DNA from: Magnetospirillum moscoviense
GTDB taxonomy: Bacteria > Pseudomonadota > Alphaproteobacteria > Rhodospirillales > Magnetospirillaceae
DNA length: 64,000 nt
Reading direction: 5' to 3'
NCBI RefSeq assembly: GCF_001650635.1
Contig: NZ_LWQU01000104.1
Location: 1-64,000, forward strand
Under the pieces are notes generated by a model. It had not been told where the DNA came from. It worked only from the letters and a program-made list of their open reading frames with translations, and searched no databases. Of this stretch, positions 1 to 64,000 are shown piece by piece. Within the stretch, counting starts at the first letter, position 1. The number at the start of each line of letters is the position of its first letter. The position numbers were made by a program, and so were the translations under genes.

Positions 1-132
1 TACAAAACCGGGCGCGCCGGGCGATCTCCCCAGCATCCACCCGGCCAGACGGTCACGCCCCAGTCCCAGGCGATCCAGCGGAACTACCGCCCCACGTACT
101 CCGCCGAAAGCTCGAGTCCGACAGGCTGCTAG
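1..132 (+). CDS. C-terminal end of an unrecognised protein (partial)
   Basis: An open frame runs in from the left edge and stops at a TAG at 130-132, three bases before the stop of the convergent GT2 gene. About 43 codons are visible. Their third positions are mostly G or C, as in the other genes here, whereas the competing minus-strand frame is not GC3-biased. The visible tail is rich in Pro, Gln, Ser and Thr and shows no domain. It could equally be non-coding sequence. I cannot name a function. Confidence 0.35.
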   Translation, partial: YKTGRAGRSPQHPPGQTVTPQSQAIQRNYRPTYSAESSSPTGC

Positions 133-135
133 CCG

Positions 136-1086
136 TCAGCCTTTCGGCGCCGGCTGGCCGTCGATGCCTAGGGTCGAGCGGACGACATAACGCGGGCGTC
201 CACGCACATCCTTGTAGATGCGCACGATGTAAAGGCCGACCAGGCCGATCGCCGCCATCAGCGAGGCCCACGCCAGCAGGGCCAAGGCCCCCACGGCCAG
301 ACCGCCCGAGCCGCCGAACACCAAGCCCATCAGCCCGGCCAGCAGCAGCGGCACCCCGATGGCCAAGCCGGTCAGCCCGGTGGCGAGAATGGCGTAAAGC
401 GGCGTGAACGAGAACGAGATGAAGCCGTTGACGGCGGTCTTCCACGGGTTGCGCGAAAAGATCGGGAAATGGGTCTCGCCGGCGTGGCGGGCTTGCCGCT
501 CGTAGGTCACGAAGGCCTGGGGAAAGCCGATCCAGCTGACCAGACCGCGCAGATAGGGATCCGATTCCGGAAGCGCCAGCAACTGATCGACGGCGCGGCG
601 CGACAACAGTTTGAAGTCGCCGGCATTGATCGGCAGGTTGATGGTCGAGGCCCACTGGATCAGCCGATAGGCCTGGCGGGTCAGCCACATCTTGGCCGGA
701 TGCTCGCCCAGGCGGTGGCTGCGCACGGTGTGGACGATATCGGCGCCGTCGCGCCAGCGGGCGATCATCTCCGAGATCAGCTCGGGCGGGTCCTGGAGAT
801 CGGTATCCAGATAGACCACGGCGTCGCCGCGGGCGACGGCCATTCCGGCCAGCACGCACTCGGACACCCCGAAGCGCCGCGACATGGTGACCACCTTGAT
901 CCGCGGGTCGGCGGCATGGAAACCGGCCAGAACGGTGGCCGAGGAATCGGATGAATCGTCATCGACGAAGATCAGCTCGTAATCGCAGCCGGCGGCCTGG
1001 ATTGCGTCGCGCGTGCGGGTCACCGCCACCGGGATGTTGCTCTCCTCGTTGCGAAACGAGAAGACCACGGAAATCAAGGTATCCAA
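136..1086 (-). CDS. GT2 glycosyltransferase, polyprenyl-phosphate sugar synthase type (GtrB/DPM1-like)
   Basis: A 316-residue GT2 enzyme with a GT-A core (residues about 1-225) and two C-terminal membrane helices (about 235-300). The nucleotide-binding VDDDSSD lies at 41-47 and the DXD-type DTD at 94-96, followed by the LQDPPE seen in dolichol/bactoprenyl-phosphate sugar synthases (GtrB, ArnC, DPM1). The family moves a sugar from UDP or GDP to polyprenyl phosphate on the cytoplasmic face of the inner membrane. The lipid-linked sugar is then used by periplasmic GT-C enzymes, of which the window holds candidates. The longer open frame upstream is antisense to the next gene. I chose the TTG at 1086 because AAGGA sits 8 bases before it and no ATG fits; TTG 1077 is the alternative. 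The sugar is unknown. Confidence 0.85.
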   Translation of the reverse strand: MDTLISVVFSFRNEESNIPVAVTRTRDAIQAAGCDYELIFVDDDSSDSSATVLAGFHAADPRIKVVTMSRRFGVSECVLAGMAVARGDAVVYLDTDLQDPPELISEMIARWRDGADIVHTVRSHRLGEHPAKMWLTRQAYRLIQWASTINLPINAGDFKLLSRRAVDQLLALPESDPYLRGLVSWIGFPQAFVTYERQARHAGETHFPIFSRNPWKTAVNGFISFSFTPLYAILATGLTGLAIGVPLLLAGLMGLVFGGSGGLAVGALALLAWASLMAAIGLVGLYIVRIYKDVRGRPRYVVRSTLGIDGQPAPKG

Positions 1087-1131
1087 GACGATTATCCTTC
1101 GAACGTGCCCGCCATGGTTCGCTTGCGGCGG

Positions 1132-1159
1132 AGTATAACGGTTGGCGAGGCATGTGCAA
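1132..1159 (-). promoter_or_regulatory. Candidate sigma-70 promoter for the minus-strand GT2
   Basis: Read on the minus strand, TTGCAC (1159-1154) and TATACT (1137-1132) are separated by 16 bases. Transcription would start near 1125, giving a leader of about 40 bases before the TTG start at 1086. Confidence 0.5.
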
Positions 1160-1187
1160 CGAGACGGTTCAGGCGGCAGAGCGGACT

Positions 1188-1217
1188 TTGCCGGTCTGGC
1201 CCTATATGCTATAGGGC
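1188..1217 (+). promoter_or_regulatory. Candidate promoter with perfect inverted repeat upstream of colD-like gene
   Basis: TTGCCG (1188-1193) and TATAGG (1210-1215) are 16 bases apart. The -10 lies inside a perfect inverted repeat with 8-base arms, GCCCTATA (1199-1206) and TATAGGGC (1210-1217), around a 3-base centre. The arrangement fits an operator overlapping the promoter of the operon that starts at 1261. No T-run follows, so it is not a terminator. The binding protein is unknown. Confidence 0.4.
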
Positions 1218-1260
1218 AGCCTGAATCCCGAACTGTCGCGCGACGGGGAGTATTTTCACG

Positions 1261-2433
1261 ATGTTCTACGAGCTTGCCGCCCCGACCTGGGGCCCCGAGG
1301 AAATCGAGGCCGCCAAGGCGGTGATCGATTCGACCTTCACCACCATGGGCGCTCAGGTCAAGGCTTTCGAGGCGGAATTCGCCGCCTATCACGGCCAGAA
1401 GCACGGCATCATGGTCAATTCCGGCTCGTCGGCCAACCTGATCGCGGTGGCGGCATTCTGCTTCAAGCAGGACCGGCCCCTGGCCCGCGGCGACGAAGTG
1501 ATCGTGCCGGTGATCTCGTGGGCCACCACCTATCATCCGCTGCAGCAATACGGCCTGAAACTGCGCTTCGTCGACGTCGATCTGCAGACCCTGAACATCG
1601 ACGTCGCCCAGTTGGAAAAGGCCCTGACGCCCAAGACCCGCGCCATCGTGGCGGTCTCGATCCTGGGCAACCCGGCGGCGCTGGACACCATCCGCGCCTT
1701 CGCCGACGCTCACGGCCTGATGATGCTGGAAGACAATTGCGAAAGCATGGATGCCGAGCTGAACGGCAAGAAGTGCGGCACCTTCGGGCATCTCAACACC
1801 TTCAGCTTCTTCTTCTCGCACCACATCTCGACCATGGAAGGCGGCATCGTCCTGACCGATGACGACGAGCTGGCGCATCTGTGCCGGTCGCTGCGCGCCC
1901 ATGGCTGGACCCGTGACCTGCCGGCCGATTCCACCCTTTACCAGAAGAAGTCCAACGACCATTACGAGGCCTATCGCTTCATCCTGCCGGGCTACAACGT
2001 GCGCCCGCTGGAGATCGAGGCCGCCATCGGCCGCGAGCAGTTGAAGAAGCTGCCGGGCTTCACCGCCCAGCGCCGCAAGAATCTCAAGCTGTTCCAGGAT
2101 CTGTTCGCTGGCGACGAGCGCTTCATCATCCAGCGCGAGAACGGCAAAAGCTCGGCCTTCTCGTTCACCATCATCCTCAACCCGGCGCTGAAGCCCAACC
2201 GGGGCAAGGTGTTCGAGGCGCTGGCCGCCGCCGATATCGGCTATCGCATCATCACCGGCGGCAATTTCCTGCGCCACGACGTGCTGCGCTTCTACGATTA
2301 CGACGTGGTCGGCGGCGCGGTTCCCAACGCCGATCTTGCCCATGATTACGGGTTCTTCGTCGGCAACCACGCCTTCGACCTGACCCCCCAGATCACCCGC
2401 CTGCGCGAGGTTCTGGACCCGGTGTGCCGCTAA
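1261..2433 (+). CDS. colD: ColD-like PLP-dependent GDP-sugar 3-dehydratase
   Basis: A 390-residue protein of the DegT/DnrJ/EryC1/StrS fold. Like the dehydratases ColD and RfbH/E1, it has His-His (187-188) where the aminotransferases carry the PLP lysine. His188 falls at the same number as the ColD catalytic base, in a SHHISTMEGG context. Long segments match my recollection of E. coli O55 ColD (VPxxSWxTTYxPLQQYGL, LLEDNCESM, RAHGWTR, LPGYNVRPLE). ColD removes the C3 hydroxyl of GDP-4-keto-6-deoxymannose in the cytoplasm, on the way to GDP-colitose (3,6-dideoxyhexose). It is the first gene of an operon with an SDR and a GDP-fucose-synthase-like reductase that could play the ColC role. The GDP-mannose 4,6-dehydratase that would supply its substrate is not in the window. 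A GGGAG lies 10 bases before the ATG. The exact substrate is inferred. Confidence 0.8.
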   Translation: MFYELAAPTWGPEEIEAAKAVIDSTFTTMGAQVKAFEAEFAAYHGQKHGIMVNSGSSANLIAVAAFCFKQDRPLARGDEVIVPVISWATTYHPLQQYGLKLRFVDVDLQTLNIDVAQLEKALTPKTRAIVAVSILGNPAALDTIRAFADAHGLMMLEDNCESMDAELNGKKCGTFGHLNTFSFFFSHHISTMEGGIVLTDDDELAHLCRSLRAHGWTRDLPADSTLYQKKSNDHYEAYRFILPGYNVRPLEIEAAIGREQLKKLPGFTAQRRKNLKLFQDLFAGDERFIIQRENGKSSAFSFTIILNPALKPNRGKVFEALAAADIGYRIITGGNFLRHDVLRFYDYDVVGGAVPNADLAHDYGFFVGNHAFDLTPQITRLREVLDPVCR

Positions 2434-2552
2434 CTGTTTCCGCCGGCGCGAAAAACATGTCAAAAACCTGAATTACCCTGGGCTCGGCCGCTGCGGCGCC
2501 GCCCGGATATCGGCGCCACGGCGCCCAGACCACAAGAAAGAGGACCCAAGGG

Positions 2553-3491
2553 ATGAGCTACAACGTTCTGGTCACCGGTGGTGCGGGTTATCTCGGTTCG
2601 ATCATGGTGCCCGAGCTGCTGAAGGCCGGCCACAAGGTCACCGTGCTGGACAATTTCATGTTCAAGCAGAACTCGCTGGCCCATTGCGTCGCCGACCCCA
2701 ATTTCGACGTGGTCAAGGGCGACGCCCGCGAGGAATCGGTTCTGAAGCCGCTGTTGGCCAAGGCCGATGTGGTGGTGCCGCTGGCCGCCCTGGTCGGCGC
2801 GCCCTTGTGCAAGCAGGACCCGATCGGCGCCACCACCACCAACCTGGACGGCCAGCTGATGCTGATCAAGGCGCTGTCGAAGCAGCAGCGCGTGCTGATG
2901 CCGATCACCAATTCCGGCTATGGCGTCGGCGAATCGGGCAAGTTCTGCACCGAGGAGACGCCCTTGCGTCCGATCTCGCTGTATGGCGTGCATAAGGTGG
3001 AAGTGGAAAAGGCGGTGCTGGACCACGGCAACGCCGTCAGCTTCCGTCTGGCCACGGTGTTCGGCATGGCGCCGCGCATGCGCCTCGACCTGCTGGTCAA
3101 CGACTTCACCTACCGCGCCGTCTATGACCGCTTCGTGGTGCTGTTCGAAAGCCACTTCAAGCGCAATTACATCCATGTGCGCGACGTGTCGCGCGCCTTC
3201 TTGCACGCGCTCGACAATTTCGAGGCGATGAAGGGCCAGCCCTACAATGTCGGCCTGTCCGACGCCAACCTGTCGAAGTTCGAGCTGTGCCAGCGCATTC
3301 AGAACCAGATCAAGGATTTCGTCTTCCTGGAAGCGCCGGTGGGTGAAGACCCCGACAAGCGTGACTATATCGTCTCGAACGAGAAGATCGAGAAGACCGG
3401 CTGGAAGCCCGCCCACTCGCTCGACATGGGTATCGCCGAGCTGATCAAGGGCTACCGCATGATCAAGAACACCATCTACACCAACGTCTAG
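2553..3491 (+). CDS. Extended SDR, NAD-dependent sugar-nucleotide epimerase/dehydratase
   Basis: A 312-residue extended short-chain dehydrogenase. The Rossmann motif GGAGYLG is at 9-15, Asp33 is positioned to favour NAD(H), and the catalytic Tyr144-x3-Lys148 sits in LYGVHK. The family oxidises, epimerises or dehydrates nucleotide sugars in the cytoplasm. The gene follows the ColD-like gene after 119 bases and precedes the GDP-fucose-synthase-like gene by 10, so it probably acts on the same GDP-sugar. The intergenic gap holds only GC-rich self-complementary hexamers and no T-run. A GAGGA lies upstream of the ATG. Substrate and reaction (epimerase or reductase) cannot be told from the sequence. 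Confidence 0.8.
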   Translation: MSYNVLVTGGAGYLGSIMVPELLKAGHKVTVLDNFMFKQNSLAHCVADPNFDVVKGDAREESVLKPLLAKADVVVPLAALVGAPLCKQDPIGATTTNLDGQLMLIKALSKQQRVLMPITNSGYGVGESGKFCTEETPLRPISLYGVHKVEVEKAVLDHGNAVSFRLATVFGMAPRMRLDLLVNDFTYRAVYDRFVVLFESHFKRNYIHVRDVSRAFLHALDNFEAMKGQPYNVGLSDANLSKFELCQRIQNQIKDFVFLEAPVGEDPDKRDYIVSNEKIEKTGWKPAHSLDMGIAELIKGYRMIKNTIYTNV

Positions 3492-3501
3492 GACCAAGCC
3501 C

Positions 3502-4434
3502 TTGACCTTCGAGCTTGCCGGGAAGCGGGTTTGGGTGGCCGGCCATAAGGGAATGGTCGGCCAGGCCCTGGTGCGGCGTCTGGCCGCCGTCGATTGCGAA
3601 ATCCTGACGGTGGACAAGGCCCGGCTGGACCTGCGCCGGCAGGCCGAGGTCGAGGCGTGGATGGCCGAGCACAAGCCCGACGCGGTGTTCATCGCCGCCG
3701 CCCGGGTCGGGGGCATCCAGGCCAATTCCGCCCGGCCCGGCGAGTTCTTCTTCGACAACAGTGCCATCGCCACCAACATCATCCATGGCGCCCACCTGAG
3801 CGGGGTGGCCAAGCTGATGTTCCTGGGCTCGGCCTGCGTCTATCCGCGCATTTGCGAGCAGCCGATCCCCGAGACCGCGATGATGACCGGCCCGCTGGAG
3901 CCCACCAACGAGGGCTATGCCATGGCCAAGCTGGGCGCCATCGCCATGGCCAAGGGCTATCGTCGCCAGTACGGCCGCGATTTCATCTCGGTGGTGCCGA
4001 CTAACCTGTACGGTCCCGGCGATAATCTCGACCCGGCGGCCAGCCATGTGGTGCCGGCGACATTGCGCAAGGTGCTGGAGGCCCAGGCGGCCCGCGCCCC
4101 GGTGGTGGTGTGGGGTACCGGCAGCCCGCGGCGCGAATTCCTGCATGTCGATGATGCCGCCGACGCCATGGTGTTCCTGATGGAGCGCTATTCCGACGAC
4201 GACATCATCAATATCGGCGCCGGCGAGGATGTGTCGATCCGCGAGCTGACCGAAAAGGTGTGCGCCATCGCCGGCTATGACACCGAACTGCAATTCGACC
4301 TGACCAAGCCCGATGGCATGCCCAGGAAGCAGCTCGATGCCGGCCGTCTGCTGGCCATGGGCTGGCGCCCCCGCATCGCTTTGTCCGACGGCTTGCAAGA
4401 AACATTGGAATGGGTCCGCGGGGTGCTGCCATGA
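3502..4434 (+). CDS. fcl: GDP-L-fucose synthase-like epimerase/reductase (Fcl/WcaG family)
   Basis: A 310-residue extended SDR with NADP-binding GHKGMVG at 14-20. It has the family's catalytic set: Ser110, Cys112 (in SACVYP), Tyr139 and Lys143. Fcl epimerises C3/C5 and reduces C4 of GDP-4-keto-6-deoxymannose; relatives do the same in GDP-colitose (ColC) and GDP-6-deoxyheptose pathways. Beside a ColD-like dehydratase and an HddA-like kinase, this copy may work on a 3-deoxy or heptose substrate rather than making fucose. The start is TTG at 3502, 10 bases after the previous stop and with AGGA 8 bases upstream. The end overlaps the next gene by ATGA. Confidence 0.85.
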   Translation: MTFELAGKRVWVAGHKGMVGQALVRRLAAVDCEILTVDKARLDLRRQAEVEAWMAEHKPDAVFIAAARVGGIQANSARPGEFFFDNSAIATNIIHGAHLSGVAKLMFLGSACVYPRICEQPIPETAMMTGPLEPTNEGYAMAKLGAIAMAKGYRRQYGRDFISVVPTNLYGPGDNLDPAASHVVPATLRKVLEAQAARAPVVVWGTGSPRREFLHVDDAADAMVFLMERYSDDDIINIGAGEDVSIRELTEKVCAIAGYDTELQFDLTKPDGMPRKQLDAGRLLAMGWRPRIALSDGLQETLEWVRGVLP

Positions 4435-5915
4435 CCATTGATGTCGTGTTGATCAACCCGGGCGGGCGTGAACTCGTCTATCAGCAGCTGGGCAACGAGC
4501 TGACCGCCATCGAGCCGCCCTTGTGGTGCCGCCTGATCGCCGGTTACGTCCGCGACCGTGGCCTAAGCGTGGCGATCATCGATTCGGAAGCCGAGGGCTG
4601 GGGGCCGCAGCACGTGGCCGAACGGGTCGCCGAGCTTGCCCCGACCCTGGTCGGCATGGTGGTGTTCGGCCATCAGCCGTCGGCTTCGACCCAGATGATG
4701 GTCGGCGCCGCCGAGGGCTGCCGGGCCATCAAGGAGGTGTTGCCCGACACCCCGATCCTGATCGTCGGCGGCCATGTCTCGGCCCTGCCCGAGCGGACGC
4801 TGCGCGAGGAGCCGGTGGATTTCGCCTGCAAGGGCGAGGGGCCGGTGACATTGGTGCAGCTGGTGGCCCAATTGCAGGCGGGCGAACCCGACCTGGCGGC
4901 GGTCGAGGGCCTGGTGTGGTGGGACGAGGACGAGGTCCGCATCAATCCCAGCGCCACCTTGATCAGCGACCTGGATGCCGATTTGCACGGCAATGTCTGG
5001 GACATGCTGCCGATGGAGCGTTACCGCGCCCATAATTGGCAATGTTTCGGCGATCTGGGCGCGCGCCAGCCCTATGCCTCGATCTACACCTCGCTGGGCT
5101 GCCCCTACAAGTGCAGCTTCTGCTGCATCAACGCCCCCTTCGACGCCAACCGTTACCGCATGCGCAAGCCGGAAGCGGTGGTGGCCGAGATCGATCATCT
5201 GTACCGCACCTATGGAATCAAGACCTTCAAGATCATCGACGAGATGTTCGTGCTGAACGAACGCCACGTCTTCGCCATCTGCGACGGGCTGATCGCCCTG
5301 GGCTATTCCGACCAGCTGAATTTCTGGGCCTATTCCCGCGTCGATACCGTCAAGCCGCACATGCTGGAAAAGTTGCGCAAGGCCGGCATCCGCTGGCTGG
5401 CGCTGGGCATCGAATCGGGGTCGAAACATGTTCGCGACGGCTCGGACAAGCGGCTGAAATACGAAGATATCGTCGCCGTGGTGCGCGACATCCAGAAGGC
5501 CGGCATCAACGTCATCGGCAATTATATCTTCGGCCTGCCCGACGACACGGTGGAAACCATGCGCGAGACGCTGGAGCTGGCCAAGGAAGTCAATTGCGAG
5601 TTCGCCAATTTCTATTCGGCCATGGCCTATCCCGGCTCGCAGCTCTATGCCATGGCGGTGGCGCAGGGGTGGGCGCTGCCCCAGGAATGGTCGGGCTTCT
5701 CGCAGCATTCCTTTGATTGCCAGCCCTTGCCGACCGAGCATGCCTCGGCCGCCCAGGTCCTGAAGTTCCGCGACGACGGCTTTCACGAATATTTTGCCAA
5801 TCCGCGCTATCTGGACATGGTGACCCAGCGCTTCGGCTGGGACACCCGCCGTCACATCGAGGAGATGGCGGTCCATCGCCTGCGGCGTAAGCTGTTGGAA
5901 GAGGAAGGCGCATGA
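4431..5915 (+). CDS. B12-binding-type radical SAM protein
   Basis: A 494-residue protein with an N-terminal Rossmann-like cobalamin-binding-type domain (about 1-160) and a radical SAM core whose CxxxCxxC cysteines are Cys224, Cys228 and Cys231 (GCPYKCSFC). I do not see the DxHxxG cobalamin-ligand motif in the N-terminal domain. Family members catalyse radical methylations or rearrangements with a 4Fe-4S cluster and SAM. In surface-polysaccharide loci they are mostly uncharacterised, with C-methylation of a sugar as one possibility. The start is the ATG at 4431 in ATGA overlap with the fcl-like gene; the longer upstream start would cut into that gene. The end overlaps the GHMP kinase by ATGA, so the two are translationally coupled and probably share a substrate pathway. 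Confidence 0.85.
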   Translation: MTIDVVLINPGGRELVYQQLGNELTAIEPPLWCRLIAGYVRDRGLSVAIIDSEAEGWGPQHVAERVAELAPTLVGMVVFGHQPSASTQMMVGAAEGCRAIKEVLPDTPILIVGGHVSALPERTLREEPVDFACKGEGPVTLVQLVAQLQAGEPDLAAVEGLVWWDEDEVRINPSATLISDLDADLHGNVWDMLPMERYRAHNWQCFGDLGARQPYASIYTSLGCPYKCSFCCINAPFDANRYRMRKPEAVVAEIDHLYRTYGIKTFKIIDEMFVLNERHVFAICDGLIALGYSDQLNFWAYSRVDTVKPHMLEKLRKAGIRWLALGIESGSKHVRDGSDKRLKYEDIVAVVRDIQKAGINVIGNYIFGLPDDTVETMRETLELAKEVNCEFANFYSAMAYPGSQLYAMAVAQGWALPQEWSGFSQHSFDCQPLPTEHASAAQVLKFRDDGFHEYFANPRYLDMVTQRFGWDTRRHIEEMAVHRLRRKLLEEEGA

Positions 5916-6916
5916 TCATCAGCCGCACCCCCTTTCGTATTTCCCTGTTCGGCGGCGGTTCGGACTATCCGCAATGGTACTTGAACCATGGCGGCTCGGT
6001 CTTGGGCTTCGCCATCGACAAATATTGCTATATCTCGCTTCGGGCCTTGCCGCAATTCTTCGAACATCGCCATCGGGTGGTCTATTCCAAGGTCGAAACG
6101 GTCAAGGACATCAGCGAGATTCAGCATCCGGCGGTGCGCGCCGTGCTGGCCGAGACCGGGGTCGATTACGGCGTCGAGATCCATCATGACGGCGATCTGC
6201 CGGCCCGATCCGGCCTGGGCTCGTCGTCGTCCTTCACCGTCGGGCTGTTGAAGGCGCTTTATGCGCAGAAGGGCCGGATGGTGTCGCAGAATTTCCTGGC
6301 CCGCGAGGCGATCCGCATCGAGCAGCAGGTGATCGGCGAGAATGTCGGCTCGCAGGATCAGATCTGGGCGGCCTATGGCGGCATGAACCGTGTCGATTTC
6401 TTCACCGACGGCAATTTTTCGGTGGTGCCGCTGGTGATGGCCCCCGAACGCCGTCGCGATCTGCTGGGCCATTTCATGCTGTTCTTCACCGGCCTGTCGC
6501 GCTTCGCGACGGAAGTGGCCGGCAAGAAGATCGCCAATCTGGAAAAGCGCGCCGCCGACATCACCCAGATGGTGGCGATGGTCGATCAGGCCCAGACCAT
6601 CCTGGGCGATCCCGACCGCGACCTGTCCGACATCGGCCGCCTGCTGCATGAAAGCTGGTGTCTGAAGCGCGGTCTGGCCGATTCGGTCAGTTCCGACGAC
6701 ATCGATCGAATTTACAAGGCCGGCCGCGATGCCGGCGCCATCGGCGGCAAGCTGCTGGGCGCCGGCGGCGGCGGCTTCGTCTTGTTCTATGTCGAGCCCG
6801 AGCGCCAGCAGGCGGTGCGCGAGGCGTTGCACCCGCTGATCGAGGTTCGTTTCGATATCGATTATGCCGGCAGCAAGATCGTGGTCTACGAACCTGCCGG
6901 GTTGGAACACCGCTGA
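5912..6916 (+). CDS. hddA: GHMP sugar kinase, D-glycero-D-manno-heptose-7-phosphate kinase-like (HddA)
   Basis: A 334-residue GHMP kinase. The N-terminal TPFRISLFGGGSDYP signature and the ATP-binding GLGSSSSFTVG (about 97-107) are those of HddA, as is GKLLGAGGGGF near residue 285. HddA phosphorylates C1 of D-glycero-D-manno-heptose 7-phosphate in the cytoplasm, the step before GDP transfer by HddC. The usual partners GmhA, GmhB and HddC are not in the window. The kinase may therefore rely on distant genes or act on another sugar, such as the product of the coupled radical SAM enzyme. It overlaps that gene by ATGA and the Nudix gene by one base. Confidence 0.75.
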   Translation: MIISRTPFRISLFGGGSDYPQWYLNHGGSVLGFAIDKYCYISLRALPQFFEHRHRVVYSKVETVKDISEIQHPAVRAVLAETGVDYGVEIHHDGDLPARSGLGSSSSFTVGLLKALYAQKGRMVSQNFLAREAIRIEQQVIGENVGSQDQIWAAYGGMNRVDFFTDGNFSVVPLVMAPERRRDLLGHFMLFFTGLSRFATEVAGKKIANLEKRAADITQMVAMVDQAQTILGDPDRDLSDIGRLLHESWCLKRGLADSVSSDDIDRIYKAGRDAGAIGGKLLGAGGGGFVLFYVEPERQQAVREALHPLIEVRFDIDYAGSKIVVYEPAGLEHR

Positions 6917-7476
6917 TGGCGCCGCCGGTCCGGCTGCTGGGCCGCAGGCCTGCCTGTGAGAACCGGGTGTGGCGTGTCGATTTCGACCATATCGCCGCCG
7001 ACGGTGTCGAGGTTCCCAATTACCTGACCATGGTTCCCAAAGGCCTGAGACCCGACGGGATCGGCGGCGTGTCGGTGTTGCCGGTGACCGCCGACGGGTT
7101 CGTATTGCTGCGCAACTATCGCCATGCCGTCGATGCCTGGCTGTGGGAATTGCCGCGCGGCTTCGTCGATGCCGGCGAGAGCGCCGAGAGCGCTGCGCGG
7201 CGCGAACTGGAAGAAGAAGCCGGCCTGACTTGCGACCCGGCCGATCTGGTGCCGCTGGGCTTCTTCTATCCCGAGGCCAGCACCATCCGCGCCAAGGGGG
7301 CGCTGTTCGCCGCCACCCGCTGCCGCCCGGCAGCCACGCCCCGCGATTCCGAGCCGGGGCTGGGCCAGCCGGTCACGGTTTCCCATGACGAATTGGCGCG
7401 GATGCTGAACGACGGCGAGATCGAGGATGCCTCGACCGCCATCGCCTGCCATCGCTATTTCTCGGTGCGACCGTAG
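6916..7476 (+). CDS. Nudix hydrolase (NDP-sugar/ADP-ribose pyrophosphatase type)
   Basis: A 186-residue protein with a complete Nudix box (GX5EX7REUXEEXGU) around residues 81-103 (GFVDAGE, then RRELEEEAGL). Nudix enzymes hydrolyse nucleoside diphosphates linked to another group. This length and N-terminal β-sheet region fit ADP-ribose or NDP-sugar pyrophosphatases. The ATG at 6916 overlaps the kinase stop (TGATG); the longer open frame upstream is antisense or out of frame. It is the last gene of this operon and overlaps the convergent manC by 22 bases, so no separate terminator is visible. It could control the GDP-sugar pool or release a sugar 1-phosphate. Substrate unknown. Confidence 0.8.
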   Translation: MAPPVRLLGRRPACENRVWRVDFDHIAADGVEVPNYLTMVPKGLRPDGIGGVSVLPVTADGFVLLRNYRHAVDAWLWELPRGFVDAGESAESAARRELEEEAGLTCDPADLVPLGFFYPEASTIRAKGALFAATRCRPAATPRDSEPGLGQPVTVSHDELARMLNDGEIEDASTAIACHRYFSVRP

Positions 7477-8852
7477 GCGTCTTCCAGGCGGACGATATCG
7501 TCCTCGCCGACATATTCCCCCGACTGGACCTCGATCATCCGCAGCGGCAGCCGGCCGGGATTTTCCAGCCGGTGCGGGGTTCCGGCCGGGATGAAGGTCG
7601 ATTCGTTCTCGCGCAGCGTGAACGTCTGCTCGCCGCAGGTCACCAGGGCGGTGCCGGTCACCACCACCCAATGCTCGGACCGGTGCCAGTGCTTCTGCAG
7701 GGACAGCTTCGCTCCGGGATTGACCTGGATGTGCTTGACCCGGAAGCGGTGGCCGTCATCGAGATTCTGGAACCAGCCCCAGGGGCGCCAGGCGCGGCTG
7801 CCATGGGTGGCCTCGGACCGGTTCTTGGCCTTCAGGGCCTCGACGATCTTCTTGACGTCCTGGTCATGCGCCTTGCCGGCGACCAGAACGGCGTCGTCGG
7901 TGGCGACCACCACCAGATCCTTGACCCCGATGGTGGTCAGCAGGCGGTCGTCGCTGCGCAGATAGCAGCCTTCGGTACCGGTGGTGATGACGTCGCCGAT
8001 GGTGACGTTGCCGTTGTCGTCGGGCTGGCTTTCCTGCCACAGCGACGACCACGAGCCGATGTCCGACCAGCCCATCTCGACCGGCACCATGGCGGCGCGG
8101 GCGGTCTGTTCCATCACCGCGTAATCGATGCTTTCGCCGGAAAGGGTGGCGAACGGTCCTTCGGCCAGGCGGAAGAAGAACAGGTCGGTCGCGCCTTGTT
8201 CCAGCGCGTCGCGGCAGCCCTGGATCATGCCGGGGCGCAGGCGGGCCAGTTCCTCAAGGTACAGGCGGGCGGGGAACAGGAAGATGCCGCTGTTCCAGGC
8301 ATAGGTGCCCTCGGCCAGATAGGTTTCGGCGGTGGCGCGGTCGGGCTTCTCGACGAAGCGCCGCACGGTGAAGCCGTCCATCACCGCCTCGCCCCGCTGG
8401 ATATAGCCGTAACCTGTATTGGGCTCGGTCGGCTCGATTCCGAAGGTCACCAGATGGCCGGCCTTCGCCAGCGGCATGGCCTTGGCGATGGCAGCCTGAA
8501 AGGCGGCGACGTCGCGCACCAGATGGTCCGACGGCATCACCAGCAGCAGCGCGTCCGGTTGATCGGCGGCCAGCAGGGCGGCGACGGCGACGGCGGGCGC
8601 GGTATTGCGGCCGCACGGCTCGATGACGATGGCTTTGGGCTCGATGCCGATCTCGCGCAATTGCTCGGCGACGATGAAGCGGTGTTCCTGATTGCACACC
8701 ACGATGGGGGCGGCGTTGGCCCTGAGCGCGGTCTCCTGCAGCAGCGTGCGCTCGGACAGCAGTTTCAGCATCTGCTTGGGCATCATCTCGCGCGACAGCG
8801 GCCACAGGCGGGTGCCGGCACCACCGGACAGGATCACGGGAATCAAGGTCAT
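7455..8852 (-). CDS. manC: Mannose-1-phosphate guanylyltransferase / mannose-6-phosphate isomerase
   Basis: A 465-residue bifunctional enzyme of the ManC/AlgA/XanB type at the usual length. The N-terminal pyrophosphorylase domain shows GGAGTRLWPLSR (10-21) and a FVEKP motif. The C-terminal cupin isomerase domain shows the metal-site QKHWHRSEHW at 386-395. It makes GDP-mannose, the precursor for the GDP-deoxysugar enzymes at 1.3-4.4 kb. The start is the ATG at 8852, overlapping the upstream SDR stop (ATGA). It is the last gene of a four-gene minus-strand operon and collides tail to tail with the Nudix gene. Confidence 0.93.
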   Translation of the reverse strand: MTLIPVILSGGAGTRLWPLSREMMPKQMLKLLSERTLLQETALRANAAPIVVCNQEHRFIVAEQLREIGIEPKAIVIEPCGRNTAPAVAVAALLAADQPDALLLVMPSDHLVRDVAAFQAAIAKAMPLAKAGHLVTFGIEPTEPNTGYGYIQRGEAVMDGFTVRRFVEKPDRATAETYLAEGTYAWNSGIFLFPARLYLEELARLRPGMIQGCRDALEQGATDLFFFRLAEGPFATLSGESIDYAVMEQTARAAMVPVEMGWSDIGSWSSLWQESQPDDNGNVTIGDVITTGTEGCYLRSDDRLLTTIGVKDLVVVATDDAVLVAGKAHDQDVKKIVEALKAKNRSEATHGSRAWRPWGWFQNLDDGHRFRVKHIQVNPGAKLSLQKHWHRSEHWVVVTGTALVTCGEQTFTLRENESTFIPAGTPHRLENPGRLPLRMIEVQSGEYVGEDDIVRLEDAYGRTEK

Positions 8853-9763
8853 CGGGTGTTTCTCCAAGCCGACGTCATGCGGGCCAAGCCGTCCTTCAGG
8901 GACAAAGGCGGGGTCCATCCCAACGCCCTGAGAGGCGAATCATCGACCACCAGCGATCCGGTCAGGCGCCTGATGGTGCCAGATCGGCCGAGCAGTCGGA
9001 AGAGGATCGCGGGCAGCGGGATCAACCGGGCCGGCCGGCCCAGGCCGGCGCCCAGCAGGCGCAGTAATTGCGATGTCGAAACGTCTTCGCCGTCGCGGAT
9101 CAGGAAGGTGCCCGCGGCCCGGCGTTCCAGCAGGAATCCCAGCGCATCGGCCAGATTGTCGATGCCGACCAGCGAGCGGCGGTTGGCCAGCCCACCCAGC
9201 GGCAAGGGCAGGCCGGTGTTCAACACCTTCAGCAGTGTCGCCAGGTTGCCCTTGGCGCCGGGGCCGTGGATCAGCGGCGGGCGCAGGATGGTCAGGGCCA
9301 TCGGCCCGGCGACGGCGCGCAAGCCTTGCTCGGCCTCGGCCTTGGCTATGCCGTAGGGATCGCACGGGGCCGGCGGGTCGTCGGCGGTGAACGGCCGGTC
9401 GGGAAGAGTGGCCTCGCCATTGACCTTGATGGAGCTGGCGAACAGAAAATGCTTCACCCCGGCGCCGGCGGCCTGTTCGGCCAGGTGCAAGGTGGCGTCG
9501 CGATTGATCCGGCGAAACAGCGCCAGCGGATCGGTCTCGGCTTCCTGCATGACATGGGCGCGGGCGGCCAGATGCACCACCGCCTCGACACCATCAAGCG
9601 CCGGGCGCCAGTCGGTGTCGGGGCCTAGCTCGCCGATGCGGATCACCACCAGCCCCGGCAGATCGCGGCGGCTGGCGGCCACCACCCGATGGCCGCGCGC
9701 CATCAAGGCGCGGCAGACCGGACCGCCGACGAAGCCGCTGGCGCCGGTGACCAGGATCTTCAT
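8849..9763 (-). CDS. NAD-dependent SDR epimerase/dehydratase, WbpV-like
   Basis: A 304-residue extended SDR with Rossmann GASGFVGG near the N-terminus (residues 7-14), a SSIKVNGE active-site Ser/Thr region and a YGIAKAEAE segment carrying the YxxxK pair. It sits directly downstream of a WecA/WbpL-like transferase with ATGA overlap. In Pseudomonas the analogous pair makes (WbpV, C4 reductase of UDP-4-keto-QuiNAc/FucNAc) and transfers (WbpL) the first O-unit sugar. By analogy it may finish UDP-QuiNAc or a related 6-deoxy-HexNAc. I chose the ATG at 9763 because the upstream extension is Arg/Pro-rich shadow sequence inside the neighbouring gene. Confidence 0.8.
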   Translation of the reverse strand: MKILVTGASGFVGGPVCRALMARGHRVVAASRRDLPGLVVIRIGELGPDTDWRPALDGVEAVVHLAARAHVMQEAETDPLALFRRINRDATLHLAEQAAGAGVKHFLFASSIKVNGEATLPDRPFTADDPPAPCDPYGIAKAEAEQGLRAVAGPMALTILRPPLIHGPGAKGNLATLLKVLNTGLPLPLGGLANRRSLVGIDNLADALGFLLERRAAGTFLIRDGEDVSTSQLLRLLGAGLGRPARLIPLPAILFRLLGRSGTIRRLTGSLVVDDSPLRALGWTPPLSLKDGLARMTSAWRNTR

Positions 9764-10749
9764 GCCGGGGCTCCCTTCGACCAGCGACTCAGCACAGCCA
9801 GCAGGGCGGCGACCACCGCGATGGCGGCGCCAAGCCCGACCCAGGTCAGGCCCATGGCGGCCAGGGCGGCGGCGCCGATCAGCACGATATTGGCGGCGCC
9901 GATGATTGCGGCCACCTGATCGTGGCGTTTGCCGCCCTGGACGGCGCGCTGATAGAAATGCAGGCGGTGGGCCTGCCACACCTTCTCGCCCCTGAGGGCC
10001 CGGCGGGTCAGGGTGATGGTGGCGTCGGCGACATAATAGGCCGGCAGGATCAGCGCGGCGGCCAGCTGGCCCTCGGCGGCCAGGGCGGCCAACAATCCGC
10101 CCAGCACGAAGCCGAACGGCACGCTGCCGGAATCGCCCAGGAACATCCGGGCCGGGTGCCAGTTGAAATGCAGGAAGGTTCCGCCGATCACCGCGACGGT
10201 CAGGGCGGCGGACGCCACCACCGGGTCGGCGCCGGCCAGACCGGCGACGATGGCGATGCCGCCGCCCAGCGACATCGTTTCGATCCCGGTGATTCCGTCG
10301 ATGCCGTCCATGAAATTATAAAGGTTGACGAACCACAGCCAGCCCAGGCCGGCCAGCAGTGCGTCGAGCCACCAGGGCAGGGCCGGGCTGATGACCCAGC
10401 CTGCCAGCATCGTCACACCCAAGGCGACCATGGCCGCCTGGACCAGGAAACGTGGGCCGGGGGCCAAGCCGCGCCGATCGTCGATCCACGAGACCGCCAG
10501 CAGAACCACCGTTCCCGCCCCCAAGGCCAGGGCCAAGGGGTGCCGAGCCTGCCATCCCATCAGCAGCATCAGCGCCGCCATCACCGGGCTGGTGGCCAGG
10601 CCGCCGCCGCGCGGGGTTGGCAGGGTGTGGCTGGACCGTTCGTTGGGAAAATCGAGGATCTGGCGCCGCTTCAGCCAGGACAGCACGGCCCGGCCGGCAA
10701 CCAGGGTGGCGGCGCCTGCGACCACTAGCCATGGCCAAGCCTGCGGCAT
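9760..10749 (-). CDS. Undecaprenyl-phosphate phosphosugar transferase (WecA/WbpL family, GT4-type)
   Basis: A 329-residue polytopic membrane protein of about ten helices. It has the family's cytoplasmic motifs: SWIDDRRGL (Mg-binding DD) around 87-95, NLYNFMDGIDG near 145, FLGDSGS near 205, and the basic HRLHFYQR loop that contacts the nucleotide sugar. The family moves HexNAc-1-phosphate from UDP to undecaprenyl phosphate at the inner membrane and starts repeat-unit synthesis. Overlap with the WbpV-like SDR suggests the first sugar is a 6-deoxy-HexNAc. The start could be ATG 10749 (AGGA 5 bases upstream) or the adjoining GTG 10752. Confidence 0.88.
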   Translation of the reverse strand: MPQAWPWLVVAGAATLVAGRAVLSWLKRRQILDFPNERSSHTLPTPRGGGLATSPVMAALMLLMGWQARHPLALALGAGTVVLLAVSWIDDRRGLAPGPRFLVQAAMVALGVTMLAGWVISPALPWWLDALLAGLGWLWFVNLYNFMDGIDGITGIETMSLGGGIAIVAGLAGADPVVASAALTVAVIGGTFLHFNWHPARMFLGDSGSVPFGFVLGGLLAALAAEGQLAAALILPAYYVADATITLTRRALRGEKVWQAHRLHFYQRAVQGGKRHDQVAAIIGAANIVLIGAAALAAMGLTWVGLGAAIAVVAALLAVLSRWSKGAPA

Positions 10750-10757
10750 CACCGTCC

Positions 10758-12914
10758 TTACTCCGCCAGGGCGACGCGCTGACCCCGGGCCAGCGAATCG
10801 AGCACGGCGATGGTGGCCAGGCTGGTCTCGATCAGCTCGGCCTCATCGACCGGAGCCGGGCCGCCGGCCGCTACCGCCGCGGCGAAGGCCTCCAGTTCCG
10901 CCCGGTGGCCCTTGTCCTGGCCCAATCCGGACTTTTCCGTGCGGGTCTTGCCGTTCTCGGTCACCGTCAGAGTCAGGAAATTGTCGATCACCAGAACAGT
11001 TCCGCCAGCGAAACACTCGAAGCGTTCTTTGGAATAGGACGAATCGCCCTGGGCGGTGTAGATGATGGTGGCTAGCGAGCCGTCCTTGAAGGCCAAGGTG
11101 ACGGTCAGGTCGTCGCAACCGCCATGGGTGACGCGGGCGGCATCGGCCTGGACGGTGGAGATCGGGCTGCCGACCAGGGTGCGGGCCAGATCGACGAAGT
11201 GGCAGACCTCGCCCAGAATGCGACCGCCCCCTTCCTCGGCGGCGTTGACCCAGCTTTCCGCCGGCAGTGCGCCGGCATTGACCCGGAGCACCAGGATCTT
11301 CGGCCCGTGGTGGCGGGCCAGCAGGGCGCGGGCCTTGACGGTCAGCGGTGCGAAGCGGCGGTTGAAGCCGACCAGGAAGAAACCGGCCGAGCCCCGGCGG
11401 GCGGCGATCACCTGGTTCAATTGCAGGCGATCCAGCGCCAGCGGCTTTTCGACGATCACCGACTTGCCGGCGGCCAGGCAGCGCGCCGTCAGCTCGGCAT
11501 GGTTGGAATGGCGGGTGGCCACCAGCACGCCGTTGATGGAGGGGTCGCCCAGTAATTGGTCGAGATCGGTGGTGGCGGTGGTGAAGCCGAAGGCGGTGCG
11601 GGCATGTTCGGCAGTCTGTCCGCGGGTGGTGCAGATGGTGCGGAAGTTGACGCCGGGCAGGCGCTTGAATTCCGGCAGCAGCACGGTGCGGGCGAAATTG
11701 CCGGCGCCGACCACGCCCAGCACGCAGCCGCCATCGGCGACAAGAGGCGCCGGGAAGATTGGTGTGGCGGCTTTTGTTGCCTCGTCGTAATGAAGGATGA
11801 CGCCCAGGTGGGGCTCGGCCCCGCGGGTGACCAGGTCATAGGCGCTTTCGGCGCGATCGAAGGGAAAGCGATGGGTGATCAGGGCGCCGACATCCAGGCG
11901 CCGGGCCAGGGTCGGGCTCATCAGACGCACGCATTCCTTCAGGTTTTCCGCCTCGGTCCAGCGCACCCAGCCGGCCGGATATTTCAGGCCCCGGCCTTCG
12001 AAATCCTCGTCATAGCGGCCTGGGCCATAGGACCGCGACACCATCAGCTGCAGTTCCTTCTTCATGAAGGCCGCATAGGGGAATTCGGTGCCGGTCTTGC
12101 CGACCATCACTACCCGGGCGCGGTCGCGGGCCAGCTCGGCGGCCAGTTCCAGCGGTTCCGCCGAATCGGTGGCGGCGCAGACCAGGATACCGTCGCATCC
12201 CAGGCCACCGGTCAGGGTGGCGACCGCCTCGGCCAGGCCGGGCTCGCCCAGTTTCCAGGACAGCTCGGCCCCGGTGCGCCGCGCCAGCTCCAGGCGCGCG
12301 GGATTGACGTCGATGGCGATTACCCGCACCCCGGCCAGGGTGGCCAATTGCTGGGCGATCTGGCCGACCAGGCCGACGCCCAGCACCGCGACGACGTCGC
12401 CCAGCTGCGGCGCCAGATTGCGCAGGCCGGCCATGGCGATGGCGGCGACGGTGCCGAAGCAGGCCTCCTCGTCCGAGAGACCGTCGGGGATGGGGGCGAC
12501 CAGATTGCGCGGCACCACGTTCAGTTCGGCATGGTTGGCCAGGCCGGCCCCGGCCATGGCGACGCGCTGGCCGACCTGGAACAGGCCTTCGCAGCCGGCG
12601 CCGACGGCCACCACCTCGCCGGCGGCGGAATAGCCCAGCGGCAGCGGCTCGTCCAGGCGGGCCATCACCGCCTTGAACGTGGCCAGCACGCCGTCGCGCT
12701 TGGCCTTGTCCACCACCTTGCGCACAAGGTCGGGCCGTTCCTTGGCCTTGCCGGCCAGGCTTTTCTTGGCGAAGTCGATGACCATCCGCTCGGTGCCGGC
12801 GGAAATCAGCGACGCCCGCGTACGCACCAGCACCGTCCCCGACCGGACCCGAGGCTCGGGGACCTCGGTCAAGGCCAGCTTGCCGGACCGCGCACTTTGG
12901 ATGACCTGCTTCAT
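10758..12914 (-). CDS. Bi-domain oxidoreductase (zinc-type ADH + Gfo/Idh/MocA fusion)
   Basis: A 718-residue fusion. Residues about 1-365 are a medium-chain alcohol-dehydrogenase-like domain (LGYSAAGEVVAVG, then the nucleotide-binding VLGVGLVGQIAQQ near 185). Residues about 380-718 are a Gfo/Idh/MocA dehydrogenase (GVVGAGNFA, then VIVEKPLAL). Such bi-domain oxidoreductases recur in exopolysaccharide loci next to heparinase-family lyases and asparagine-synthetase-like enzymes. Both of those occur in this window, but only an asnB is adjacent. The substrate is unestablished; oxidation of a nucleotide sugar or uronic acid is the usual guess. It is the first gene of the minus-strand operon ending in manC. 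Confidence 0.85.
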   Translation of the reverse strand: MKQVIQSARSGKLALTEVPEPRVRSGTVLVRTRASLISAGTERMVIDFAKKSLAGKAKERPDLVRKVVDKAKRDGVLATFKAVMARLDEPLPLGYSAAGEVVAVGAGCEGLFQVGQRVAMAGAGLANHAELNVVPRNLVAPIPDGLSDEEACFGTVAAIAMAGLRNLAPQLGDVVAVLGVGLVGQIAQQLATLAGVRVIAIDVNPARLELARRTGAELSWKLGEPGLAEAVATLTGGLGCDGILVCAATDSAEPLELAAELARDRARVVMVGKTGTEFPYAAFMKKELQLMVSRSYGPGRYDEDFEGRGLKYPAGWVRWTEAENLKECVRLMSPTLARRLDVGALITHRFPFDRAESAYDLVTRGAEPHLGVILHYDEATKAATPIFPAPLVADGGCVLGVVGAGNFARTVLLPEFKRLPGVNFRTICTTRGQTAEHARTAFGFTTATTDLDQLLGDPSINGVLVATRHSNHAELTARCLAAGKSVIVEKPLALDRLQLNQVIAARRGSAGFFLVGFNRRFAPLTVKARALLARHHGPKILVLRVNAGALPAESWVNAAEEGGGRILGEVCHFVDLARTLVGSPISTVQADAARVTHGGCDDLTVTLAFKDGSLATIIYTAQGDSSYSKERFECFAGGTVLVIDNFLTLTVTENGKTRTEKSGLGQDKGHRAELEAFAAAVAAGGPAPVDEAELIETSLATIAVLDSLARGQRVALAE

Positions 12915-12918
12915 AGGA

Positions 12919-12948
12919 TTGCCCCTGGCCTGAACCCAGGGCTATATA
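12919..12948 (+). promoter_or_regulatory. Candidate promoter for the asnB-like operon, with inverted repeat in the spacer
   Basis: TTGCCC (12919-12924) and TATATA (12943-12948) are 18 bases apart in the 68-base divergent gap. Transcription would start about 28 bases before the ATG at 12983. The spacer holds an inverted repeat, CCCTGG (12923-12928) and CCAGGG (12936-12941), that could be an operator or chance GC structure. A good minus-strand promoter for the oxidoreductase is not obvious here. Confidence 0.45.
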
Positions 12949-12982
12949 CGGCGATCCTTGGCCTTTGGGAAAGACCGAATCC

Positions 12983-14734
12983 ATGTGTGGCCTAGCCGCG
13001 ATTCTCGCCGGAGCCGGCGCTTCCCGTCCGGTGGATGCCGACGAGTTGGTGCGGATTCGCGATGCCATGACGGCGCGCGGTCCCGACGGCCGGGGTCTGT
13101 GGCTGTCGCCAGATGGCCGGGTCGGGCTGGCGCATCGCCGTCTGGCCATCATCGACCTGTCGCCGGCCGGGGCTCAGCCGATGGCCAGCACCTGCGGCGG
13201 CTATCGCATCGTTTTCAACGGCGAGATCTACAATTACCGGGCCTTGCGGGCCGAATTGGAGGCCGAGGGCGTCACCTTCCGCTCGCATACCGATACCGAG
13301 GTGATCCTGGAGCTGTATCGCCGCGACGGCATGGCCATGCTGGAGCGTCTGCGTGGCATGTTCGCCCTTGCCCTGTGGGACCAGGCCCGGCAGGGGATGC
13401 TGCTGGCCCGCGATCCCTTCGGGATCAAGCCGCTTTACGTCGCCGATGACGGAAGTACCCTGCGGGCGGCGTCCCAGGTCAAGGCGCTGCTGGCCGGCGG
13501 CGCCATCGACACCCGCCCGGATCCGGCCGGCCATGTCGGCTTCTTTCTGTGGGGCCATGTCCCCGAACCCCATACGCTGTACGACCGCATCAAGCCGGTG
13601 GCGGCGGGATCGTGGATCTGGGCCGGGTCCGACGGCACACGCCGGTACGGGCAATTCTTCGATCTGCGCGCGGAATTCGGACGCCCGGCCGGGCCAGCCG
13701 GGGCCAGCCTGCGCGAGGCCTTGCTGGACAGCGTCCGCCACCACCTGGAGGCCGATGTTCCGGTCGGGGTTTTCCTGTCGTCGGGGCTGGACTCGGCGAC
13801 CCTGACCGCCTGTACCCGCGAGCTGACGGAAACCTTGCCCCATACCGTGACGCTGGGTTTTCGGGAGTTCGCCGGCGGACCCAGGGACGAGACGCCGCTG
13901 GCCGAGCGCATCGCCGCCCATTACGGCACCCACCATCGCACCATCCATATCACCGCCGCCGATTTTGCCGCCCATCGCGAGCGCATCATCGCCGACATGG
14001 ATCAGCCGTCGGTCGATGGGGTGAACACATGGTTCGTGGCCAGGGCGGCGCGGGAATGCGGTTTGAAGGTCGCGTTGTCGGGGCTGGGCGGCGACGAGCT
14101 GTTCGGGGGGTATGATTCCTTTCGCCAGCTTCCCCGGCTGGTCGCCGCGATGGCGCCCCTGCGCCACGTGTCCGGACTGGGCCGAATGGTGCGACGGATG
14201 ACCGCACCGTGGATCGGGCGGTTTGCCTCGCCCAAGGCCGCCGGCCTGCTGGAATACGGGACCAGCTTCGGCGACGCCTATTTGTTGCGGCGCGGCCTGC
14301 ACATGCCGTGGGAACTGGCCGGGGTCATGGATCCCGAGATGGCCAGGATCGGCTGGCGCGACCTGCAGGCCCGTGCCGCCCTGGCGGCGGCGGCGGCGGA
14401 CATCGCGGGTGATCGCCGGAAGGTGTCCGCCCTGGAAATGGGCTTTTACATGCGCAACCAGCTTTTGCGCGACGCCGATTGGGCCGGCATGGCCCATTCG
14501 CTGGAAATCCGCGTGCCGCTGGTCGATGTCGAGCTGTTCCGGACGGTGGTCGCCCTGGCGGGCGACGGCCAAGGACCCGGCAAGCAGGACATGGCGGCCT
14601 GTTCGGTCCCGGCGCTGCCCCACGAGGTCCTCAACCGTCCCAAGAGCGGCTTCTTCGTGCCGGTCGCGCAATGGCTGGGCGAGCGGACGCTGAAGGGATG
14701 GGCGGCCAGGGTCTATGACGCGTTTGCCGCGTGA
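12983..14734 (+). CDS. asnB: Glutamine-dependent asparagine synthetase-like amidotransferase
   Basis: A 583-residue class II amidotransferase. The start must be the ATG at 12983, because maturation exposes the catalytic Cys2 (MCGLAA). The N-terminal glutaminase domain contains RRGPDG/NGEIYNY-type motifs, and the C-terminal synthetase domain has the ATP-pyrophosphatase motif SGLDS at 267-271. AsnB makes Asn from Asp with Gln and ATP. Copies inside polysaccharide loci (for example WbpS-type) are thought to amidate uronic acids of the glycan. A paralogue lies at 63.2 kb. The gene diverges from the bi-domain oxidoreductase. A weak GC stem followed by five T (14727-14760) lies just after the stop. 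Confidence 0.85.
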   Translation: MCGLAAILAGAGASRPVDADELVRIRDAMTARGPDGRGLWLSPDGRVGLAHRRLAIIDLSPAGAQPMASTCGGYRIVFNGEIYNYRALRAELEAEGVTFRSHTDTEVILELYRRDGMAMLERLRGMFALALWDQARQGMLLARDPFGIKPLYVADDGSTLRAASQVKALLAGGAIDTRPDPAGHVGFFLWGHVPEPHTLYDRIKPVAAGSWIWAGSDGTRRYGQFFDLRAEFGRPAGPAGASLREALLDSVRHHLEADVPVGVFLSSGLDSATLTACTRELTETLPHTVTLGFREFAGGPRDETPLAERIAAHYGTHHRTIHITAADFAAHRERIIADMDQPSVDGVNTWFVARAARECGLKVALSGLGGDELFGGYDSFRQLPRLVAAMAPLRHVSGLGRMVRRMTAPWIGRFASPKAAGLLEYGTSFGDAYLLRRGLHMPWELAGVMDPEMARIGWRDLQARAALAAAAADIAGDRRKVSALEMGFYMRNQLLRDADWAGMAHSLEIRVPLVDVELFRTVVALAGDGQGPGKQDMAACSVPALPHEVLNRPKSGFFVPVAQWLGERTLKGWAARVYDAFAA

Positions 14735-14846
14735 TGGTCCCCGATCCGGTCGCGGTTTTTGCTTGCCAGCACCCCCTTCATCGTAGCACTTGTGTCTCGG
14801 GTGGCCATCCTGCGGTGGCTCGCTTTTCTCAGGGTATGGAGGTGGC

Positions 14847-15821
14847 GTGACCGACTGCAGTGACACTCTGGACATCAGTATCGTCGTTCCCGCTTTCAAC
14901 GAGCGCGAGACGCTGGCCGCGCTGGTGGCGGGGGTGCGTGCGAGTCTGCAGCCGGTGCCCGGCCGAACCTGGGAAATCCTGTTTATCGACGATGGCAGCC
15001 AGGACGGCAGCTGGGACGAGATGACCCGCCTGGCCGCCGAGGATGGCTCGGTGCACGCCATCCGGATGCGGCGCAATTTCGGCAAGGCGATGGCGCTGTC
15101 GGTCGGGTTCCGGGCGGCGCGTGGCCGGACGATCGTGACCATGGACGCCGATCTGCAAGACGACCCGCAAGAGATTCCGCGTTTTCTCGACAAGCTCGAA
15201 GAGGGCTACGACCTGGTGTCCGGCTGGAAGGAACGCCGCCAGGACCCGCTGGACAAGACCTTGCCGTCGCGCTTGTTCAACGCGGTGACGTCGAAGGTGT
15301 CGGGCGTGAAGCTGCGAGACTTCAATTGCGGCTTCAAGGCCTATCGGGCCGGCGTGGTGCGCAACATTCGCCTGTATGGCGAGCTGCACCGTTATATTCC
15401 GGTCCTGGCCCACGCCCAGGGTTTCCGGATCGGCGAGATTCCCGTCCAGCACCATCCCCGTCGCTTTGGCGTTTCCAAATACGGGCTCGAGCGCTATGTC
15501 CGCGGTCTCTTGGATTTGCTGACCGTGGTGGCCCTGACCCGCTACTCGACCCGACCGGGCCATCTGTTTGGCGGCATCGGCGTGGCGCTGGGCCTGGTCA
15601 GCGCCGCGGTTCTGGCGTGGTTGACCGGCGTTTGGCTGTTCACCGACAACGCCATCGGCCACCGCCCGCTGCTGTCCTTCGGGGTCATGACCGGGGTGAT
15701 CGCCGTCCAGTTGGTCTGTTTCGGCATGCTGGCCGAGTTGATCGTCGCCAAGGGCGAACTTGTCGATCCCGCCTGTCTGGTGGCCGAGACCAGCCGAAAC
15801 GAACCACCCGGCGACAGCTGA
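14847..15821 (+). CDS. GT2 glycosyltransferase, polyprenyl-phosphate type with C-terminal membrane helices
   Basis: A 324-residue relative of the enzyme at 0.1-1.1 kb. FIDDGSQDGS is around 46-55 and the DXD-type Asp100-x-Asp102 is followed by LQDDPQE. A soluble core of about 235 residues precedes two membrane helices (about 235-300). It likely loads a sugar on undecaprenyl phosphate at the inner membrane. The GTG at 14847 is preferred because GGAGG lies 4-5 bases before it; an upstream in-frame start would add a Cys/Gly-rich tail not typical of the family. It begins a tight group with the acylation genes. The 112-base gap before it shows no clear promoter. Confidence 0.85.
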   Translation: MTDCSDTLDISIVVPAFNERETLAALVAGVRASLQPVPGRTWEILFIDDGSQDGSWDEMTRLAAEDGSVHAIRMRRNFGKAMALSVGFRAARGRTIVTMDADLQDDPQEIPRFLDKLEEGYDLVSGWKERRQDPLDKTLPSRLFNAVTSKVSGVKLRDFNCGFKAYRAGVVRNIRLYGELHRYIPVLAHAQGFRIGEIPVQHHPRRFGVSKYGLERYVRGLLDLLTVVALTRYSTRPGHLFGGIGVALGLVSAAVLAWLTGVWLFTDNAIGHRPLLSFGVMTGVIAVQLVCFGMLAELIVAKGELVDPACLVAETSRNEPPGDS

Positions 15822-15842
15822 GACGGCACGGCGGACGGCGCG

Positions 15843-17387
15843 ATGCTGTTCAACTCATTCGAGTTTCTTTTCCTGTTCCTGCCGGTGACGCTGGCGGTGT
15901 TCTTCGCCCTGGGGCGGACCGGCCGTACCGTCGCTGCCGAAACCTGGCTTCTGGTCGTCTCGGTGCTGTTCTATGCGTGGTGGGACTGGCGCAATCTGCC
16001 GATCCTGACGCTGTCCATCGCCGTCAATTTCCTGATCGGCCGCCGTCTGGCCCTGTTCGCCGCCATCGATTCACCGGCCTTGCGGCGAACGTGGCTGATC
16101 GCGGGAATCGGCGCCAACCTGACGGCGCTGGGCTATTTCAAGTATGCCGCCTTTCTGGCCGACGGTTTGGTTCCGTTGGTCGATATGCGCGCCGCCGCCG
16201 CCGGCATCGAGCTGCCGCTGGGCATATCGTTCTTCACCTTCACCCAGACCGCCTTCCTGATCGATGCCTACCGTCGTCAGGTCTGCGAGGCCAATCCCCT
16301 GCATTACGGCCTGTTCGTCACCTATTTCCCCCATCTGATCGCCGGCCCGATCCTGCACCACAAAGACATGATGCCGCAGTTCGCCGAGCCGGAAACCTAC
16401 CGGATCCGGCCCCACGACCTGGCGGTTGGCCTGACGGTCTTCGCCATCGGCCTGTTCAAGAAGGTGGGACTAGCCGACCACGTGGCGCCCACCGCCAGCG
16501 CGGTGTTCGAGGCCGCACGGGATGGGACGGCGCTGACTCTGGGCGACGCCTGGCTGGGGGCGCTGTGCTACACCTTGCAGATCTATTTCGACTTTTCCGG
16601 CTATTCGGACATGGCGCTGGGGCTGGCCCGGGTGATCGGCGTCCGCTTCCCGTTGAACTTCAATTCGCCGTACCAGGCCCTGTCGATCGTCGATTTCTGG
16701 CGGCGCTGGCATATGACCCTATCGCGCTTCCTGCGCGACTATCTGTATTTCCCGCTGGGCGGCAACCGCCGGGGCAGCGCCCGGCGCCACGTCAACCTGA
16801 TGCTGACCATGCTGCTGGGCGGATTGTGGCACGGGGCCAATTGGACCTTCGTGATTTGGGGCGGGCTGCACGGACTTTATCTGATGGTCAATCATGCCTG
16901 GCATGGGCTGCAGGACCGGATGGGCCGCCGCCTGCTGACCGGTGCCGGCGGGCGGCTGGTTGCCGGGACGCTGACCTTCGTGGCGGTGATGGTGGCCTGG
17001 GTGTTCTTCCGGGCCGACTCGGTGGTCTCGGCCGGGCGCGTCCTGACGGCGATGGCCGGTCTGGATCAGCTGCGCCTGCCGCGCCGGGTGGCCGATCTGC
17101 CTGGGGCTGGCTGGCTGGAGGCGCACGGTGTACAATTCGGCGCGGTGTTCAGCGAGCAGGTCGTGACCACGCCGCTGGAGACGTCCGCTCTTGCCGCGCT
17201 GCTGCTGCTAATCTGCTGGCTGATGCCCAACACCCAACGGATCGTGCCCGAGATCGCCCTGGACCCGCGTGATGAATCCTGGCGGTGGCGCCCGGTTCCG
17301 TCGTGGGCGGCGGTGGTCGGCTTGATGCTGGCGGCGGGAATCCTGGGAATGTCGCAGGTCAGCGAATTCATCTACTTCAATTTCTGA
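15843..17387 (+). CDS. MBOAT O-acyltransferase (AlgI-like)
   Basis: A 514-residue polytopic protein of the AlgI/DltB-type membrane-bound O-acyltransferases. The conserved catalytic-channel histidine is His330 in GGLWHGANW. The upstream family signature FYFDFSGYSDMA-like stretch, PLNFNSPY and DFWRRWHMTLS are all present. In AlgI systems the protein passes acyl groups (usually acetyl) across the inner membrane to a periplasmic SGNH partner that modifies the polysaccharide. Here the partner starts 13 bases downstream. The length fits the family. The acyl donor and acceptor are not evident. Confidence 0.9.
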   Translation: MLFNSFEFLFLFLPVTLAVFFALGRTGRTVAAETWLLVVSVLFYAWWDWRNLPILTLSIAVNFLIGRRLALFAAIDSPALRRTWLIAGIGANLTALGYFKYAAFLADGLVPLVDMRAAAAGIELPLGISFFTFTQTAFLIDAYRRQVCEANPLHYGLFVTYFPHLIAGPILHHKDMMPQFAEPETYRIRPHDLAVGLTVFAIGLFKKVGLADHVAPTASAVFEAARDGTALTLGDAWLGALCYTLQIYFDFSGYSDMALGLARVIGVRFPLNFNSPYQALSIVDFWRRWHMTLSRFLRDYLYFPLGGNRRGSARRHVNLMLTMLLGGLWHGANWTFVIWGGLHGLYLMVNHAWHGLQDRMGRRLLTGAGGRLVAGTLTFVAVMVAWVFFRADSVVSAGRVLTAMAGLDQLRLPRRVADLPGAGWLEAHGVQFGAVFSEQVVTTPLETSALAALLLLICWLMPNTQRIVPEIALDPRDESWRWRPVPSWAAVVGLMLAAGILGMSQVSEFIYFNF

Positions 17388-17400
17388 GCAGGTCGCGGTA

Positions 17401-18327
17401 ATGCAGATTTCCTCCCCCGCCGGTTACCTGCGGATCGCCCTGTCGGTCGCCGCCGCGGCATGCGCGGCGGCTGCGGCGCTGACGGCGACGGTCGATCCGT
17501 TCGGTCGGCTGGGCCGCGCGCCGTGGGGGCTTTACGCGTCCAGCGAGCGCGACGCCAAGCCGCATCTGGCCCGATTGGGTGGTCACGACGCCCTGATCAT
17601 CGGTTCCAGCAAGACCGCCATCATCGACCCGGCGATGCTGCCGCCGCCCTGGCGCTTTCTCAACGCGTCGTTTGCCTCGGCGGTGCCCGAGGAGATCGCC
17701 GAATTTCTCGACGGCTACGTCGGCCAGACACGGCTGGTTCTGATCGGGCTGGATTTCTACATGATGAACGAACGGGGCTTTCCGGCCAGCCGGGGCGCCT
17801 TCGCGGCGCGCGAGGGCCAGGCGGTCGCCAGCTACCTGCTCAGCGGTCCGGCCGCCGTCGCCAGCCTGGACACGCTGTGGCGGGCCGCGGTCAAAGGCGA
17901 ACCTCCGGGCGTGGCCGTCCCCGCCGGCAACCGGGTGAAGGCCGCCGATGCGCCGGGGGCGCGGATCGACGACCAGGCGACCTTGGCCATGTTACGGGCC
18001 CGCCATTACCATGATGTCCGTTATGCTGAGTGGCGGCTGGCCCACTTGGCAGAGACCGTCCAGCGCCTGCAAGCGCGCGGTGTGACCGTCAAGGTGTTCA
18101 TCAATCCGCTGGCACCGGTGATCCTCGAGCTGCTGAGATCCCTGCCGGCCTGGCCGGATTTCCTGCGGTTCCGTGCCGACGTGGCGCGATACTTTCCGGG
18201 GTCGAAGGATCTGTCGTGGTCGGATCTGTCCGACCGGAGCGGCTTCTATGCCGCCGATCCGTTCCATTACAAACCCGAGATCGGCCGTCGGTTGGTTGCC
18301 GCGATCCTGGACGAGGCGGCGCCGTGA
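17401..18327 (+). CDS. Membrane-anchored SGNH-type acyltransferase partner of the MBOAT protein
   Basis: A 308-residue protein with an N-terminal hydrophobic segment (about 10-28) and a periplasmic domain. The nucleophile region is GSSKT (Gly68-Ser69-Ser70) and the C-terminal Asp286-x-x-His289 (DPFHY) completes an SGNH/AlgJ-like triad. Proteins coded next to MBOAT acyltransferases (AlgJ/AlgX, DltD-like) take the acyl group and place it on the glycan. It follows the MBOAT gene after 13 bases and overlaps the flippase-like gene by GTGA. Overall similarity to AlgJ is weak by eye; the assignment rests on motifs and context. Confidence 0.7.
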   Translation: MQISSPAGYLRIALSVAAAACAAAAALTATVDPFGRLGRAPWGLYASSERDAKPHLARLGGHDALIIGSSKTAIIDPAMLPPPWRFLNASFASAVPEEIAEFLDGYVGQTRLVLIGLDFYMMNERGFPASRGAFAAREGQAVASYLLSGPAAVASLDTLWRAAVKGEPPGVAVPAGNRVKAADAPGARIDDQATLAMLRARHYHDVRYAEWRLAHLAETVQRLQARGVTVKVFINPLAPVILELLRSLPAWPDFLRFRADVARYFPGSKDLSWSDLSDRSGFYAADPFHYKPEIGRRLVAAILDEAAP

Positions 18328-19307
18328 CCGCCCCGGAATCGTCGCGCCGGAAGGTTTGGCTGCGGCTGATCGCAGCATTGGTCATCACCGCCGCCATGAC
18401 CGCCGTGATCGCCGCCAAGGTCGATATCGGCGCCATCGGCGGGCATCTGACCGCCGCCCGGCCGGGCTGGTTGGTGGCGGCGGCATTGTTGGTGCCGGTG
18501 ATCAGCCTGCTGCGCGGAATCCGCCTGGCCATCGTCGTCCGGCGGCCGCCGACACCGCCCTTGCTGGCCATTTCGGTGCTGCACAATTTCGTTGCCTCGG
18601 TGGCGCCGATGCGGTCGGGCGAGCTGGCCTTGCCGTTGCTCCTGCGGCGGTTGGGCATCGATGCCTGGCATTCGGCCGGGCTGTTGCTGGCTCTGCGCGG
18701 CTACGATCTGCTGGCGGTGTTGTTCTTCGGCGGTCTCGCCACGGTCTGGCTGGGGCCGGACATCCCGGCCTTGCGCCCGTTGGCGCCGGCCGCTTTGGTG
18801 TTGGCCATCGGCGCCACCTTGACGGCGCTGCTGCTGCCGCGGGTGGTGGCCGCCCTGCACCGCCTGGTGGCGTCATTCGCCGAGCGTCCCTGGATGGCCC
18901 GCCTGGACCGACCGCTGTGCGGCATCCTCAGCGGATTCGATCGGCGTCGCGGTTTGTGGGTCCTTTATCTGGTCAGCCTGCTGACCTTTGCGGTCAACTT
19001 CACCTTCTTCCATTGGTGCGCCATCGCGCTTGGCGCCGACCAGCAGCCGATGGTGACGATGTTCTGCGGTTGCGCTGCGGTTCTGGCCTTCGTTCTGCCC
19101 ATTAACGGACTGGCCAGTTTCGGTCCGATCCAGGGGGCGTGGACGGCGACGGCGGCGCTGGCCGGCGTGCCGGCGGACCTGGCCTTCGCCACCAGCGTCT
19201 TGATGCATGCCTTGTTTTTGGCGGTCTCGGGGGGGCTGGCTCTGATTTCCCTAATGTTCTTGCCTCGCCCAGACTTATATAATAAGTCTAGCACTGGTGC
19301 CATTTGA
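18324..19307 (+). CDS. Flippase-like integral membrane protein (LPG-synthase TM / AglD family)
   Basis: A 327-residue protein that is almost entirely membrane helices (about eight). It contains the family's conserved APMRSGELALP stretch near residues 94-104, and a glycine-rich GLASFGPIQGAW segment near 270. The family (UPF0104/LPG_synthase_TM, lacking the catalytic domain of MprF) includes AglD-associated and hopanoid-linked proteins. In glycan loci it is proposed to move lipid-linked sugars across the inner membrane. The GTG at 18324 overlaps the preceding stop. It could serve the polyprenyl-phosphate sugar made by the GT2 at 14.8 kb. Its 3' end contains an AT-rich palindrome. Confidence 0.75.
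   Translation: MTAPESSRRKVWLRLIAALVITAAMTAVIAAKVDIGAIGGHLTAARPGWLVAAALLVPVISLLRGIRLAIVVRRPPTPPLLAISVLHNFVASVAPMRSGELALPLLLRRLGIDAWHSAGLLLALRGYDLLAVLFFGGLATVWLGPDIPALRPLAPAALVLAIGATLTALLLPRVVAALHRLVASFAERPWMARLDRPLCGILSGFDRRRGLWVLYLVSLLTFAVNFTFFHWCAIALGADQQPMVTMFCGCAAVLAFVLPINGLASFGPIQGAWTATAALAGVPADLAFATSVLMHALFLAVSGGLALISLMFLPRPDLYNKSSTGAI
19271..19289 (+). promoter_or_regulatory. Perfect 19-bp AT-rich palindrome containing TATAAT, candidate promoter/operator
   Basis: AGACTTAT (19271-19278) and ATAAGTCT (19282-19289) flank a 3-base centre, and a consensus -10 TATAAT sits at 19278-19283. The -35 is poor (TGTTCT at 19255-19260, 17-base spacer). It lies in the last codons of the flippase-like gene and may drive the SGNH hydrolase at 19409. 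A second imperfect repeat (CGTGTTC 19325-19331, GAACACG 19346-19352) lies in the 101-base gap that follows. No T-run supports termination. Confidence 0.4.
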
Positions 19308-19408
19308 TATAGGCTATATGATAGCGTGTTCGCACACCTTTGCGTGAACACGGATGCGCCACGTCACAATGGACTGCCTTGGGTTGTCAATCGTGGCGTT
19401 CGATAGAG

Positions 19409-20578
19409 ATGGCAAGACTTAAAGCCTTTTTGCGCCTGTGTATCGCCAATGGGGTGGTGCTGGCCGTTTTGTTGGCGGTCCTTAACGGGTTCTGCTGGGT
19501 TCTGATTTCCGGCTACAACACCGTCCGCTACGACATTCTGGAAGTAGCGTCGGACTCCCGGGCAGAATTGCCCGTTTATGACGATCGAGCCTTGGCCCGG
19601 CAAATCTACCAGGAACATCGTGCCATCCCGGTCCGCTTCCGCTCGTATGTCGATTGGCGCAGAGAGCCTTATCAAGGCCGCCATACGACGGTCGATGCCG
19701 GCGGCAGCCGTCGCCATTTCGAGCCATCTGTACCCTTATCCGGCAAGACCATAGGCGTCTTCGGCGGGTCAACCGTTTGGGGGACGGGGGTCGCCGATGC
19801 CGATACCATCCCAGCTCAGTTGCAGGCCGCTTTGCCGGGTGTCGTCGTGTTCAACGAGGGAGAATCCGGCTATATGAGCCGGAATAGCCTGGACCGTCTG
19901 ATCAACCTTGCTAACCAGAACCAGATGCCAGACGTCGTAATCTTCTATGATGGCGTCAACGACATCGAGCATCAGTGCGAGCCGGGCTCAAGAATCAACG
20001 CCCATCATTTCGAGGACCAGATCAACCGGGGCCTGGAATGGCAGGCGCAGGGCAAAGGGCAGAGTCTTGCCGTGATGCTTGGACGAATTGGTGACATGGT
20101 GTTTCTCGAACATACCCGAGACATGGCCCAACGCATCGTCAAGCGAAGCCGGATGATGGCTGGCAAAGAGGGTGTCCAAGCCATCGAAGTTCACTGGATG
20201 TGTGCGGGCGATTCCCGGCGTACCCGCCAAGTCGTGTCCACCTTGATCGAAAACTGGCGCATTGCCCACGCCATCGTAACCGCCCGGGGAGGGCATTTTC
20301 TGGCGGTCTTGCAGCCCAACGCCTATATCGGCCGTCACCGGACCGACTACTTGACCCTGGATGATCGGCAGCGAGCCGAGTATCTGGCCGTTTACGCCGA
20401 GCTGCGCCGCCAGTTGGCGGAGCGGCCAATGTCCTGGGTGGTCGATTTCACTGATAGCCTCGATGTTCTGGCGGAAAATCCGGTCTTTACCGACTTCTGC
20501 CATTTAGGGGTGGCGGGCAATCGCCAGGTGGCACAGCGTCTGCTGGCGCAGGTCAAACCACTTCTTGGTGGTGGCTGA
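19409..20578 (+). CDS. SGNH/GDSL hydrolase-like protein with N-terminal membrane anchor
   Basis: A 389-residue protein. A hydrophobic helix at about 10-35 would anchor it in the inner membrane with the catalytic domain outside. SGNH blocks are visible: the nucleophile Ser121 in FGGSTVWG, the block III-like YDGVNDIEH, and Asp362-x-x-His365 (DFCHLG). These enzymes hydrolyse or transfer ester-linked acyl groups. With the MBOAT pair upstream, it could remove or add O-acetyl groups on the glycan. I chose the ATG at 19409, since the longer frame adds a non-hydrophobic Cys/Trp-rich tail before the anchor. It has weaker GC bias in places than its neighbours. Confidence 0.75.
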   Translation: MARLKAFLRLCIANGVVLAVLLAVLNGFCWVLISGYNTVRYDILEVASDSRAELPVYDDRALARQIYQEHRAIPVRFRSYVDWRREPYQGRHTTVDAGGSRRHFEPSVPLSGKTIGVFGGSTVWGTGVADADTIPAQLQAALPGVVVFNEGESGYMSRNSLDRLINLANQNQMPDVVIFYDGVNDIEHQCEPGSRINAHHFEDQINRGLEWQAQGKGQSLAVMLGRIGDMVFLEHTRDMAQRIVKRSRMMAGKEGVQAIEVHWMCAGDSRRTRQVVSTLIENWRIAHAIVTARGGHFLAVLQPNAYIGRHRTDYLTLDDRQRAEYLAVYAELRRQLAERPMSWVVDFTDSLDVLAENPVFTDFCHLGVAGNRQVAQRLLAQVKPLLGGG

Positions 20579-20658
20579 ATCCGGTCGGTCGCCCCGGCGA
20601 TGTCCCCACACAGGATGTGGTGGATTTGCGGTTCGCTGCCATGCAATACTCCGCCCCC

Positions 20659-22176
20659 ATGAAAATACTCTTCGTCACATCCCACCTGTTCTATTCCGAG
20701 CCCTTGGGCGTCATGCTGTTGTCGGCGATCGCCAAGCGAAAGGGCCACCAGACGCGGCTATGCGTCCTGACCCGCCAGTCGATGGAAGAAGCGTTGCGCG
20801 AGTTCGAACCCGACGTGATCGGCTATTCGACGATTACCGCCAACGAACAGTTCTTCATCGATGGCGACAATGAGGTGAAGGACTATATGCGCCAAACCGG
20901 GCGCAAGGTCTGGCGCGTCATGGGGGGGCCGCATCCGACCTACTTCCCGGAAGTCCTCGACAAGATGGGCCTTGATGCCATCGTCGTCGGGCACGGCGAC
21001 AACGCCTTGCCGGCGATCTTGGACCGGATCGAAGCCGGGCAGGATTTCTCCGGCATCCCCAACGTGCTGCAATCCTCGGGCGACACCTTGATCAAGGAAG
21101 TGATCGAGGATCTGGACTCGCTGCCGTTCCTCGACCGCTCGCTGATCTATGACTTCGATCCCAACCTGCAGCGTGTCGGCATCCGGTCGTTCCAGACCCA
21201 GCGGGGCTGCCCCTACAAGTGCACCTATTGCTTCAATCACGCCTTCAACCGAATGTTCAAGGGCGATGGCCGCAAGCTGTTCGTCCGCCGGTCGGTGGAT
21301 CACCTGCTGGCCGAAATCAAGCATGTCCGCGAGACCTATCCGCAATTGCGGTTCATCCGCTTCTCGGACGATGTGTTCGCGATTCGCGCCGATGCTTGGC
21401 TGGAAGAATTCGCCGAGCGCTATTCGGCGGAAATCGGTCTGCCGTTCTATTGCCTGATCCGCGCGGATGGGTTGACCGACGATGTTGGCCGGCTGCTGAA
21501 GAAGGCCGGCTGCTGTTCGGTGTCGATGTCCATCGAGACCGGCGTGCTCGAGGCCCGGATGACCGTGCTCAAGCGCAACATGCCGGACAAGGTGATGCTG
21601 GACGCCTATGAGGTGTCGCGCAAATACGGCATCTATACCCATTCCAACACCATGCTGGGGCTGCCCGGGACGACGTTGGAAGACGATTTCACCTCGATCA
21701 ACTTCGCCCGCAAGGCGTCGCCGACGGCGACGACCTTCAGCGTGTTCTGCCCGTTCCCCAAAACGGAACTGACCGAATATGCCAAGCTGAAGAATGTTCT
21801 TCCGGATGATTTCGACTACAACAATACGTATAGAAACGAATCCGTCCTGACGAACTACACCCCGATCGAGCGCCGGATCCAGGTCAATCTGGTCTATCTT
21901 GGCCCGATCTTCTGCAATCTTCCCGATTTCATGCAGCCGATGCTGAAGCCATTGGCCAGCCTGCCGATCACCAGCGTCTATAATTTCATCGGGTCCATCT
22001 TCAACACGTACCTGCTGAGCTTCCGGATCTTCCGGGGCGCGCAGCCGTCCGACCCGGTCAGCTGGATCAAGGCCGCCTGGCGGGCCGTCTATTACTACTT
22101 CTTCAGCGGCCAGAAGCAGAAGCGGCGCAACAAGACCGCTTCGGTGGCGACCGCCGCGACGGACGCCGCGTCGTAA
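20659..22176 (+). CDS. B12-binding-type radical SAM protein (second copy)
   Basis: A 505-residue protein with an N-terminal Rossmann-like cobalamin-binding-type domain (about 1-140) and a radical SAM core with Cys184, Cys188 and Cys191 (RGCPYKCTYC). The C-terminal 140 residues are partly hydrophobic (around 430-480) and end in a basic tail. Known relatives include SAM-dependent C-methylases and oxygen-independent cyclases. The substrate here is unknown. It is distinct from the copy at 4.4 kb. Starts at ATG 20641 or ATG 20659 are both possible; I favour 20659 (MKILFVTS), typical of the family. Transcription ends at the hairpin just downstream. Confidence 0.82.
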   Translation: MKILFVTSHLFYSEPLGVMLLSAIAKRKGHQTRLCVLTRQSMEEALREFEPDVIGYSTITANEQFFIDGDNEVKDYMRQTGRKVWRVMGGPHPTYFPEVLDKMGLDAIVVGHGDNALPAILDRIEAGQDFSGIPNVLQSSGDTLIKEVIEDLDSLPFLDRSLIYDFDPNLQRVGIRSFQTQRGCPYKCTYCFNHAFNRMFKGDGRKLFVRRSVDHLLAEIKHVRETYPQLRFIRFSDDVFAIRADAWLEEFAERYSAEIGLPFYCLIRADGLTDDVGRLLKKAGCCSVSMSIETGVLEARMTVLKRNMPDKVMLDAYEVSRKYGIYTHSNTMLGLPGTTLEDDFTSINFARKASPTATTFSVFCPFPKTELTEYAKLKNVLPDDFDYNNTYRNESVLTNYTPIERRIQVNLVYLGPIFCNLPDFMQPMLKPLASLPITSVYNFIGSIFNTYLLSFRIFRGAQPSDPVSWIKAAWRAVYYYFFSGQKQKRRNKTASVATAATDAAS

Positions 22177-22192
22177 TCACGGGATCGGATCG

Positions 22193-22223
22193 AAAGCTGG
22201 GGCTTCAGCGAAGCCCCAGCTTT
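22193..22223. terminator. Strong intrinsic terminator between convergent genes
   Basis: A perfect hairpin with 14-base arms, AAAGCTGGGGCTTC (22193-22206) and GAAGCCCCAGCTTT (22210-22223), has a 3-base loop and four T at its right edge on the plus strand. It follows the radical SAM stop by 17 bases and overlaps the last codons and stop of the minus-strand membrane-protein gene (22205-22207). It probably stops transcription from the left and perhaps from both sides. It is the clearest terminator in the window. Confidence 0.85.
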
Positions 22224-24370
22224 TCCCGTAGCCTGGGTCGATGATAGCGAAGTTCGACCGCACGGGTGCCGGCCGGAATGGCCATCGCCATCTGGGCGCC
22301 GTTGACCGGCTGAAGAACCACCGGATTCCCGTCGATCTTGGCGCTCCAATACGGCGAGAACGGGATCGACACGACAACCACGCCGCCATCGGGGGCATCG
22401 ACCCGGGCGTCGATTCCGTCGGTCACCAGATCGAAGCCCACCACAGACAGACTGTTGGTCGGCCGCAGGCTGGCCAGGGTGTCCTCGGCGGCGACGATGC
22501 CGCCGTCCGGTCCATGCCGGCGGACCAGTTCATAGAATCCGGGATGACGGTCGTTGTCGGAACTGGCGACGGCGTAGCGCGCGGGATACAGCCGGGGCGC
22601 CGGACTGCCGATGGCATAGACCCTGATCGCCGGAGCCGACACCATCTCGCGCAGATAGCCCAGGACGCGCTGACCGACAGGATCGGTGCGGCGGCTGGGC
22701 AGGTCCTGGTCGGGCGGCGGTCCCCAGACCTGGCGGACATCGGCCCCGGTCAGGGGGAGCGCGCTCAGGACATAGCCGACATTGACCAGGCGCAACATCG
22801 CCAGGTCGGCATGCCCGGTCAGGTCGATGCTGGCGCAGCATTTCATGTCCAAAGCCGCGGTTTCCAGCGTGATATAGCTGGATTCGGCGTCGCCGGGATG
22901 CTTGAGGACGGCATGCAGCCAGAAATACGAATAATTGGTCAGGTTCAGATTGAACATTCCGTCGAAGCTGCTTAATCCGGCGGCGGCGGCCAGGTTGTTC
23001 GGCAGGCGATAGGGCACGGTCACCACCCGCACCGGTTCGGTGGTGGGCAACCGGATGGCGGCCACGTTTTCCAGCCCGGCGACGTCGTTGGCCAGACCGC
23101 CCAGGCTGACCCAGGTGCTGAGATTGTAGGCCTTGCACCAAACGAGATTGGCGACGGCCAATCCGCCGACGGCCGCGAACACGGCATGGCGGGCGCGCCG
23201 CTGGCCGGCAGCCGCCAGCGCGCCGGTGCCAAGGCAGACTGCCATCAGGGCCAGGATGTCCAGGGACAGCCGGACCCGATCCCAATTCAGGCTGGCCAGC
23301 GGCTTCAGCTTGCCCATGGCGGCCCACGGCAGGTTCTGGATGACCAGCCCGCCGACGGCGCTGACCAGCAGGACCACCGCCATCCGTTTCCATTGGGGCG
23401 ACCGCGCCAGCCACAGCGCGGCCAGGCCCAGCCACAGGCAGGCGATGCGGTGATCGGCAAGGTCGGTGATCTGGATCAGCGCGTGAACCACGGTATCGAC
23501 CGGGGCGAGCGTCAGCACGGTTTCCGCCGAGCGGAAGGCATAGGGCGACAATTGCGCCTTGGCCCACAAGGATTCGTGCCAGTTCAGGACCAGCAGGCCG
23601 CCCAGGGCGGCGATCCCCATCATGCTTTTCAGCGGCCGGCAGCGCGGCACCATTGCCAGCGACAGGGCCAAGGCGCCAACGGCCGCCATGCCGCTATGGG
23701 TGGGCGTGCTGGAGATGGTGTGCAGCAGGCCGATCCCGATCAGCGGCGGCCAATAATTCCGGCGCGCCGAGCGTCCCACCGCCAGGTGGATCAACAGCGG
23801 GATCAGGGCAAAACCCAGGCCGTGAACCCAGGTCAGCTTGACGAAATACTGGTTGCTCAGGGTGTAGACCGCCGCCACCGCCAGCGCCAGCAGCCGGTCG
23901 GCGCCCAACGACCTGCGCGCGAGCAGGTACATGCCGACCAGGGCCACCCCTTCCTGGGCGATGCGCAAGATCGCGCTGGTCGCCCACAGGGGCAGGACCG
24001 ACAGCAGAAGGCGGTCGAGCGCCACATATTGTCCGGTGAACAATCCCAGGGCGGCGACGTCGTTTCCGCCGGCGAAGGCATGCGCGAACTGTCCGCCCGG
24101 ATGCCGATCGACCAGATAGGTCTGCACCAGGGGGGTGAAATCCAGATCGGCATAGGTGGCGAGATAGGAGGCCGGCCCCAGAATCCAGAATTCCAGGCTC
24201 GCCAGGGCGGTCCAGCCGATCATCAGGACCCGGGCGCCGTGGCGGGACGGCTCGGCCGGCGGGCGGCTGAGCAGTCCGGCGACGGTCAGCGCCAGAGCGG
24301 CCAGAGCGACAGTCGCAAGCGTCAGACCGTACGAGGTCGTGGGAAGGGTGGGGAACATACCGGCTTTCAT
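22205..24370 (-). CDS. Large polytopic membrane protein, YfhO-like (putative GT-C fold)
   Basis: A 721-residue protein with about twelve membrane helices in the first 470 residues, then a periplasmic-type domain. The extreme C-terminal β-domain contains SPYWSAKIDGNPV, the hallmark seen in YfhO-family proteins, which use polyprenyl-phosphate sugars to glycosylate wall or lipid polymers. Conserved acidic residues in the first loops (ADLDF near residue 75, GGNDV near 101) could be the GT-C catalytic site. It stands alone on the minus strand, diverging from the regulator at 24.47 kb by 103 bases. It might transfer the sugar loaded by one of the two GT2 enzymes. Starts at ATG 24370 or four codons later are both possible. 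Confidence 0.65.
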   Translation of the reverse strand: MKAGMFPTLPTTSYGLTLATVALAALALTVAGLLSRPPAEPSRHGARVLMIGWTALASLEFWILGPASYLATYADLDFTPLVQTYLVDRHPGGQFAHAFAGGNDVAALGLFTGQYVALDRLLLSVLPLWATSAILRIAQEGVALVGMYLLARRSLGADRLLALAVAAVYTLSNQYFVKLTWVHGLGFALIPLLIHLAVGRSARRNYWPPLIGIGLLHTISSTPTHSGMAAVGALALSLAMVPRCRPLKSMMGIAALGGLLVLNWHESLWAKAQLSPYAFRSAETVLTLAPVDTVVHALIQITDLADHRIACLWLGLAALWLARSPQWKRMAVVLLVSAVGGLVIQNLPWAAMGKLKPLASLNWDRVRLSLDILALMAVCLGTGALAAAGQRRARHAVFAAVGGLAVANLVWCKAYNLSTWVSLGGLANDVAGLENVAAIRLPTTEPVRVVTVPYRLPNNLAAAAGLSSFDGMFNLNLTNYSYFWLHAVLKHPGDAESSYITLETAALDMKCCASIDLTGHADLAMLRLVNVGYVLSALPLTGADVRQVWGPPPDQDLPSRRTDPVGQRVLGYLREMVSAPAIRVYAIGSPAPRLYPARYAVASSDNDRHPGFYELVRRHGPDGGIVAAEDTLASLRPTNSLSVVGFDLVTDGIDARVDAPDGGVVVVSIPFSPYWSAKIDGNPVVLQPVNGAQMAMAIPAGTRAVELRYHRPRLREKLGLR

Positions 24371-24420
24371 GCCGCATCGGCGGCCAGGGCAGCAAGACCA
24401 AAATGCGGCCGGGCGACGGA

Positions 24421-24450
24421 TTGACGTTCATGGGATGAACATGGTATGGC
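24421..24450 (+). promoter_or_regulatory. Candidate promoter with perfect inverted repeat in the spacer (operator of the 40-kb run)
   Basis: TTGACG (24421-24426) and TATGGC (24445-24450) are 18 bases apart. Between and overlapping them lies a perfect inverted repeat, GTTCAT (24426-24431) and ATGAAC (24435-24440), around GGG. Transcription would begin about 17 bases before the regulator's ATG at 24474. A repressor bound here would block RNA polymerase; the winged-helix protein encoded next is the obvious candidate. Confidence 0.5.
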
Positions 24451-24473
24451 TGGGCCTCCTTGCCGGGGTACCC

Positions 24474-25118
24474 ATGTCAGAATCCATCGACAAAGCGCTT
24501 ACCAGGGACGAGCCTGGGCTTCTGTTGAAGCTGCTGTCCGCCATCGACGGCAACAGCCGGGTCACCCAAAGGACCATCGCCCGCGATCTCGGGATCGCCT
24601 TGGGTCTGGCCAATGCCTATCTCAAAAGGTGCGTCAAGACCGGCCTGATCAAGGTGGCAATGGCGCCGGCCAATCGCTACGCCTATTACCTGACGCCGAC
24701 CGGGCTGGCCGAGAAGGGGCGTCTGACCGCCGAATTCCTGCGGCAATCCTTCTATCTTGTCCGGGCCGCTCGCCAGGAATACGGCGATATCTTTGCCGCC
24801 TGCAGCGACCGTGGCTGGAAGCGGGTCGTCTTGTGGGGGGCATCCGAGATCGGCGAGATGGCGGTGCTGGCGGCCTTGGATCACCCCGTCGAGATTTTGG
24901 GATTCGTCGATGACGCTGCCGAGCGGGACAGGTGTGCCGCCCTGGCCGTCCTGCCGACGCCCAAGACGTTTTCCACGGCCGAGGCGGCGATCGTTACCGA
25001 TCTCAAGGCCCCGCAGGCCACTTTCGACCGCGCCAGGGCCTTTATGGGACCCGACCGCGTGTTCGCCCCCCGCTTTCTTGGCATTTCCGTCCGCTCTGGC
25101 GTCGAGGATCGTCCGTGA
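24474..25118 (+). CDS. Winged-helix regulator with C-terminal nucleotide-sugar-binding-like domain
   Basis: A 214-residue protein in two parts. Residues about 14-80 form a MarR-like winged helix (TQRTIARDLGIALGLANAYL recognition region, then a YYLTPTGLAEKGR wing). Residues about 115-205 look like the Rossmann-like N-terminal domain of NeuD/PglD acetyltransferases: a VVLWGASEIGEMAV loop at 118-131 and ILGFVDD at 141-147. It is likely a cytoplasmic transcription factor that could sense a nucleotide sugar. It is the first gene of the 37-gene run and sits behind a promoter with an inverted repeat, which suggests autoregulation. The ATG at 24474 is preferred (GGGG 6 bases upstream); earlier ATGs at 24435 and 24441 fall inside the putative operator. 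Confidence 0.75.
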   Translation: MSESIDKALTRDEPGLLLKLLSAIDGNSRVTQRTIARDLGIALGLANAYLKRCVKTGLIKVAMAPANRYAYYLTPTGLAEKGRLTAEFLRQSFYLVRAARQEYGDIFAACSDRGWKRVVLWGASEIGEMAVLAALDHPVEILGFVDDAAERDRCAALAVLPTPKTFSTAEAAIVTDLKAPQATFDRARAFMGPDRVFAPRFLGISVRSGVEDRP

Positions 25119-26320
25119 CCCATTTTCATACCGCCGACCCGTTGCTGTCTCGCATTCTTCGGCGCACCCGCGCCCTGTTCGCCGACGACATCGACGCCCA
25201 TTCTCCGGCGCTGCGGGCCGCCATTGACGGCAAGCGCCTGCTGGTGGTCGGTGCCGCCGGCTCGATCGGCGGGGCGTTCGTCAAGCAGGTGGTCCGGTTC
25301 CGGCCGGCCAGCCTGCATCTGGTGGACGTCAACGAAAATACCCTGGTGGAAATCGTCCGCGACCTGCGCTCGTCCTCGGACCTGGCCCTGCCCGAGGACT
25401 TCAAGACCGTCAGTGTCGATTTCGGCACCGACGAGTTCCTGCGCTTCGCCGCCGATCACTGCCCTTACGACGCCTTCGTCAATTTCTCGGCCGTCAAGCA
25501 TGTGCGGTCCGAACGCGACGTCTACAGCCTGTTGCGCATGGTCGATGTCAATGTCGGGGCGCTGTCGCGTTTCCTGGATCACCCGTCGGCCCGGGGGCTG
25601 TCGCGGATATTCTCGGTCTCGACCGACAAGTCGGTGCGCCCGGTCAACCTGATGGGGGCCACCAAGAACCTGATGGAAAAGGTGCTGTTCGAGCAGGCCG
25701 GCCAGGCCGTGGCCAGCTCGGCCCGTTTCGCCAATGTCGCTTTTTCCGCCGGCAGCCTGCTCGAGGGTTTCGAAAGCCGCCTGGCCAAGGGACAGCCGCT
25801 GGCGGCGCCGTCCGATGTGCGCCGCTATTTCATCTCGCACGAGGAATCCGGCCAGCTGTGCCTGCTGGCGGCCTTCCTGGGGCGGGCCAACGAAGTGTTC
25901 TTTCCGCGCTTCGACCCCGACAGCGACCTGATGACCTTTTCCGACATCGCCGTCGCCTTCCTGCGCCATCATGGTCTCGAGCCGATTCTGTGCTCCAGCG
26001 AGGACGAGGCCCGGGCGATGACCGCCATTCCCAAGGGGGGGTGGCCGTGCTGGTTCGCGCCGTCCGACACGACCGGCGAGAAGCCGTTCGAGGAATTCCA
26101 CCGCACCGGTGACCGCATCGACACCGCACGGTTCACCGCCCTGGGCGTGGTGGTCGAGACGCCGCCGCCGGCCGGGACCGTGGAGGCCTTCCTACAGGAT
26201 GTCGCGGCGATCCGGGGCTCGGAGCGCTGGGTCAAGGACGAGGTGGTGGCCGCGGTGCGCCGCGCCGTCCCCGAGCTGGTCCACGAGGAACGGCATAAAA
26301 GCCTGGAACAGAAGATGTGA
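25115..26320 (+). CDS. legB: Nucleotide-sugar 4,6-dehydratase of the CapD/LegB type
   Basis: A 401-residue extended SDR of the polysaccharide-biosynthesis (CapD/FlaA1) group. NAD-binding GAAGSIGG is at 47-54, STDKSV at 169-174, and MGATK at 180-184. Met180 replaces the usual SDR tyrosine, as in WbpM-type and LegB-type dehydratases. It should convert UDP- or GDP-GlcNAc to the 4-keto-6-deoxy sugar, the first legionaminic-acid step. Adjacent LegC, LegG and LegI homologues support this over a general UDP-QuiNAc role. The GTG at 25115 overlaps the regulator stop by GTGA. An extra C-terminal region of about 80 residues follows the core. Confidence 0.8.
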   Translation: MTHFHTADPLLSRILRRTRALFADDIDAHSPALRAAIDGKRLLVVGAAGSIGGAFVKQVVRFRPASLHLVDVNENTLVEIVRDLRSSSDLALPEDFKTVSVDFGTDEFLRFAADHCPYDAFVNFSAVKHVRSERDVYSLLRMVDVNVGALSRFLDHPSARGLSRIFSVSTDKSVRPVNLMGATKNLMEKVLFEQAGQAVASSARFANVAFSAGSLLEGFESRLAKGQPLAAPSDVRRYFISHEESGQLCLLAAFLGRANEVFFPRFDPDSDLMTFSDIAVAFLRHHGLEPILCSSEDEARAMTAIPKGGWPCWFAPSDTTGEKPFEEFHRTGDRIDTARFTALGVVVETPPPAGTVEAFLQDVAAIRGSERWVKDEVVAAVRRAVPELVHEERHKSLEQKM

Positions 26321-26327
26321 GGGGCCA

Positions 26328-27461
26328 ATGATTCCGTTGTGCGTACCGAATCTGGGCGGGAACGAGGCGGCCTATCTGCAGGAATGCATCACCTCGACCT
26401 TCGTGTCGTCGGTGGGGCCGTTCGTCGATCGCCTGGCCAGCCTGACCGCCGAAGCGGCCGGTGCCGCCCATGCCGTTCCCACCTCCAGCGGCACGACCGG
26501 GCTGCAACTGGCCCTGGTGGCGGCGGGGGTTGGCCTTGGCGATCTGGTGGTGCTGCCCAGCTTCACCTTCATCGCCAGCGCGAACGCCATCAGCCATTGC
26601 GGCGCGCGGCCCTGGCTGATGGATGTCGATGCCGGGTCCTGGACCCTGGACCCGGTCCTGCTGCGCCGGATGTTGGAAACCCAGGCCGAGCGGCGCGGCG
26701 GCGCCCTGCGCCACAAGGCCACCGGGGCGCGGGTCGCGGCGATCATGCCGGTCTACACCCTGGGCCAGCCGGCGGACATGGATGCCATCGGCGCCATCGC
26801 CCGCGACTTCGGCCTGCCGGTGGTGGCCGATGCCGCCGCCGCCTTGGGTGCCCGCTACAAGGGACGGCCGGTGGGGGCGATGGGGGCCGATCTGTCGGTG
26901 TTTTCCTTCAATGGCAACAAGACGGTGACCTCGGGCGGCGGCGGCGCGGTGCTGGGCAACGATCCGGTCCAGATGGCGCTGGTCGCCCATCTCAGCACCA
27001 CTGCCCGGGTCGGGCCGGCCTATGACCACGACCGGGTCGGCTTCAATTTCCGGATGACCAACATTCAGGCCGCGGTCGGGGTGGCGCAGTTGGAGCGGGC
27101 CGACGCCCTGGTCGCCGCCAAGCGGCGGATTTCGGCGACCTACGACCAGGCCTTCGCCGGTCTGGCCGGGGTCGGGCGCTTTCCGGTCCCCGAGTGGGCC
27201 GAAAGCGCCTGCTGGTTCTCGGGCCTGGTGCTGTCGTCAAGCGTCGCCGATTTGTGCCAGAAGCTGAAGATCCAGGGCATCGAGGCCCGGCCGTTCTGGA
27301 AGCCGATCCACCGGCAAGAGCCCTACCGGGTCGCGCCGGCCACCGATATGGCGGTCGCCGACGGGGTGTGGGATCGCGTGGTGACGCTGCCCTGCTCGAC
27401 GCATCTGACCGACGCCGAACAGTCGCGCGTCATCGATGCCGTGCGGGAGGCGCTGTCGTGA
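26328..27461 (+). CDS. legC: LegC-like PLP-dependent sugar 4-aminotransferase
   Basis: A 377-residue DegT/DnrJ/EryC1/StrS aminotransferase. The PLP Schiff-base lysine is Lys198 in FSFNGNKTVTSGGGG, a context typical of LegC. Asp168 in VADAAAALG would pair with the pyridine nitrogen. It should transfer an amino group from Glu to C4 of the 4-keto sugar produced by the dehydratase upstream. This contrasts with the ColD-like homologue at 1.3 kb, where the lysine is a histidine. The ATG at 26328 follows the previous stop by 7 bases with GAGGGG just upstream; the longer frame is not credible. Confidence 0.87.
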   Translation: MIPLCVPNLGGNEAAYLQECITSTFVSSVGPFVDRLASLTAEAAGAAHAVPTSSGTTGLQLALVAAGVGLGDLVVLPSFTFIASANAISHCGARPWLMDVDAGSWTLDPVLLRRMLETQAERRGGALRHKATGARVAAIMPVYTLGQPADMDAIGAIARDFGLPVVADAAAALGARYKGRPVGAMGADLSVFSFNGNKTVTSGGGGAVLGNDPVQMALVAHLSTTARVGPAYDHDRVGFNFRMTNIQAAVGVAQLERADALVAAKRRISATYDQAFAGLAGVGRFPVPEWAESACWFSGLVLSSSVADLCQKLKIQGIEARPFWKPIHRQEPYRVAPATDMAVADGVWDRVVTLPCSTHLTDAEQSRVIDAVREALS

Positions 27462-28642
27462 CATCGACCCGGCATGTGGCGGTGGTGACCGGCGCCCGTG
27501 CCGATTACGGGCTGTTGCGCCCGGTGATGGATGCCGTGCGCGCCCATCCGGGCCTCGACCTGTCGGTGATCGCCACCGGTGCGCATCTGGACCATCGTTT
27601 CGGCCGCACCGTCGACCAGATCAAGGCCGACGGTTTCAGCGTGACCTCGGTGCCGACCTTGGAACCCGACGATAGCTTGCTGGCTATGGCCCGCGCGGTC
27701 GGACGCGGCACCATCGGCATGGCCGAGGCGCTGGCGGCGCTGCGGCCCGATCTGGTGGTGGTTCTGGGCGACCGCTTCGAGATCCTCGCGGCCGCCCAGG
27801 CGGCACTGCTGCTGGCGATACCACTGGCTCACCTGCATGGCGGCGAGGTGACCGAGGGAGCGGTGGACGAATCCATCCGCCACGCCATCACCAAGATGGC
27901 GTCGCTGCATTTCGCCGCCGCCCCGCCCTATGCCCGCCGCATCCGGCAGATGGGGGAAAATCCGGCCTTCATCTTCACCGTCGGCGCCCCCGGGGTCGAT
28001 AGCGCGCTGGCCCTGGACCCCCTGCCCGATCCGGTCCTGGATCAGGATCTCGGCCTGCCGCTCCGTTCTCCGACCTTTCTGGTCACCTACCATCCGGTGA
28101 CCCGCCGCGACGGCGACGAGGGCGCGGCCATCGACCATCTGCTGGCGGCATTGGATGGCTTTCCCCAGGCCCGGATCGTCATCACCGGGGTCAATGCCGA
28201 TGCCGGTCACCAGGTGGTCTCGCGGCGTCTGGCGGCTTTCGCCGCCGCCCGGCCCGAGCGGGTCAGCCTGCACGACACTCTGGGGCAGCGACGCTATCTT
28301 TCGGTGATGCGCCGCGCATCGCTGGTGATCGGCAATTCCTCCAGCGGCCTGATCGAGGCGCCGGCCCTGAAGGTGCCCACCATCGATATCGGCGATCGCC
28401 AGGCCGGCCGGCTGCGGGCGCAATCGGTGATCCATTGCGGCGATCTGGACGCCGCCGCCATCGCCGCCGCCATCGAACAGGGCCTGGACCCGGCCTTTCG
28501 CGCCACCCTGGACGCCACGCAGCCCCCTTACGGCGGCGGCAATGTCGGCCCGACGGTGGCGGACATCCTGGCCGGCATCGATATCGCCCAGCTCAGGCGC
28601 AAGCCCTTCTTCGACCTGCCGGAGACATCGTCATGGCCGTGA
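27458..28642 (+). CDS. legG: Hydrolysing UDP/GDP-sugar 2-epimerase, NeuC/LegG type
   Basis: A 394-residue GT-B-fold epimerase of the NeuC family. GARADYGLLRPV at the N-terminus, GDRFE near residue 107, and LHGGEVTEGAVDESIRH near 125 are family signatures, as is GNSSSGLIEAP near 290. LegG hydrolyses the nucleotide from the 2,4-diacetamido-2,4,6-trideoxyglucose donor and inverts C2, giving the free mannose-configured sugar for LegI. The GTG at 27458 overlaps the LegC stop (GTGA), and the gene overlaps the synthase by 10 bases. Confidence 0.88.
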   Translation: MTSTRHVAVVTGARADYGLLRPVMDAVRAHPGLDLSVIATGAHLDHRFGRTVDQIKADGFSVTSVPTLEPDDSLLAMARAVGRGTIGMAEALAALRPDLVVVLGDRFEILAAAQAALLLAIPLAHLHGGEVTEGAVDESIRHAITKMASLHFAAAPPYARRIRQMGENPAFIFTVGAPGVDSALALDPLPDPVLDQDLGLPLRSPTFLVTYHPVTRRDGDEGAAIDHLLAALDGFPQARIVITGVNADAGHQVVSRRLAAFAAARPERVSLHDTLGQRRYLSVMRRASLVIGNSSSGLIEAPALKVPTIDIGDRQAGRLRAQSVIHCGDLDAAAIAAAIEQGLDPAFRATLDATQPPYGGGNVGPTVADILAGIDIAQLRRKPFFDLPETSSWP

Positions 28643-29703
28643 CCATCATCGCCGAGGCCGGCGTCAATCACGACGGCAAGCTGGAACAGGCGCTGGCGCT
28701 GGTGGATGCCGCCGCCGAAGCCGGTGCCGACATCGTCAAGTTCCAGACCTTCCGCGCCACCGAGATCGCCGCCATCGACGCGCCCAAGGCCGATTACCAG
28801 AAGCGTACTACCGGAACCGTCGAAAGCCAGTTCGAGATGCTGCGCCGGCTGGAATTGTCGGACGAGGCGCATCACGTCCTGCGGCGCCGCTGCGCCGCAC
28901 GGGGCATCGAGTTCCTGTCGACGCCGTTCGATCTGCCGTCCTTGCGCTTCCTGACCCGCGAGCTGGGATTGCCGCGCCTGAAGCTGCCATCGGGCGAGAT
29001 CACCAACGCGCCCTTGCTGCACGCCGCCGCCGCGACCGGGGTTCCGGTCATCTTGTCCACCGGCATGTGCACCCTGGCCGATGTCGAGGACGCCCTGGGC
29101 GTTCTGGCGCACGGCTATCTGGGGCTGGGCGATCCGTCGTCGTCGGCCTTCGCGGCGGCCTTCGCCTCGGCAGCCGGGCGGGCCGCCCTGGCGGCCAACG
29201 TCACCTTGCTCCATTGCACCACGGAATATCCCGCCCCGCCGGCCGAGGTCAATCTGCGGGCGATGGGCACATTGTCGCGGGCCTTCGGGTTGCCGGTGGG
29301 GTTCTCGGACCACACCGAGGGTCTCGAGGCGGCGGTGGCCGCGACCGCCCTGGGGGCGGTGGTCATCGAGAAGCACATGACCCTGGACCGTTCGCTGCCA
29401 GGGCCGGATCACAAGGCATCGCTGGAGCCGGCCGCCTTGGCCCAGATGGTGCGCAGCATCCGGGCCGTCGAGACCATGCTGGGCGAGGCCGACAAGCGCC
29501 CGACCGCGGCGGAAAGCCGCAACATGATGGTGGCGCGCAAAAGTCTGGTGGCGACTGGCGACATCGCCGCCGGCGATCCGTTCACCGTGGCCAATCTGGG
29601 GGTCAAGCGACCGGGCGACGGATTGTCGCCGGCCCGCTACTGGGAGCTGCTGGGGCGGCCGGCCGGCCGGGCCTATCGGGCGGGCGAAAGGATCGAGCCG
29701 TGA
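28633..29703 (+). CDS. legI: N,N'-diacetyllegionaminate synthase (NeuB family)
   Basis: A 356-residue NeuB-type synthase with a TIM barrel followed by a C-terminal SAF/antifreeze-like domain (from about 295). Catalytic and metal residues are intact: AEAGVNHDG with Glu8, KFQTF near 36-40, metal His227 (GFSDHTEG) and His248 (IEKHMTLDR). It condenses the LegG product with phosphoenolpyruvate to give the nonulosonic acid. Legionaminic rather than pseudaminic or sialic acid is inferred from the LegB-LegC-LegG neighbours. A second, divergent NeuB lies at 41.5 kb. Confidence 0.88.
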   Translation: MAVTIIAEAGVNHDGKLEQALALVDAAAEAGADIVKFQTFRATEIAAIDAPKADYQKRTTGTVESQFEMLRRLELSDEAHHVLRRRCAARGIEFLSTPFDLPSLRFLTRELGLPRLKLPSGEITNAPLLHAAAATGVPVILSTGMCTLADVEDALGVLAHGYLGLGDPSSSAFAAAFASAAGRAALAANVTLLHCTTEYPAPPAEVNLRAMGTLSRAFGLPVGFSDHTEGLEAAVAATALGAVVIEKHMTLDRSLPGPDHKASLEPAALAQMVRSIRAVETMLGEADKRPTAAESRNMMVARKSLVATGDIAAGDPFTVANLGVKRPGDGLSPARYWELLGRPAGRAYRAGERIEP

Positions 29704-30350
29704 CCATGCAGGTTTTCGTCATCGGGGCCGGCGGTCATGCCAAGGTGGTCATCGACGCCCTGCGCCGCGCCGGAACGACGGTCGATGGTCTGGTCGATGC
29801 CGATCCCGGTCGGGTCGGCTCGACGGTTCTGGGGGTGCCGGTTCTGGGCGGCGACGAGGCGCTGGAGCGCTGCGACCGTCAGCGGACCCGGGTGGTCAAC
29901 GGAATCGGGGCCGTCGGACCGGCCGATTTGCGCGCCAAGGTCTTCGCCGCCTATCGGGCGCGGGGCTTCGTTTTCGCCACGCTGGTCGATCCTTCGGCGG
30001 TGGTCGGCGGCGGCGTGGTGCTGGACGAGGGCGCCCAGATCCTGGCTGGCGCGGTGGTGCAAACCGGCTGTCGCGTCGGGTGCGACGCCATCGTCAACAC
30101 CCGCGCCGCCATCGATCATGATTGTCATGTCGGCGCCCATGCGCATATAGCTCCGGGTGCGGTTCTGTCCGGCGACGTCAGGATCGGCGAACGGACGCTG
30201 GTCGGGACCGGTGCGACGGTGATACAGGGAATAAGAATCGGCTCGGGCGCTTTGGTCGCGGCCGGTGCCGTGGTGATTTGCGATGTCGCGGATGGCGCAA
30301 GGGTAGCGGGAAATCCCGCCCGACCGATCGGAGACGAGGATTGCCGATGA
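29700..30350 (+). CDS. NeuD/PglD/LegH-type sugar O/N-acetyltransferase
   Basis: A 216-residue acetyltransferase. The N-terminal Rossmann-like domain carries FVIGAGGHAKVVIDAL (6-21). A left-handed β-helix of hexapeptide repeats follows (about 95-216), with the proposed base in AAIDHDCHVGAHAHIAPG. PglD and LegH acetylate the 4-amino group of the UDP- or GDP-linked sugar using acetyl-CoA; NeuD acts on sialic acid. Position after LegI, and LegC upstream, favour the LegH role. The GTG at 29700 has AAGGA 7 bases upstream; ATG 29706 is an alternative. A GNPAR C-terminus is typical. Confidence 0.83.
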   Translation: MTMQVFVIGAGGHAKVVIDALRRAGTTVDGLVDADPGRVGSTVLGVPVLGGDEALERCDRQRTRVVNGIGAVGPADLRAKVFAAYRARGFVFATLVDPSAVVGGGVVLDEGAQILAGAVVQTGCRVGCDAIVNTRAAIDHDCHVGAHAHIAPGAVLSGDVRIGERTLVGTGATVIQGIRIGSGALVAAGAVVICDVADGARVAGNPARPIGDEDCR

Positions 30351-31396
30351 GCTGGCATAAAACACTGATCGGGCCGGACACCCCCATCGGGTCGGCCATC
30401 GCCGTCCTGGACGAAGCCGGGCTTCAAATCTGCCTAGTGGTGGACGACGAACGCCATCTGCTGGGAACGGTGACCGACGGCGACGTCCGACGCGGCATCC
30501 TGCGCGGCATCGGGCTCGAGGCGCCGGTTCAGGCCATCATGAACACCCACTTCCGGTTCGGCCGGCCCAGTGACAGTCCGGCGCATCTGCTGGACATCCT
30601 CAGCAGCGCGGTGATCCACCAATTGCCGATCGTCGCCCCCGATGGCCGCGTCGTCGATTTGGTTCTCGACACCGAACTGCATCGTCGTCACGAAGCCCGG
30701 CCCAATTGGGTGGTGCTGATGGCCGGCGGGTTGGGCAATCGCCTGCGTCCGCTGACCGACGACACACCCAAGCCGCTGCTGAAGGTCGGTCGCAAGCCGC
30801 TGCTGGAAACCATCGTCGATAATTTCGTGGCGATGGATTTCCGGCGTTTCTACATCTCGGTCAATTACCGGGCCGACCAGGTCAAGGATCATTTCGGCGA
30901 CGGCTCGGCCTTCGGCTGCGAGATCCGCTATCTCGAAGAGAAGGATCGCCTGGGCACGGCTGGGGCGCTGTCGCTGATGCCGGAACGGCCCGAGGCCCCG
31001 TTCGTGGTCATGAACGGCGACGTGCTGACCAAGGTCAATTTCGCCAGCCTGCTCAAGTTTCACGACGAACAGGGCGCCGAGGCGACCATGTGCGTGCGTG
31101 AATACGACTTCCAGGTTCCCTATGGCGTGGTCAACCTGGATGGCGACCGCATCGCCAGCGTGGTCGAAAAGCCGGTGCAATCGTTTTTCGTCAATGCGGG
31201 CATTTACACGATTTCGCCCTCGGCACTGGACCTTGTGCCGAAAGGGCGCTATTTCGACATGCCAGAGCTGTTTTCCACCCTGATCGCCGGGCAAAGATTG
31301 ACGTCGGCTTTTCCGGTGCGGGAATACTGGATCGACATCGGTCGTCTAGACGACTTCGAACGTGCGAACGGCGAGTTCGCATCCATCTTCGGCTGA
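30347..31396 (+). CDS. CBS-domain nucleotidyltransferase, PtmE-like
   Basis: A 349-residue protein. Two CBS repeats fill residues about 1-118. A sugar nucleotidyltransferase domain fills about 123-349, with the pyrophosphorylase signature GGLGNRLRPLTDDTPKPLL around 126-144 and EKDRLGTAGAL near 205. Campylobacter PtmE has the same order and makes GDP-GlcNAc from glucosamine/GlcNAc-1-phosphate for the legionaminic route. If the same holds here, the LegB-LegC-LegG steps use GDP-linked sugars. The CBS pair may bind a nucleotide and regulate the enzyme. It overlaps the acetyltransferase by ATGA. Confidence 0.82.
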   Translation: MSWHKTLIGPDTPIGSAIAVLDEAGLQICLVVDDERHLLGTVTDGDVRRGILRGIGLEAPVQAIMNTHFRFGRPSDSPAHLLDILSSAVIHQLPIVAPDGRVVDLVLDTELHRRHEARPNWVVLMAGGLGNRLRPLTDDTPKPLLKVGRKPLLETIVDNFVAMDFRRFYISVNYRADQVKDHFGDGSAFGCEIRYLEEKDRLGTAGALSLMPERPEAPFVVMNGDVLTKVNFASLLKFHDEQGAEATMCVREYDFQVPYGVVNLDGDRIASVVEKPVQSFFVNAGIYTISPSALDLVPKGRYFDMPELFSTLIAGQRLTSAFPVREYWIDIGRLDDFERANGEFASIFG

Positions 31397-31413
31397 TTTG
31401 CAAGGGCACCCCC

Positions 31414-32727
31414 ATGTTCAGATTTCCTCGTCATGTTGAGATCGATTTCGCTCCCTTCCAGCGCGACGGGGATCTGCCGACCAAGTACGGCCTGCCCGCC
31501 GACGTGCGCTTCTGCCGGTCTTGCGTGATCTCGAATCAGCGGCCCAATTCGACCGCCGAGTACAAGCACACCAAGGAAAGCGTCAAGCAGACCATCAATT
31601 TCGACGAGCATGGCGTTTGCGACGCCTGCCGGACCGCCCAGACCAAGGCGGCGATCGACTGGGACGAGCGCGACCGCCAGCTGCGCGACCTGTGCGACCG
31701 CTTCCGCCGCACCGACGGGCGCTATGATTGCGTGGTCCCGGGCTCGGGCGGCAAGGACAGCTTCTACGCCGCCCACCTGCTCAAGCACAAATACGGCATG
31801 CATCCGCTGACGGTGACCTGGGCGCCGCACATCTACACCGACTGGGGTTGGAAGAACTTCCAGGCATGGATTCATGCCGGGTTCGACAACAATCTGGTCA
31901 CCCCCAACGGCCGGGTCCACCGCCTGCTGACCCGCCTGTCGGTCGAGACCATCTACCACCCGTTCCAGGCCTTCATCATCGGCCAGAAGGCCCTGGCCCC
32001 GAAGATGAGCGTGATTTACGACATCCCGCTGGTGTTCTACGGCGAGAACGAGGCCGAGTACGGCAATCCCATCGCCGACAACGACAAGGCCCTGCGCGAC
32101 TGGCGCTATTTCACCGCGCCCGACAAGTCGCAGATTTATCTGGGCGGCGTTTCGGTGGCCGACCTGATCGGCGATTTCGGCGTGGACGAGAGCGATTTGC
32201 AGCCCTATCTGCCGGCCAATCCGGCCGATCTGCAGCGGGTCGGCACCGAGGTCCATTATCTGGGCTATTACACCAAGTGGCACCCGCAGAGCTGCTATTA
32301 CTATTCGGTCGAGCATGGCGGCTTCCAGGCCTCGCCCGAGCGGACGCCCGGAACCTATTCGAAGTACAACAGCATCGACGACCGGATCGACGATCTGCAT
32401 TACTTCACCACCAACATCAAGTTCGGCATCGGCCGGGCCACCTATGACGCCGCGCAGGAAATCCGGTCTGGCGACATCACCCGCGACGAGGGCGTCGCCC
32501 TGGTCAAGCGCTATGACGGCGAATTCCCCGAACGCTTCATCGACGAGCTGCTGGGCTATCTGTCGCTGCCCGAGACGGAATTCCCCGAGGCGGCGCGCCT
32601 GTTCGAGCAGCCGATCATGGACCGCGACTACTTCCTGCACCTCGCCGACCGTTTCCGCTCGCCCCACATCTGGCGCAAGGACAACGGCGAGTGGAAGCTG
32701 CGCAACACGGTTTGGCAGGGTAACTAA
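31414..32727 (+). CDS. N-acetyl sugar amidotransferase (PseA/WbpG/LegA-like)
   Basis: A 437-residue ATP-pyrophosphatase with the PP-loop SGGKDS at 111-116 and a probable zinc site made of Cys34-x2-Cys37 and Cys69-x2-Cys72. WbpG, with HisH2 and HisF2, turns an acetamido group into an acetamidino group in Pseudomonas O-antigen. PseA and PtmG do the same for nonulosonic acids in Campylobacter. Both helper genes follow immediately here. In this legionaminic context it likely makes an acetamidino (Am) form at N5 or N7. The ATG at 31414 is 17 bases after the previous stop. Confidence 0.85.
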   Translation: MFRFPRHVEIDFAPFQRDGDLPTKYGLPADVRFCRSCVISNQRPNSTAEYKHTKESVKQTINFDEHGVCDACRTAQTKAAIDWDERDRQLRDLCDRFRRTDGRYDCVVPGSGGKDSFYAAHLLKHKYGMHPLTVTWAPHIYTDWGWKNFQAWIHAGFDNNLVTPNGRVHRLLTRLSVETIYHPFQAFIIGQKALAPKMSVIYDIPLVFYGENEAEYGNPIADNDKALRDWRYFTAPDKSQIYLGGVSVADLIGDFGVDESDLQPYLPANPADLQRVGTEVHYLGYYTKWHPQSCYYYSVEHGGFQASPERTPGTYSKYNSIDDRIDDLHYFTTNIKFGIGRATYDAAQEIRSGDITRDEGVALVKRYDGEFPERFIDELLGYLSLPETEFPEAARLFEQPIMDRDYFLHLADRFRSPHIWRKDNGEWKLRNTVWQGN

Positions 32728-32733
32728 GCGGTC

Positions 32734-33495
32734 ATGGCCAATCTTCGTCTGATCGCCCGGCTGGACATCAAGGGTCCGAACCTGATCAAGGGAATCCAGC
32801 TCGAGGGCGTGCGGGTGGTCGGCGATCCGCAGACCTTCGCCCGCCGCTATTACCAGCAGGGCGCCGACGAGATATTGTACATGGACGCGGTGGCCAGCCT
32901 GTACAACCGCGACACCTTGACCAACATCGTGCGGCGCACGGCGGAAGAGGTGTTCGTGCCGATCACCGTCGGCGGCGGGCTGCGTTCGGTCGATGATGTG
33001 CGTGACATGTTGCGGGCCGGCGCCGACAAGGTGGCGATCAATTCCGCCGCCACCTTGCGCCCCGAGCTGATCTCCGAGGTCGCCGAGCGGTTCGGTTCGC
33101 AATGCATGGTGTTGCAGATCGACGCCAAGCGCAGCGGCCCCGGCCGGTGGGAGGTCTATCGCGATTGCGGCCGCGAGCATACCGACCTGGACGTGGTCGA
33201 ATGGGCGCGGCGCGGCCAGGAATTGGGGGCGGGGGAAATCCTGCTGACCTCGGTCGACCGCGAGGGAACCCGCAAGGGCTTCGACTGGGAACTGGTCAAG
33301 GCGGTCAACGACGCCGTCACCATTCCGGTCATCGCCTCGGGCGGCATGGGGACTTTCGACCATCTGCCCGAGGTGGTCGAGAAGGGCGGCGCCGACGCCG
33401 TCGCCATCGCCTACATGCTGCATTACGACAAACTGACCTTGCCGGCCATCCGCGAGAAGTCGCTGGCCCGCAACCTGCCGGTGCGCAAGCTATGA
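32734..33495 (+). CDS. hisF: HisF-like cyclase/ammonia channel subunit for glycosyl amidation (WbuZ type)
   Basis: A 253-residue TIM barrel of the HisF family. The aspartates matching HisF Asp11 and Asp130 are retained (LDIKG and QIDAKR). It lies between the sugar amidotransferase and a HisH glutaminase with a 4-base overlap to the latter, so it most likely channels ammonia from HisH to the amidotransferase rather than serving histidine synthesis. No other his gene is nearby. The second and later segments (GGGLRSVDDV, ASGGMG) are canonical phosphate-binding loops. Confidence 0.85.
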   Translation: MANLRLIARLDIKGPNLIKGIQLEGVRVVGDPQTFARRYYQQGADEILYMDAVASLYNRDTLTNIVRRTAEEVFVPITVGGGLRSVDDVRDMLRAGADKVAINSAATLRPELISEVAERFGSQCMVLQIDAKRSGPGRWEVYRDCGREHTDLDVVEWARRGQELGAGEILLTSVDREGTRKGFDWELVKAVNDAVTIPVIASGGMGTFDHLPEVVEKGGADAVAIAYMLHYDKLTLPAIREKSLARNLPVRKL

Positions 33496-34124
33496 CCACC
33501 AAGGTAACCATCGTCGATTTCGGGGCGGGGAATCTTTTGTCCGTCGCCCGGGCCTTCCGTCATTGCGGAGCCACCGTCGAACTGGCCGAAACCGCCGAGC
33601 AGGTGACCCGGGCCGACCGCCTGGTCCTGCCCGGGGTCGGCGCCTTCGCCGATTCCATGACTGGGGTGCAATCGCGGGGCCTGATCGAGCCGCTGAAGGC
33701 CTATGCGGCCACCGGCCGCCCGTTCCTGGGGGTTTGCGTCGGCATGCAGATGCTGTTCGACGGCAGCGAGGAATTCGGCCATCACCCCGGGCTGGGTCTG
33801 GTTCCCGGCATGGTGCGGCGCATTCCCGCCACCGGGACCGACGGCCGCCCGGTCAAGGTTCCGCATATCGGCTGGAACCAGCTGATCACCGACCATTGGG
33901 GGCAGGGGCTGCTGGCCGGATTGTCCGACCCGGCCAGCGTCTATTTCGTCCATTCCTTCGCCGGTCAGCCCGACGACCGCGCCGATATCTTGGCCGAATG
34001 CGCCTATGGCGGCCACCGGGTCCTGGCGGCGGTGCGGCGCGGCAACCTGATCGGGTGCCAGTTCCACCCGGAAAAGAGCGGTGAAACCGGTCTGACGATG
34101 ATCAGGAACTTCCTGGTCCTGTGA
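33492..34124 (+). CDS. hisH: HisH-like glutamine amidotransferase subunit
   Basis: A 210-residue class I glutaminase with the nucleophile Cys82 (GVCVGMQ), His192 and Glu194 (QFHPEKSG). Imidazole-glycerol-phosphate-synthase HisH has this triad and length. Paired with the HisF-like subunit, it releases ammonia from glutamine. The adjacent PseA/WbpG-like protein would use it to build an acetamidino group. The ATG at 33492 overlaps the HisF-like stop; the 3' end overlaps the next gene by GTGA. Confidence 0.86.
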   Translation: MTTKVTIVDFGAGNLLSVARAFRHCGATVELAETAEQVTRADRLVLPGVGAFADSMTGVQSRGLIEPLKAYAATGRPFLGVCVGMQMLFDGSEEFGHHPGLGLVPGMVRRIPATGTDGRPVKVPHIGWNQLITDHWGQGLLAGLSDPASVYFVHSFAGQPDDRADILAECAYGGHRVLAAVRRGNLIGCQFHPEKSGETGLTMIRNFLVL

Positions 34125-36031
34125 CGGCAGTGTCGGCTCCCCCCCGCGATCTTTCGGTCGCCATCGTCGATTCCCGACTGGATCGGGTGTTTCCACGGCT
34201 GATGCTGGTCTCGCATCGTCGTCACGTCGCCGGCTTGGCCGTCGATCCCGAAACCCTGGTTGTCAGCACCGACTGGCTGGCCTGGCGCGACTGCCTGGAT
34301 CGCGGTCAGCCGGCCATCCATTTCGAAGGCATGCTGACGGATTGGCCGGCCGAACGGGGCGCGCCCCATCTGTGCCACCAGCGCCATTGCCAGTGGGTGT
34401 TCGTCGATGGACACGACGCGTCGCGGTTCGGCGGGGTGTCGCTGGGCAAGCTGTTCGTCCGCGATGTCAGCCTGGCCGGCAACGCCTTCGAGCGCCTGGC
34501 TTGCGCGCTGGATCGCGCCTGCGCCCGCTTTCGCCCGGGCGAGATGGTCTTGCTGGACATGCGGGCCGAGCTGGATTTGGTCGATGCGATCCAGAAGCGC
34601 CAGATCGCCGCCGAAGCCTGCGCGCGGCACGGTATCGTGCTGATCGACCGGCTGGATGCCCCCGAACCCGGCGACAAGGGCTTTTCCGAACGCCTTGACG
34701 GCTATGGCGCGCCGCTGCCCGACCCGTGGTCGCGCCGCGTGATGCGCGGCCTTTACACCGAGGCCCTGGACCTGGCCGGGCGGGTCCTGGCGCTGGTCCG
34801 GCGGCGCAAGCCGGCGACGGTGCTGATCTTGTCCAACTGGGCCACGGTGCGCACCCTGACCCAGGATTTCCCGGCCGGGGTGGCTCCGGCCATCATGGCC
34901 GGCATCATGCCGAAGCGGCCGAAACTGTTGTGGCGCTGGCTGACCGACGGGGTCGTTCCGGTCAGCTTGCCCGCCGTCACCCTGACCGGGGCCGAAAAGG
35001 CGCAAATCCGCGCCATCATCGATGCCTACGAGCAGGCCTGGGCGGCCCGGCCGGCCACCGGGGTCGAACTGGGGCTGCGCAATTTCATCCGCCAGCGTAT
35101 TTTCGCCACCGGCTGGATCGAGGACATGGCACGCCAGGTCAAGAGCCACCGCCGTCTGTTCCGCCGGCATCGCTTTTCCCGGGTCGTGCTGGGCGATTCC
35201 ACCAACGCGGTGTGCCGGATCATCGCCGAGGTGGCGCGGGGCGAAGGGGTCGGCGTCGATGAATTGCTGAACGGAATGTTCCTGACCCGCCAGCGCTATG
35301 ACAGCCGGTGCGGCGACGCCTCGGGCCCGCCGGCGGTGGACCGGCTGCTGTCGTGGGGCCGTCAGAACGAGGAATGGGCCGCCTCGACCGGCGGCCCGGC
35401 CCGCACGGTCCGAACCGGCTATCCCGCGCTGGAAATCCTGCGCCGTCCGGCGATGGCGCCGCTGGCCACCGGCCGGGCGCTGGTGCTGCCCATCTATGCC
35501 GATTGCGACGACACTCCGGCCTTCACCTCGAATATCTTCGCCAACATGGTGGAAACCGTCGCCGCCTTGCACCAAATGGGATGTGCGTCCATTCGGGTCA
35601 AACTTCATCCGGGGCCGCAGAACCTGGACTATTATGCCGAGGCGTTGCGGCGCTTCGGGTTAGAGGCGGAGATCGTCAAGGACAGCGGTCTGGACCGGCA
35701 TCTGGCTTGGGCCGACTTCGTGGTCGGGCCGATCAATTCCGGCGCCTTCGTCGAGACCCTGGCGGCCGGCAAGCCCTATTATCCGGTCTGTCCGGTGCCG
35801 TCGCTGATCGATCGCGCGCTGTTGGGTCCGACCCCGGTCATCAGCGGCGCCACCGATCTGGTGGCGATGCTGCAAGCCGGCAAGGTCATAGATCGCGATG
35901 CCGTTCTGGAGTATTTTTGCAGCTTCGGCAGCATCGGCAACGCTGCCCGACGTTTCTGGGAGGTGATGCTCCTCGATTCCCGCGGTTACGACGTCGATCC
36001 TGCGGGTGCGTCGTCTGATCGCCTTTCGTGA
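34121..36031 (+). CDS. Unclassified GT-B-like surface carbohydrate protein
   Basis: A 636-residue cytoplasmic-type protein without signal or membrane segments. I do not recognise a named family. The C-terminal quarter resembles a GT-B acceptor/donor domain: a VKLHPGPQNLDYY strand-loop near 490 and WADFVVGPINSGAFVETLAAGKP near 535-557, comparable with polysialyl- and capsule-transferase ends. The same NS-x-A/G-F-x-E-x-x-A-x-G-x-P pattern recurs in the protein at 39.4 kb, and a looser form occurs at 60.0 kb. It may transfer a nonulosonic acid. The start is the GTG at 34121 overlapping hisH; the end is 13 bases before the radical SAM ATG. Confidence 0.55.
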   Translation: MTAVSAPPRDLSVAIVDSRLDRVFPRLMLVSHRRHVAGLAVDPETLVVSTDWLAWRDCLDRGQPAIHFEGMLTDWPAERGAPHLCHQRHCQWVFVDGHDASRFGGVSLGKLFVRDVSLAGNAFERLACALDRACARFRPGEMVLLDMRAELDLVDAIQKRQIAAEACARHGIVLIDRLDAPEPGDKGFSERLDGYGAPLPDPWSRRVMRGLYTEALDLAGRVLALVRRRKPATVLILSNWATVRTLTQDFPAGVAPAIMAGIMPKRPKLLWRWLTDGVVPVSLPAVTLTGAEKAQIRAIIDAYEQAWAARPATGVELGLRNFIRQRIFATGWIEDMARQVKSHRRLFRRHRFSRVVLGDSTNAVCRIIAEVARGEGVGVDELLNGMFLTRQRYDSRCGDASGPPAVDRLLSWGRQNEEWAASTGGPARTVRTGYPALEILRRPAMAPLATGRALVLPIYADCDDTPAFTSNIFANMVETVAALHQMGCASIRVKLHPGPQNLDYYAEALRRFGLEAEIVKDSGLDRHLAWADFVVGPINSGAFVETLAAGKPYYPVCPVPSLIDRALLGPTPVISGATDLVAMLQAGKVIDRDAVLEYFCSFGSIGNAARRFWEVMLLDSRGYDVDPAGASSDRLS

Positions 36032-36044
36032 GTGCTTGGCGGAC

Positions 36045-37031
36045 ATGGACGTGACACGAGAAAATCCCTATCAGCCGATCTACGATTCCTGCAATCAGGG
36101 CAACTCGAAGCAGAAGCTGGCCGACTTGCCGGCCTTTCCCCGGCTGATCGATGTCGAGCTGACCAACACCTGCAATTTCCGCTGCCTGATGTGTCCGACC
36201 GGGAACTTCTCGCAAAAGCGCGACAAGGGCTTCATGGCCGACGAGATCTTCCACAAGATCATCGCCGAGTGCCGCGAGCACCGGACCCCGTTGCGGTTCA
36301 TCCGCTGGGGCGAACCGCTGTCCCATCCCAAGGTGGTCGAATACATCGCCATGGCCCATGACGCCGGCATGCTGACCCATGTCAACACCAACGGCAGCAA
36401 GCTGGACGAGGCGATGATGGACGCCTTGCTGGCGATTCCGCTGGATTCCCTGAAGTTCTCGTTCCAGGGCGTCGATCGGAAAAGCTATGCCGAGATGCGC
36501 AACATCGATTTCTTCGACGGTCTGCTGGAAACGGTCAGAAAGCTGCACGCCAAGCGCGGCGATGCCGACAAGCCATTCTTGCACCTGTCGACCACCATCA
36601 CCTATGAAAGCCGCGAGTTGGTCCAGGCCTTCAAGGCGCTGGCCGCCGAATGCGCCGACCACGTCAATGTCGGACGCACCGTGCTGGAATATGTCGATGT
36701 CAACGCCGTCCGCCTGCGCCCGCACGAACTGGACGAGTTGAAGCGCCTGAAGGAAATGGAATCGGTCATCAAGGTCCATCCGGAATGCCCCGAGGTGTTC
36801 GACAAGCTGTCGATCAACTGGGACGGCAAGGTCACCGCCTGCTGCATGGATTCCGATAACATGATGCTGATCGGCGACCTGGCCACCCAGACCATCGCCG
36901 AAATCTGGCATTCCGACATCCTCAACCATTACCGCGCCATGCTGGCGGATATGCGCCACGACGAACTGGCCCTGTGCAAGAGCTGCTACGACACGCATGG
37001 TCTGGTGGTCCCAGGGCTGCAGGACACTTAA
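36045..37031 (+). CDS. Radical SAM protein with SPASM-like C-terminus
   Basis: A 328-residue radical SAM protein. The cluster cysteines are Cys43, Cys47 and Cys50 (CNFRCLMCP). The C-terminal part has further cysteines (ACCMDSD, then CKSCYD near the end) suiting an auxiliary 4Fe-4S cluster of SPASM or twitch type. Such proteins in sugar loci are mostly uncharacterised; dehydrogenation or epimerisation of an amino sugar is possible. It lacks the B12-type domain of the other two radical SAM proteins here. ATG 36045 is preferred; GTG 36006 would overlap the previous gene by 26 bases. Confidence 0.82.
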   Translation: MDVTRENPYQPIYDSCNQGNSKQKLADLPAFPRLIDVELTNTCNFRCLMCPTGNFSQKRDKGFMADEIFHKIIAECREHRTPLRFIRWGEPLSHPKVVEYIAMAHDAGMLTHVNTNGSKLDEAMMDALLAIPLDSLKFSFQGVDRKSYAEMRNIDFFDGLLETVRKLHAKRGDADKPFLHLSTTITYESRELVQAFKALAAECADHVNVGRTVLEYVDVNAVRLRPHELDELKRLKEMESVIKVHPECPEVFDKLSINWDGKVTACCMDSDNMMLIGDLATQTIAEIWHSDILNHYRAMLADMRHDELALCKSCYDTHGLVVPGLQDT

Positions 37032-37033
37032 GG

Positions 37034-37720
37034 ATGATCGACGGAAAATCGGTCCTGGCGGTGATCGCGGCGCGCGGCGGCTCGAAGGGGCTGCCGCGAA
37101 AACATCTGCTTGATCTGGGCGGCCGTCCGGTGGTGGCGTGGAGCGTCGAGGCGGCCAAGGGGGCGGCCCTGCTCGACCGGGTGGTGTTGTCCACCGACGA
37201 CCAGGAAATCGCTGACGCCGCCGCCTTGGCCGGCTGCGAGGTGCCGTTCCTGCGTCCTGCCGAATTGTCCACCGACACCGTGCCGCTGGGGCCGGTCCTG
37301 CTGCATGCCCTCGACAGCCTGGGGGCCTATGATTATCTGGTGTTGCTGCAGGCGACCTCGCCGTTGCGGCTGGCATCGGACATCGACGCCTGTATCCGCC
37401 TGTGTCACGACAGCGGCGCGCCGGCGGTCATGTCGGTCTGCGTGGCGCCGAAATCGCCGTTCTGGATGTCCACCCTGGACGAGGACGGCCGCATGCGCCC
37501 GCTGCTGGCGGCGCCGACAGACGCCCAGCGCCAGCAATTGCCGACGGCCTATGTGCCCAACGGGGCGGTCTATGTGGCGCGGGTCGATGCCTTCCGCCAG
37601 CGGTTGGGCTTCAGCTTTCCCGACACCCGTGCCTATATCATGCCGGCCGAACGATCGATCGACATCGATTACCGCCTGGACCTGATGGTGGCCCGGGCTC
37701 TTGTGGCGGAGACATCATGA
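37034..37720 (+). CDS. legF: CMP-nonulosonate (legionaminate) cytidylyltransferase
   Basis: A 228-residue enzyme of the NeuA/LegF/PseF family. AARGGSKGLPRKH (12-24) is the CTP-binding signature, and LLQATSPLR near 110 and the C-terminal RSIDIDYRLDL are also typical. It activates the nonulosonic acid to the CMP sugar used by glycosyltransferases. The ATG at 37034 follows the radical SAM stop by 2 bases, with AGGA 9 bases upstream. It completes the legionaminic-acid set begun at 25.1 kb, and overlaps the deacetylase by ATGA. Confidence 0.9.
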   Translation: MIDGKSVLAVIAARGGSKGLPRKHLLDLGGRPVVAWSVEAAKGAALLDRVVLSTDDQEIADAAALAGCEVPFLRPAELSTDTVPLGPVLLHALDSLGAYDYLVLLQATSPLRLASDIDACIRLCHDSGAPAVMSVCVAPKSPFWMSTLDEDGRMRPLLAAPTDAQRQQLPTAYVPNGAVYVARVDAFRQRLGFSFPDTRAYIMPAERSIDIDYRLDLMVARALVAETS

Positions 37721-38655
37721 GCGTGGCCTCGGTTCCGCACGGCGTCATGTTCCATCACTTCTGGGACCAGCGCCACCCCGCCGGCCAGGGGGCCATCAAC
37801 GCCGACGATCTGGCGCGCATGTTGCGTCATCTGGGGCCCGACCGCATCCTCAGCGCCGAGGCCTGGCTGGAGCGGGCGGTGGAGGAGCGGTTGGAACCGC
37901 ACCATCTGTGCCTGACCTTCGACGACGCGCTGTTGTGCCAATACGAGGTCGCCGCACCGGTCCTGGCCGATTTCGGCCTGACCGCCTTCTGGTTCATCTA
38001 TTCCTCGGTCTTCGAGGGGCATTTGCGCAAGATGGAGGTCTATCGCTATCTGCGGACGGTGGCCTATCCGACCGTCGATGATTTCTACGACAATTTCGAG
38101 CGGGCGCTGGCCCGGTCGCGCTATGCCGACATGGCGGCGAAGGCCACGGTCGATTTCGATCCGGGGCGGTATCTAGCCGAATTCCCTTTCTACACCGATG
38201 CCGACCGGCGTTTCCGATTCCTGCGCGATCGGGTGCTGGGGCACGACCCGTTCGAGGAAATCATGGACAGCCTGGTCGAGCGGGCCGGCCTGCAGGCCGA
38301 GGAGCTGCGCCACCTTTTGTGGATGGAGGATTCCCATCTCAGGGCGCTCGACGCGCACGGCCATATCCTGGGGCTGCATTCCTACACGCATTTCACCACC
38401 CTGGGGGAAATGAGCTATGACCAGCAGAAGCGGGAATATCTGGCCAACCGCCGTCACCTGATGGCGCTGACCGGCCATGCTCCGCTGGCGATGGCGCACC
38501 CCTGCAACAGCTACAACCAGGACACCGTCGCCATTCTCGAGGAGCTGGGGGTCAAGATCGGGTTCCGCTCGAACATGGAACGCCGACCGAGTTCGCGGTT
38601 CGAACTGCCACGCCAGGACCATGCCCTTATCATGGCGGAATTGGAGGATCGATGA
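37717..38655 (+). CDS. Polysaccharide deacetylase family protein (carbohydrate esterase 4-like)
   Basis: A 312-residue NodB-type protein with no signal peptide, so probably cytoplasmic. Motif 1 TFDD is at 67-70 and the metal-binding His221-x3-His225 (HSYTH) is motif 2. A long helical insertion (about 105-205) separates them. These enzymes remove N-acetyl groups from sugars. A cytoplasmic, operon-internal deacetylase overlapping a formyltransferase gene suggests that one N-acetyl of a nonulosonate or precursor is removed and replaced by N-formyl. The substrate is inferred from context only. Confidence 0.75.
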   Translation: MSVASVPHGVMFHHFWDQRHPAGQGAINADDLARMLRHLGPDRILSAEAWLERAVEERLEPHHLCLTFDDALLCQYEVAAPVLADFGLTAFWFIYSSVFEGHLRKMEVYRYLRTVAYPTVDDFYDNFERALARSRYADMAAKATVDFDPGRYLAEFPFYTDADRRFRFLRDRVLGHDPFEEIMDSLVERAGLQAEELRHLLWMEDSHLRALDAHGHILGLHSYTHFTTLGEMSYDQQKREYLANRRHLMALTGHAPLAMAHPCNSYNQDTVAILEELGVKIGFRSNMERRPSSRFELPRQDHALIMAELEDR

Positions 38656-39446
38656 GCGTTGCCGTCTTTACCAGCAACCAGCCGCGCCACCTTTCGCTGA
38701 TCCGCTCTCTGGCCAGGGTGTTCGACACCGTCCATGCGGTGATGGAATGCAACACGGTGTTTCCCGGCCAGGTCGCCGACTTCTTCCGCAAGTCCGAGGT
38801 GATGCGGGACTATTTCGGCCGAGTCATGGCGGCCGAGGACCAAGTGTTCGGGTCGGTGGACTTCCTGCCGGGCAATGTGCGGGTTCTGGCCCTGAAGATG
38901 GGCGACGCCAGCCAGGTGGCGCCGTCCGTTTTCGCTCCGGTCCTCGCGGCCGACCATACGGTGGTCTTCGGGGCGAGCTATCTGAAGGGCGCCCTGTGCG
39001 ACCGATTGGTCGAGCGTGAGGCGCTGAACATCCATATGGGGATCTCGCCCTATTATCGGGGCAGCTCGTGCAATTTCTGGGCGCTGGCCGACCGGCGGCC
39101 CGACATGGTCGGGGCGACCATCCACAAGCTCAGCAAGGGCCTGGATTCCGGCGCCATGTACTATCACGCTTTTCCCAAGCCGCAGGCCGCCGACCCGTTC
39201 CTGTGGGGCATGTTGTCGGTCAAGGCCGCCCATGATTCGCTGGTCGATGCGTTGGCGTCCGGCGCTCTTTGCGCCATGGAGCCGGTCGAGCAGGATCGGA
39301 CCCGCGAGATGCGCTACACCCGCAACGCGGACTTCACCGATGAGGTGGCGGCGGCCTATCTCGCCGACATGCCCACCGCCGCCGACGTCATGTCCGCCGC
39401 GCAAGGTCGCGACATGTCCTTGTTTCTGAGGCCGATTTTCGCATGA
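38652..39446 (+). CDS. Formyltransferase-family protein (probable sugar N-formyltransferase)
   Basis: A 264-residue protein whose core matches the methionyl-tRNA/sugar formyltransferase fold. The catalytic Asn126-x-His128 (LNIHMGISPYYRG) and Asp165 (KGLDSGAMYY) are present. These enzymes use N10-formyltetrahydrofolate to formylate an amine. No tRNA-binding C-terminal domain is present, so methionyl-tRNA is unlikely as substrate. Coupled by ATGA to the deacetylase upstream and located after legF, it may give an N-formylated legionaminic derivative. It overlaps the next gene by ATGA. Confidence 0.78.
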   Translation: MSVAVFTSNQPRHLSLIRSLARVFDTVHAVMECNTVFPGQVADFFRKSEVMRDYFGRVMAAEDQVFGSVDFLPGNVRVLALKMGDASQVAPSVFAPVLAADHTVVFGASYLKGALCDRLVEREALNIHMGISPYYRGSSCNFWALADRRPDMVGATIHKLSKGLDSGAMYYHAFPKPQAADPFLWGMLSVKAAHDSLVDALASGALCAMEPVEQDRTREMRYTRNADFTDEVAAAYLADMPTAADVMSAAQGRDMSLFLRPIFA

Positions 39447-41506
39447 CCCGGCGCGGCGGCGGCGTTCATGTCTGGGCGCTGCGCCTGACGCCCGGATTGT
39501 TGGTCCTGGCCCTGTTGCGCCATGGCGCGGGCCTTGTCCTGCATGTCGGATCGGCGTCGCCTGGCGCGCGCAAATGCCTGGATATCCTGGCCCGGCTCGG
39601 GTTGATGCCGGGCCTGCGGATCCATGATATCGGCTTGCCGGTGACCGACGAACATGGCCGGGCGCTGAGTTTGCGGCTGGAATGGCGCCTGTTGACCCTG
39701 GCCGACGCATTGCCGATGGACGATGACGGCGGGATCTGGATCCCCGCGCGCTATGGCGATCAGGCCGACGGCATCCGGCGGGCGATGCGGTCCTATTACT
39801 GCGCCTACAATCGTGAAGCCCTGATCCTGCCGTTGTTCGCCGAGTGCGCCTATCGCACCGGGCGGGTCGATGGCGATGTCCGTCTGGTGGAATGCTTGGT
39901 CCGCTTTCCCTGTCTGGGGGACTGGACGGCGGCGCACCTGCCGTTCGATCCCGGTCCGGCCGCGCGGCTGGTCGCGCTGCCTTCGCTGCGGGCCGCCATC
40001 TCGTTGCTGCGGGTGCTGCCGGAAAGCCCGCGCCAGTGGATTCGGCGTCTGTTCCGCCGGGTGCCCCGGCCGGAAATCAAGGTCGATTCCCAGGCGCGCC
40101 AGCAAGGAACCATCCTGCAACAGAACATCGCCTGGATCTTCGAGCAATATCCGGCCGGCGGCCACCTTTACTGGCATGACGGCAGTGGGCTCGATCCCGC
40201 CCGCGTCGTTCTTTACTGCAACCGGCGCGACGCCCCGCTGGACGACGCCACCCGCGACCGGGCCGGCGCCATGGGCCTGGGCTGGGCCGACGCCGCGTTC
40301 CTGCCCGATCATCTGGCCCGCCCGCTGATCGACAGCGTCGGCTGCCTGGGACTGGCGGCATCGGCGTTTCCGCGACGCCTCGGCAAGGTCGCCCTGTGGC
40401 GTTGGACCACCTTGTGCCAGCTGACGGTGCTGATCGAATCCTACCGCGCCCTGATCCGGCAGGTGAACGCCAAGGCGGCCTATCAAAGCTGGGTGTTCCT
40501 GCCGCAGACGCTGGCCCTGGCCCTGGCCCTGCGGCTGGAAGGCGGCGCGTTCTTGTGGAACTTCTGGTCGATTCACCCCTTGCCGGTGGCTTTGCACCAT
40601 TTCGGCATGGCCGATCTGGTCTTTTCCTGGGGGCCGTACCATCGCGGCTTCTACCATGTGCACCGGCTCGATTACCGCACCATGGTCGATGTCGGCATCG
40701 TGATGGGAGACGGGCATCTGGCCGGCGACGACCGGCGGGCTGCCGGCTATCGCGCCGCCTTGGCGCCGAACCTGCGGTTCGTGCTGACCGTCCTCGACAC
40801 CTCGTATGGGCCGGAGGCCAGCAACTCGCTGGGTCATGTCGTGGATTTCTACCGCTCGGTGCTGGCATTGGTGCGGGCGCATCCCGACTGGGGCTGCATC
40901 ATCAAGTCGAAAAGCATCTATGACAGCCTGCCGCGGACGACGGGACTGCAAGACGTGGTGGCGTCCCTGGAAGCCGAAGGGCGGTGCCTGCGGGTCCAGT
41001 TCGACGAACGGGTCAGCGTGGTGGCGAAAGCCGGCGACCTGGCGGTGTGTTCCTCGATCAATTCGGCCGGCTTCCTGGCGGCCGTCGCCGGTCGCCCGGC
41101 CCTGCATCTGGACCTTGCCGGGATCGACGTCCATCCCATCGCCCGGGATGGCGGATCGGGCCAAGTCATCTTCCGTGATGTCGCCGGCTTCGAGGCCGCC
41201 ATCGAGGCGGTGGCCGATGGCGACACCCGCCTGGGCGATCATTCGCCGTGGCTCGACCTGATCGATCCCTTTCGCGATGGCGCCGGGCGCTCGCGGGTTG
41301 CCGCCATCATCGGGGCCTATATGCGGGGCCGGACCGAGGGCAAGAATGCCGAGGCTGCCCTCGCCCTTGCCGTCGAGCCCTGGCGGTCGCGCACGGTGGT
41401 CTGCGACAATGGCATCCCGGCATCCGACAAGGGTGATGTATTGTGGCGCCAGACATATGAATGGGGCCGCGAGGTCTCGATGGTGGAGCGGAGCCCAGGA
41501 TCATGA
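39443..41506 (+). CDS. Unclassified large GT-B-like protein
   Basis: A 687-residue soluble protein I cannot assign to a named family. The C-terminal third shows Rossmann-like alternation and a CSSINSAGFLAAVAGRP segment (near 535-551), like the sugar-nucleotide site of GT-B transferases and like the protein at 34.1 kb. Tryptophan- and arginine-rich segments dominate the middle. Position between the formyltransferase and a second NeuB homologue suggests transfer of a nonulosonic acid or a modified form. Overlap with both neighbours is 4 bases. Other possibilities cannot be excluded. Confidence 0.5.
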   Translation: MTRRGGGVHVWALRLTPGLLVLALLRHGAGLVLHVGSASPGARKCLDILARLGLMPGLRIHDIGLPVTDEHGRALSLRLEWRLLTLADALPMDDDGGIWIPARYGDQADGIRRAMRSYYCAYNREALILPLFAECAYRTGRVDGDVRLVECLVRFPCLGDWTAAHLPFDPGPAARLVALPSLRAAISLLRVLPESPRQWIRRLFRRVPRPEIKVDSQARQQGTILQQNIAWIFEQYPAGGHLYWHDGSGLDPARVVLYCNRRDAPLDDATRDRAGAMGLGWADAAFLPDHLARPLIDSVGCLGLAASAFPRRLGKVALWRWTTLCQLTVLIESYRALIRQVNAKAAYQSWVFLPQTLALALALRLEGGAFLWNFWSIHPLPVALHHFGMADLVFSWGPYHRGFYHVHRLDYRTMVDVGIVMGDGHLAGDDRRAAGYRAALAPNLRFVLTVLDTSYGPEASNSLGHVVDFYRSVLALVRAHPDWGCIIKSKSIYDSLPRTTGLQDVVASLEAEGRCLRVQFDERVSVVAKAGDLAVCSSINSAGFLAAVAGRPALHLDLAGIDVHPIARDGGSGQVIFRDVAGFEAAIEAVADGDTRLGDHSPWLDLIDPFRDGAGRSRVAAIIGAYMRGRTEGKNAEAALALAVEPWRSRTVVCDNGIPASDKGDVLWRQTYEWGREVSMVERSPGS

Positions 41507-42558
41507 CGGCAGTGCGGATCGGAAATTTTACGGTTGGCGCGGGCTCTCCTCCGGTGTTCATGGCCGAGGTGGGGACCTTCTTCAACCAGTCGCTGGAGCA
41601 GGCGCGATCCTATGCGCACCGCATCGCCGCCGCCGGTCCGGTGGTGTTCAAGACCGAAATCCTGCACGATCCCGAGATCTGCATGGCCGGAACCGGCATT
41701 CAGGCGGCCTATGCCCACGCGCACGGCCGCCGTGTCGAGGATTACCGCCAGCTGATCGAGCGCAAATGCAATCCGCTGTCGTTCTATGCCGACCTGCTGG
41801 GTCTGTGCCGCGAGCTAGAGGTGCCGTTCGTCGCCAGCGTCTATGACACCGTGGCGGTGGATTTCATGGTCGCCCAGGGCGGCGCGGCCCTCAAGATCGC
41901 CCGCAACAACGTCGATCATCTGCCGCTGATCCGCCATTGTGCCCGCTCGGGCCTGCCGATCATCTTTGATGCCGGTGGCCTTTATGTGTGGGAAATCGTT
42001 CGGGCGGTGGAAGAGGCGCGACGCCACGGGGCCACGGGAATCATCGTCAACCATCATCCCGGCGCCAATCCGACCCCGGCCGAGCAGCATAATCTGGCGG
42101 CGATCCCCGCTTACAAGGCGGCGCTGGATTGCCCGGTCGGCCTGTCTTGTCATTATCGCGGCGAACAGATGATGTATGCGGCGGTGGCGCTGGGGGCCGA
42201 CCTGATCGAAAAGGGCGTCTGCGACGATCCGGACGAGGCGGAGCAAGATGTCGTCACCGCTGCCCCGATCGGCCGGCTGCCCGACATGCTGCGGACCATG
42301 ACCGAATGCTGGCAGGCGATCGGCCGCTTTCCCACGCTGCCGCGCGAGCCGCGTGACCTCGATACCCGCAGCGGCTTGGTGGCCCGCCGCCCCCTGCGCC
42401 CGGGCGACGTCATCGATTTGAAGAATGTGGGCTTTGCCTGGCCGGCCCTGGGTATTCCGGTCGGCAGCTGGGATCTGGCCGCCGGTCGCCGCGTCGGTCG
42501 CGCCATCGAGGCCGGCCAGCCGATCGACTGGCATGCGCTCGAGGGGCCAGCGGCGTGA
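41503..42558 (+). CDS. Divergent NeuB-family synthase missing one metal-ligand histidine
   Basis: A 351-residue protein with NeuB architecture: TIM barrel and a C-terminal SAF domain (from about 285, RSGLVARRPLRPGD). The first metal-ligand region is kept as SCHYRG with His217. The second, normally IEKHxT, reads IEKGVCDD, with Gly238 in place of the histidine (His248 in the copy at 28.6 kb). The N-terminal AEVG with Glu22 is kept, while KFQ is replaced by FKTEIL. It may use another metal site, make a different ulosonic acid, or have changed function. It is coupled on both sides to a GT-B-like gene and a kinase-like gene. Confidence 0.75.
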   Translation: MTAVRIGNFTVGAGSPPVFMAEVGTFFNQSLEQARSYAHRIAAAGPVVFKTEILHDPEICMAGTGIQAAYAHAHGRRVEDYRQLIERKCNPLSFYADLLGLCRELEVPFVASVYDTVAVDFMVAQGGAALKIARNNVDHLPLIRHCARSGLPIIFDAGGLYVWEIVRAVEEARRHGATGIIVNHHPGANPTPAEQHNLAAIPAYKAALDCPVGLSCHYRGEQMMYAAVALGADLIEKGVCDDPDEAEQDVVTAAPIGRLPDMLRTMTECWQAIGRFPTLPREPRDLDTRSGLVARRPLRPGDVIDLKNVGFAWPALGIPVGSWDLAAGRRVGRAIEAGQPIDWHALEGPAA

Positions 42559-43607
42559 TGGTGCCGTTCCGGATCACCTATGCCTGGGAAACCAGCGATT
42601 GTCCCGGTCGGATCACCTTCGCCACCGAGCCGGCGGCCGATCTGGCGGCGGCGGTGATCAAGGCGGTTCGCCCGGTCCTGCCGGTCGCAGGGGCACGTTT
42701 GCGGGCCTTGTCGGCGGCGGCGGCGGCGGGAACCGCCATCGGCGGCTACGCCCTGACCGGTCCGGACGGCCAGTGGTTCCTGCGGATCACCTCGCATATC
42801 GGCACGGCCTCTTTGGAAAAGGCCCTGGTCGATGGCCTTGCGGCGGCCGGCGTTCCCGTCAACCCGATCCTGGCCGCCGGGATCGCCTTCGTGTGGCGCG
42901 GTCACCAATTGCGCCTCGATATCCGGCCTTTGGTCATGGCTCGCCATTTCGACGGTTCCGACGGCGATCTGGTGGCGCTGGGGCGGGTCATGGCGGCGGC
43001 GCACCGCGCGCTGGCCGAAACCACCGTCGCCCCAGAGGTCTGCCGTCTGGCGGCGACGCGCAACGACCGTCTGCGCGGGCACCGCGACCGGCTGGCCGAG
43101 GTGCTGCGCGGCGGCGGCGACCTCGCCGCGATGGGATTTCCGCCCGGTTGGGCCGAGCGCAATCGCGACTGGTTACAGCGTTGGTGCGCCGAGTACCGCC
43201 CCGACTGGCACCTGCAGCCGGGCGCCCAATGCCTGCATGGCGAAATTCATCAGGGGAACGTGCTCTATGACGGGGCGGGCACGGCCATATTAGTGGATTT
43301 CGAGGAAAGCACCGACGTGTTCGCACCGCCGGTATGGGATTTTGCCTATGCCGTACAGCGCTTCTGCCTGTTCGATCAGCCCGAGCGCGGCGTCTTTCTC
43401 GCGCGGCTTGGCCACCTGACCGCCGGATACGGCCGGACCATCGACGGATCGGGCGACGGCATGCGCCAGATCGCCTATCATTGCATGGCGACGCTGCTGG
43501 ACCTTTTCATCGAGCGGGGCTTGTCGTCGCCCGAAAGCGAGTTCGACAAGTTCGTGCAACTCGAGGGCCGTGCGGCCCGACTGGTACGCGATGGCTCCCT
43601 CTCCTGA
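42555..43607 (+). CDS. APH-family kinase-like protein with Glu in the catalytic loop
   Basis: A 350-residue protein of the aminoglycoside phosphotransferase/choline kinase-like fold. The catalytic loop reads LHGEIHQGN, with Glu230 in place of the usual Asp and Asn235 kept. The metal-binding DFE is at 248-250. Members phosphorylate small molecules, including sugars and amino alcohols. In this position it may phosphorylate the sugar used by the adjacent NeuB-like protein, or be catalytically altered. The start is GTG 42555 or ATG 42558, both at the previous stop. The 3' end overlaps the next gene by 17 bases. Confidence 0.7.
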   Translation: MMVPFRITYAWETSDCPGRITFATEPAADLAAAVIKAVRPVLPVAGARLRALSAAAAAGTAIGGYALTGPDGQWFLRITSHIGTASLEKALVDGLAAAGVPVNPILAAGIAFVWRGHQLRLDIRPLVMARHFDGSDGDLVALGRVMAAAHRALAETTVAPEVCRLAATRNDRLRGHRDRLAEVLRGGGDLAAMGFPPGWAERNRDWLQRWCAEYRPDWHLQPGAQCLHGEIHQGNVLYDGAGTAILVDFEESTDVFAPPVWDFAYAVQRFCLFDQPERGVFLARLGHLTAGYGRTIDGSGDGMRQIAYHCMATLLDLFIERGLSSPESEFDKFVQLEGRAARLVRDGSLS

Positions 43608-44694
43608 TTCTCCCTTCCACCTGCTGGTTTCCGCCCGTGATACGGGCGGGGCGGCGCACTTGCTGCCGGTCTTGCGGGCGGCGTCCTGCCGTGCCGGTTG
43701 GCGGGTCACGGTCACCGCCGCCATGCCGGCCTTCGAGGTTCTGCGCGCCGCCGGCATCGAGGTGGTGGCGGCGCCATCGGAAGAGGGCGAGGTGCTGGCC
43801 TTTGCCGCCGAGCTGGTGCGGTCCTGCCGGCCCGATGCCATTCTGTCCGGCCTTTCCGGCCAGGGGCGCGGCATCGACGAGGCCTTGGCCGCCGCCGCCG
43901 GCGCGATTCCCACCTTCGCGCTGCAGGATTATCCGGGCGACGTCAATCCGGGATGGGGGCCGGTGGCCTCGACCTTCCTGGTCGGCGACGCCGAGAGCGC
44001 GCGTCTGACCCACAAGGAAGTGCCCGGCAGTCAAACCCGGATCGTCGGCAATGTCCGTTTCGGCGCCTTGGCGGCGGCGGCTGATCCCATGGCCATGCGG
44101 GCTGCCGCCCGGGCTCGTCTGGGCGTCGCCGACGATCGCCCGGTGGTCGGCTTCTATGGGCAGTTCCTGGAAATCGACGGATATTGGCGGACCTTGTCCA
44201 CGCTGGGCGAAGCGTTGCGGGCCGTTCTTCCCGGTGCCCTGGTGGTTTTGCGGCCGCACCCGAAAGAAGAAGACGCCCGCAGGCTGCGGGCGATGGAATT
44301 GCTGGCCGGCGGGCTCGAGACCATCCTCGATCCCCTGGAGAGCGAGGAATCGGTCTGTGCCGCCGATGTCGCCACCACCTGCTTTTCGACCAGCCTCAAC
44401 ATCCTCAACTACTTCAACCGGGTTTCGCCCCGGCCGATGGGGGTGGGGCTCTACCTGCTTATGGATGCCGAGTTGGTGACATGGTATCACACCTACAATC
44501 GGCCCGACCGTCCGCCCCTGGCCGAACTGGCGCTTGAATGCCGCGAGGCCCGGACTTTGCCCGACCTTCTGACCAAGGCGGCCAGCGCCCTCGAGGCGAC
44601 CCGGCTGTGGACCGAGACCAACCGGGTGCTGGCCGCGCCGGCCGACGTCGCCGACAGCGTCTTGGAAATCGTGTCGGCAGGGGGAAGGCCATGA
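43591..44694 (+). CDS. Unclassified GT-B-like glycosyltransferase candidate
   Basis: A 367-residue soluble protein with two Rossmann-like halves. An N-terminal VSARDTGGAAHLLPVLRAA strand-loop-helix resembles the acceptor domain of UDP-GlcNAc epimerase/LpxB-like GT-B proteins. A central VVLRPHPKEED motif is a common GT-B donor-domain feature. No named family is recognised. The ATG at 43591 overlaps the kinase by 17 bases, and the end overlaps the ABC transporter by ATGA. Its place just before a lipid-linked-glycan flippase suits a late step of glycan assembly. Confidence 0.55.
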   Translation: MAPSPDSPFHLLVSARDTGGAAHLLPVLRAASCRAGWRVTVTAAMPAFEVLRAAGIEVVAAPSEEGEVLAFAAELVRSCRPDAILSGLSGQGRGIDEALAAAAGAIPTFALQDYPGDVNPGWGPVASTFLVGDAESARLTHKEVPGSQTRIVGNVRFGALAAAADPMAMRAAARARLGVADDRPVVGFYGQFLEIDGYWRTLSTLGEALRAVLPGALVVLRPHPKEEDARRLRAMELLAGGLETILDPLESEESVCAADVATTCFSTSLNILNYFNRVSPRPMGVGLYLLMDAELVTWYHTYNRPDRPPLAELALECREARTLPDLLTKAASALEATRLWTETNRVLAAPADVADSVLEIVSAGGRP

Positions 44695-46499
44695 AGGGGT
44701 TGATCCGCGCCGTTCGGGACTCCATCGGCTTGCTGCCGGCCGGCTGTGCCCGCCGGCTGTGGCTGCTGATCCCGCTGATGGGGGTATCGGCGGTGTTCGA
44801 AATGGTCGGGTTGGGCCTGATCCTGCCGCTGGTCAACGCCATCGCGGTGCCCGACCAGCCGCTGCACCTGCCGTTCGCGCACCGTCTGGGCGTTCTTGGC
44901 GAAGTGAACGGGGAAGAGATCGTGCTGCCCCTGGCCATCGCGGTCGCCCTTTTCTATCTGCTGAAGAACGGCCTGTTGCTGTTCGCGGCCTGGGTCGAAA
45001 ACAGCATCATCATGGATGCGGTGGCCCGTGGCGCCAGCCAGCTGATGCGGACCTACATGACCGCGTCCTATGTGTTTCACCTCAAGCACAATTCCGCCGA
45101 GCTGATCCGCAACATCAACCTGGCCTGCGACGATGTCTTTCGCGGTGTGCTCAAGCCGTTCATGCGGCTTGTGGCCGAAGGGATGATCGTCGTGGGGATC
45201 TTCACCGTGCTGGTGCTGACCGATCCGGTGGTCACCGTGGCGATGGGGTTGTTCCTGGGGTCGGTGCTGGCGTTCTTCTATGTCGTGACCCATCGCCGCA
45301 TCACCAGCGGTGGCCGGCGGTCGCAGGCGCTGCACGCGGTCATCTTGCAGGGACTCAATCAAAGCCTGGGCGGGTTCAAGGAAGTCCGGGTCCGGCGCTG
45401 CGAGCCGTTTTTCGTCGATGCCTTCGTCCGCCTGCGGCACGAGATGTCGCAGATCCAGGTCTTCAACCAGACCATCGTCGAGGTGCCCCGGCTGACCATC
45501 GAAACCCTGCTGGTGTTCGCGTTCGTGGTGGCGGTGGTCATGGTCCGGGCCCGGGGCGGCGTCACCGTCGAAGTGCTGCCGCTGCTGGCGCTGTACGCCC
45601 TGGCCGGGTTCCGGCTGATGCCGACCTTCAACAAGCTGGTGCTTTATCTCAACACCATCCGCTTCAACATCCCGGCGATGAACAACGTCTTGGCGCACCA
45701 TCGCGGCCTGGAGGCCGCCGCCGCCGCCGCGCCGTCGCCTGCGGGTGAGGGTCGGCTGGCGATGCAACGCGAGGTGCGGGTGGATGCGCTCAGCTACACC
45801 TATCCCGGGGCCGAACGGCCCTCGCTGGACCATATCGACCTGACCATCGCGCGCGGCCAATCCATCGGTCTGGTCGGCGGCTCTGGCGCCGGCAAGACCA
45901 CGCTGGCCGACATTATCCTGGGTCTGCTCGAGCCCCAGTCCGGCCGGCTTCTGGTGGATGGCGCACCGGTGGCCGACATCGCCGCGTGGCAGCGCTCCCT
46001 GGGCTATGTGCCGCAATTCATTTATCTGCTGGACGACAGCGTCCGCCGCAATGTCGCCATCGGGTTGGCCGACGACGCCATCGACGACGCCGCGGTGTGG
46101 CGCGCCCTGGAACAGTCGCGGCTGGCCGATTTCATCCGCAAATTGCCGCAAGGGCTGGACACGATGCTGGGCGAGAACGGCTCGCTGCTGTCGGGCGGGC
46201 AGCGGCAGCGGATCGGTATCGCGCGGGCGCTATACCACCAGCCGCAATTGCTGGTGCTCGACGAGGCGACCTCGGCCCTGGACAACGCCACCGAGCGCGA
46301 AGTGTCGGCCGCCATCGAGGAACTGACCGGCCAGGTGACCCTGGTCATCATCGCCCACCGCCTGAGCACCGTCCGCAAATGCGACCTCTTGTACCTGCTC
46401 GATCATGGGCGCGTGGTCGAGAGCGGCACGTTTTTGGAACTGTCAAGCCGCAGCCCGGCTTTCCGCGCCATGCTCGACCATGACCCGGCGGTCGTGTGA
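44691..46499 (+). CDS. ABC exporter, lipid-linked oligosaccharide flippase type (PglK-like)
   Basis: A 602-residue half-transporter. Six membrane helices occupy about residues 20-310 and the nucleotide-binding domain about 360-602. Walker A (GGSGAGKTT, near 396-404), the signature LSGGQRQR, Walker B LLVLDEATSALD and the switch histidine in IAHRL are all intact. PglK and relatives flip undecaprenyl-linked glycans across the inner membrane as homodimers. No Wzx, Wzm/Wzt or Wzy is obvious in the window, so this may be the exporter of the finished unit. The ATG overlaps the upstream stop. It is followed by the longest gap in the run (69 bases). Confidence 0.87.
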   Translation: MKGLIRAVRDSIGLLPAGCARRLWLLIPLMGVSAVFEMVGLGLILPLVNAIAVPDQPLHLPFAHRLGVLGEVNGEEIVLPLAIAVALFYLLKNGLLLFAAWVENSIIMDAVARGASQLMRTYMTASYVFHLKHNSAELIRNINLACDDVFRGVLKPFMRLVAEGMIVVGIFTVLVLTDPVVTVAMGLFLGSVLAFFYVVTHRRITSGGRRSQALHAVILQGLNQSLGGFKEVRVRRCEPFFVDAFVRLRHEMSQIQVFNQTIVEVPRLTIETLLVFAFVVAVVMVRARGGVTVEVLPLLALYALAGFRLMPTFNKLVLYLNTIRFNIPAMNNVLAHHRGLEAAAAAAPSPAGEGRLAMQREVRVDALSYTYPGAERPSLDHIDLTIARGQSIGLVGGSGAGKTTLADIILGLLEPQSGRLLVDGAPVADIAAWQRSLGYVPQFIYLLDDSVRRNVAIGLADDAIDDAAVWRALEQSRLADFIRKLPQGLDTMLGENGSLLSGGQRQRIGIARALYHQPQLLVLDEATSALDNATEREVSAAIEELTGQVTLVIIAHRLSTVRKCDLLYLLDHGRVVESGTFLELSSRSPAFRAMLDHDPAVV

Positions 46500-46568
46500 G
46501 CGCGGCGCACGGCTTGCCGTGGGCCGAGAAATAGCCGATAAGGTTTGGCGTCTCCGGTAAGAGCCTCC

Positions 46569-47678
46569 ATGACCCGATCGCATTCGATGCCTGCGCCACG
46601 TACCGCCGTTGCCGACCCGACACTGACCCGTCCCGACTGGACCCGCGGAAGCCCGCGCGATCCCGCGCGGCTGTGGCTGGACAAGAACGAGAACTGGGAC
46701 CCCGAGCTGAACCGGGTGGTGGCCGAGGTGATGCGCGCCCTGCCGGCCGAGGCCTATTGCACCTATCCGGAATCGGCCCAGCTTTACGCCAAGCTGGCCG
46801 CCTGGGCCGGGGTCGAGCCGGGCAACCTGATGCTGGCCGCCGGTTCCGACGGGGTGATCCGTTCGGTGTTCGAGGCCTATGTCGAGCCCGGCGACACCGT
46901 CATCCACACCGTGCCGACCTTCGCCATGTATTCGGTCTACAGCCGCATGTACGGCGCCCGTGTCGTCGGCATCGAGTACGAACGTGGCTCCGACGGCCCG
47001 GTCTTGGCCATCGACCGGCTGCTGACGGCCATCCGCACCGAAGGCCCCAAGCTGGTGTGCCTGCCCAATCCCGACAGCCCGACCGGTACGGTGGTCCCGC
47101 CCGAGCAGTTGGAGTCCATCATCGCGGCGGCCGGCGAGGCCGGCGCCTTGATGCTGGTGGACGAGGCCTATCACCCCTTTCATCCCGACAGCGTGGTGCC
47201 GGCGATCGCGCGCTACCCGCACCTGGTGGTGTGCCGTTCGACCGGCAAGGCCTGGGGCATGGCCGGCATCCGCATCGGCTATGGCGTGGCCTCGCCCGAG
47301 GTCGCCAAGATCCTGCACAAGGTCCGTCCGATGTACGAGGTCGGCGCCGTGGCGGTGCACGCCTTCGAAGCCATGCTGGACCACGCCGATGCCATGCGGG
47401 CCTCGGTCGCCCGCCTCGAGGCCGGCAAGGCCCTGTTCCTGGCCGAGATGGAGACCCTGGGCTTCAAGGTCCTGAAGGGCGCCGGCAATTTCTGTCACGT
47501 CGCCTTCGGCGCCCATGCCGCCGCCATCCATGCCCGCCTCGACGGTCGGGTGATGTATCGCAAGGATTTCGCCGAGCCGTGCCTGGCCGGCTATTCCCGT
47601 TTTTCCGCCGCCACGCCCGAATTGTTCGCCCCGGTCATCGCCCTGATCCGCGCCGCAATCCAAGGAAACCGTCCATGA
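46569..47678 (+). CDS. HisC-like PLP-dependent aminotransferase
   Basis: A 369-residue fold-type I aminotransferase of the histidinol-phosphate group. The N-terminal LDKNENWDP, the cofactor-binding GSDGVIRSV, NPDSPTG, and the Schiff-base Lys227 in RSTGKAWGMAG are visible. It probably aminates a keto intermediate rather than making histidine, since sugar dehydrogenases and a cytidylyltransferase follow with 4-base overlaps. A 69-base gap precedes it, containing a 6-base-arm hairpin (46508-46521) and a weak TTGCCG/ATAAGG pair that could be an internal promoter. The ATG at 46569 has AAGAG 8 bases upstream. Confidence 0.8.
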   Translation: MTRSHSMPAPRTAVADPTLTRPDWTRGSPRDPARLWLDKNENWDPELNRVVAEVMRALPAEAYCTYPESAQLYAKLAAWAGVEPGNLMLAAGSDGVIRSVFEAYVEPGDTVIHTVPTFAMYSVYSRMYGARVVGIEYERGSDGPVLAIDRLLTAIRTEGPKLVCLPNPDSPTGTVVPPEQLESIIAAAGEAGALMLVDEAYHPFHPDSVVPAIARYPHLVVCRSTGKAWGMAGIRIGYGVASPEVAKILHKVRPMYEVGAVAVHAFEAMLDHADAMRASVARLEAGKALFLAEMETLGFKVLKGAGNFCHVAFGAHAAAIHARLDGRVMYRKDFAEPCLAGYSRFSAATPELFAPVIALIRAAIQGNRP

Positions 47679-48766
47679 GCGCCAATACCCTTGCCGTCGC
47701 CGTCATCGGCTGCGGCCGCATCGCCGGCCACCATTGCCGCTCGATCGCCGCCACCAGTGGCGTGCATCTGTCGGCGGTGTGCGATCTGGTGGCGGACAAG
47801 GCCCGCGCCTATGGCGAAGAATTCAACGTGCCGTATTACATCGACTACCGTGCCATGCTGCGCGCCCATCCGGAAATCTCGGTGGTGGCGGTGATCACGC
47901 CGTCGGGCATGCATGCCGAACACGCCACCGAGGTGATGGAACGCTGGGGCAAGCACGTCATCGTCGAGAAGCCGACCTTCATGACGCCATCGCAGCTGAA
48001 TGCCGCCTACGATCTGGCAGATCGTGTCGGCGTGCGCATCTTCCCGGTGTTCCAGAATCGCTACAACCTGGCGGTCCAGCGGGTCAAGCAGGCCATCGTC
48101 AGCGGCGAACTGGGCGCCATCCGCATCATGTCGGTGCGCACCCGCTGGTGCCGGCCGCAACGTTATTACGACCTGGCCCCCTGGCGCGGCACCTTCGCCC
48201 AGGATGGCGGCTGCCTGACCAACCAGGGCATCCACCATGTCGATCTGCTGCGTTACCTGGGCGGCGAGGTCGATAAGGTCAACGCCACCATGCGCACCCT
48301 GGGTGCCGAGATCGAGGTGGAAGACGCCGTGGTCGCCACCCTGACCTATCCGACCGGCGCCGTCGGCAATCTGGAAGTGACCACGGCGGCCCGACCCGAC
48401 GATTTCGAGGCATCCCTGTCCATCGTCGGCGAGAAGGGCCTGGCCCAGATCGGCGGCATCGCCGTCAACGAGCTGCAGATCTTCACCCCCGATCCCGCCG
48501 CCTGCACCCAGGCGTCTGAGGATTTCTCGCGCTGCGTCTACGGCTTCGGGCACGAGGCGATGTATCGCGACATCGCCGCCGATTTCCAGTCCGGCCGGCC
48601 CTATCCGGTGACCCGCGATGATTGCCTCTCCACCATCAAGCTGTTGAACGCCTTCTACCGCTCGGACGAGGCCGGCGGCTGGGTGGCGGTCGATGCCGAT
48701 GGCGAATCCACGCGCCTGGGCCGGCCCGACGAGGCCCTGGCCGATCTGTATCGGACCCCGGCATGA
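47675..48766 (+). CDS. Gfo/Idh/MocA-family dehydrogenase (first of two)
   Basis: A 363-residue NAD(P)-dependent sugar dehydrogenase. The Rossmann motif is GCGRIA (12-17) and the conserved Glu98-Lys99-Pro100 carries the catalytic lysine. A GIHHVDLLRYLGG segment near 190 provides the second catalytic histidine. Members oxidise a sugar or cyclitol hydroxyl (inositol dehydrogenase, WbpB/WlbA, KijD10). The substrate could be a nucleotide sugar or, given the cyclase homologue downstream, a cyclitol. It overlaps the aminotransferase and the second Gfo/Idh gene by ATGA. Confidence 0.85.
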   Translation: MSANTLAVAVIGCGRIAGHHCRSIAATSGVHLSAVCDLVADKARAYGEEFNVPYYIDYRAMLRAHPEISVVAVITPSGMHAEHATEVMERWGKHVIVEKPTFMTPSQLNAAYDLADRVGVRIFPVFQNRYNLAVQRVKQAIVSGELGAIRIMSVRTRWCRPQRYYDLAPWRGTFAQDGGCLTNQGIHHVDLLRYLGGEVDKVNATMRTLGAEIEVEDAVVATLTYPTGAVGNLEVTTAARPDDFEASLSIVGEKGLAQIGGIAVNELQIFTPDPAACTQASEDFSRCVYGFGHEAMYRDIAADFQSGRPYPVTRDDCLSTIKLLNAFYRSDEAGGWVAVDADGESTRLGRPDEALADLYRTPA

Positions 48767-49806
48767 GCACGCCCCTTCGCGTCGGAATCGCCGGCTTCGG
48801 CGTCGTCGGCAAGCGCCGCCGCCAGTTCATCGACCTTCGTTGCGATATGAAAACGGTCGCGGTGTGCGACCGCACCTTCGAGTCCGAGGGCCGGCTGGCC
48901 GACGGCGTGCGCCATTACCGCACCCCCGAGGCGTTGCTGGACAATGAAAGCCTGGACGTCTTGTTCGTCTGCCTGACCAACGAGGTGGCGGCCGACGTCA
49001 CCATCGCCGGCCTGGACAAGGGGCTGCATGTCTTTTGCGAGAAGCCGCCGGGCCGCGACGTTTCCGACATCGAGCGGGTCATCGAAGCCGAGGCCCGTCA
49101 CCCCGACCTTCGCCTGAAATACGGCTTCAACCACCGCTATCACGATTCGGTGCGCGACGCGCTGGCCATCGTCGCCTCGGGCGAGATGGGCGATGTGCTC
49201 AACATGCGCGGCGTCTACGGCAAGTCGCAATTCATCTCTTTCGGGGCGCATTCCGACTGGCGCACCCAGCGCGCCGTGGCCGGCGGCGGCATCCTGCTCG
49301 ACCAGGGCATCCACATGGTCGATCTGATGCGGCTGTTCGGCGGTGAATTCCACGAGGTCAGCAGCATCGTCTCGAACGATTTCTGGGGCCACGACATCGA
49401 GGACAACGCCTACGCGCTGATGCGCTCGGAAACCGGCTGCGTCGCCATGCTGCATTCGACCGCCACTCAATGGCGGCATCGTTTCAATCTCGAAATTACC
49501 TGTCGCAAGGGGGCCTTGATCCTGTCGGGCATCCTGTCGGGGTCGAAATCCTATGGCGCCGAGACCCTGTCGGTGGTGTGGGCCGGCGAAGACGACCAGG
49601 GCGACCCCAAGGAACAGACCACCCGCTATAACCGGGATCCCAGCTGGGCCGACGAAATCGCCGAATTCGCCGACGCGGTGCTGCGCGGCGGGGCCATCAG
49701 TGCCGGCTCGTCGGCCGACGCCCTGGCCACCATGCAACTGGTCTATCGCATCTATTGCGCCGATCCCCAGTGGAAGGCGCGCTGGAATCTGGAGTGCCCG
49801 TCATGA
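48763..49806 (+). CDS. Gfo/Idh/MocA-family dehydrogenase (second of two)
   Basis: A 347-residue NAD(P)-dependent dehydrogenase with Rossmann GFGVVG (11-16), Glu93-Lys94-Pro95, and a DQGIHMVDLMRLFGG segment near 185. It is clearly of the same family as its upstream neighbour but divergent in sequence, so the pair probably act at different carbons or on successive intermediates. It overlaps the upstream and downstream (KdsB-like) genes by ATGA. The substrate is not evident. Confidence 0.85.
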   Translation: MSTPLRVGIAGFGVVGKRRRQFIDLRCDMKTVAVCDRTFESEGRLADGVRHYRTPEALLDNESLDVLFVCLTNEVAADVTIAGLDKGLHVFCEKPPGRDVSDIERVIEAEARHPDLRLKYGFNHRYHDSVRDALAIVASGEMGDVLNMRGVYGKSQFISFGAHSDWRTQRAVAGGGILLDQGIHMVDLMRLFGGEFHEVSSIVSNDFWGHDIEDNAYALMRSETGCVAMLHSTATQWRHRFNLEITCRKGALILSGILSGSKSYGAETLSVVWAGEDDQGDPKEQTTRYNRDPSWADEIAEFADAVLRGGAISAGSSADALATMQLVYRIYCADPQWKARWNLECPS

Positions 49807-50573
49807 GCAAGATCATCGGCCTGATCCCCGCCCGCATGGCGGCCAGCCGTTTCCCCGGCAAGCCGTTGTTTCCCATCTTCGGCCGCCCGATGATCGAGCA
49901 TGTGTTCGAGCGCGCCCGGCTGTTCCCGCGCTGGGATGTCCTGGCCATCTGCACCTGCGACGAGGAAATCAAGGCGTTCGGCGAATCCAAGGGCTATCCG
50001 GTGATCATGACCGCCGACACCCACACCAGGGCGCTGGACCGGGTCGCCGAGGCTGCCACCAAGTGCGGCGTGGATGTGGCCGAAGACGACATCGTGCTGA
50101 ATGTCCAGGGCGACGAGCCGATGATGCATCCCGATATGATCGCCGCCACCATCAAGCCGATGGAAGAGCGCGCAGGCGAGGTGCGCGGCACCATGCTGGC
50201 CATGGACATCATTGACGAGGCGCAGTTCAAGAACCCCGACGCCCTGAAGATCATCCACGATCTGTCGGGCCGGGTGCTCTATACCTCGCGCCAGCCCATT
50301 CCGCATTGTAAACAATTCTCGCCCGAGCTGGGGGCCAAGCGCATCTATGGCATCTTCGGCTTTCGCTGGGATTTCCTGAAACTGTTCACCAGCCTGGCGC
50401 CCAGCCCGCTGGAGATCAAGGAAGCCTGTGATTCCAACCGGCTTTATGATTACGGCCATCACCAGCACATCGCGCCCTATCCGTTCCAGCCCAGCTATTC
50501 GGTCGACAGCCCGCACGATATCGGCATCGTCGAGGCCGCGATGCAGGCTGATCCGCTGTGGGGCCGCTATTGA
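49803..50573 (+). CDS. KdsB-like CMP-sugar cytidylyltransferase
   Basis: A 256-residue enzyme of the CMP-Kdo synthetase family. The CTP-binding IPARMAASRFPGKPL (8-22) and Mg-binding NVQGDEP (about 99-105) are well kept. The C-terminal half departs from housekeeping KdsB: the usual TPEDLE end reads SPHDIGIVE. KdsB activates 3-deoxy-ulosonic acids at the anomeric carbon. No other Kdo gene is nearby, and the flanking aminotransferase, dehydrogenases and cyclase suggest a specialised substrate, as with KdsB variants for 8-amino-Kdo. Confidence 0.8.
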   Translation: MSKIIGLIPARMAASRFPGKPLFPIFGRPMIEHVFERARLFPRWDVLAICTCDEEIKAFGESKGYPVIMTADTHTRALDRVAEAATKCGVDVAEDDIVLNVQGDEPMMHPDMIAATIKPMEERAGEVRGTMLAMDIIDEAQFKNPDALKIIHDLSGRVLYTSRQPIPHCKQFSPELGAKRIYGIFGFRWDFLKLFTSLAPSPLEIKEACDSNRLYDYGHHQHIAPYPFQPSYSVDSPHDIGIVEAAMQADPLWGRY

Positions 50574-51646
50574 CCGGCTGGACCGACCTGCTGGCGAGGG
50601 ACGCCGCCACCACCTTGCGCTGCCCGGCCTGCCGGGCGGGGGCGCTGGCGGTGGATTCCGACGCCCTGGTCTGTTCGTCGTGCGGGGCGCGCCATCCGCT
50701 GGATCGCGAGCGTCAGGTGGCGGCCTTGTTCGCCGCCGCTTCCCATGGCGGGTTGAAGGACGATATCCGCGCCTGGTGGGGCGATTTGTACGAACAGCTT
50801 TACGGCCCGACCGACCGCTCGCTGAACCCTGAGCGGCTGGAAGCCATGCTGACCGACACCGAGGACCTGTTCCGTGTCCGCGAGATGCTGCCTGTGGTCG
50901 AGATGCCGCTGGCCGAGCTGGCCGGCAAGAGCGTCCTGGAGATCGGCCCCGGCGGCGGCGCCCATTCCTGCCTGTTCAAGCGCTATGGCGCCTCGGTGAC
51001 GGCGGTGGACATCACGCCGGAACGGGCCATCTCGACCGCGCTGAAGTTGGGGCTGGTCACGGGCGGCGAGGGCCGCGCCTATAACGCCGACGCCGAGAAC
51101 CTGCCGTTTAGGGATGCCAGCTTCGACATCGTCTATTCCAACGGCGTGCTGCACCATTCCCAAGACACCGACAAGACCATCGCCGAGGTGTTTCGGGTCC
51201 TGAAGCCGGGCGGAAGAGCGGTGCTGATGCTCTATGCCCGCCATTCGGCCATCTTCTGGGGGACCATCGTCCCTTTGGGCCTGGTGCGCGGCGAGATGTT
51301 CCGCTGGCCCGAGGCCCAATGGGTCGGCCGCGTCACCGAAGGCAAGCCCAAGCACGGCCAGACCAGGAACCCGTTCACCCGGATTTATTCCGCTGCAGAA
51401 CTGGACCGCCTGCTGTCAGCGTTCCCGCTGCGGCGCTATCGCAAAAGCAGCTTTCAATGGGATAATTTCGCCATCCCGCGCCTGACCCAGATCCGGCGCA
51501 AGGTGCTGGGCTGGCTGGGCCGGGCCGCCCATCCCGGCGGCGTCTTGATCTATGGCGCCCCCTTCGTGTCGGAAACCAAGACCGAGCTGGCGCTGGGCCG
51601 CCATATCGGCTTTGCCTGGAACATCGTGGCGGAGAAACCGGCATGA
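50570..51646 (+). CDS. SAM-dependent methyltransferase with N-terminal zinc ribbon
   Basis: A 358-residue protein. A small zinc ribbon (Cys18-x2-Cys21, Cys35-x2-Cys38) precedes a class I methyltransferase core with motif I VLEIGPGGG at 122-130 and a SNGVLHHSQD motif near 190. Such proteins commonly O- or N-methylate sugars or lipids. The start is taken as TTG 50570 in ATTGA overlap with the KdsB-like stop; GTG 50558 is a close alternative. The acceptor is probably the sugar made by this module. Confidence 0.75.
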   Translation: MTGWTDLLARDAATTLRCPACRAGALAVDSDALVCSSCGARHPLDRERQVAALFAAASHGGLKDDIRAWWGDLYEQLYGPTDRSLNPERLEAMLTDTEDLFRVREMLPVVEMPLAELAGKSVLEIGPGGGAHSCLFKRYGASVTAVDITPERAISTALKLGLVTGGEGRAYNADAENLPFRDASFDIVYSNGVLHHSQDTDKTIAEVFRVLKPGGRAVLMLYARHSAIFWGTIVPLGLVRGEMFRWPEAQWVGRVTEGKPKHGQTRNPFTRIYSAAELDRLLSAFPLRRYRKSSFQWDNFAIPRLTQIRRKVLGWLGRAAHPGGVLIYGAPFVSETKTELALGRHIGFAWNIVAEKPA

Positions 51647-52362
51647 TTCTTCCTTTGACCGGCAAATTGGCGGTGGTCACCGGCGGCACGCGCGGCATCG
51701 GCGCCGCCATCGCCGCGCGTCTTCTGGCCGACGGCGCCCGCGTGCTGGTCACCGGCACCCGGCCAGGCGGGCAGGGGCCGCAGGGAGCCGATTATTTCGC
51801 CGCCGACTTCGCCGATCCGGACCAGTTGGAAGGCTTCGCCACCCAGTTGGCCGGCCTGGGGGCCGATATCCTGGTCAACAATGCCGGCATCAACAAGGTC
51901 CAGCCCTTCGCCGAGATCGATCCCGCCGATTTCGCCCGCATCCAGCAGGTCAACGTCACCGCTCCGCTTCGCCTGATGCAGGCGGTGCTGCCCGGCATGC
52001 GGGCCAAGGGCTGGGGCCGGGTGGTCAATGTCGGCTCGATCTGGGGAGTGGTCTCGAAGGCCGGGCGCGGCAGCTATTCGGCCGCCAAGTTCGCCCTGGA
52101 TGGCCTGACGGCGGCGGCGGCGGCCGAAGTGGCGGCCGACGGCGTGCTGGTCAACGGCGTCGCACCCGGCTTCATCGACACCGAGCTGACCCGCAGCGTG
52201 CTGGGCGAGGCCGGCATCCAGGAATTGGTGGCGCAGGTCCCGGCCAGGCGCCTGGGCCGCCCGGACGAGATCGCCGCCTTCGTCGCCTGGCTGGCCGGGC
52301 CGGACAATTCCTTCATCTCGGGCCAGACCATCGCCATCGACGGAGGGTTCACCCGTGTCTGA
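51643..52362 (+). CDS. Classical short-chain dehydrogenase/reductase
   Basis: A 239-residue classical SDR of the FabG-like group. TGGTRGIG is at 13-20, NNAG near 79-82, and the catalytic set is Ser132, Tyr145 and Lys149. It reduces or oxidises a ketone/alcohol with NAD(P). Location between a KdsB-like enzyme and the cyclase homologue makes reduction of a keto sugar or keto-cyclitol likely. It overlaps the upstream gene by ATGA and the downstream gene by 8 bases. Confidence 0.87.
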   Translation: MILPLTGKLAVVTGGTRGIGAAIAARLLADGARVLVTGTRPGGQGPQGADYFAADFADPDQLEGFATQLAGLGADILVNNAGINKVQPFAEIDPADFARIQQVNVTAPLRLMQAVLPGMRAKGWGRVVNVGSIWGVVSKAGRGSYSAAKFALDGLTAAAAAEVAADGVLVNGVAPGFIDTELTRSVLGEAGIQELVAQVPARRLGRPDEIAAFVAWLAGPDNSFISGQTIAIDGGFTRV

Positions 52363-53434
52363 CGGCTTGACCATCCAGTCGCACAAGGGGCCTTACCGGG
52401 TTCATTTCGATGTCGATGCGTTGGCGCGACTGAACGCGTCGGTGCCCGAAGGCGCCCATTTCCTGGTGGATGCCCGGGTGGCCGAGCTTTACCGCGACCG
52501 GATGGGCCATGTGCTGGCGAGCCGAAGCGTCCTGCTGATCGAGGCGACCGAGGCGGCCAAGTCGCTGGAACGCTTTCCCGCCTATGTCGAGCATCTGGTG
52601 GCGAACGGTCTGCGCCGCGACCATGTGCTGGTGGCCATCGGCGGCGGCATCTTGCAAGACATCACCTGTTTCCTGTCGGCGACCATGCTGCGCGGCGTCG
52701 ATTGGCGCTTCTACCCCACCACCTTGCTGGCCCAGTGCGATTCCTGCATCGGCTCGAAATCCTCGATCAATTGCGGCGACGCCAAGAACATCCTGGGCAC
52801 CTTCACGCCGCCCCGGGACATCTTCCTGTCCACCCGCTTCCTCGCCACACTTGACCCGCGCGAGATCCGGTCCGGCATCGGCGAGATGCTGAAGGTCCAC
52901 ATGATCGCCGGCCCCGCCGATTTCGCCGCCATCGCCCAATCCTACGATTCCCTGTGGACCCAGCCCACGGTGATGGAAGCCACCATCCGCCGCGCACTGG
53001 AGATCAAGCAAGGCTATATCGAGAAGGACGAGTTCGATACCGGCCCGCGCCTGGTCTTCAACCTGGGCCATTCCTTCGGCCACGCCATCGAGGCGGCCAC
53101 CGACTTCGCCGTGCCGCACGGCATCGCCGTCACCATCGGCCTGGACATGGCCGGCTGGATGAGCTGGCGCCTGGGATCGGGAGCCAAGGAATATTGGTGC
53201 CAGGCGCGGCCGGTCCTGGCCCGCAACTATGCCGGCTATCAATCGGTGCCGGTGCCGCTGGACCGCTTCCTGGCCGCACTCGCCAAGGACAAGAAGAATG
53301 TCGGCCAGGGCTCGGCCACCTTGATCCTGCCTGGACCCGATGGTCAGGTGGCGCGGGCCATCCACATCATCGACGAGCCCTTCCGCCGCTTGTGCGCCGA
53401 ATTCCTGGACAAGGTGCGCCCGCATGACCCGTGA
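52355..53434 (+). CDS. 3-dehydroquinate-synthase-like sugar-phosphate cyclase
   Basis: A 359-residue protein of the sugar-phosphate cyclase/dehydroquinate synthase superfamily. NAD-binding GGGILQD is at 96-102. The zinc ligands Glu177, His239 and His255 (GEMLK, LGHSFGH, PHGIA) and Lys135/Asn139 regions are present. The usual D-E-[R/K]-E-x-G-L-R segment reads DEFDTGPR (225-232), with Phe227 for Arg/Lys and Pro231 for Leu. That argues against plain dehydroquinate synthase and for a cyclase with another substrate (as in EEVS or DOIS types). No other aromatic-pathway gene is near. The GTG start has GGAGG 7 bases upstream. Confidence 0.8.
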   Translation: MSDGLTIQSHKGPYRVHFDVDALARLNASVPEGAHFLVDARVAELYRDRMGHVLASRSVLLIEATEAAKSLERFPAYVEHLVANGLRRDHVLVAIGGGILQDITCFLSATMLRGVDWRFYPTTLLAQCDSCIGSKSSINCGDAKNILGTFTPPRDIFLSTRFLATLDPREIRSGIGEMLKVHMIAGPADFAAIAQSYDSLWTQPTVMEATIRRALEIKQGYIEKDEFDTGPRLVFNLGHSFGHAIEAATDFAVPHGIAVTIGLDMAGWMSWRLGSGAKEYWCQARPVLARNYAGYQSVPVPLDRFLAALAKDKKNVGQGSATLILPGPDGQVARAIHIIDEPFRRLCAEFLDKVRPHDP

Positions 53435-54386
53435 CACCACCACCCGAGTTGCCGTCGCCTCGCGATCCTTCTCGCGCCACCCGATCCTGCGGGCCGAGCT
53501 GCTGGAACGTTACGAACACGTTACGTTCAACGATGCCGGTGTGTCGCTGGCTGGCGAGGCCCTGATCGAGTTTCTGGCTGAGCACGACAAGGCGATCACC
53601 GCCCTGGAAAAGCTGGATGAGGCGATTCTGGTCCGCCTGCCGGAATTGAAGGTTGTCGGCAAGTACGGCGTCGGGCTGGACATGATAGACCTGGCGGCAC
53701 TCGGCCGAATGGGCAAGAAGCTGGGCTGGACCGGCGGTGTCAACAAGCGCTCGGTGTCGGAGCTGGTGATTTCGGCGGCCATCGCCCTGTTGCGCCATGT
53801 CCCCCAGGGCAACGCCCTGGTGCGTGACGGCGGCTGGCGGCAATTGATGGGACGGCAATTATCCCAGCGCAGTGTCGGCATCGTCGGCTGCGGCCATGTC
53901 GGCAAGGACCTGGCGGTGCTGCTGAAGGCGTTCGGCTGCCGGGTGCTGGCGCACGACATCCAGGATTTCGCCGATTTCTACGCCACCCATGGCATCGAGA
54001 AGATGGGGCTGGACGCCCTGCTGGCCGAAGCCGACATCGTGACGCTGCATCTGCCGCTGGACGGCTCGACCCGAAACATCCTGCCGGCCGACAAGCTGGG
54101 TCTGATGCGCCGGGGCTCGATCTTGATCAACATGGCCCGCGGCGGTCTGGTGGACGAGGCCGCGATCAAGGCGATGCTGGCCGACGGCCATCTGGCCGGG
54201 GCCGCCTTCGACGTCTTCGCCGAGGAACCGCCGGTGGACTTCGACCTTCTGCGTCACCCCAACATGCTGGCCCTGCCCCATATCGGCGGCTCGGCGGAAG
54301 AGGCGGTGCTGGCCATGGGCCGCGCCGCCATCGCCGGGCTGGACAATGCCCGCGACCCGCTGGATTTCGTGGGACAGGGCGGATGA
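53424..54386 (+). CDS. D-2-hydroxyacid dehydrogenase (phosphoglycerate-dehydrogenase-like)
   Basis: A 320-residue member of the D-isomer-specific 2-hydroxyacid dehydrogenases. NAD-binding GCGHVG is at 155-160, and the catalytic residues are Arg239, Glu268 and His286. It oxidises or reduces an α-hydroxy acid/α-keto acid. Serine biosynthesis is unlikely in this setting. It might build a precursor or modify the carboxylate end of the module's sugar. It overlaps the cyclase by 11 bases and the next methyltransferase by ATGA. Confidence 0.85.
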   Translation: MTRDTTTRVAVASRSFSRHPILRAELLERYEHVTFNDAGVSLAGEALIEFLAEHDKAITALEKLDEAILVRLPELKVVGKYGVGLDMIDLAALGRMGKKLGWTGGVNKRSVSELVISAAIALLRHVPQGNALVRDGGWRQLMGRQLSQRSVGIVGCGHVGKDLAVLLKAFGCRVLAHDIQDFADFYATHGIEKMGLDALLAEADIVTLHLPLDGSTRNILPADKLGLMRRGSILINMARGGLVDEAAIKAMLADGHLAGAAFDVFAEEPPVDFDLLRHPNMLALPHIGGSAEEAVLAMGRAAIAGLDNARDPLDFVGQGG

Positions 54387-55060
54387 GTGGCGGCGAACAC
54401 AACGCCCGGGCCTGGGGACACGTAGTCGATTTTTTCGACCACGAGCGGGCCACCAGCGCCCAGGTCTATGCCTCGGAATGGTTCTTCCTGAAGGACCTGC
54501 TGAAAGACGGCATCAGCGTTCTGGATGTCGGCTGCGCGCAAGGCGGCTTCGCTGGCGTGATGGCCGAGAACCTGAAGGATTTCCGCTATACCGGCATCGA
54601 CATCAGCGCCGAGATGATCGCCAAGGCCAAGACCCGCCACCCCCAGGCCGAGTTCCACCATGTGGGCGAGTCCGACTGGTCTGCCATCGCCGGGCGCCAG
54701 TTCGATCTGGTGCTGGTGCTGGGCATCTTGCATCTGCACGAAAGCTGGCGCGACACCATCGCCCAGGCTTGGGCGCACACTGCCGGCACCTTGCTGATGG
54801 ATCTGCGCGAACATGAAGGCCCGACCATCGAGGACAAGGCGGTATCGTCGTTTCGGATGGATTTCGGCGGCGACGAGGCCGGTGCCGCCGTGCGGCTGCC
54901 TTATGTTATCGTCAATGCCGCCGAGGCGCTGGCGGTGGTCCGCCGGTCCTGCGACGGGGTCTCGCGTCTCAGCCATTACGGCTATTATCATCCGGTTTCG
55001 GGGGCGGCGGAGACGCCGGTGGACAAGGTCATGGCCAACGTGTGGTGTGCGCAGCGATGA
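54383..55060 (+). CDS. Class I SAM-dependent methyltransferase
   Basis: A 225-residue methyltransferase. Motif I VLDVGCAQGG is at 46-55, followed by GIDISAEMI (acidic ribose-binding loop) and LVLVLGILHLHE (motif IV). The acceptor is unknown; sugar O-methylation is likely from context. ATGA overlaps on both sides tie it to the dehydrogenase and the next methyltransferase-like gene. Confidence 0.8.
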   Translation: MSGGEHNARAWGHVVDFFDHERATSAQVYASEWFFLKDLLKDGISVLDVGCAQGGFAGVMAENLKDFRYTGIDISAEMIAKAKTRHPQAEFHHVGESDWSAIAGRQFDLVLVLGILHLHESWRDTIAQAWAHTAGTLLMDLREHEGPTIEDKAVSSFRMDFGGDEAGAAVRLPYVIVNAAEALAVVRRSCDGVSRLSHYGYYHPVSGAAETPVDKVMANVWCAQR

Positions 55061-55926
55061 ATGTGATCGGACTGGCTAAAGCCGTCGGACTGGATACCCG
55101 GGCCCTCTATCAGCGGCTGTCGGCCGCCAGCGTTCGGGCCGCCGTGGCGGAACAGGGGCTTGCGGATGTCTATCAGCGGCTCGAGGCGGTTATCCCCGAC
55201 ATTGCCGATCAATATACCGGCGGCTTCGATCCCCAGGAATACCAGCGCTACTGGAAGATCAAGATGCGGGGCCTGCATGCCTGGCAGGTCAGCCTGATGC
55301 TGGATGCGGTCCGGCATCTGGGGCGGCCCGGCCTGGTCCTGGCCGACATCGGCGATTCGTCGGGCAACCATGCCCGCTATCTGCAGGCCTTGGCGCCGAA
55401 AGACGCGGTGGCGCGGGTGGTGTCGGTCAACCTGGACCCGGTGGCTGTGGACAAGGTTACCGCCAAGGGCGGCGACGCCATCTTGTGCCGGGCCGAGGAG
55501 ATGGACCTGGCCGGAATCCGCCCGGATCTGTTCATGACCTTCGAGATGGTCGAGCACCTGACCGATCCCTTGCGCTTTCTGCATCGCCTGGCCGAAAGCG
55601 GCAGCGCCGACCATTTGCTGATGACGGTGCCGTGGCGGCGCGACAGTCGTTTCGGCGGCGCCGATTTGCGCATGTCCGACGACCGCATGGCCGCTCGCTG
55701 GACCGCCGAGGAACTGCATATCTTCGAGCTTCGCCCGGATGACTGGCTGCTGCTGGCGCGGTTGGCCGGCTGGCGGCCGGTGCTGACCCGGCTTTACCGG
55801 CAATATCCGGTGCGCTCGCCCTTGGTGGCGCTGCGGCCGATATGGCGGGCGCTGGATTTCGAGGGATTCTGGGGCGTCTTGTTATGCCGCGACCTGTCGG
55901 TCGCCAACCGCTATGACGCGTGGTGA
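55057..55926 (+). CDS. Methyltransferase-like protein
   Basis: A 289-residue protein with a helical N-terminal region (about 1-85) and a class I methyltransferase-like core. Motif I is irregular (LADIGDSSGNHARYL, near 94-108), and FEMVEHLTDP near 165 resembles motif IV/post-IV. A VPWRRDSRFGG segment follows. It probably methylates a sugar or lipid-linked glycan, but substrate and activity are open. It begins at the ATG overlapping the preceding stop and is followed after 7 bases by a small membrane-protein gene. Confidence 0.68.
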   Translation: MNVIGLAKAVGLDTRALYQRLSAASVRAAVAEQGLADVYQRLEAVIPDIADQYTGGFDPQEYQRYWKIKMRGLHAWQVSLMLDAVRHLGRPGLVLADIGDSSGNHARYLQALAPKDAVARVVSVNLDPVAVDKVTAKGGDAILCRAEEMDLAGIRPDLFMTFEMVEHLTDPLRFLHRLAESGSADHLLMTVPWRRDSRFGGADLRMSDDRMAARWTAEELHIFELRPDDWLLLARLAGWRPVLTRLYRQYPVRSPLVALRPIWRALDFEGFWGVLLCRDLSVANRYDAW

Positions 55927-55933
55927 GGACGCG

Positions 55934-56071
55934 ATGAAGGTGCCGTCGCGATGGGTGGTGCCGCTGGCGGTGGTGTGGATCATCGCTGTCCAGGGGGCGT
56001 ACTTTGCGTACAGCGTCGGCTATTACCGTGAAAAGATCGGCGTTTTCGGCCGTTTCCTGTTCGGGCCGTGA
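55934..56071 (+). CDS. Small single-helix membrane protein preceding a GT-C-like protein
   Basis: A 45-residue reading frame from ATG 55934 to TGA 56071. It has one hydrophobic helix (about residues 7-26) with Arg on the N-terminal side and a basic/aromatic tail. GAGGA lies upstream of the ATG, and the stop overlaps the next gene's GTG (GTGA). Third positions keep the local G/C bias. A similar-sized membrane protein precedes the second GT-C-like gene at 57.97 kb, which supports both as real. It might be an assembly or stabilising subunit; no family is recognised. Confidence 0.65.
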   Translation: MKVPSRWVVPLAVVWIIAVQGAYFAYSVGYYREKIGVFGRFLFGP

Positions 56072-57981
56072 CCATGATGGCGACCGTTCATATCCTGGCT
56101 TTTGCCCTGGTCTGCCTGGGATTGGGCTGGCCCCTGGTGATCGGGCTCGACCGCCGGGACGCCTTGACCGGCGCCGAGCGGCTGGGCGCGGCGTTTCTCT
56201 TGGGCGTGCTGCCGCTATATTTCGGCGTGTTCGCCCTGGCCTCGTGGCGCTATGACGCCGTGTCGATGTGGGGCCTGTCGGCCGCGGCTGCGGCACTGGC
56301 GCTGCCCGGCTGGCGGATGATGGGATGGGGCCTGGGCCTGAACGCGGTCCGGCGGGAAGTGGCGTTCGCTCGGCACGATCCGCTGTTGGCGGCCTTGTGG
56401 ATAGCCCTCTTGGCGACCGCCCTGTCGGCGCTGCTGCAGGGGATGGCGCCCCCCAACGATTACGACAGCCTGATGTATCATCTGGCGGTTCCCCAGCTCG
56501 ATCTCGAGCGCGGCCGCGTTCTGCCGGCATGGGATCGCGGCCTGCCGCATGTCTTCTTCCCGGAACTGACCGGAAACCTGATCCGCCTGACCCTGGCCAC
56601 CGCTGGCGAGGCGTCGGTGCAGATGATCACCGCCCTGTTCGGCTTCGTCGCCGCCATCGGCGCGGCCGCCCTGACCCGGCGCATGGGCGGCGGCGGTCGC
56701 GCGGCCATCGGGGCTGCGCTGATGGTTCTGGCCTGCCGGGTCATGGTGTGGGAAATGGCCACGCCCGAGGTCGAGGTGGCGCTGACCGCCTATGCCGTCC
56801 TGGCGCTGGTGGCGTTTCTGGCGTGGCGCCAGGACTTCCGGCCGGGCTTGATGGTGCTGGCCGGGTTGATGCTGGGCGGCGGATTGCTGGTCAAGTTCCA
56901 TGGCGGGGCGGTGGCCTTGGCGCTGGGCGTTCCGATGCTGCTGGCGATCCTTCGCCGCCCGTCCCTGGTGGGCCAGGTTGCGCTTGGGGCGGTGTGCGGG
57001 GTGGCGCTGTTCGTGCCGCATGCCCTGCACATGGCCGGTCTGACCGGCAATCCGCTGTTTCCGATGTTCAATCAGCTGTTCACGCCCGGGGGGGTGGATT
57101 ATTTCGCCGATCTGCGAAACCAGTACGGCACCGGCCGGTCGCTGGTGGATCTGGTGCTGGCGCCCTGGTTCATGTCGGTCGCGCCGATGCAATATTTCGA
57201 CGGGATGGTCCTGGGCGCGCCCTACCTGCTGGCCTTGGCCCCGCTGGCGGCCGTCGCGCGACCGCGCCAGGGCGCCGCCGTCGTTCTGATGTGCGCGGTC
57301 TATTTCGTCTTGTGGTTCTTCCTGCTGTCGCAGCAGGTCCGGTTCCTGATGCCGATCATTCCGATGCTGGCGGCGTTTTCGGCCATCGGTCTGGCGATGG
57401 TGGCGGGGGTGGCGCGCGGTTGGTGGCGAGGCGTGCTGGTGGCGGCGGTGTTGCCGCTGGTCGTGGCGCAAGGGGCGTTCGTCGCCATCTACGGCGCGCT
57501 GCGGCTGCCGCCGGCTGTGGGTGTGGTCAGCGCCGCCGACTATCACCTGAAGACGCCGACCTTGACCGGGGCCTTCTATGCGCCCTGTCGCTGGCTGCAC
57601 GCCAACCTGAAGCCGGGGGAGCGCTATCTGTCGCTGATGACCCCGCACAGCTATTATTGCCCGCAAGCCTCGGCGCAGTTGCGGCTGTTTCCCGACGAGG
57701 AAAAGTCGTGGCTGACCACGGGAAAGCCGCCACCGATGTCGCGCGACGAATTCGTGCAACGCTTTCGCCAGGGCGGCTATCGGTGGATCATCGTCACCCG
57801 CGCCGCCGAATACCGCCGCACCGTCTCGGGCGCACCCGAGATGCAGCCGTTCGACCTGACCGCCGACCGCCTGGGAACGCATCTGGCCGATATACTGGCC
57901 AAGTTGCAGCCGGTGACGTCCGATCCCTATGTCGCGATCTATGACGGACGCCAGGTCCTGGAGGCGCTGGATGGGCGCTAA
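56068..57981 (+). CDS. Polytopic GT-C-type membrane glycosyltransferase (PMT/GT39-like)
   Basis: A 637-residue protein with about 11 membrane helices up to residue 480 and a C-terminal extracytoplasmic domain of about 150 residues. The first large loop contains NDYDSLMYHL (near 130-140), which fits the GT-C catalytic Asp and flanking helix of dolichol/undecaprenyl-phosphate-sugar transferases such as GT39/ArnT. It would use a polyprenyl-phosphate sugar outside the inner membrane; donors could come from the GT2 enzymes at 0.1 or 14.8 kb. A Wzy-type polymerase cannot be excluded. It is coupled to small membrane-protein genes at both ends. Confidence 0.72.
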   Translation: MTMMATVHILAFALVCLGLGWPLVIGLDRRDALTGAERLGAAFLLGVLPLYFGVFALASWRYDAVSMWGLSAAAAALALPGWRMMGWGLGLNAVRREVAFARHDPLLAALWIALLATALSALLQGMAPPNDYDSLMYHLAVPQLDLERGRVLPAWDRGLPHVFFPELTGNLIRLTLATAGEASVQMITALFGFVAAIGAAALTRRMGGGGRAAIGAALMVLACRVMVWEMATPEVEVALTAYAVLALVAFLAWRQDFRPGLMVLAGLMLGGGLLVKFHGGAVALALGVPMLLAILRRPSLVGQVALGAVCGVALFVPHALHMAGLTGNPLFPMFNQLFTPGGVDYFADLRNQYGTGRSLVDLVLAPWFMSVAPMQYFDGMVLGAPYLLALAPLAAVARPRQGAAVVLMCAVYFVLWFFLLSQQVRFLMPIIPMLAAFSAIGLAMVAGVARGWWRGVLVAAVLPLVVAQGAFVAIYGALRLPPAVGVVSAADYHLKTPTLTGAFYAPCRWLHANLKPGERYLSLMTPHSYYCPQASAQLRLFPDEEKSWLTTGKPPPMSRDEFVQRFRQGGYRWIIVTRAAEYRRTVSGAPEMQPFDLTADRLGTHLADILAKLQPVTSDPYVAIYDGRQVLEALDGR

Positions 57982-58090
57982 GGGGCTGGCGGTCGCGGCC
58001 TGGCTGTGGGTCGTCGTCGGCCTGGCGGCCTATCTCTGGCAGTTCCGGCCTCTGTTGGCACCCTTGGCGGCCAAACTGGGGGTCGGATGA
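57971..58090 (+). CDS. Small single-helix membrane protein preceding a second GT-C-like protein
   Basis: A 39-residue frame from ATG 57971 to TGA 58090 with one hydrophobic helix (about residues 5-24) and a short basic tail. It overlaps the end of the preceding GT-C-like gene by 11 bases and the start of the next by ATGA. The arrangement repeats the one at 55.93 kb: small membrane protein, then large GT-C-like protein. Sequence similarity between the two small proteins is low apart from the single helix and a small/aromatic residue pattern. Function unknown. Confidence 0.6.
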   Translation: MGAKGLAVAAWLWVVVGLAAYLWQFRPLLAPLAAKLGVG

Positions 58091-59991
58091 TCGGCGTTCC
58101 GGCGGCCCTGCTTTTGAACCTGTCGGCCTGCTTCGGCGGCGGCGCCCTGCTGCTGCGGCTCTTGGGTCTGACTCCAGGGATGCCCGCCGCCCTGGCCGCC
58201 GTCCTGGCCTTTCCGCTGGGATTGGGGCTGGTCGGCTGGCTGGTCTTCTTCCTGGCCTGGCAGGGCTGGCTTCACGCCGCGATCCTGATTTCGATACTGC
58301 TTGGACTGTCGGTGGGTGTGGTGGCGCTGCCGCGTCCGGTTCGGGTTGTGTCATTCACGGCGCCGGAACGGCTGTTGGCGCTGGTCCTGCTGGTGGTGGT
58401 CGCCCTTTATGTCGTCGTGGCGCTGGGGCCGCCGGCCGATGCCGACACGCTGGCCTATCATTTCGCCCGGCCCCGGCAGATCCTGGCCGACGGGCGGCTG
58501 ATCCTGGTGCCTCGGGCCATCGATGGCGTCACCCAGCTTCTGGTGCAGATGGCCTATCTGCCGGCCTTGGCCCTGGGGGGCGAGCGGGCCTTGACCCTGT
58601 GGGCCATGGTGACCGGGCTGATGCCGGTGGCGCTGGTGGCGGTGCTGGCCGGGGGATGGCTGCCGCGCGCCTGGTGCCTGGCTCTGGCCGCCGCCCTGCT
58701 GAGCATGCCGGCCTGGATGTTCGGCGCCTCGGGCGGGCAGGTCGAGACCCGGCTGGCCGGCTTTGCCGTGCTTGCCGCCTATGCGGTGGCCCGCGCCTGG
58801 CGCGAGCCCGGCTGGCGATGGGAATTGCTGGCCGGCCTGGCGGCGGGGTTCTATGCCGGCGGCAAGACCCTGGGATTGCTGCTGATCGCAGCCACCGGGC
58901 TGGTTTTGTTGGCCCGCAGGCGGTTCGCGCCGCGGGCGGTGCTGGGATATGGCGTCGCGGCGGCCCTGGCCGGCGGCCAGTGGTATCTGTGGAACTGGAG
59001 CCAGACCGGCGACCCGGTGTTTCCGATGGCGTTCGGCGCCCTGGGGCTGGCCGACGGTCCGCTGTGGAGCGCCGCGCATCACGACATCTTCCGCTCGTTG
59101 TTCTTCCCCGCGGAAAATCCCGAGACGCCCGGCATCGGCCTGGCGCTCGCTTATCCGGTTCGGGCGATTCTGGGGTGGGGCCCGGCGATGTGGGAGGCAG
59201 GCCGGTCCGGTCCCGGACCCCTGTTGCTGATCCTGGCCCCCTTTGCCGTGGCCGGCCTGATCCGTCACCGCGACCGGCTGACGACCAGCCCCCTGACGCC
59301 GATGGTCGCCATCGCCTTGCTGTTCTATCTGGCGTGGATCATGACGGCGTCGTCGCAGCGCATCCGCCACCTCGTGCCGGTCCTGCCGCTGCTGGCCCTG
59401 GGGGCGATGGTGGCGGCCGAGCGCGGCGCCGGCTGGCTGGGGGTCAAACGCCCCATGGTGGCGGGCCTGGCCCTGCTGGTGCTGGTTCAAATGGCCGGCC
59501 AGGGGGTGTTCGCCGCCGCCTATCTGCGCCATCTGGTCAGCGTCGAAAGCCGCGAGGACTTTCTGGAGCGGGCCGTCGCCGGCTATCCCCTGGCCCGCTG
59601 GCTGAACGGGCATCTGGGGCGCGACGACAAGGTGATGTTGTCGGAACGTCAATTGTCCTATCACCTGAACGTGCCCTATTACATCGCCAGCGAGATCTTA
59701 CAGGCTCGCATCGACATGCGCCGCTCGGGCGCCGACCCCGCCGCGCGGTGGAGCCAGATGCGCAGCCTGGGGATCACCCATATCGCCGGCGAGGAGGTTC
59801 CCGCCGACGGCCGGCCGGTTTCGGCCTGGCAGCAGCTGACCGCCGACCTGACCGCCAAAGGCTGCGCCCGCCGCGAGGCCGAAGTGAGCTGGCGCTGGGT
59901 CTTTTCGCGGGCGCTGCCGGGCCTGGGCTCGGCCGAGACCCGCACCCTGATTCTGGCCCTGACGCCAGCCACCTGCCTCTACGGTCGCTGA
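58087..59991 (+). CDS. Second polytopic GT-C-type membrane glycosyltransferase
   Basis: A 634-residue protein with about 12 membrane helices and a C-terminal soluble domain (about 490-634). PPADADTLAYHF (near 115-127) is the counterpart of NDYDSLMYHL in the upstream protein, so both carry an acidic first-loop motif and a downstream YH. It is a paralogue of similar length. The two may add different sugars or act as a pair. The ATG at 58087 overlaps the small gene's stop; an earlier in-frame start would run through that gene. The next gene begins at its stop (TGATG). Confidence 0.72.
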   Translation: MIGVPAALLLNLSACFGGGALLLRLLGLTPGMPAALAAVLAFPLGLGLVGWLVFFLAWQGWLHAAILISILLGLSVGVVALPRPVRVVSFTAPERLLALVLLVVVALYVVVALGPPADADTLAYHFARPRQILADGRLILVPRAIDGVTQLLVQMAYLPALALGGERALTLWAMVTGLMPVALVAVLAGGWLPRAWCLALAAALLSMPAWMFGASGGQVETRLAGFAVLAAYAVARAWREPGWRWELLAGLAAGFYAGGKTLGLLLIAATGLVLLARRRFAPRAVLGYGVAAALAGGQWYLWNWSQTGDPVFPMAFGALGLADGPLWSAAHHDIFRSLFFPAENPETPGIGLALAYPVRAILGWGPAMWEAGRSGPGPLLLILAPFAVAGLIRHRDRLTTSPLTPMVAIALLFYLAWIMTASSQRIRHLVPVLPLLALGAMVAAERGAGWLGVKRPMVAGLALLVLVQMAGQGVFAAAYLRHLVSVESREDFLERAVAGYPLARWLNGHLGRDDKVMLSERQLSYHLNVPYYIASEILQARIDMRRSGADPAARWSQMRSLGITHIAGEEVPADGRPVSAWQQLTADLTAKGCARREAEVSWRWVFSRALPGLGSAETRTLILALTPATCLYGR

Positions 59992-61553
59992 TGCCGGTCC
60001 TTTTGCACCATACCGGGGACATTCCCCCAAGCGGTTGGGACGAGTGGTGCGCCGTCGCCGGCTGCAATGCCGACCTTCCCGGCGGCAAGCCGACGGCTCG
60101 CGCCCTGGCCGAGGCCTATGATGCCGTCTTGCCGGAATGGTGGCGGCTGGCCGCCGAACTGGGCCGCCAGCCATCGGCAATTCTGTCCCACGCCTGCACC
60201 GCCGGCGGCAATGTATCCGATCTCGGGCTGATGCTGGCCTGGTCTCGCCTGGTCGGCGGCTGGGCGGCCGGTGGCGATCGCGTTTTGTGCCTGTGCGACG
60301 ATCCTTGGCTGTTTCGCCATCTGGCGACCTTGCCGGGGGTGACGGCCGGGGCGGCACCGTCTCTGGCCGGAACCGCGCTGCGTCTGGGGCTGCGCGGCTG
60401 GCTGGCACGGGCGCGGGTGGCGGTCCGCATGGCGCGGGCGGCTTGGCGGGGGCGCGGGGCCGCCTGCGCCGTTCCCCCTGGGCGGCCGGCGATGCTGGTC
60501 TATGGCCATCCGGCCAGCCGGCCCGACGGGTTCGACGCCTATTTCGGCCAGCTGGCCGAAATTGTTCCTGAAGTACAACGAATTCTGCACGTCGATTGCC
60601 CGCCTTCCCGCGCCGCCGAACTGGGGGTCGGACTGCATGGCTGGGGCTCGATGGCTGCCGCCCTGGCCCTGGTGTTTCGCCGGTGGCGCCCGCAGGTGTC
60701 GGGGCCGCTGACCTGGCTGGTCCGTCGCGCCGCCGCCCACGAGGGCGCCACCGGCACGCCGGCGATGATCGCCTGGCAAATCCATTGTCAGCGGCGCTTC
60801 CTGGCGGCGGCGCGGCCGGTTCTGGTGGCTTGGCCGTGGGAAAACCATGCCTGGGAACGCGCTTTCGTCCGCCACGCCAGGGCCGGTGCCATCCGGACCC
60901 TGGGCTATCAGCATGCCACCATCGGCAGCCTGGAAAGCAATTACGCAATCCATTCCCTACCGGACGGCGTGGCGGCCCTGCCCGACAGCATCGCCTGCGC
61001 CGGCCCGGCCAGCCGTGATCGGCTGGTCGACTGGGGGGTGCCGGCGGACCGCCTGTGGATCGGCGGCGCCTGGCGCTTCCCCACCCCCACGCCGTTGCCG
61101 TGGGCGGCCGACGGGGCGATCTTCCTGCCCCTTCCGGCCCAGATCGGGGTGGCGAGGCAGATGTTGGCGGCGGCTCGGGCGGCGACGGCCCATGGCTGGC
61201 GCTTTCTGGTGCGCGAGCATCCGATGACCTCGGTCGGCTTTCATCCCGAGCCCGGCCTGGACCGCAGCCCGGGGCCGTTGTCCCGGTCCGGCCCTTTGCG
61301 GGTGGTGCTCTTTGCCGGCAGTTCCGTGGGGCTCGAGGCCCTGCTGGCGGGCTTGCCGGCCATCCGTTTCCTGCCGCAGGGCCTGCTGGCCAACGATATC
61401 CTGCCGCCGGGGCTGGCGGTGCCGGCGGCGACCGCCGATGAATTGCCCGACCGTCTGGCCGCCTGCGCCAGGCCCGAGCCGTTGGACGCCGCCGGGATTT
61501 TCGCCGAAATCGATCGCGCGCAGTGGCGATGCCGGGTGGGAGAACCGTCATGA
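59991..61553 (+). CDS. Unclassified GT-B-like surface carbohydrate protein
   Basis: A 520-residue soluble protein. An N-terminal α/β region (to about 190) is followed by a region with HATIGS (near 310) and a C-terminal FAGSSVGLEALLAGLPAIRFL segment (near 440-460), which resembles the nucleotide-binding end of GT-B capsule/polysialic-type transferases. It shares the C-terminal pattern of the proteins at 34.1 and 39.4 kb. No family name is justified. It is coupled to both neighbours (TGATG and ATGA) and precedes a heparinase-family lyase. Confidence 0.55.
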   Translation: MPVLLHHTGDIPPSGWDEWCAVAGCNADLPGGKPTARALAEAYDAVLPEWWRLAAELGRQPSAILSHACTAGGNVSDLGLMLAWSRLVGGWAAGGDRVLCLCDDPWLFRHLATLPGVTAGAAPSLAGTALRLGLRGWLARARVAVRMARAAWRGRGAACAVPPGRPAMLVYGHPASRPDGFDAYFGQLAEIVPEVQRILHVDCPPSRAAELGVGLHGWGSMAAALALVFRRWRPQVSGPLTWLVRRAAAHEGATGTPAMIAWQIHCQRRFLAAARPVLVAWPWENHAWERAFVRHARAGAIRTLGYQHATIGSLESNYAIHSLPDGVAALPDSIACAGPASRDRLVDWGVPADRLWIGGAWRFPTPTPLPWAADGAIFLPLPAQIGVARQMLAAARAATAHGWRFLVREHPMTSVGFHPEPGLDRSPGPLSRSGPLRVVLFAGSSVGLEALLAGLPAIRFLPQGLLANDILPPGLAVPAATADELPDRLAACARPEPLDAAGIFAEIDRAQWRCRVGEPS

Positions 61554-63244
61554 TCGGGGCGTTGGTTCGCAAGGCCCGCCAACTGGTGGGCGATCCCGCC
61601 CTGCGGCGGTATCTGCTGGAACGGGCCGTGGGCCGGGCGGCGGCGGCGGCGCGGTTCGTCCCAGGGCGCCCGCCCTATCTTGCCGACCTCGCCCTGCCAC
61701 TGCCGTCGCGGCTGGCGCCATTCGCCGAATTGCCGGCGATGCCGCCGACGGCACCGCTGACCCTAAGCCTGCCAGGGGCCTGCGTCACCCTGTCGCCGCA
61801 GGCGCCGGGCGCCTTGTTCGACCAGGACTTTCCCGATATCGAGACCCGTCTGGCGGTCCACCGCTTCGCCTGGCTTCCAGTGCAGGCCGAAGGCCTTGAT
61901 CCCGCCTGGGTGTGCGCCTTGTGGCAAGAATGGCGGTCGCGGTTCGGCAGTCCGGGACCCGGCTGGGACTGGCACCCCTACACCGCCGCCGAGCGCCTGA
62001 TCAACCTTCTGGATTTCGCCCGGCGGAGCGGCGGCCTGCCCGGGCCGGTCGCCGACACCGTCGCGGTGCTGGCGGCCCATGGCCCGGCCATCGCAGCCCG
62101 TCTGGAATATTCCGGCGACCATTATACCGGCAACCACTTGTCCAATAACGGCCGGGGCCTGTTCCTGCTGGGCTGTGCCCTGGGCTGGGACCGCTGCGCA
62201 GAACTGGGGGGCGAGATTCTGCTGGCCGAGGCCGGGCGCATCTTCACCCCTTCGGGTCTTCTGCGGGAGGAATCCAGCCATTACCATTTGTTGCTTGCCC
62301 GGAACTATATCTCGGCCTGGCTGGCGGCGCGGCGCTCGGGCCGTCCGGAAAGCGAGGCCCTGGCCGCCATCGCCGCGCGCGCGCTGACGGCGGCGGCGAT
62401 CTACGCGCTGCCGGGGGGATTTCCGCTGGTTGGCGACATTTCGCCGGATTGCCCACCGGCATTCCTGGTCGGGTTGCTGCCGGGCGGCACGGGGGGCTGG
62501 CTGGCCCTCTTGACCGATGACGAACGACGGGACCTGGCGGCCTTGGCGCGGCCGGCCCTGGGTGATCCACTCGCCGATGGCTGGGCCCGGGCCGACCGGG
62601 GCGACTGGGCGCTGCTGGTGCATGCTGCGCCGCAGGGCTGGCCGTTCATCCCCGGCCACGGCCACCATGACCTGGGCGGCTTCGAGCTGCACTGGCGGGG
62701 CCTGCCCCTGATCGTCGATCCCGGCCGCGGCGCCTATGGCGACGACGGCGAGGCCGCCTTGTATCGTTCGGCGGCGGTGCATAACGGCCTGACCATCGAC
62801 GGCGCCGATCCCACGGCGGCCAATCGTCCCTATTACGGCGATGATTTCCGCCGCCGGGAAGGCGGGGAGCCGCCGGTCCTGCGCCGTCGGCCCGACGGGA
62901 TCGACCTGGTGCACGGGGCGTTCCGGCGCCAAGGCGTCCGGCGATGCGAGCGGAACTGGACAGTGACCGATATGGCGGCCATCATCGACGACCGGATCGA
63001 TGGACGGGGGCGCCACCGCCTGGCACGGACGCTGACGACGCCTTGGCCGGTCCGCATCGACGACGATGTCGCGGTGATCGAGACGCCTCGGGGGGCGGTC
63101 CGGCTGGTGGTGGATGGTGCCGTGCTCCTGCGGCCGGTGACGCGCTGGATCGCCTATGGCCAGGGCGAGGCGGCGACCCGGATCGTCGTCGAGGATGTTC
63201 GGGCCTTGCCTTGGTCCTGGCGGATTATTCTGGAGGCGGTCTGA
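61550..63244 (+). CDS. Heparinase II/III-family polysaccharide lyase
   Basis: A 564-residue protein. The helical N-terminal half contains YTAAERLINLLDFARR and GNHLSNNGRGL motifs typical of the alginate-lyase-like fold. The β-sheet C-terminal half contains GHGHHDLGGFELHWRG, the family's conserved His-rich site. The family cleaves uronic-acid-containing polymers by β-elimination. No clear signal peptide is visible. In EPS loci it is often found with a bi-domain oxidoreductase and an AsnB; here the AsnB follows at once, while the oxidoreductase lies 50 kb away. It may trim or release polymer, implying a uronic acid in the glycan. Confidence 0.83.
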   Translation: MIGALVRKARQLVGDPALRRYLLERAVGRAAAAARFVPGRPPYLADLALPLPSRLAPFAELPAMPPTAPLTLSLPGACVTLSPQAPGALFDQDFPDIETRLAVHRFAWLPVQAEGLDPAWVCALWQEWRSRFGSPGPGWDWHPYTAAERLINLLDFARRSGGLPGPVADTVAVLAAHGPAIAARLEYSGDHYTGNHLSNNGRGLFLLGCALGWDRCAELGGEILLAEAGRIFTPSGLLREESSHYHLLLARNYISAWLAARRSGRPESEALAAIAARALTAAAIYALPGGFPLVGDISPDCPPAFLVGLLPGGTGGWLALLTDDERRDLAALARPALGDPLADGWARADRGDWALLVHAAPQGWPFIPGHGHHDLGGFELHWRGLPLIVDPGRGAYGDDGEAALYRSAAVHNGLTIDGADPTAANRPYYGDDFRRREGGEPPVLRRRPDGIDLVHGAFRRQGVRRCERNWTVTDMAAIIDDRIDGRGRHRLARTLTTPWPVRIDDDVAVIETPRGAVRLVVDGAVLLRPVTRWIAYGQGEAATRIVVEDVRALPWSWRIILEAV

Positions 63245-64000
63245 TGTGCGGTATGGCCGGCCTGTTCGTCCCACGGACGGTCGAACCCCCCAATGCGGAT
63301 ATGCCGGCCATGCTGGCGGCGATGCGTCACCGCGGCCCCGACGGTGTCGGCAAATGGACCGCGCCCGACCGCCGGTATGTCTGCGGCTTCGCCCGCCTGG
63401 CCATCATCGACCTCGCCACCGGCGACCAGCCCATCGTCGAAGGGACCGGCGAGCGCGTGCTGATGGGCAATGGCGAAATCTACAATTACCTGGAACTGCG
63501 CGACGAATGCGCGGGCTATCCGTGGCGGACCCATGGCGACATGGAGGTGGTGCTGCCGTTGGCGACGCGCCTGGGCGCCGATTTCGCGCATCGGCTGAAC
63601 GGGATGTACGGGCTGGCCCTTTACGAACGCGACCCGCACCGCCTGACCCTGGTCCGCGACCGTCTGGGGATCAAGCCGGTCTATTGGGCGCGCACCGCCG
63701 CCGGCGCGCTGGTGTTCGCCTCGGAGGTCAAGGCCCTGTTCGCCAGCGGCCTGATCCGGCCCGAGGTGGACGAGGATGCCGTCGCCCAGTACTTGGCGCA
63801 TGGTTGGGTTCCGGCACCGGCAACTTTGTGGAAGGGGGTGGCGAAATTGCCGCCCGGCCACCGGCTGACCGCGGAAGCCGACGGCACCGTCCACATCCAG
63901 CGTTATTGGATGGCGCAGGCGGCGGCCGGTCTGCCCGGCGACGGCGAAGGGGTCCGGCGCCATCTGACCGACCTGCTGGATGACGCGGTCCGGCTGCAAT
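63244..64000 (+). CDS. asnB: Asparagine synthetase-like amidotransferase (partial, cut by the window end)
   Basis: The first 252 residues of a class II glutamine amidotransferase. The start overlaps the lyase stop (TGATG), and the second codon is Cys, the expected N-terminal nucleophile. RHRGPDG (near 28-34) and NGEIYNYLELR (near 75-85) are glutaminase-domain signatures, and RDRLGIKPVYW follows. The ATP-binding synthetase half lies beyond the window. It is a paralogue of the gene at 13.0 kb. In this locus, amidation of glycan uronic acids is more likely than free Asn synthesis. Confidence 0.88.
   Translation, partial: MCGMAGLFVPRTVEPPNADMPAMLAAMRHRGPDGVGKWTAPDRRYVCGFARLAIIDLATGDQPIVEGTGERVLMGNGEIYNYLELRDECAGYPWRTHGDMEVVLPLATRLGADFAHRLNGMYGLALYERDPHRLTLVRDRLGIKPVYWARTAAGALVFASEVKALFASGLIRPEVDEDAVAQYLAHGWVPAPATLWKGVAKLPPGHRLTAEADGTVHIQRYWMAQAAAGLPGDGEGVRRHLTDLLDDAVRLQ

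Follow-up and report, generated by a model that had tools for sequence, protein, structure and literature searches.

A ten-gene operon in Magnetospirillum moscoviense would, in our tentative reading, make an acidic carbocycle that is activated with CMP and built into a surface glycan; we regard this as close to an even call. As the sequences are best read, a phosphorylated ulosonic acid would either be stripped of its phosphate or be closed into a quinate-like carbocycle, with CMP activation to follow, and at the locus in the window (the whole stretch of 64,000 nucleotides analysed here) the carbocycle is probably also aminated and methylated. The operon, its gene families, their clades, the pocket residues and the phosphatase swap come from sequence; all reactions, the number of carbons and the position that CMP would occupy are what we infer.

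Gene content of the operon

Ten consecutive genes on the + strand at 46569-55926, each overlapping its neighbours by 4-16 bases, adjoin a surface-glycan locus. They are listed here with a conserved downstream neighbour:

46569..47678, + strand: AT, HisC/CobD-like PLP aminotransferase (PF00155, Aminotran_1_2, 152.6 bits; hisC 212 bits, below the cut-off of 276.6)
47675..48766, + strand: GFO1, Gfo/Idh/MocA dehydrogenase (PF01408/PF22725/PF02894)
48763..49806, + strand: GFO2, Gfo/Idh/MocA dehydrogenase (Pfam GFO_IDH_MocA), the most constant partner
49803..50573, + strand: KDSBa, KdsB-like CMP transferase (PF02348, CTP_transf_3, 130.2 bits vs cut-off 22.6)
50558..51646, + strand: MT1, SAM methyltransferase (Methyltransf_11, 82.6 bits)
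51643..52362, + strand: SDR, reductase paired with CYC (adh_short_C2, 163 bits)
52355..53434, + strand: CYC, sugar phosphate cyclase of TIGR04425 (DHQ_synthase and DHQS_C; 460.2 bits vs 400)
53424..54386, + strand: DHDH, D-2-hydroxyacid dehydrogenase (2-Hacid_dh; 2-Hacid_dh_C 176.5 bits)
54383..55060, + strand: MT2, SAM methyltransferase (Methyltransf_12, 54 bits)
55057..55926, + strand: MT3, probable SAM methyltransferase (Methyltransf_11, 23.6 bits, weak, just above the cut-off of 21.2)
59991..61553, + strand: GTX, candidate transferase, proposed from its position only

The AT frame may also start earlier, at TTG 46545. Pfam backs every gene class of the operon. Relatives carry these genes again in much the same arrangement, so the grouping is no accident. 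Coordinates, Pfam and this recurrence confirmed the initial annotation, which had named ten overlapping genes of these classes, with MT3 confirmed only weakly. The best PDB matches of GFO2 include inositol dehydrogenases and glucose-fructose oxidoreductase. In DHDH, the Arg of ARGGLVDE, the second Glu of FAEEPP and the His of ALPHIGG, which we take to be the catalytic residues, are kept in 50/50 homologues. GTX had no match in the Pfam search and matched TIGR04326 (surface carbohydrate biosynthesis protein) weakly and partially (50.5 bits vs a cut-off of 250). NEUB2, at 41500-42558, was considered as a possible participant; it was seen outside the window, weakly, in only one other locus.

KDSBa passes one of five models named kdsB (NF003952, 200.9 vs 193 bits) and falls under the cut-off of the four others, including the equivalog TIGR00466 (150.2 vs 155.2). 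It keeps the NVQGDEP region and reads HTRALDR in place of the housekeeping HPSGSDR, the hallmark SG[TS]DR being drawn from the housekeeping copies compared here. In the tree, it belongs to a clade apart from those copies (support 100). A canonical kdsB, with its motif and within the housekeeping clade, lies at G000:C104:167934, so KDSBa as the sole KdsB-type enzyme of the genome was rejected. As KDSBa passes NF003952, its substrate may nonetheless be Kdo or a close relative.

The cyclase and its pocket

CYC scored over the NCBIfam cut-off for TIGR04425 (460.2 vs 400 bits) and under that for aroB (233.7 vs 305). The family is thus already named, as an AroB-related putative sugar phosphate phospholyase (cyclizing); it is a hypothetical equivalog whose name gives no substrate and has so far had no function assigned to it. 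The name was found in no paper of the open-licence PubMed Central literature. In our trees, which are quick and carry SH-aLRT support only, with several long branches, including that of DOIS, meeting in the cyclase tree, the CYC family branches as a clade of its own among the sugar phosphate cyclases, its 51 rows lying apart from 25 AroB rows and also from the S7P cyclase and EboD. A second, stronger DHQ_synthase match at G000:C140 is the genome's own aroB. Searches of plasmid and phage collections gave matches only below 60% identity (115 and 15 records), which served as a source of comparators.

The predicted model of CYC (pLDDT 90.9) has DHQS as its best PDB matches. The window CYC keeps 11/11 DAHP-pocket residues of dehydroquinate synthase, as these are listed in an excerpt on the S. 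aureus enzyme (PMC6262012); across the family, 43 of 51 full-length proteins, the window CYC among them, keep all 11. The comparators lost two (DOIS), four each (two EboD) and five (S7P cyclase) of these positions, always including Arg235 and Asn239; they comprise one DOIS and one S7P cyclase, both labelled by record annotation, and two EboD, labelled by an adjoining eboE in one case and by similarity in the other. At K221/R235/N239/H246/K314, the window CYC has K,R,N,H,K and the single S7P cyclase M,A,D,P,E; at Arg235/Asn239, it has R,N and the single DOIS G,E. As the pocket is complete in CYC and lacks two to five residues in the comparators, a carboxylated 2-ulosonate 7-phosphate is the likelier substrate by sequence than sedoheptulose 7-phosphate or glucose 6-phosphate.

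Could CYC simply be a redundant dehydroquinate synthase, in an operon that diverts dehydroquinate or quinate into a glycan? The complete pocket would fit, but the genome has its own aroB elsewhere, CYC scores under the aroB cut-off and sits in a separate clade, and Gln and Cys stand in 52/52 family members at positions that are Gly and Ser in the AroB of this genome, so we consider this very improbable. On the same grounds of aroB, score and clade, CYC as the housekeeping AroB itself was rejected, which supports the initial annotation on this point.

A classical aminocyclitol made from sedoheptulose 7-phosphate or glucose 6-phosphate is not supported, because CYC has the pocket of a cyclase of the DAHP type. 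In the version with sedoheptulose 7-phosphate, CYC would act like an EEVS, and GFO1, AT and the methyltransferases would yield a methylated aminocyclitol. AT is indeed almost confined to cyclase loci (13/45 vs 1/22 cyclase-free loci), and a GmhA-like isomerase, whose best PDB matches are phosphoheptose isomerases, occurs in 9/45 cyclase loci, and several of these have it adjacent to GFO2 and SDR-CYC or sandwiched by the two. However, the positions lost in the S7P cyclase (one sequence, labelled from its record) are intact in CYC, the CYC clade is apart from S7P cyclase and EboD, and KdsB-type activation, together with the phosphatase swap described below, points to an acid. We judge this route improbable.

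Among the points against the carbocycle proposal itself are that Lys181 is His in 6 distant family members, that two second copies have altered pockets and that few cassette exchanges are forced by the trees (below).

Exchange of the cyclase cassette for a phosphatase

Gene counts compare 45 cyclase loci with 22 cyclase-free loci, the latter having no cyclase match at E <= 1e-60. The presence of GFO2 (22) and, for most, of KDSBa (20) was the basis for choosing the cyclase-free loci, so the counts of these two genes reflect selection; HAD, DHDH and GFO1 played no part in the choice. These loci represent 20 of the 35 genomes with KDSBa and GFO2 but no cyclase match, plus 2 with GFO2 and no KDSBa match; L187, L189, L190 and L192 stand outside the counts. 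Left out of the 45 were L079 (3.1 kb), L055 (AroB), the context-B loci L044, L047 and L051-L053 and, as repeats, short search loci and L095, L097, L098, L110, L115, L118, L119 and L125. Locus length is under 15 kb in 15 of the 45.

On a shared backbone of GFO2, KdsB-like transferase and hydroxyacid dehydrogenase, the position of SDR and CYC is taken instead by a HAD phosphatase, which was present in 0/45 cyclase loci vs 20/22 cyclase-free loci. In two genomes of the same genus, G520 (L114) and G522 (L212), homologous flanks of 73-74% DNA identity end around SDR-CYC in one and acyltransferase-HAD in the other. A common substrate is probable, since phosphate esters are what both CYC and HAD work on. 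Cassette type clusters on the KDSB tree, with 4 changes vs 17.2 in shuffles, as expected if KDSB sees the cassette's product, although shared descent of whole loci predicts the same. Well-supported branches of the GFO2, DHDH and GFO1 trees force only 1-2 cassette exchanges. Together, the swap suggests two outputs of one backbone: a carbocycle at cyclase loci and an ulosonic acid at phosphatase loci. The initial annotation had offered the corresponding pair as alternatives, an (amino)cyclitol activated with CMP and an ulosonic acid of unusual type.

SDR accompanies CYC in 40/45 loci vs 0/22 cyclase-free loci, and three of the five cyclase loci without it end at a contig end beside the cyclase. 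In the 30 longer cyclase loci, we counted SDR in 30, GFO2 in 25, DHDH in 25, KDSBa in 15, GFO1 in 13, AT in 12, KDSBb in 9 and HAD in none. Relatives of MT1 occur in 11/45 cyclase and 8/22 cyclase-free loci, MT2 in 11/45 and 0/22, MT3 in 9/45 and 0/22, and GTX in 20/45 and 18/22. Across 317 genomes, KDSBa was found in 59, GFO2 in 80 and both in 54; CYC was found in 35, with GFO2 in 30 of them and KDSBa in 22. KDSBa or KDSBb is encoded in 28/45 cyclase loci, and a NeuA-like enzyme in two more (L043, L050). A conserved pathway unit that includes a CMP transferase is likewise supported.

The tight pairing of SDR with CYC would also fit an enzyme that only oxidises its substrate and eliminates phosphate, with no ring closure, and a reductase that then yields a 7-deoxy ulosonic acid, which KDSB would activate as an ordinary pyranose ulosonate. 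Such a product would account for the HAD swap and put CMP on a true anomeric hydroxyl, and the family-specific changes of CYC (GGGxxQD, DSC and mostly GSK) adjoin pocket residues. Nevertheless, all 11 listed DHQS pocket residues are kept in CYC, and ring closure is generally held to be easy once the enolate forms. We see this as an unlikely alternative to the carbocycle.

GFO1 is present in 33/39 loci with KDSBa and absent from 11 KDSBb-only loci, and 12/12 KDSBb loci carry an HpcH-type aldolase. GFO1+KDSBa and HpcH+KDSBb act as interchangeable pairs, each found with HAD and with SDR-CYC, as might be expected if one pair made a CMP-ulosonate while GFO2, DHDH and either HAD or SDR-CYC made another, non-CMP residue of the same glycan. 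However, KDSBa lies within the operon, flanked by GFO2 on one side and the cassette on the other, and the clustering of cassette type on the KDSB tree also argues against two separate sugars, with the same reservation about shared locus descent; we rate this reading, too, as improbable. In favour of the carbocycle proposal, the cyclase pair of the context-B loci lies beside an HpcH/HpaI-type protein in 5/5 cases (Pfam on two of the five), a class that makes or breaks 2-keto acids.

A proposed route and its relation to known systems

In the route we favour, a seven-carbon, DAHP-like 2-ulosonate 7-phosphate would form, at the locus in the window perhaps through oxidation by a Gfo/Idh enzyme and the hydroxyacid dehydrogenase. 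CYC, with NAD, would oxidise it, eliminate phosphate and close C7 onto C2 as DHQS does, giving a dehydroquinate-like ring acid whose ketone SDR would reduce. GFO1 and the aminotransferase may then introduce an amine, and the methyltransferases methyl groups. The KdsB-like enzyme would add CMP, most simply on the tertiary hydroxyl next to the carboxyl group, which in a carbocycle would correspond to the anomeric hydroxyl of an ulosonate, and a glycosyltransferase, possibly GTX, would transfer the residue.

The chain is weakest where it has to account for the origin of the ulosonate phosphate. DHDH is missing from 12/45 cyclase and 5/22 cyclase-free loci; among nine genomes with a DHDH-less locus, two (G424, G412) encode a copy elsewhere with 61-65% identity, the best that six others offer is homologues of 39-45% identity, and one has no match at E <= 1e-60. 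As DHDH is dispensable, the oxidative route may be wrong or partial, and we keep it only as a weak step. The HpcH-type aldolase of KDSBb loci is not needed by this route. Two Bacteroidota loci hold a YhcH-type gene, of a family that we take to include sugar-acid anomerases; an anomerase is not needed for a carbocycle and counts against one. No precedent was found for a tertiary alcohol of a carbocycle that bears CMP, and no title among the matches listed from the open-licence PubMed Central literature named a CMP-activated carbocycle.

With somewhat less confidence than in the operon's product, we suggest a natural carba-ulosonic acid, a CMP-activated sugar acid with carbon where the ring oxygen would be, obtained once a phosphatase is swapped for a cyclase-reductase, placing a carbasugar in surface glycans. 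If true, a cyclase family so far without a role (TIGR04425) would gain one, CMP would join the nucleotides that carry cyclase products, and glycans would include a carbocyclic mimic of an acidic sugar that should resist glycosidases. The exchange of phosphatase and cyclase-reductase on one backbone, with closely related strains differing in cassette, makes the question testable.

CYC has the fold and all 11 DAHP-pocket residues in common with AroB (3-dehydroquinate synthase), whereas its separate clade, its family-specific substitutions Gln101, Cys131 and Ser134, an operon with SDR and a CMP transferase, and an aroB elsewhere set it apart. The EEVS/DOIS pseudosugar and aminoglycoside pathways likewise combine a cyclase with dehydrogenases and an aminotransferase, but comparators of this type lose 2-5 of the 11 pocket residues and CYC none. 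Nucleotide activation of a cyclase product has a precedent in the GDP-valienol of acarbose, where, in the excerpt available, the enzyme uses GTP on a cyclitol 1-phosphate (PMC9200736); the window operon has a KdsB-like CMP transferase instead. Pathways to CMP-ulosonates of the KdsB and NeuA type also employ a CTP_transf_3 enzyme to activate a sugar acid. Among the KdsB-related ones is the 8-amino-Kdo pathway. The window operon differs from these pathways in having a cyclase and no PEP-dependent ulosonate synthase, and its KDSBa carries TRALDR in place of the KdsB motif SGSDR.

Operon and its cyclase

Ten genes with overlapping ends, all on the forward strand, occupy 46569-55926 in the following order:

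AT, +, HisC-like aminotransferase
GFO1, +, Gfo/Idh dehydrogenase 1
GFO2, +, Gfo/Idh dehydrogenase 2
KDSBa, +, KdsB-like CMP transferase
MT1, +, methyltransferase
SDR, +, SDR-type protein
CYC, +, cyclase
DHDH, +, D-2-hydroxyacid dehydrogenase
MT2, +, methyltransferase
MT3, +, methyltransferase

The gene classes given in the initial annotation were borne out by Pfam and NCBIfam, for MT3 weakly. It had missed that the cyclase family already has an NCBIfam name: CYC scores 460.2 bits with TIGR04425 (cut-off 400), a hypothetical equivalog listed as "AroB-related putative sugar phosphate phospholyase (cyclizing)". In Paramagnetospirillum caucaseum (L033), nine of the ten genes recur in the same order at 66-88% identity, and no match to MT3 was found at that locus. 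The operon is neither ordinary nor an artefact, and was partly anticipated by the TIGR04425 name.

The tree used to place CYC had 81 rows (51 TIGR04425-type cyclases, 25 AroB, one DOIS, one S7P cyclase, two EboD and one further DHQS-family protein). The 51 TIGR04425-type proteins formed one side of a branch (support 99, length 1.02) with all comparators on the other, separating them from DHQS, DOIS and S7P cyclase. The genome's second DHQ_synthase gene (G000:C140; Pfam score 160.3 bits versus 111.3 for CYC) grouped with AroB, which rules out CYC as the housekeeping or sole AroB.

All 11 residues listed for the DAHP pocket of S. aureus DHQS in PMC6262012 are intact in CYC and in 43 of 51 full-length family members. 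Pocket Lys181 is replaced by His in six of the 51, and two positions are changed in each of L126 and the second cyclase copy of L108. The second copies in these two related genomes (L108 11889- and L126 538-) both carry Tyr for His246 and are possibly inactive or altered in function. In a small comparator set, the single S7P cyclase has Met, Ala, Asp, Pro and Glu at K221, R235, N239, H246 and K314, the single DOIS has Gly and Glu at R235 and N239, and the two EboD have His, Ala/Ser, Asp and Glu/Gln at K221, R235, N239 and K314. We read the kept residues, at positions that presumably hold the carboxylate, as suggesting that CYC retains a DAHP-like, carboxylate-bearing substrate. Family-specific changes are Gly to Gln in GGGxxGD (52/52), Ser to Cys in DSS (52/52) and Gly to Ser before the pocket Lys (45/52). 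For the AlphaFold2 model of CYC (pLDDT 90.9), the top structure matches were DHQS, with DOIS first at rank 18.

Four CTP_transf_3 genes are present in the genome. One (G000:C104:167934, on the window's contig; motif HPSGSDR) falls in the housekeeping KdsB clade, and KDSBa (motif HTRALDR) in a distinct clade with support 100, so the genome has a KdsB-type enzyme besides KDSBa. As KDSBa passes one kdsB-named NCBIfam model (NF003952, 200.9 versus 193) and falls below the other four, a Kdo-like substrate is possible from sequence alone.

Distribution and partners

Loci came from one contig scan (16 loci) and from whole-genome searches. TIGR04425 hits exceeded the cut-off in 5 of 398 genomes of the phylum, and CYC homologues at E <= 1e-60 were found in 35 of 317 genomes of the order, where GFO2 occurred in 80 and KDSBa in 59. 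Named cyclase loci lie in alpha-, beta-, zeta- and gammaproteobacterial genomes and in Bacteroidota, with more distant cyclases in Elusimicrobia. With shared descent uncorrected, co-occurrence was pronounced for GFO2 with KDSBa (54/317 genomes; Fisher p 6e-35), CYC with GFO2 (30/317; 1e-15) and CYC with KDSBa (22/317; 5e-10). Five of the 35 cyclase genomes gave no GFO2 match, and in each of these the cyclase contig is below 9 kb.

Among 45 cyclase loci we counted SDR in 40, DHDH in 33, GFO2 in 29, GFO1 in 14, AT in 13 and a GmhA-like isomerase in 9. Pairing of cyclase and KdsB-like genes recurred with KDSBa in 19 and with KDSBb, a second KdsB-like type, in 9; in L043 and L050, a NeuA-like CMP transferase adjoins the cyclase unit. 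Three of the five SDR-less loci (L092, L102, L048) end at a contig edge beside the cyclase. L092, from the window's genus, has KDSB and GFO2 97% and 95% identical to those of the window and a cyclase only 74% identical, a pattern resembling a cassette swap between cyclase alleles. No SIS_2 isomerase-type gene lies within the operon; two lie on the same contig at 81720-82085 and 85417-85803, ~18-21 kb past the window end.

GFO1 was present in 33 of 39 KDSBa loci versus none of 11 loci with KDSBb only. An HpcH/HpaI-type protein is encoded in 12/12 KDSBb loci, in L211 within one open frame with KDSBb and in the others beside it by coordinates. These proteins were assigned by similarity to each other or to one in L043 that Pfam supports. 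Class II aldolases of this type form or cleave 2-keto acids, and such neighbours fit a 2-ulosonate phosphate as cyclase substrate; they do not explain why DHDH is retained in KDSBb loci. Five further loci (L044, L047, L051, L052, L053) hold distant TIGR04425-like cyclases, with a weaker HpcH-type protein immediately 5' of SDR-CYC in all five (Pfam on two), RfbF/RfbG-like CDP-glucose genes and a TPP enzyme, and no matches to GFO2, KDSB or DHDH. Their product is perhaps a branched or carbocyclic CDP-sugar.

Exchange of SDR-CYC for a hydrolase

GFO2 and KDSBa occur without a cyclase match in 35 of 317 genomes. A HAD hydrolase gene was present in 20 of 22 fetched cyclase-free loci versus 0/45 cyclase loci, and SDR in 0/22. 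The one HAD protein scored was phosphoglycolate-phosphatase-like, under those models' cut-offs. The gene lies 3' of KDSB (or GFO2) and 5' of DHDH where present, the position of SDR-CYC in the window. Between two genomes of one genus (G520, L114; G522, L212), HpcH-KDSB-GFO2 (~2.5 kb) and DHDH (~0.9 kb) align at 73-74% DNA identity. Similarity ends at either edge of SDR-CYC (~1.8 kb) in one genome and of an acyltransferase-like frame with HAD (~1.75 kb) in the other. On the KDSB tree, CYC and HAD labels require at least three and at least four changes on starred branches; the GFO2, DHDH and GFO1 trees need minima of 6, 7-8 and 3-4, of which starred branches force only 1-2. These label changes make repeated cassette exchange likely, not proven. 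HAD phosphatases and sugar phosphate cyclases each use up a phosphate ester, which is most simply read as a single phosphorylated intermediate, shared by both, from which two routes lead.

Neighbouring sugar genes and proposed pathway

Legionaminic/neuraminic-type nonulosonic acid genes lie at 26109-37720, with NeuC and NeuB above cut-off and a LegC-like aminotransferase (386 versus 420) and a PseF-like cytidylyltransferase below. A WbuX amidotransferase (above cut-off) and HisF/HisH-like genes suggest an acetamidino modification. Immediately upstream of an ABC exporter and the operon lie:

41500-42558, second, divergent NeuB-family protein with SAF domain
42555-43607, APH-type kinase, 3' of the divergent NeuB gene
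43570-44694, protein without assigned family, 3' of the kinase

Building on what was observed directly (operon, families, clades, residues, swap and co-occurrence), we predict a CMP-sugar pathway that includes a sugar phosphate cyclase. CYC would close the ring of a 2-ulosonate phosphate, SDR would reduce a ketone and CMP would be placed at the alpha-hydroxy acid. GFO1 and AT, the latter almost confined to cyclase loci (13/45 versus 1/22 cyclase-free), may aminate the product; methylation, and transfer by GTX, a candidate transferase (59991-61553, +), are also predicted. A natural carba-ulosonic acid is a tentative candidate for this product. Several points count against the proposal, among them the five cyclase genomes without a GFO2 match and the small comparator set. 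DHDH is dispensable: for nine genomes checked with DHDH-less loci, copies at 61-65% identity lie elsewhere in two, homologues reach just 39-45% in six, and one gave no match at threshold. In addition, two Bacteroidota loci encode a DUF386/YhcH protein, of a family that includes anomerases, and an anomerase would suit a pyranose better than a carbocycle.

A nucleotide-activated cyclase product has a precedent in GDP-valienol and its pseudoglycosyltransferase (PMC9200736). Compared with DHQS/AroB, CYC has the same pocket residues but stands in a separate clade and carries the family-specific Gln, Cys and Ser.
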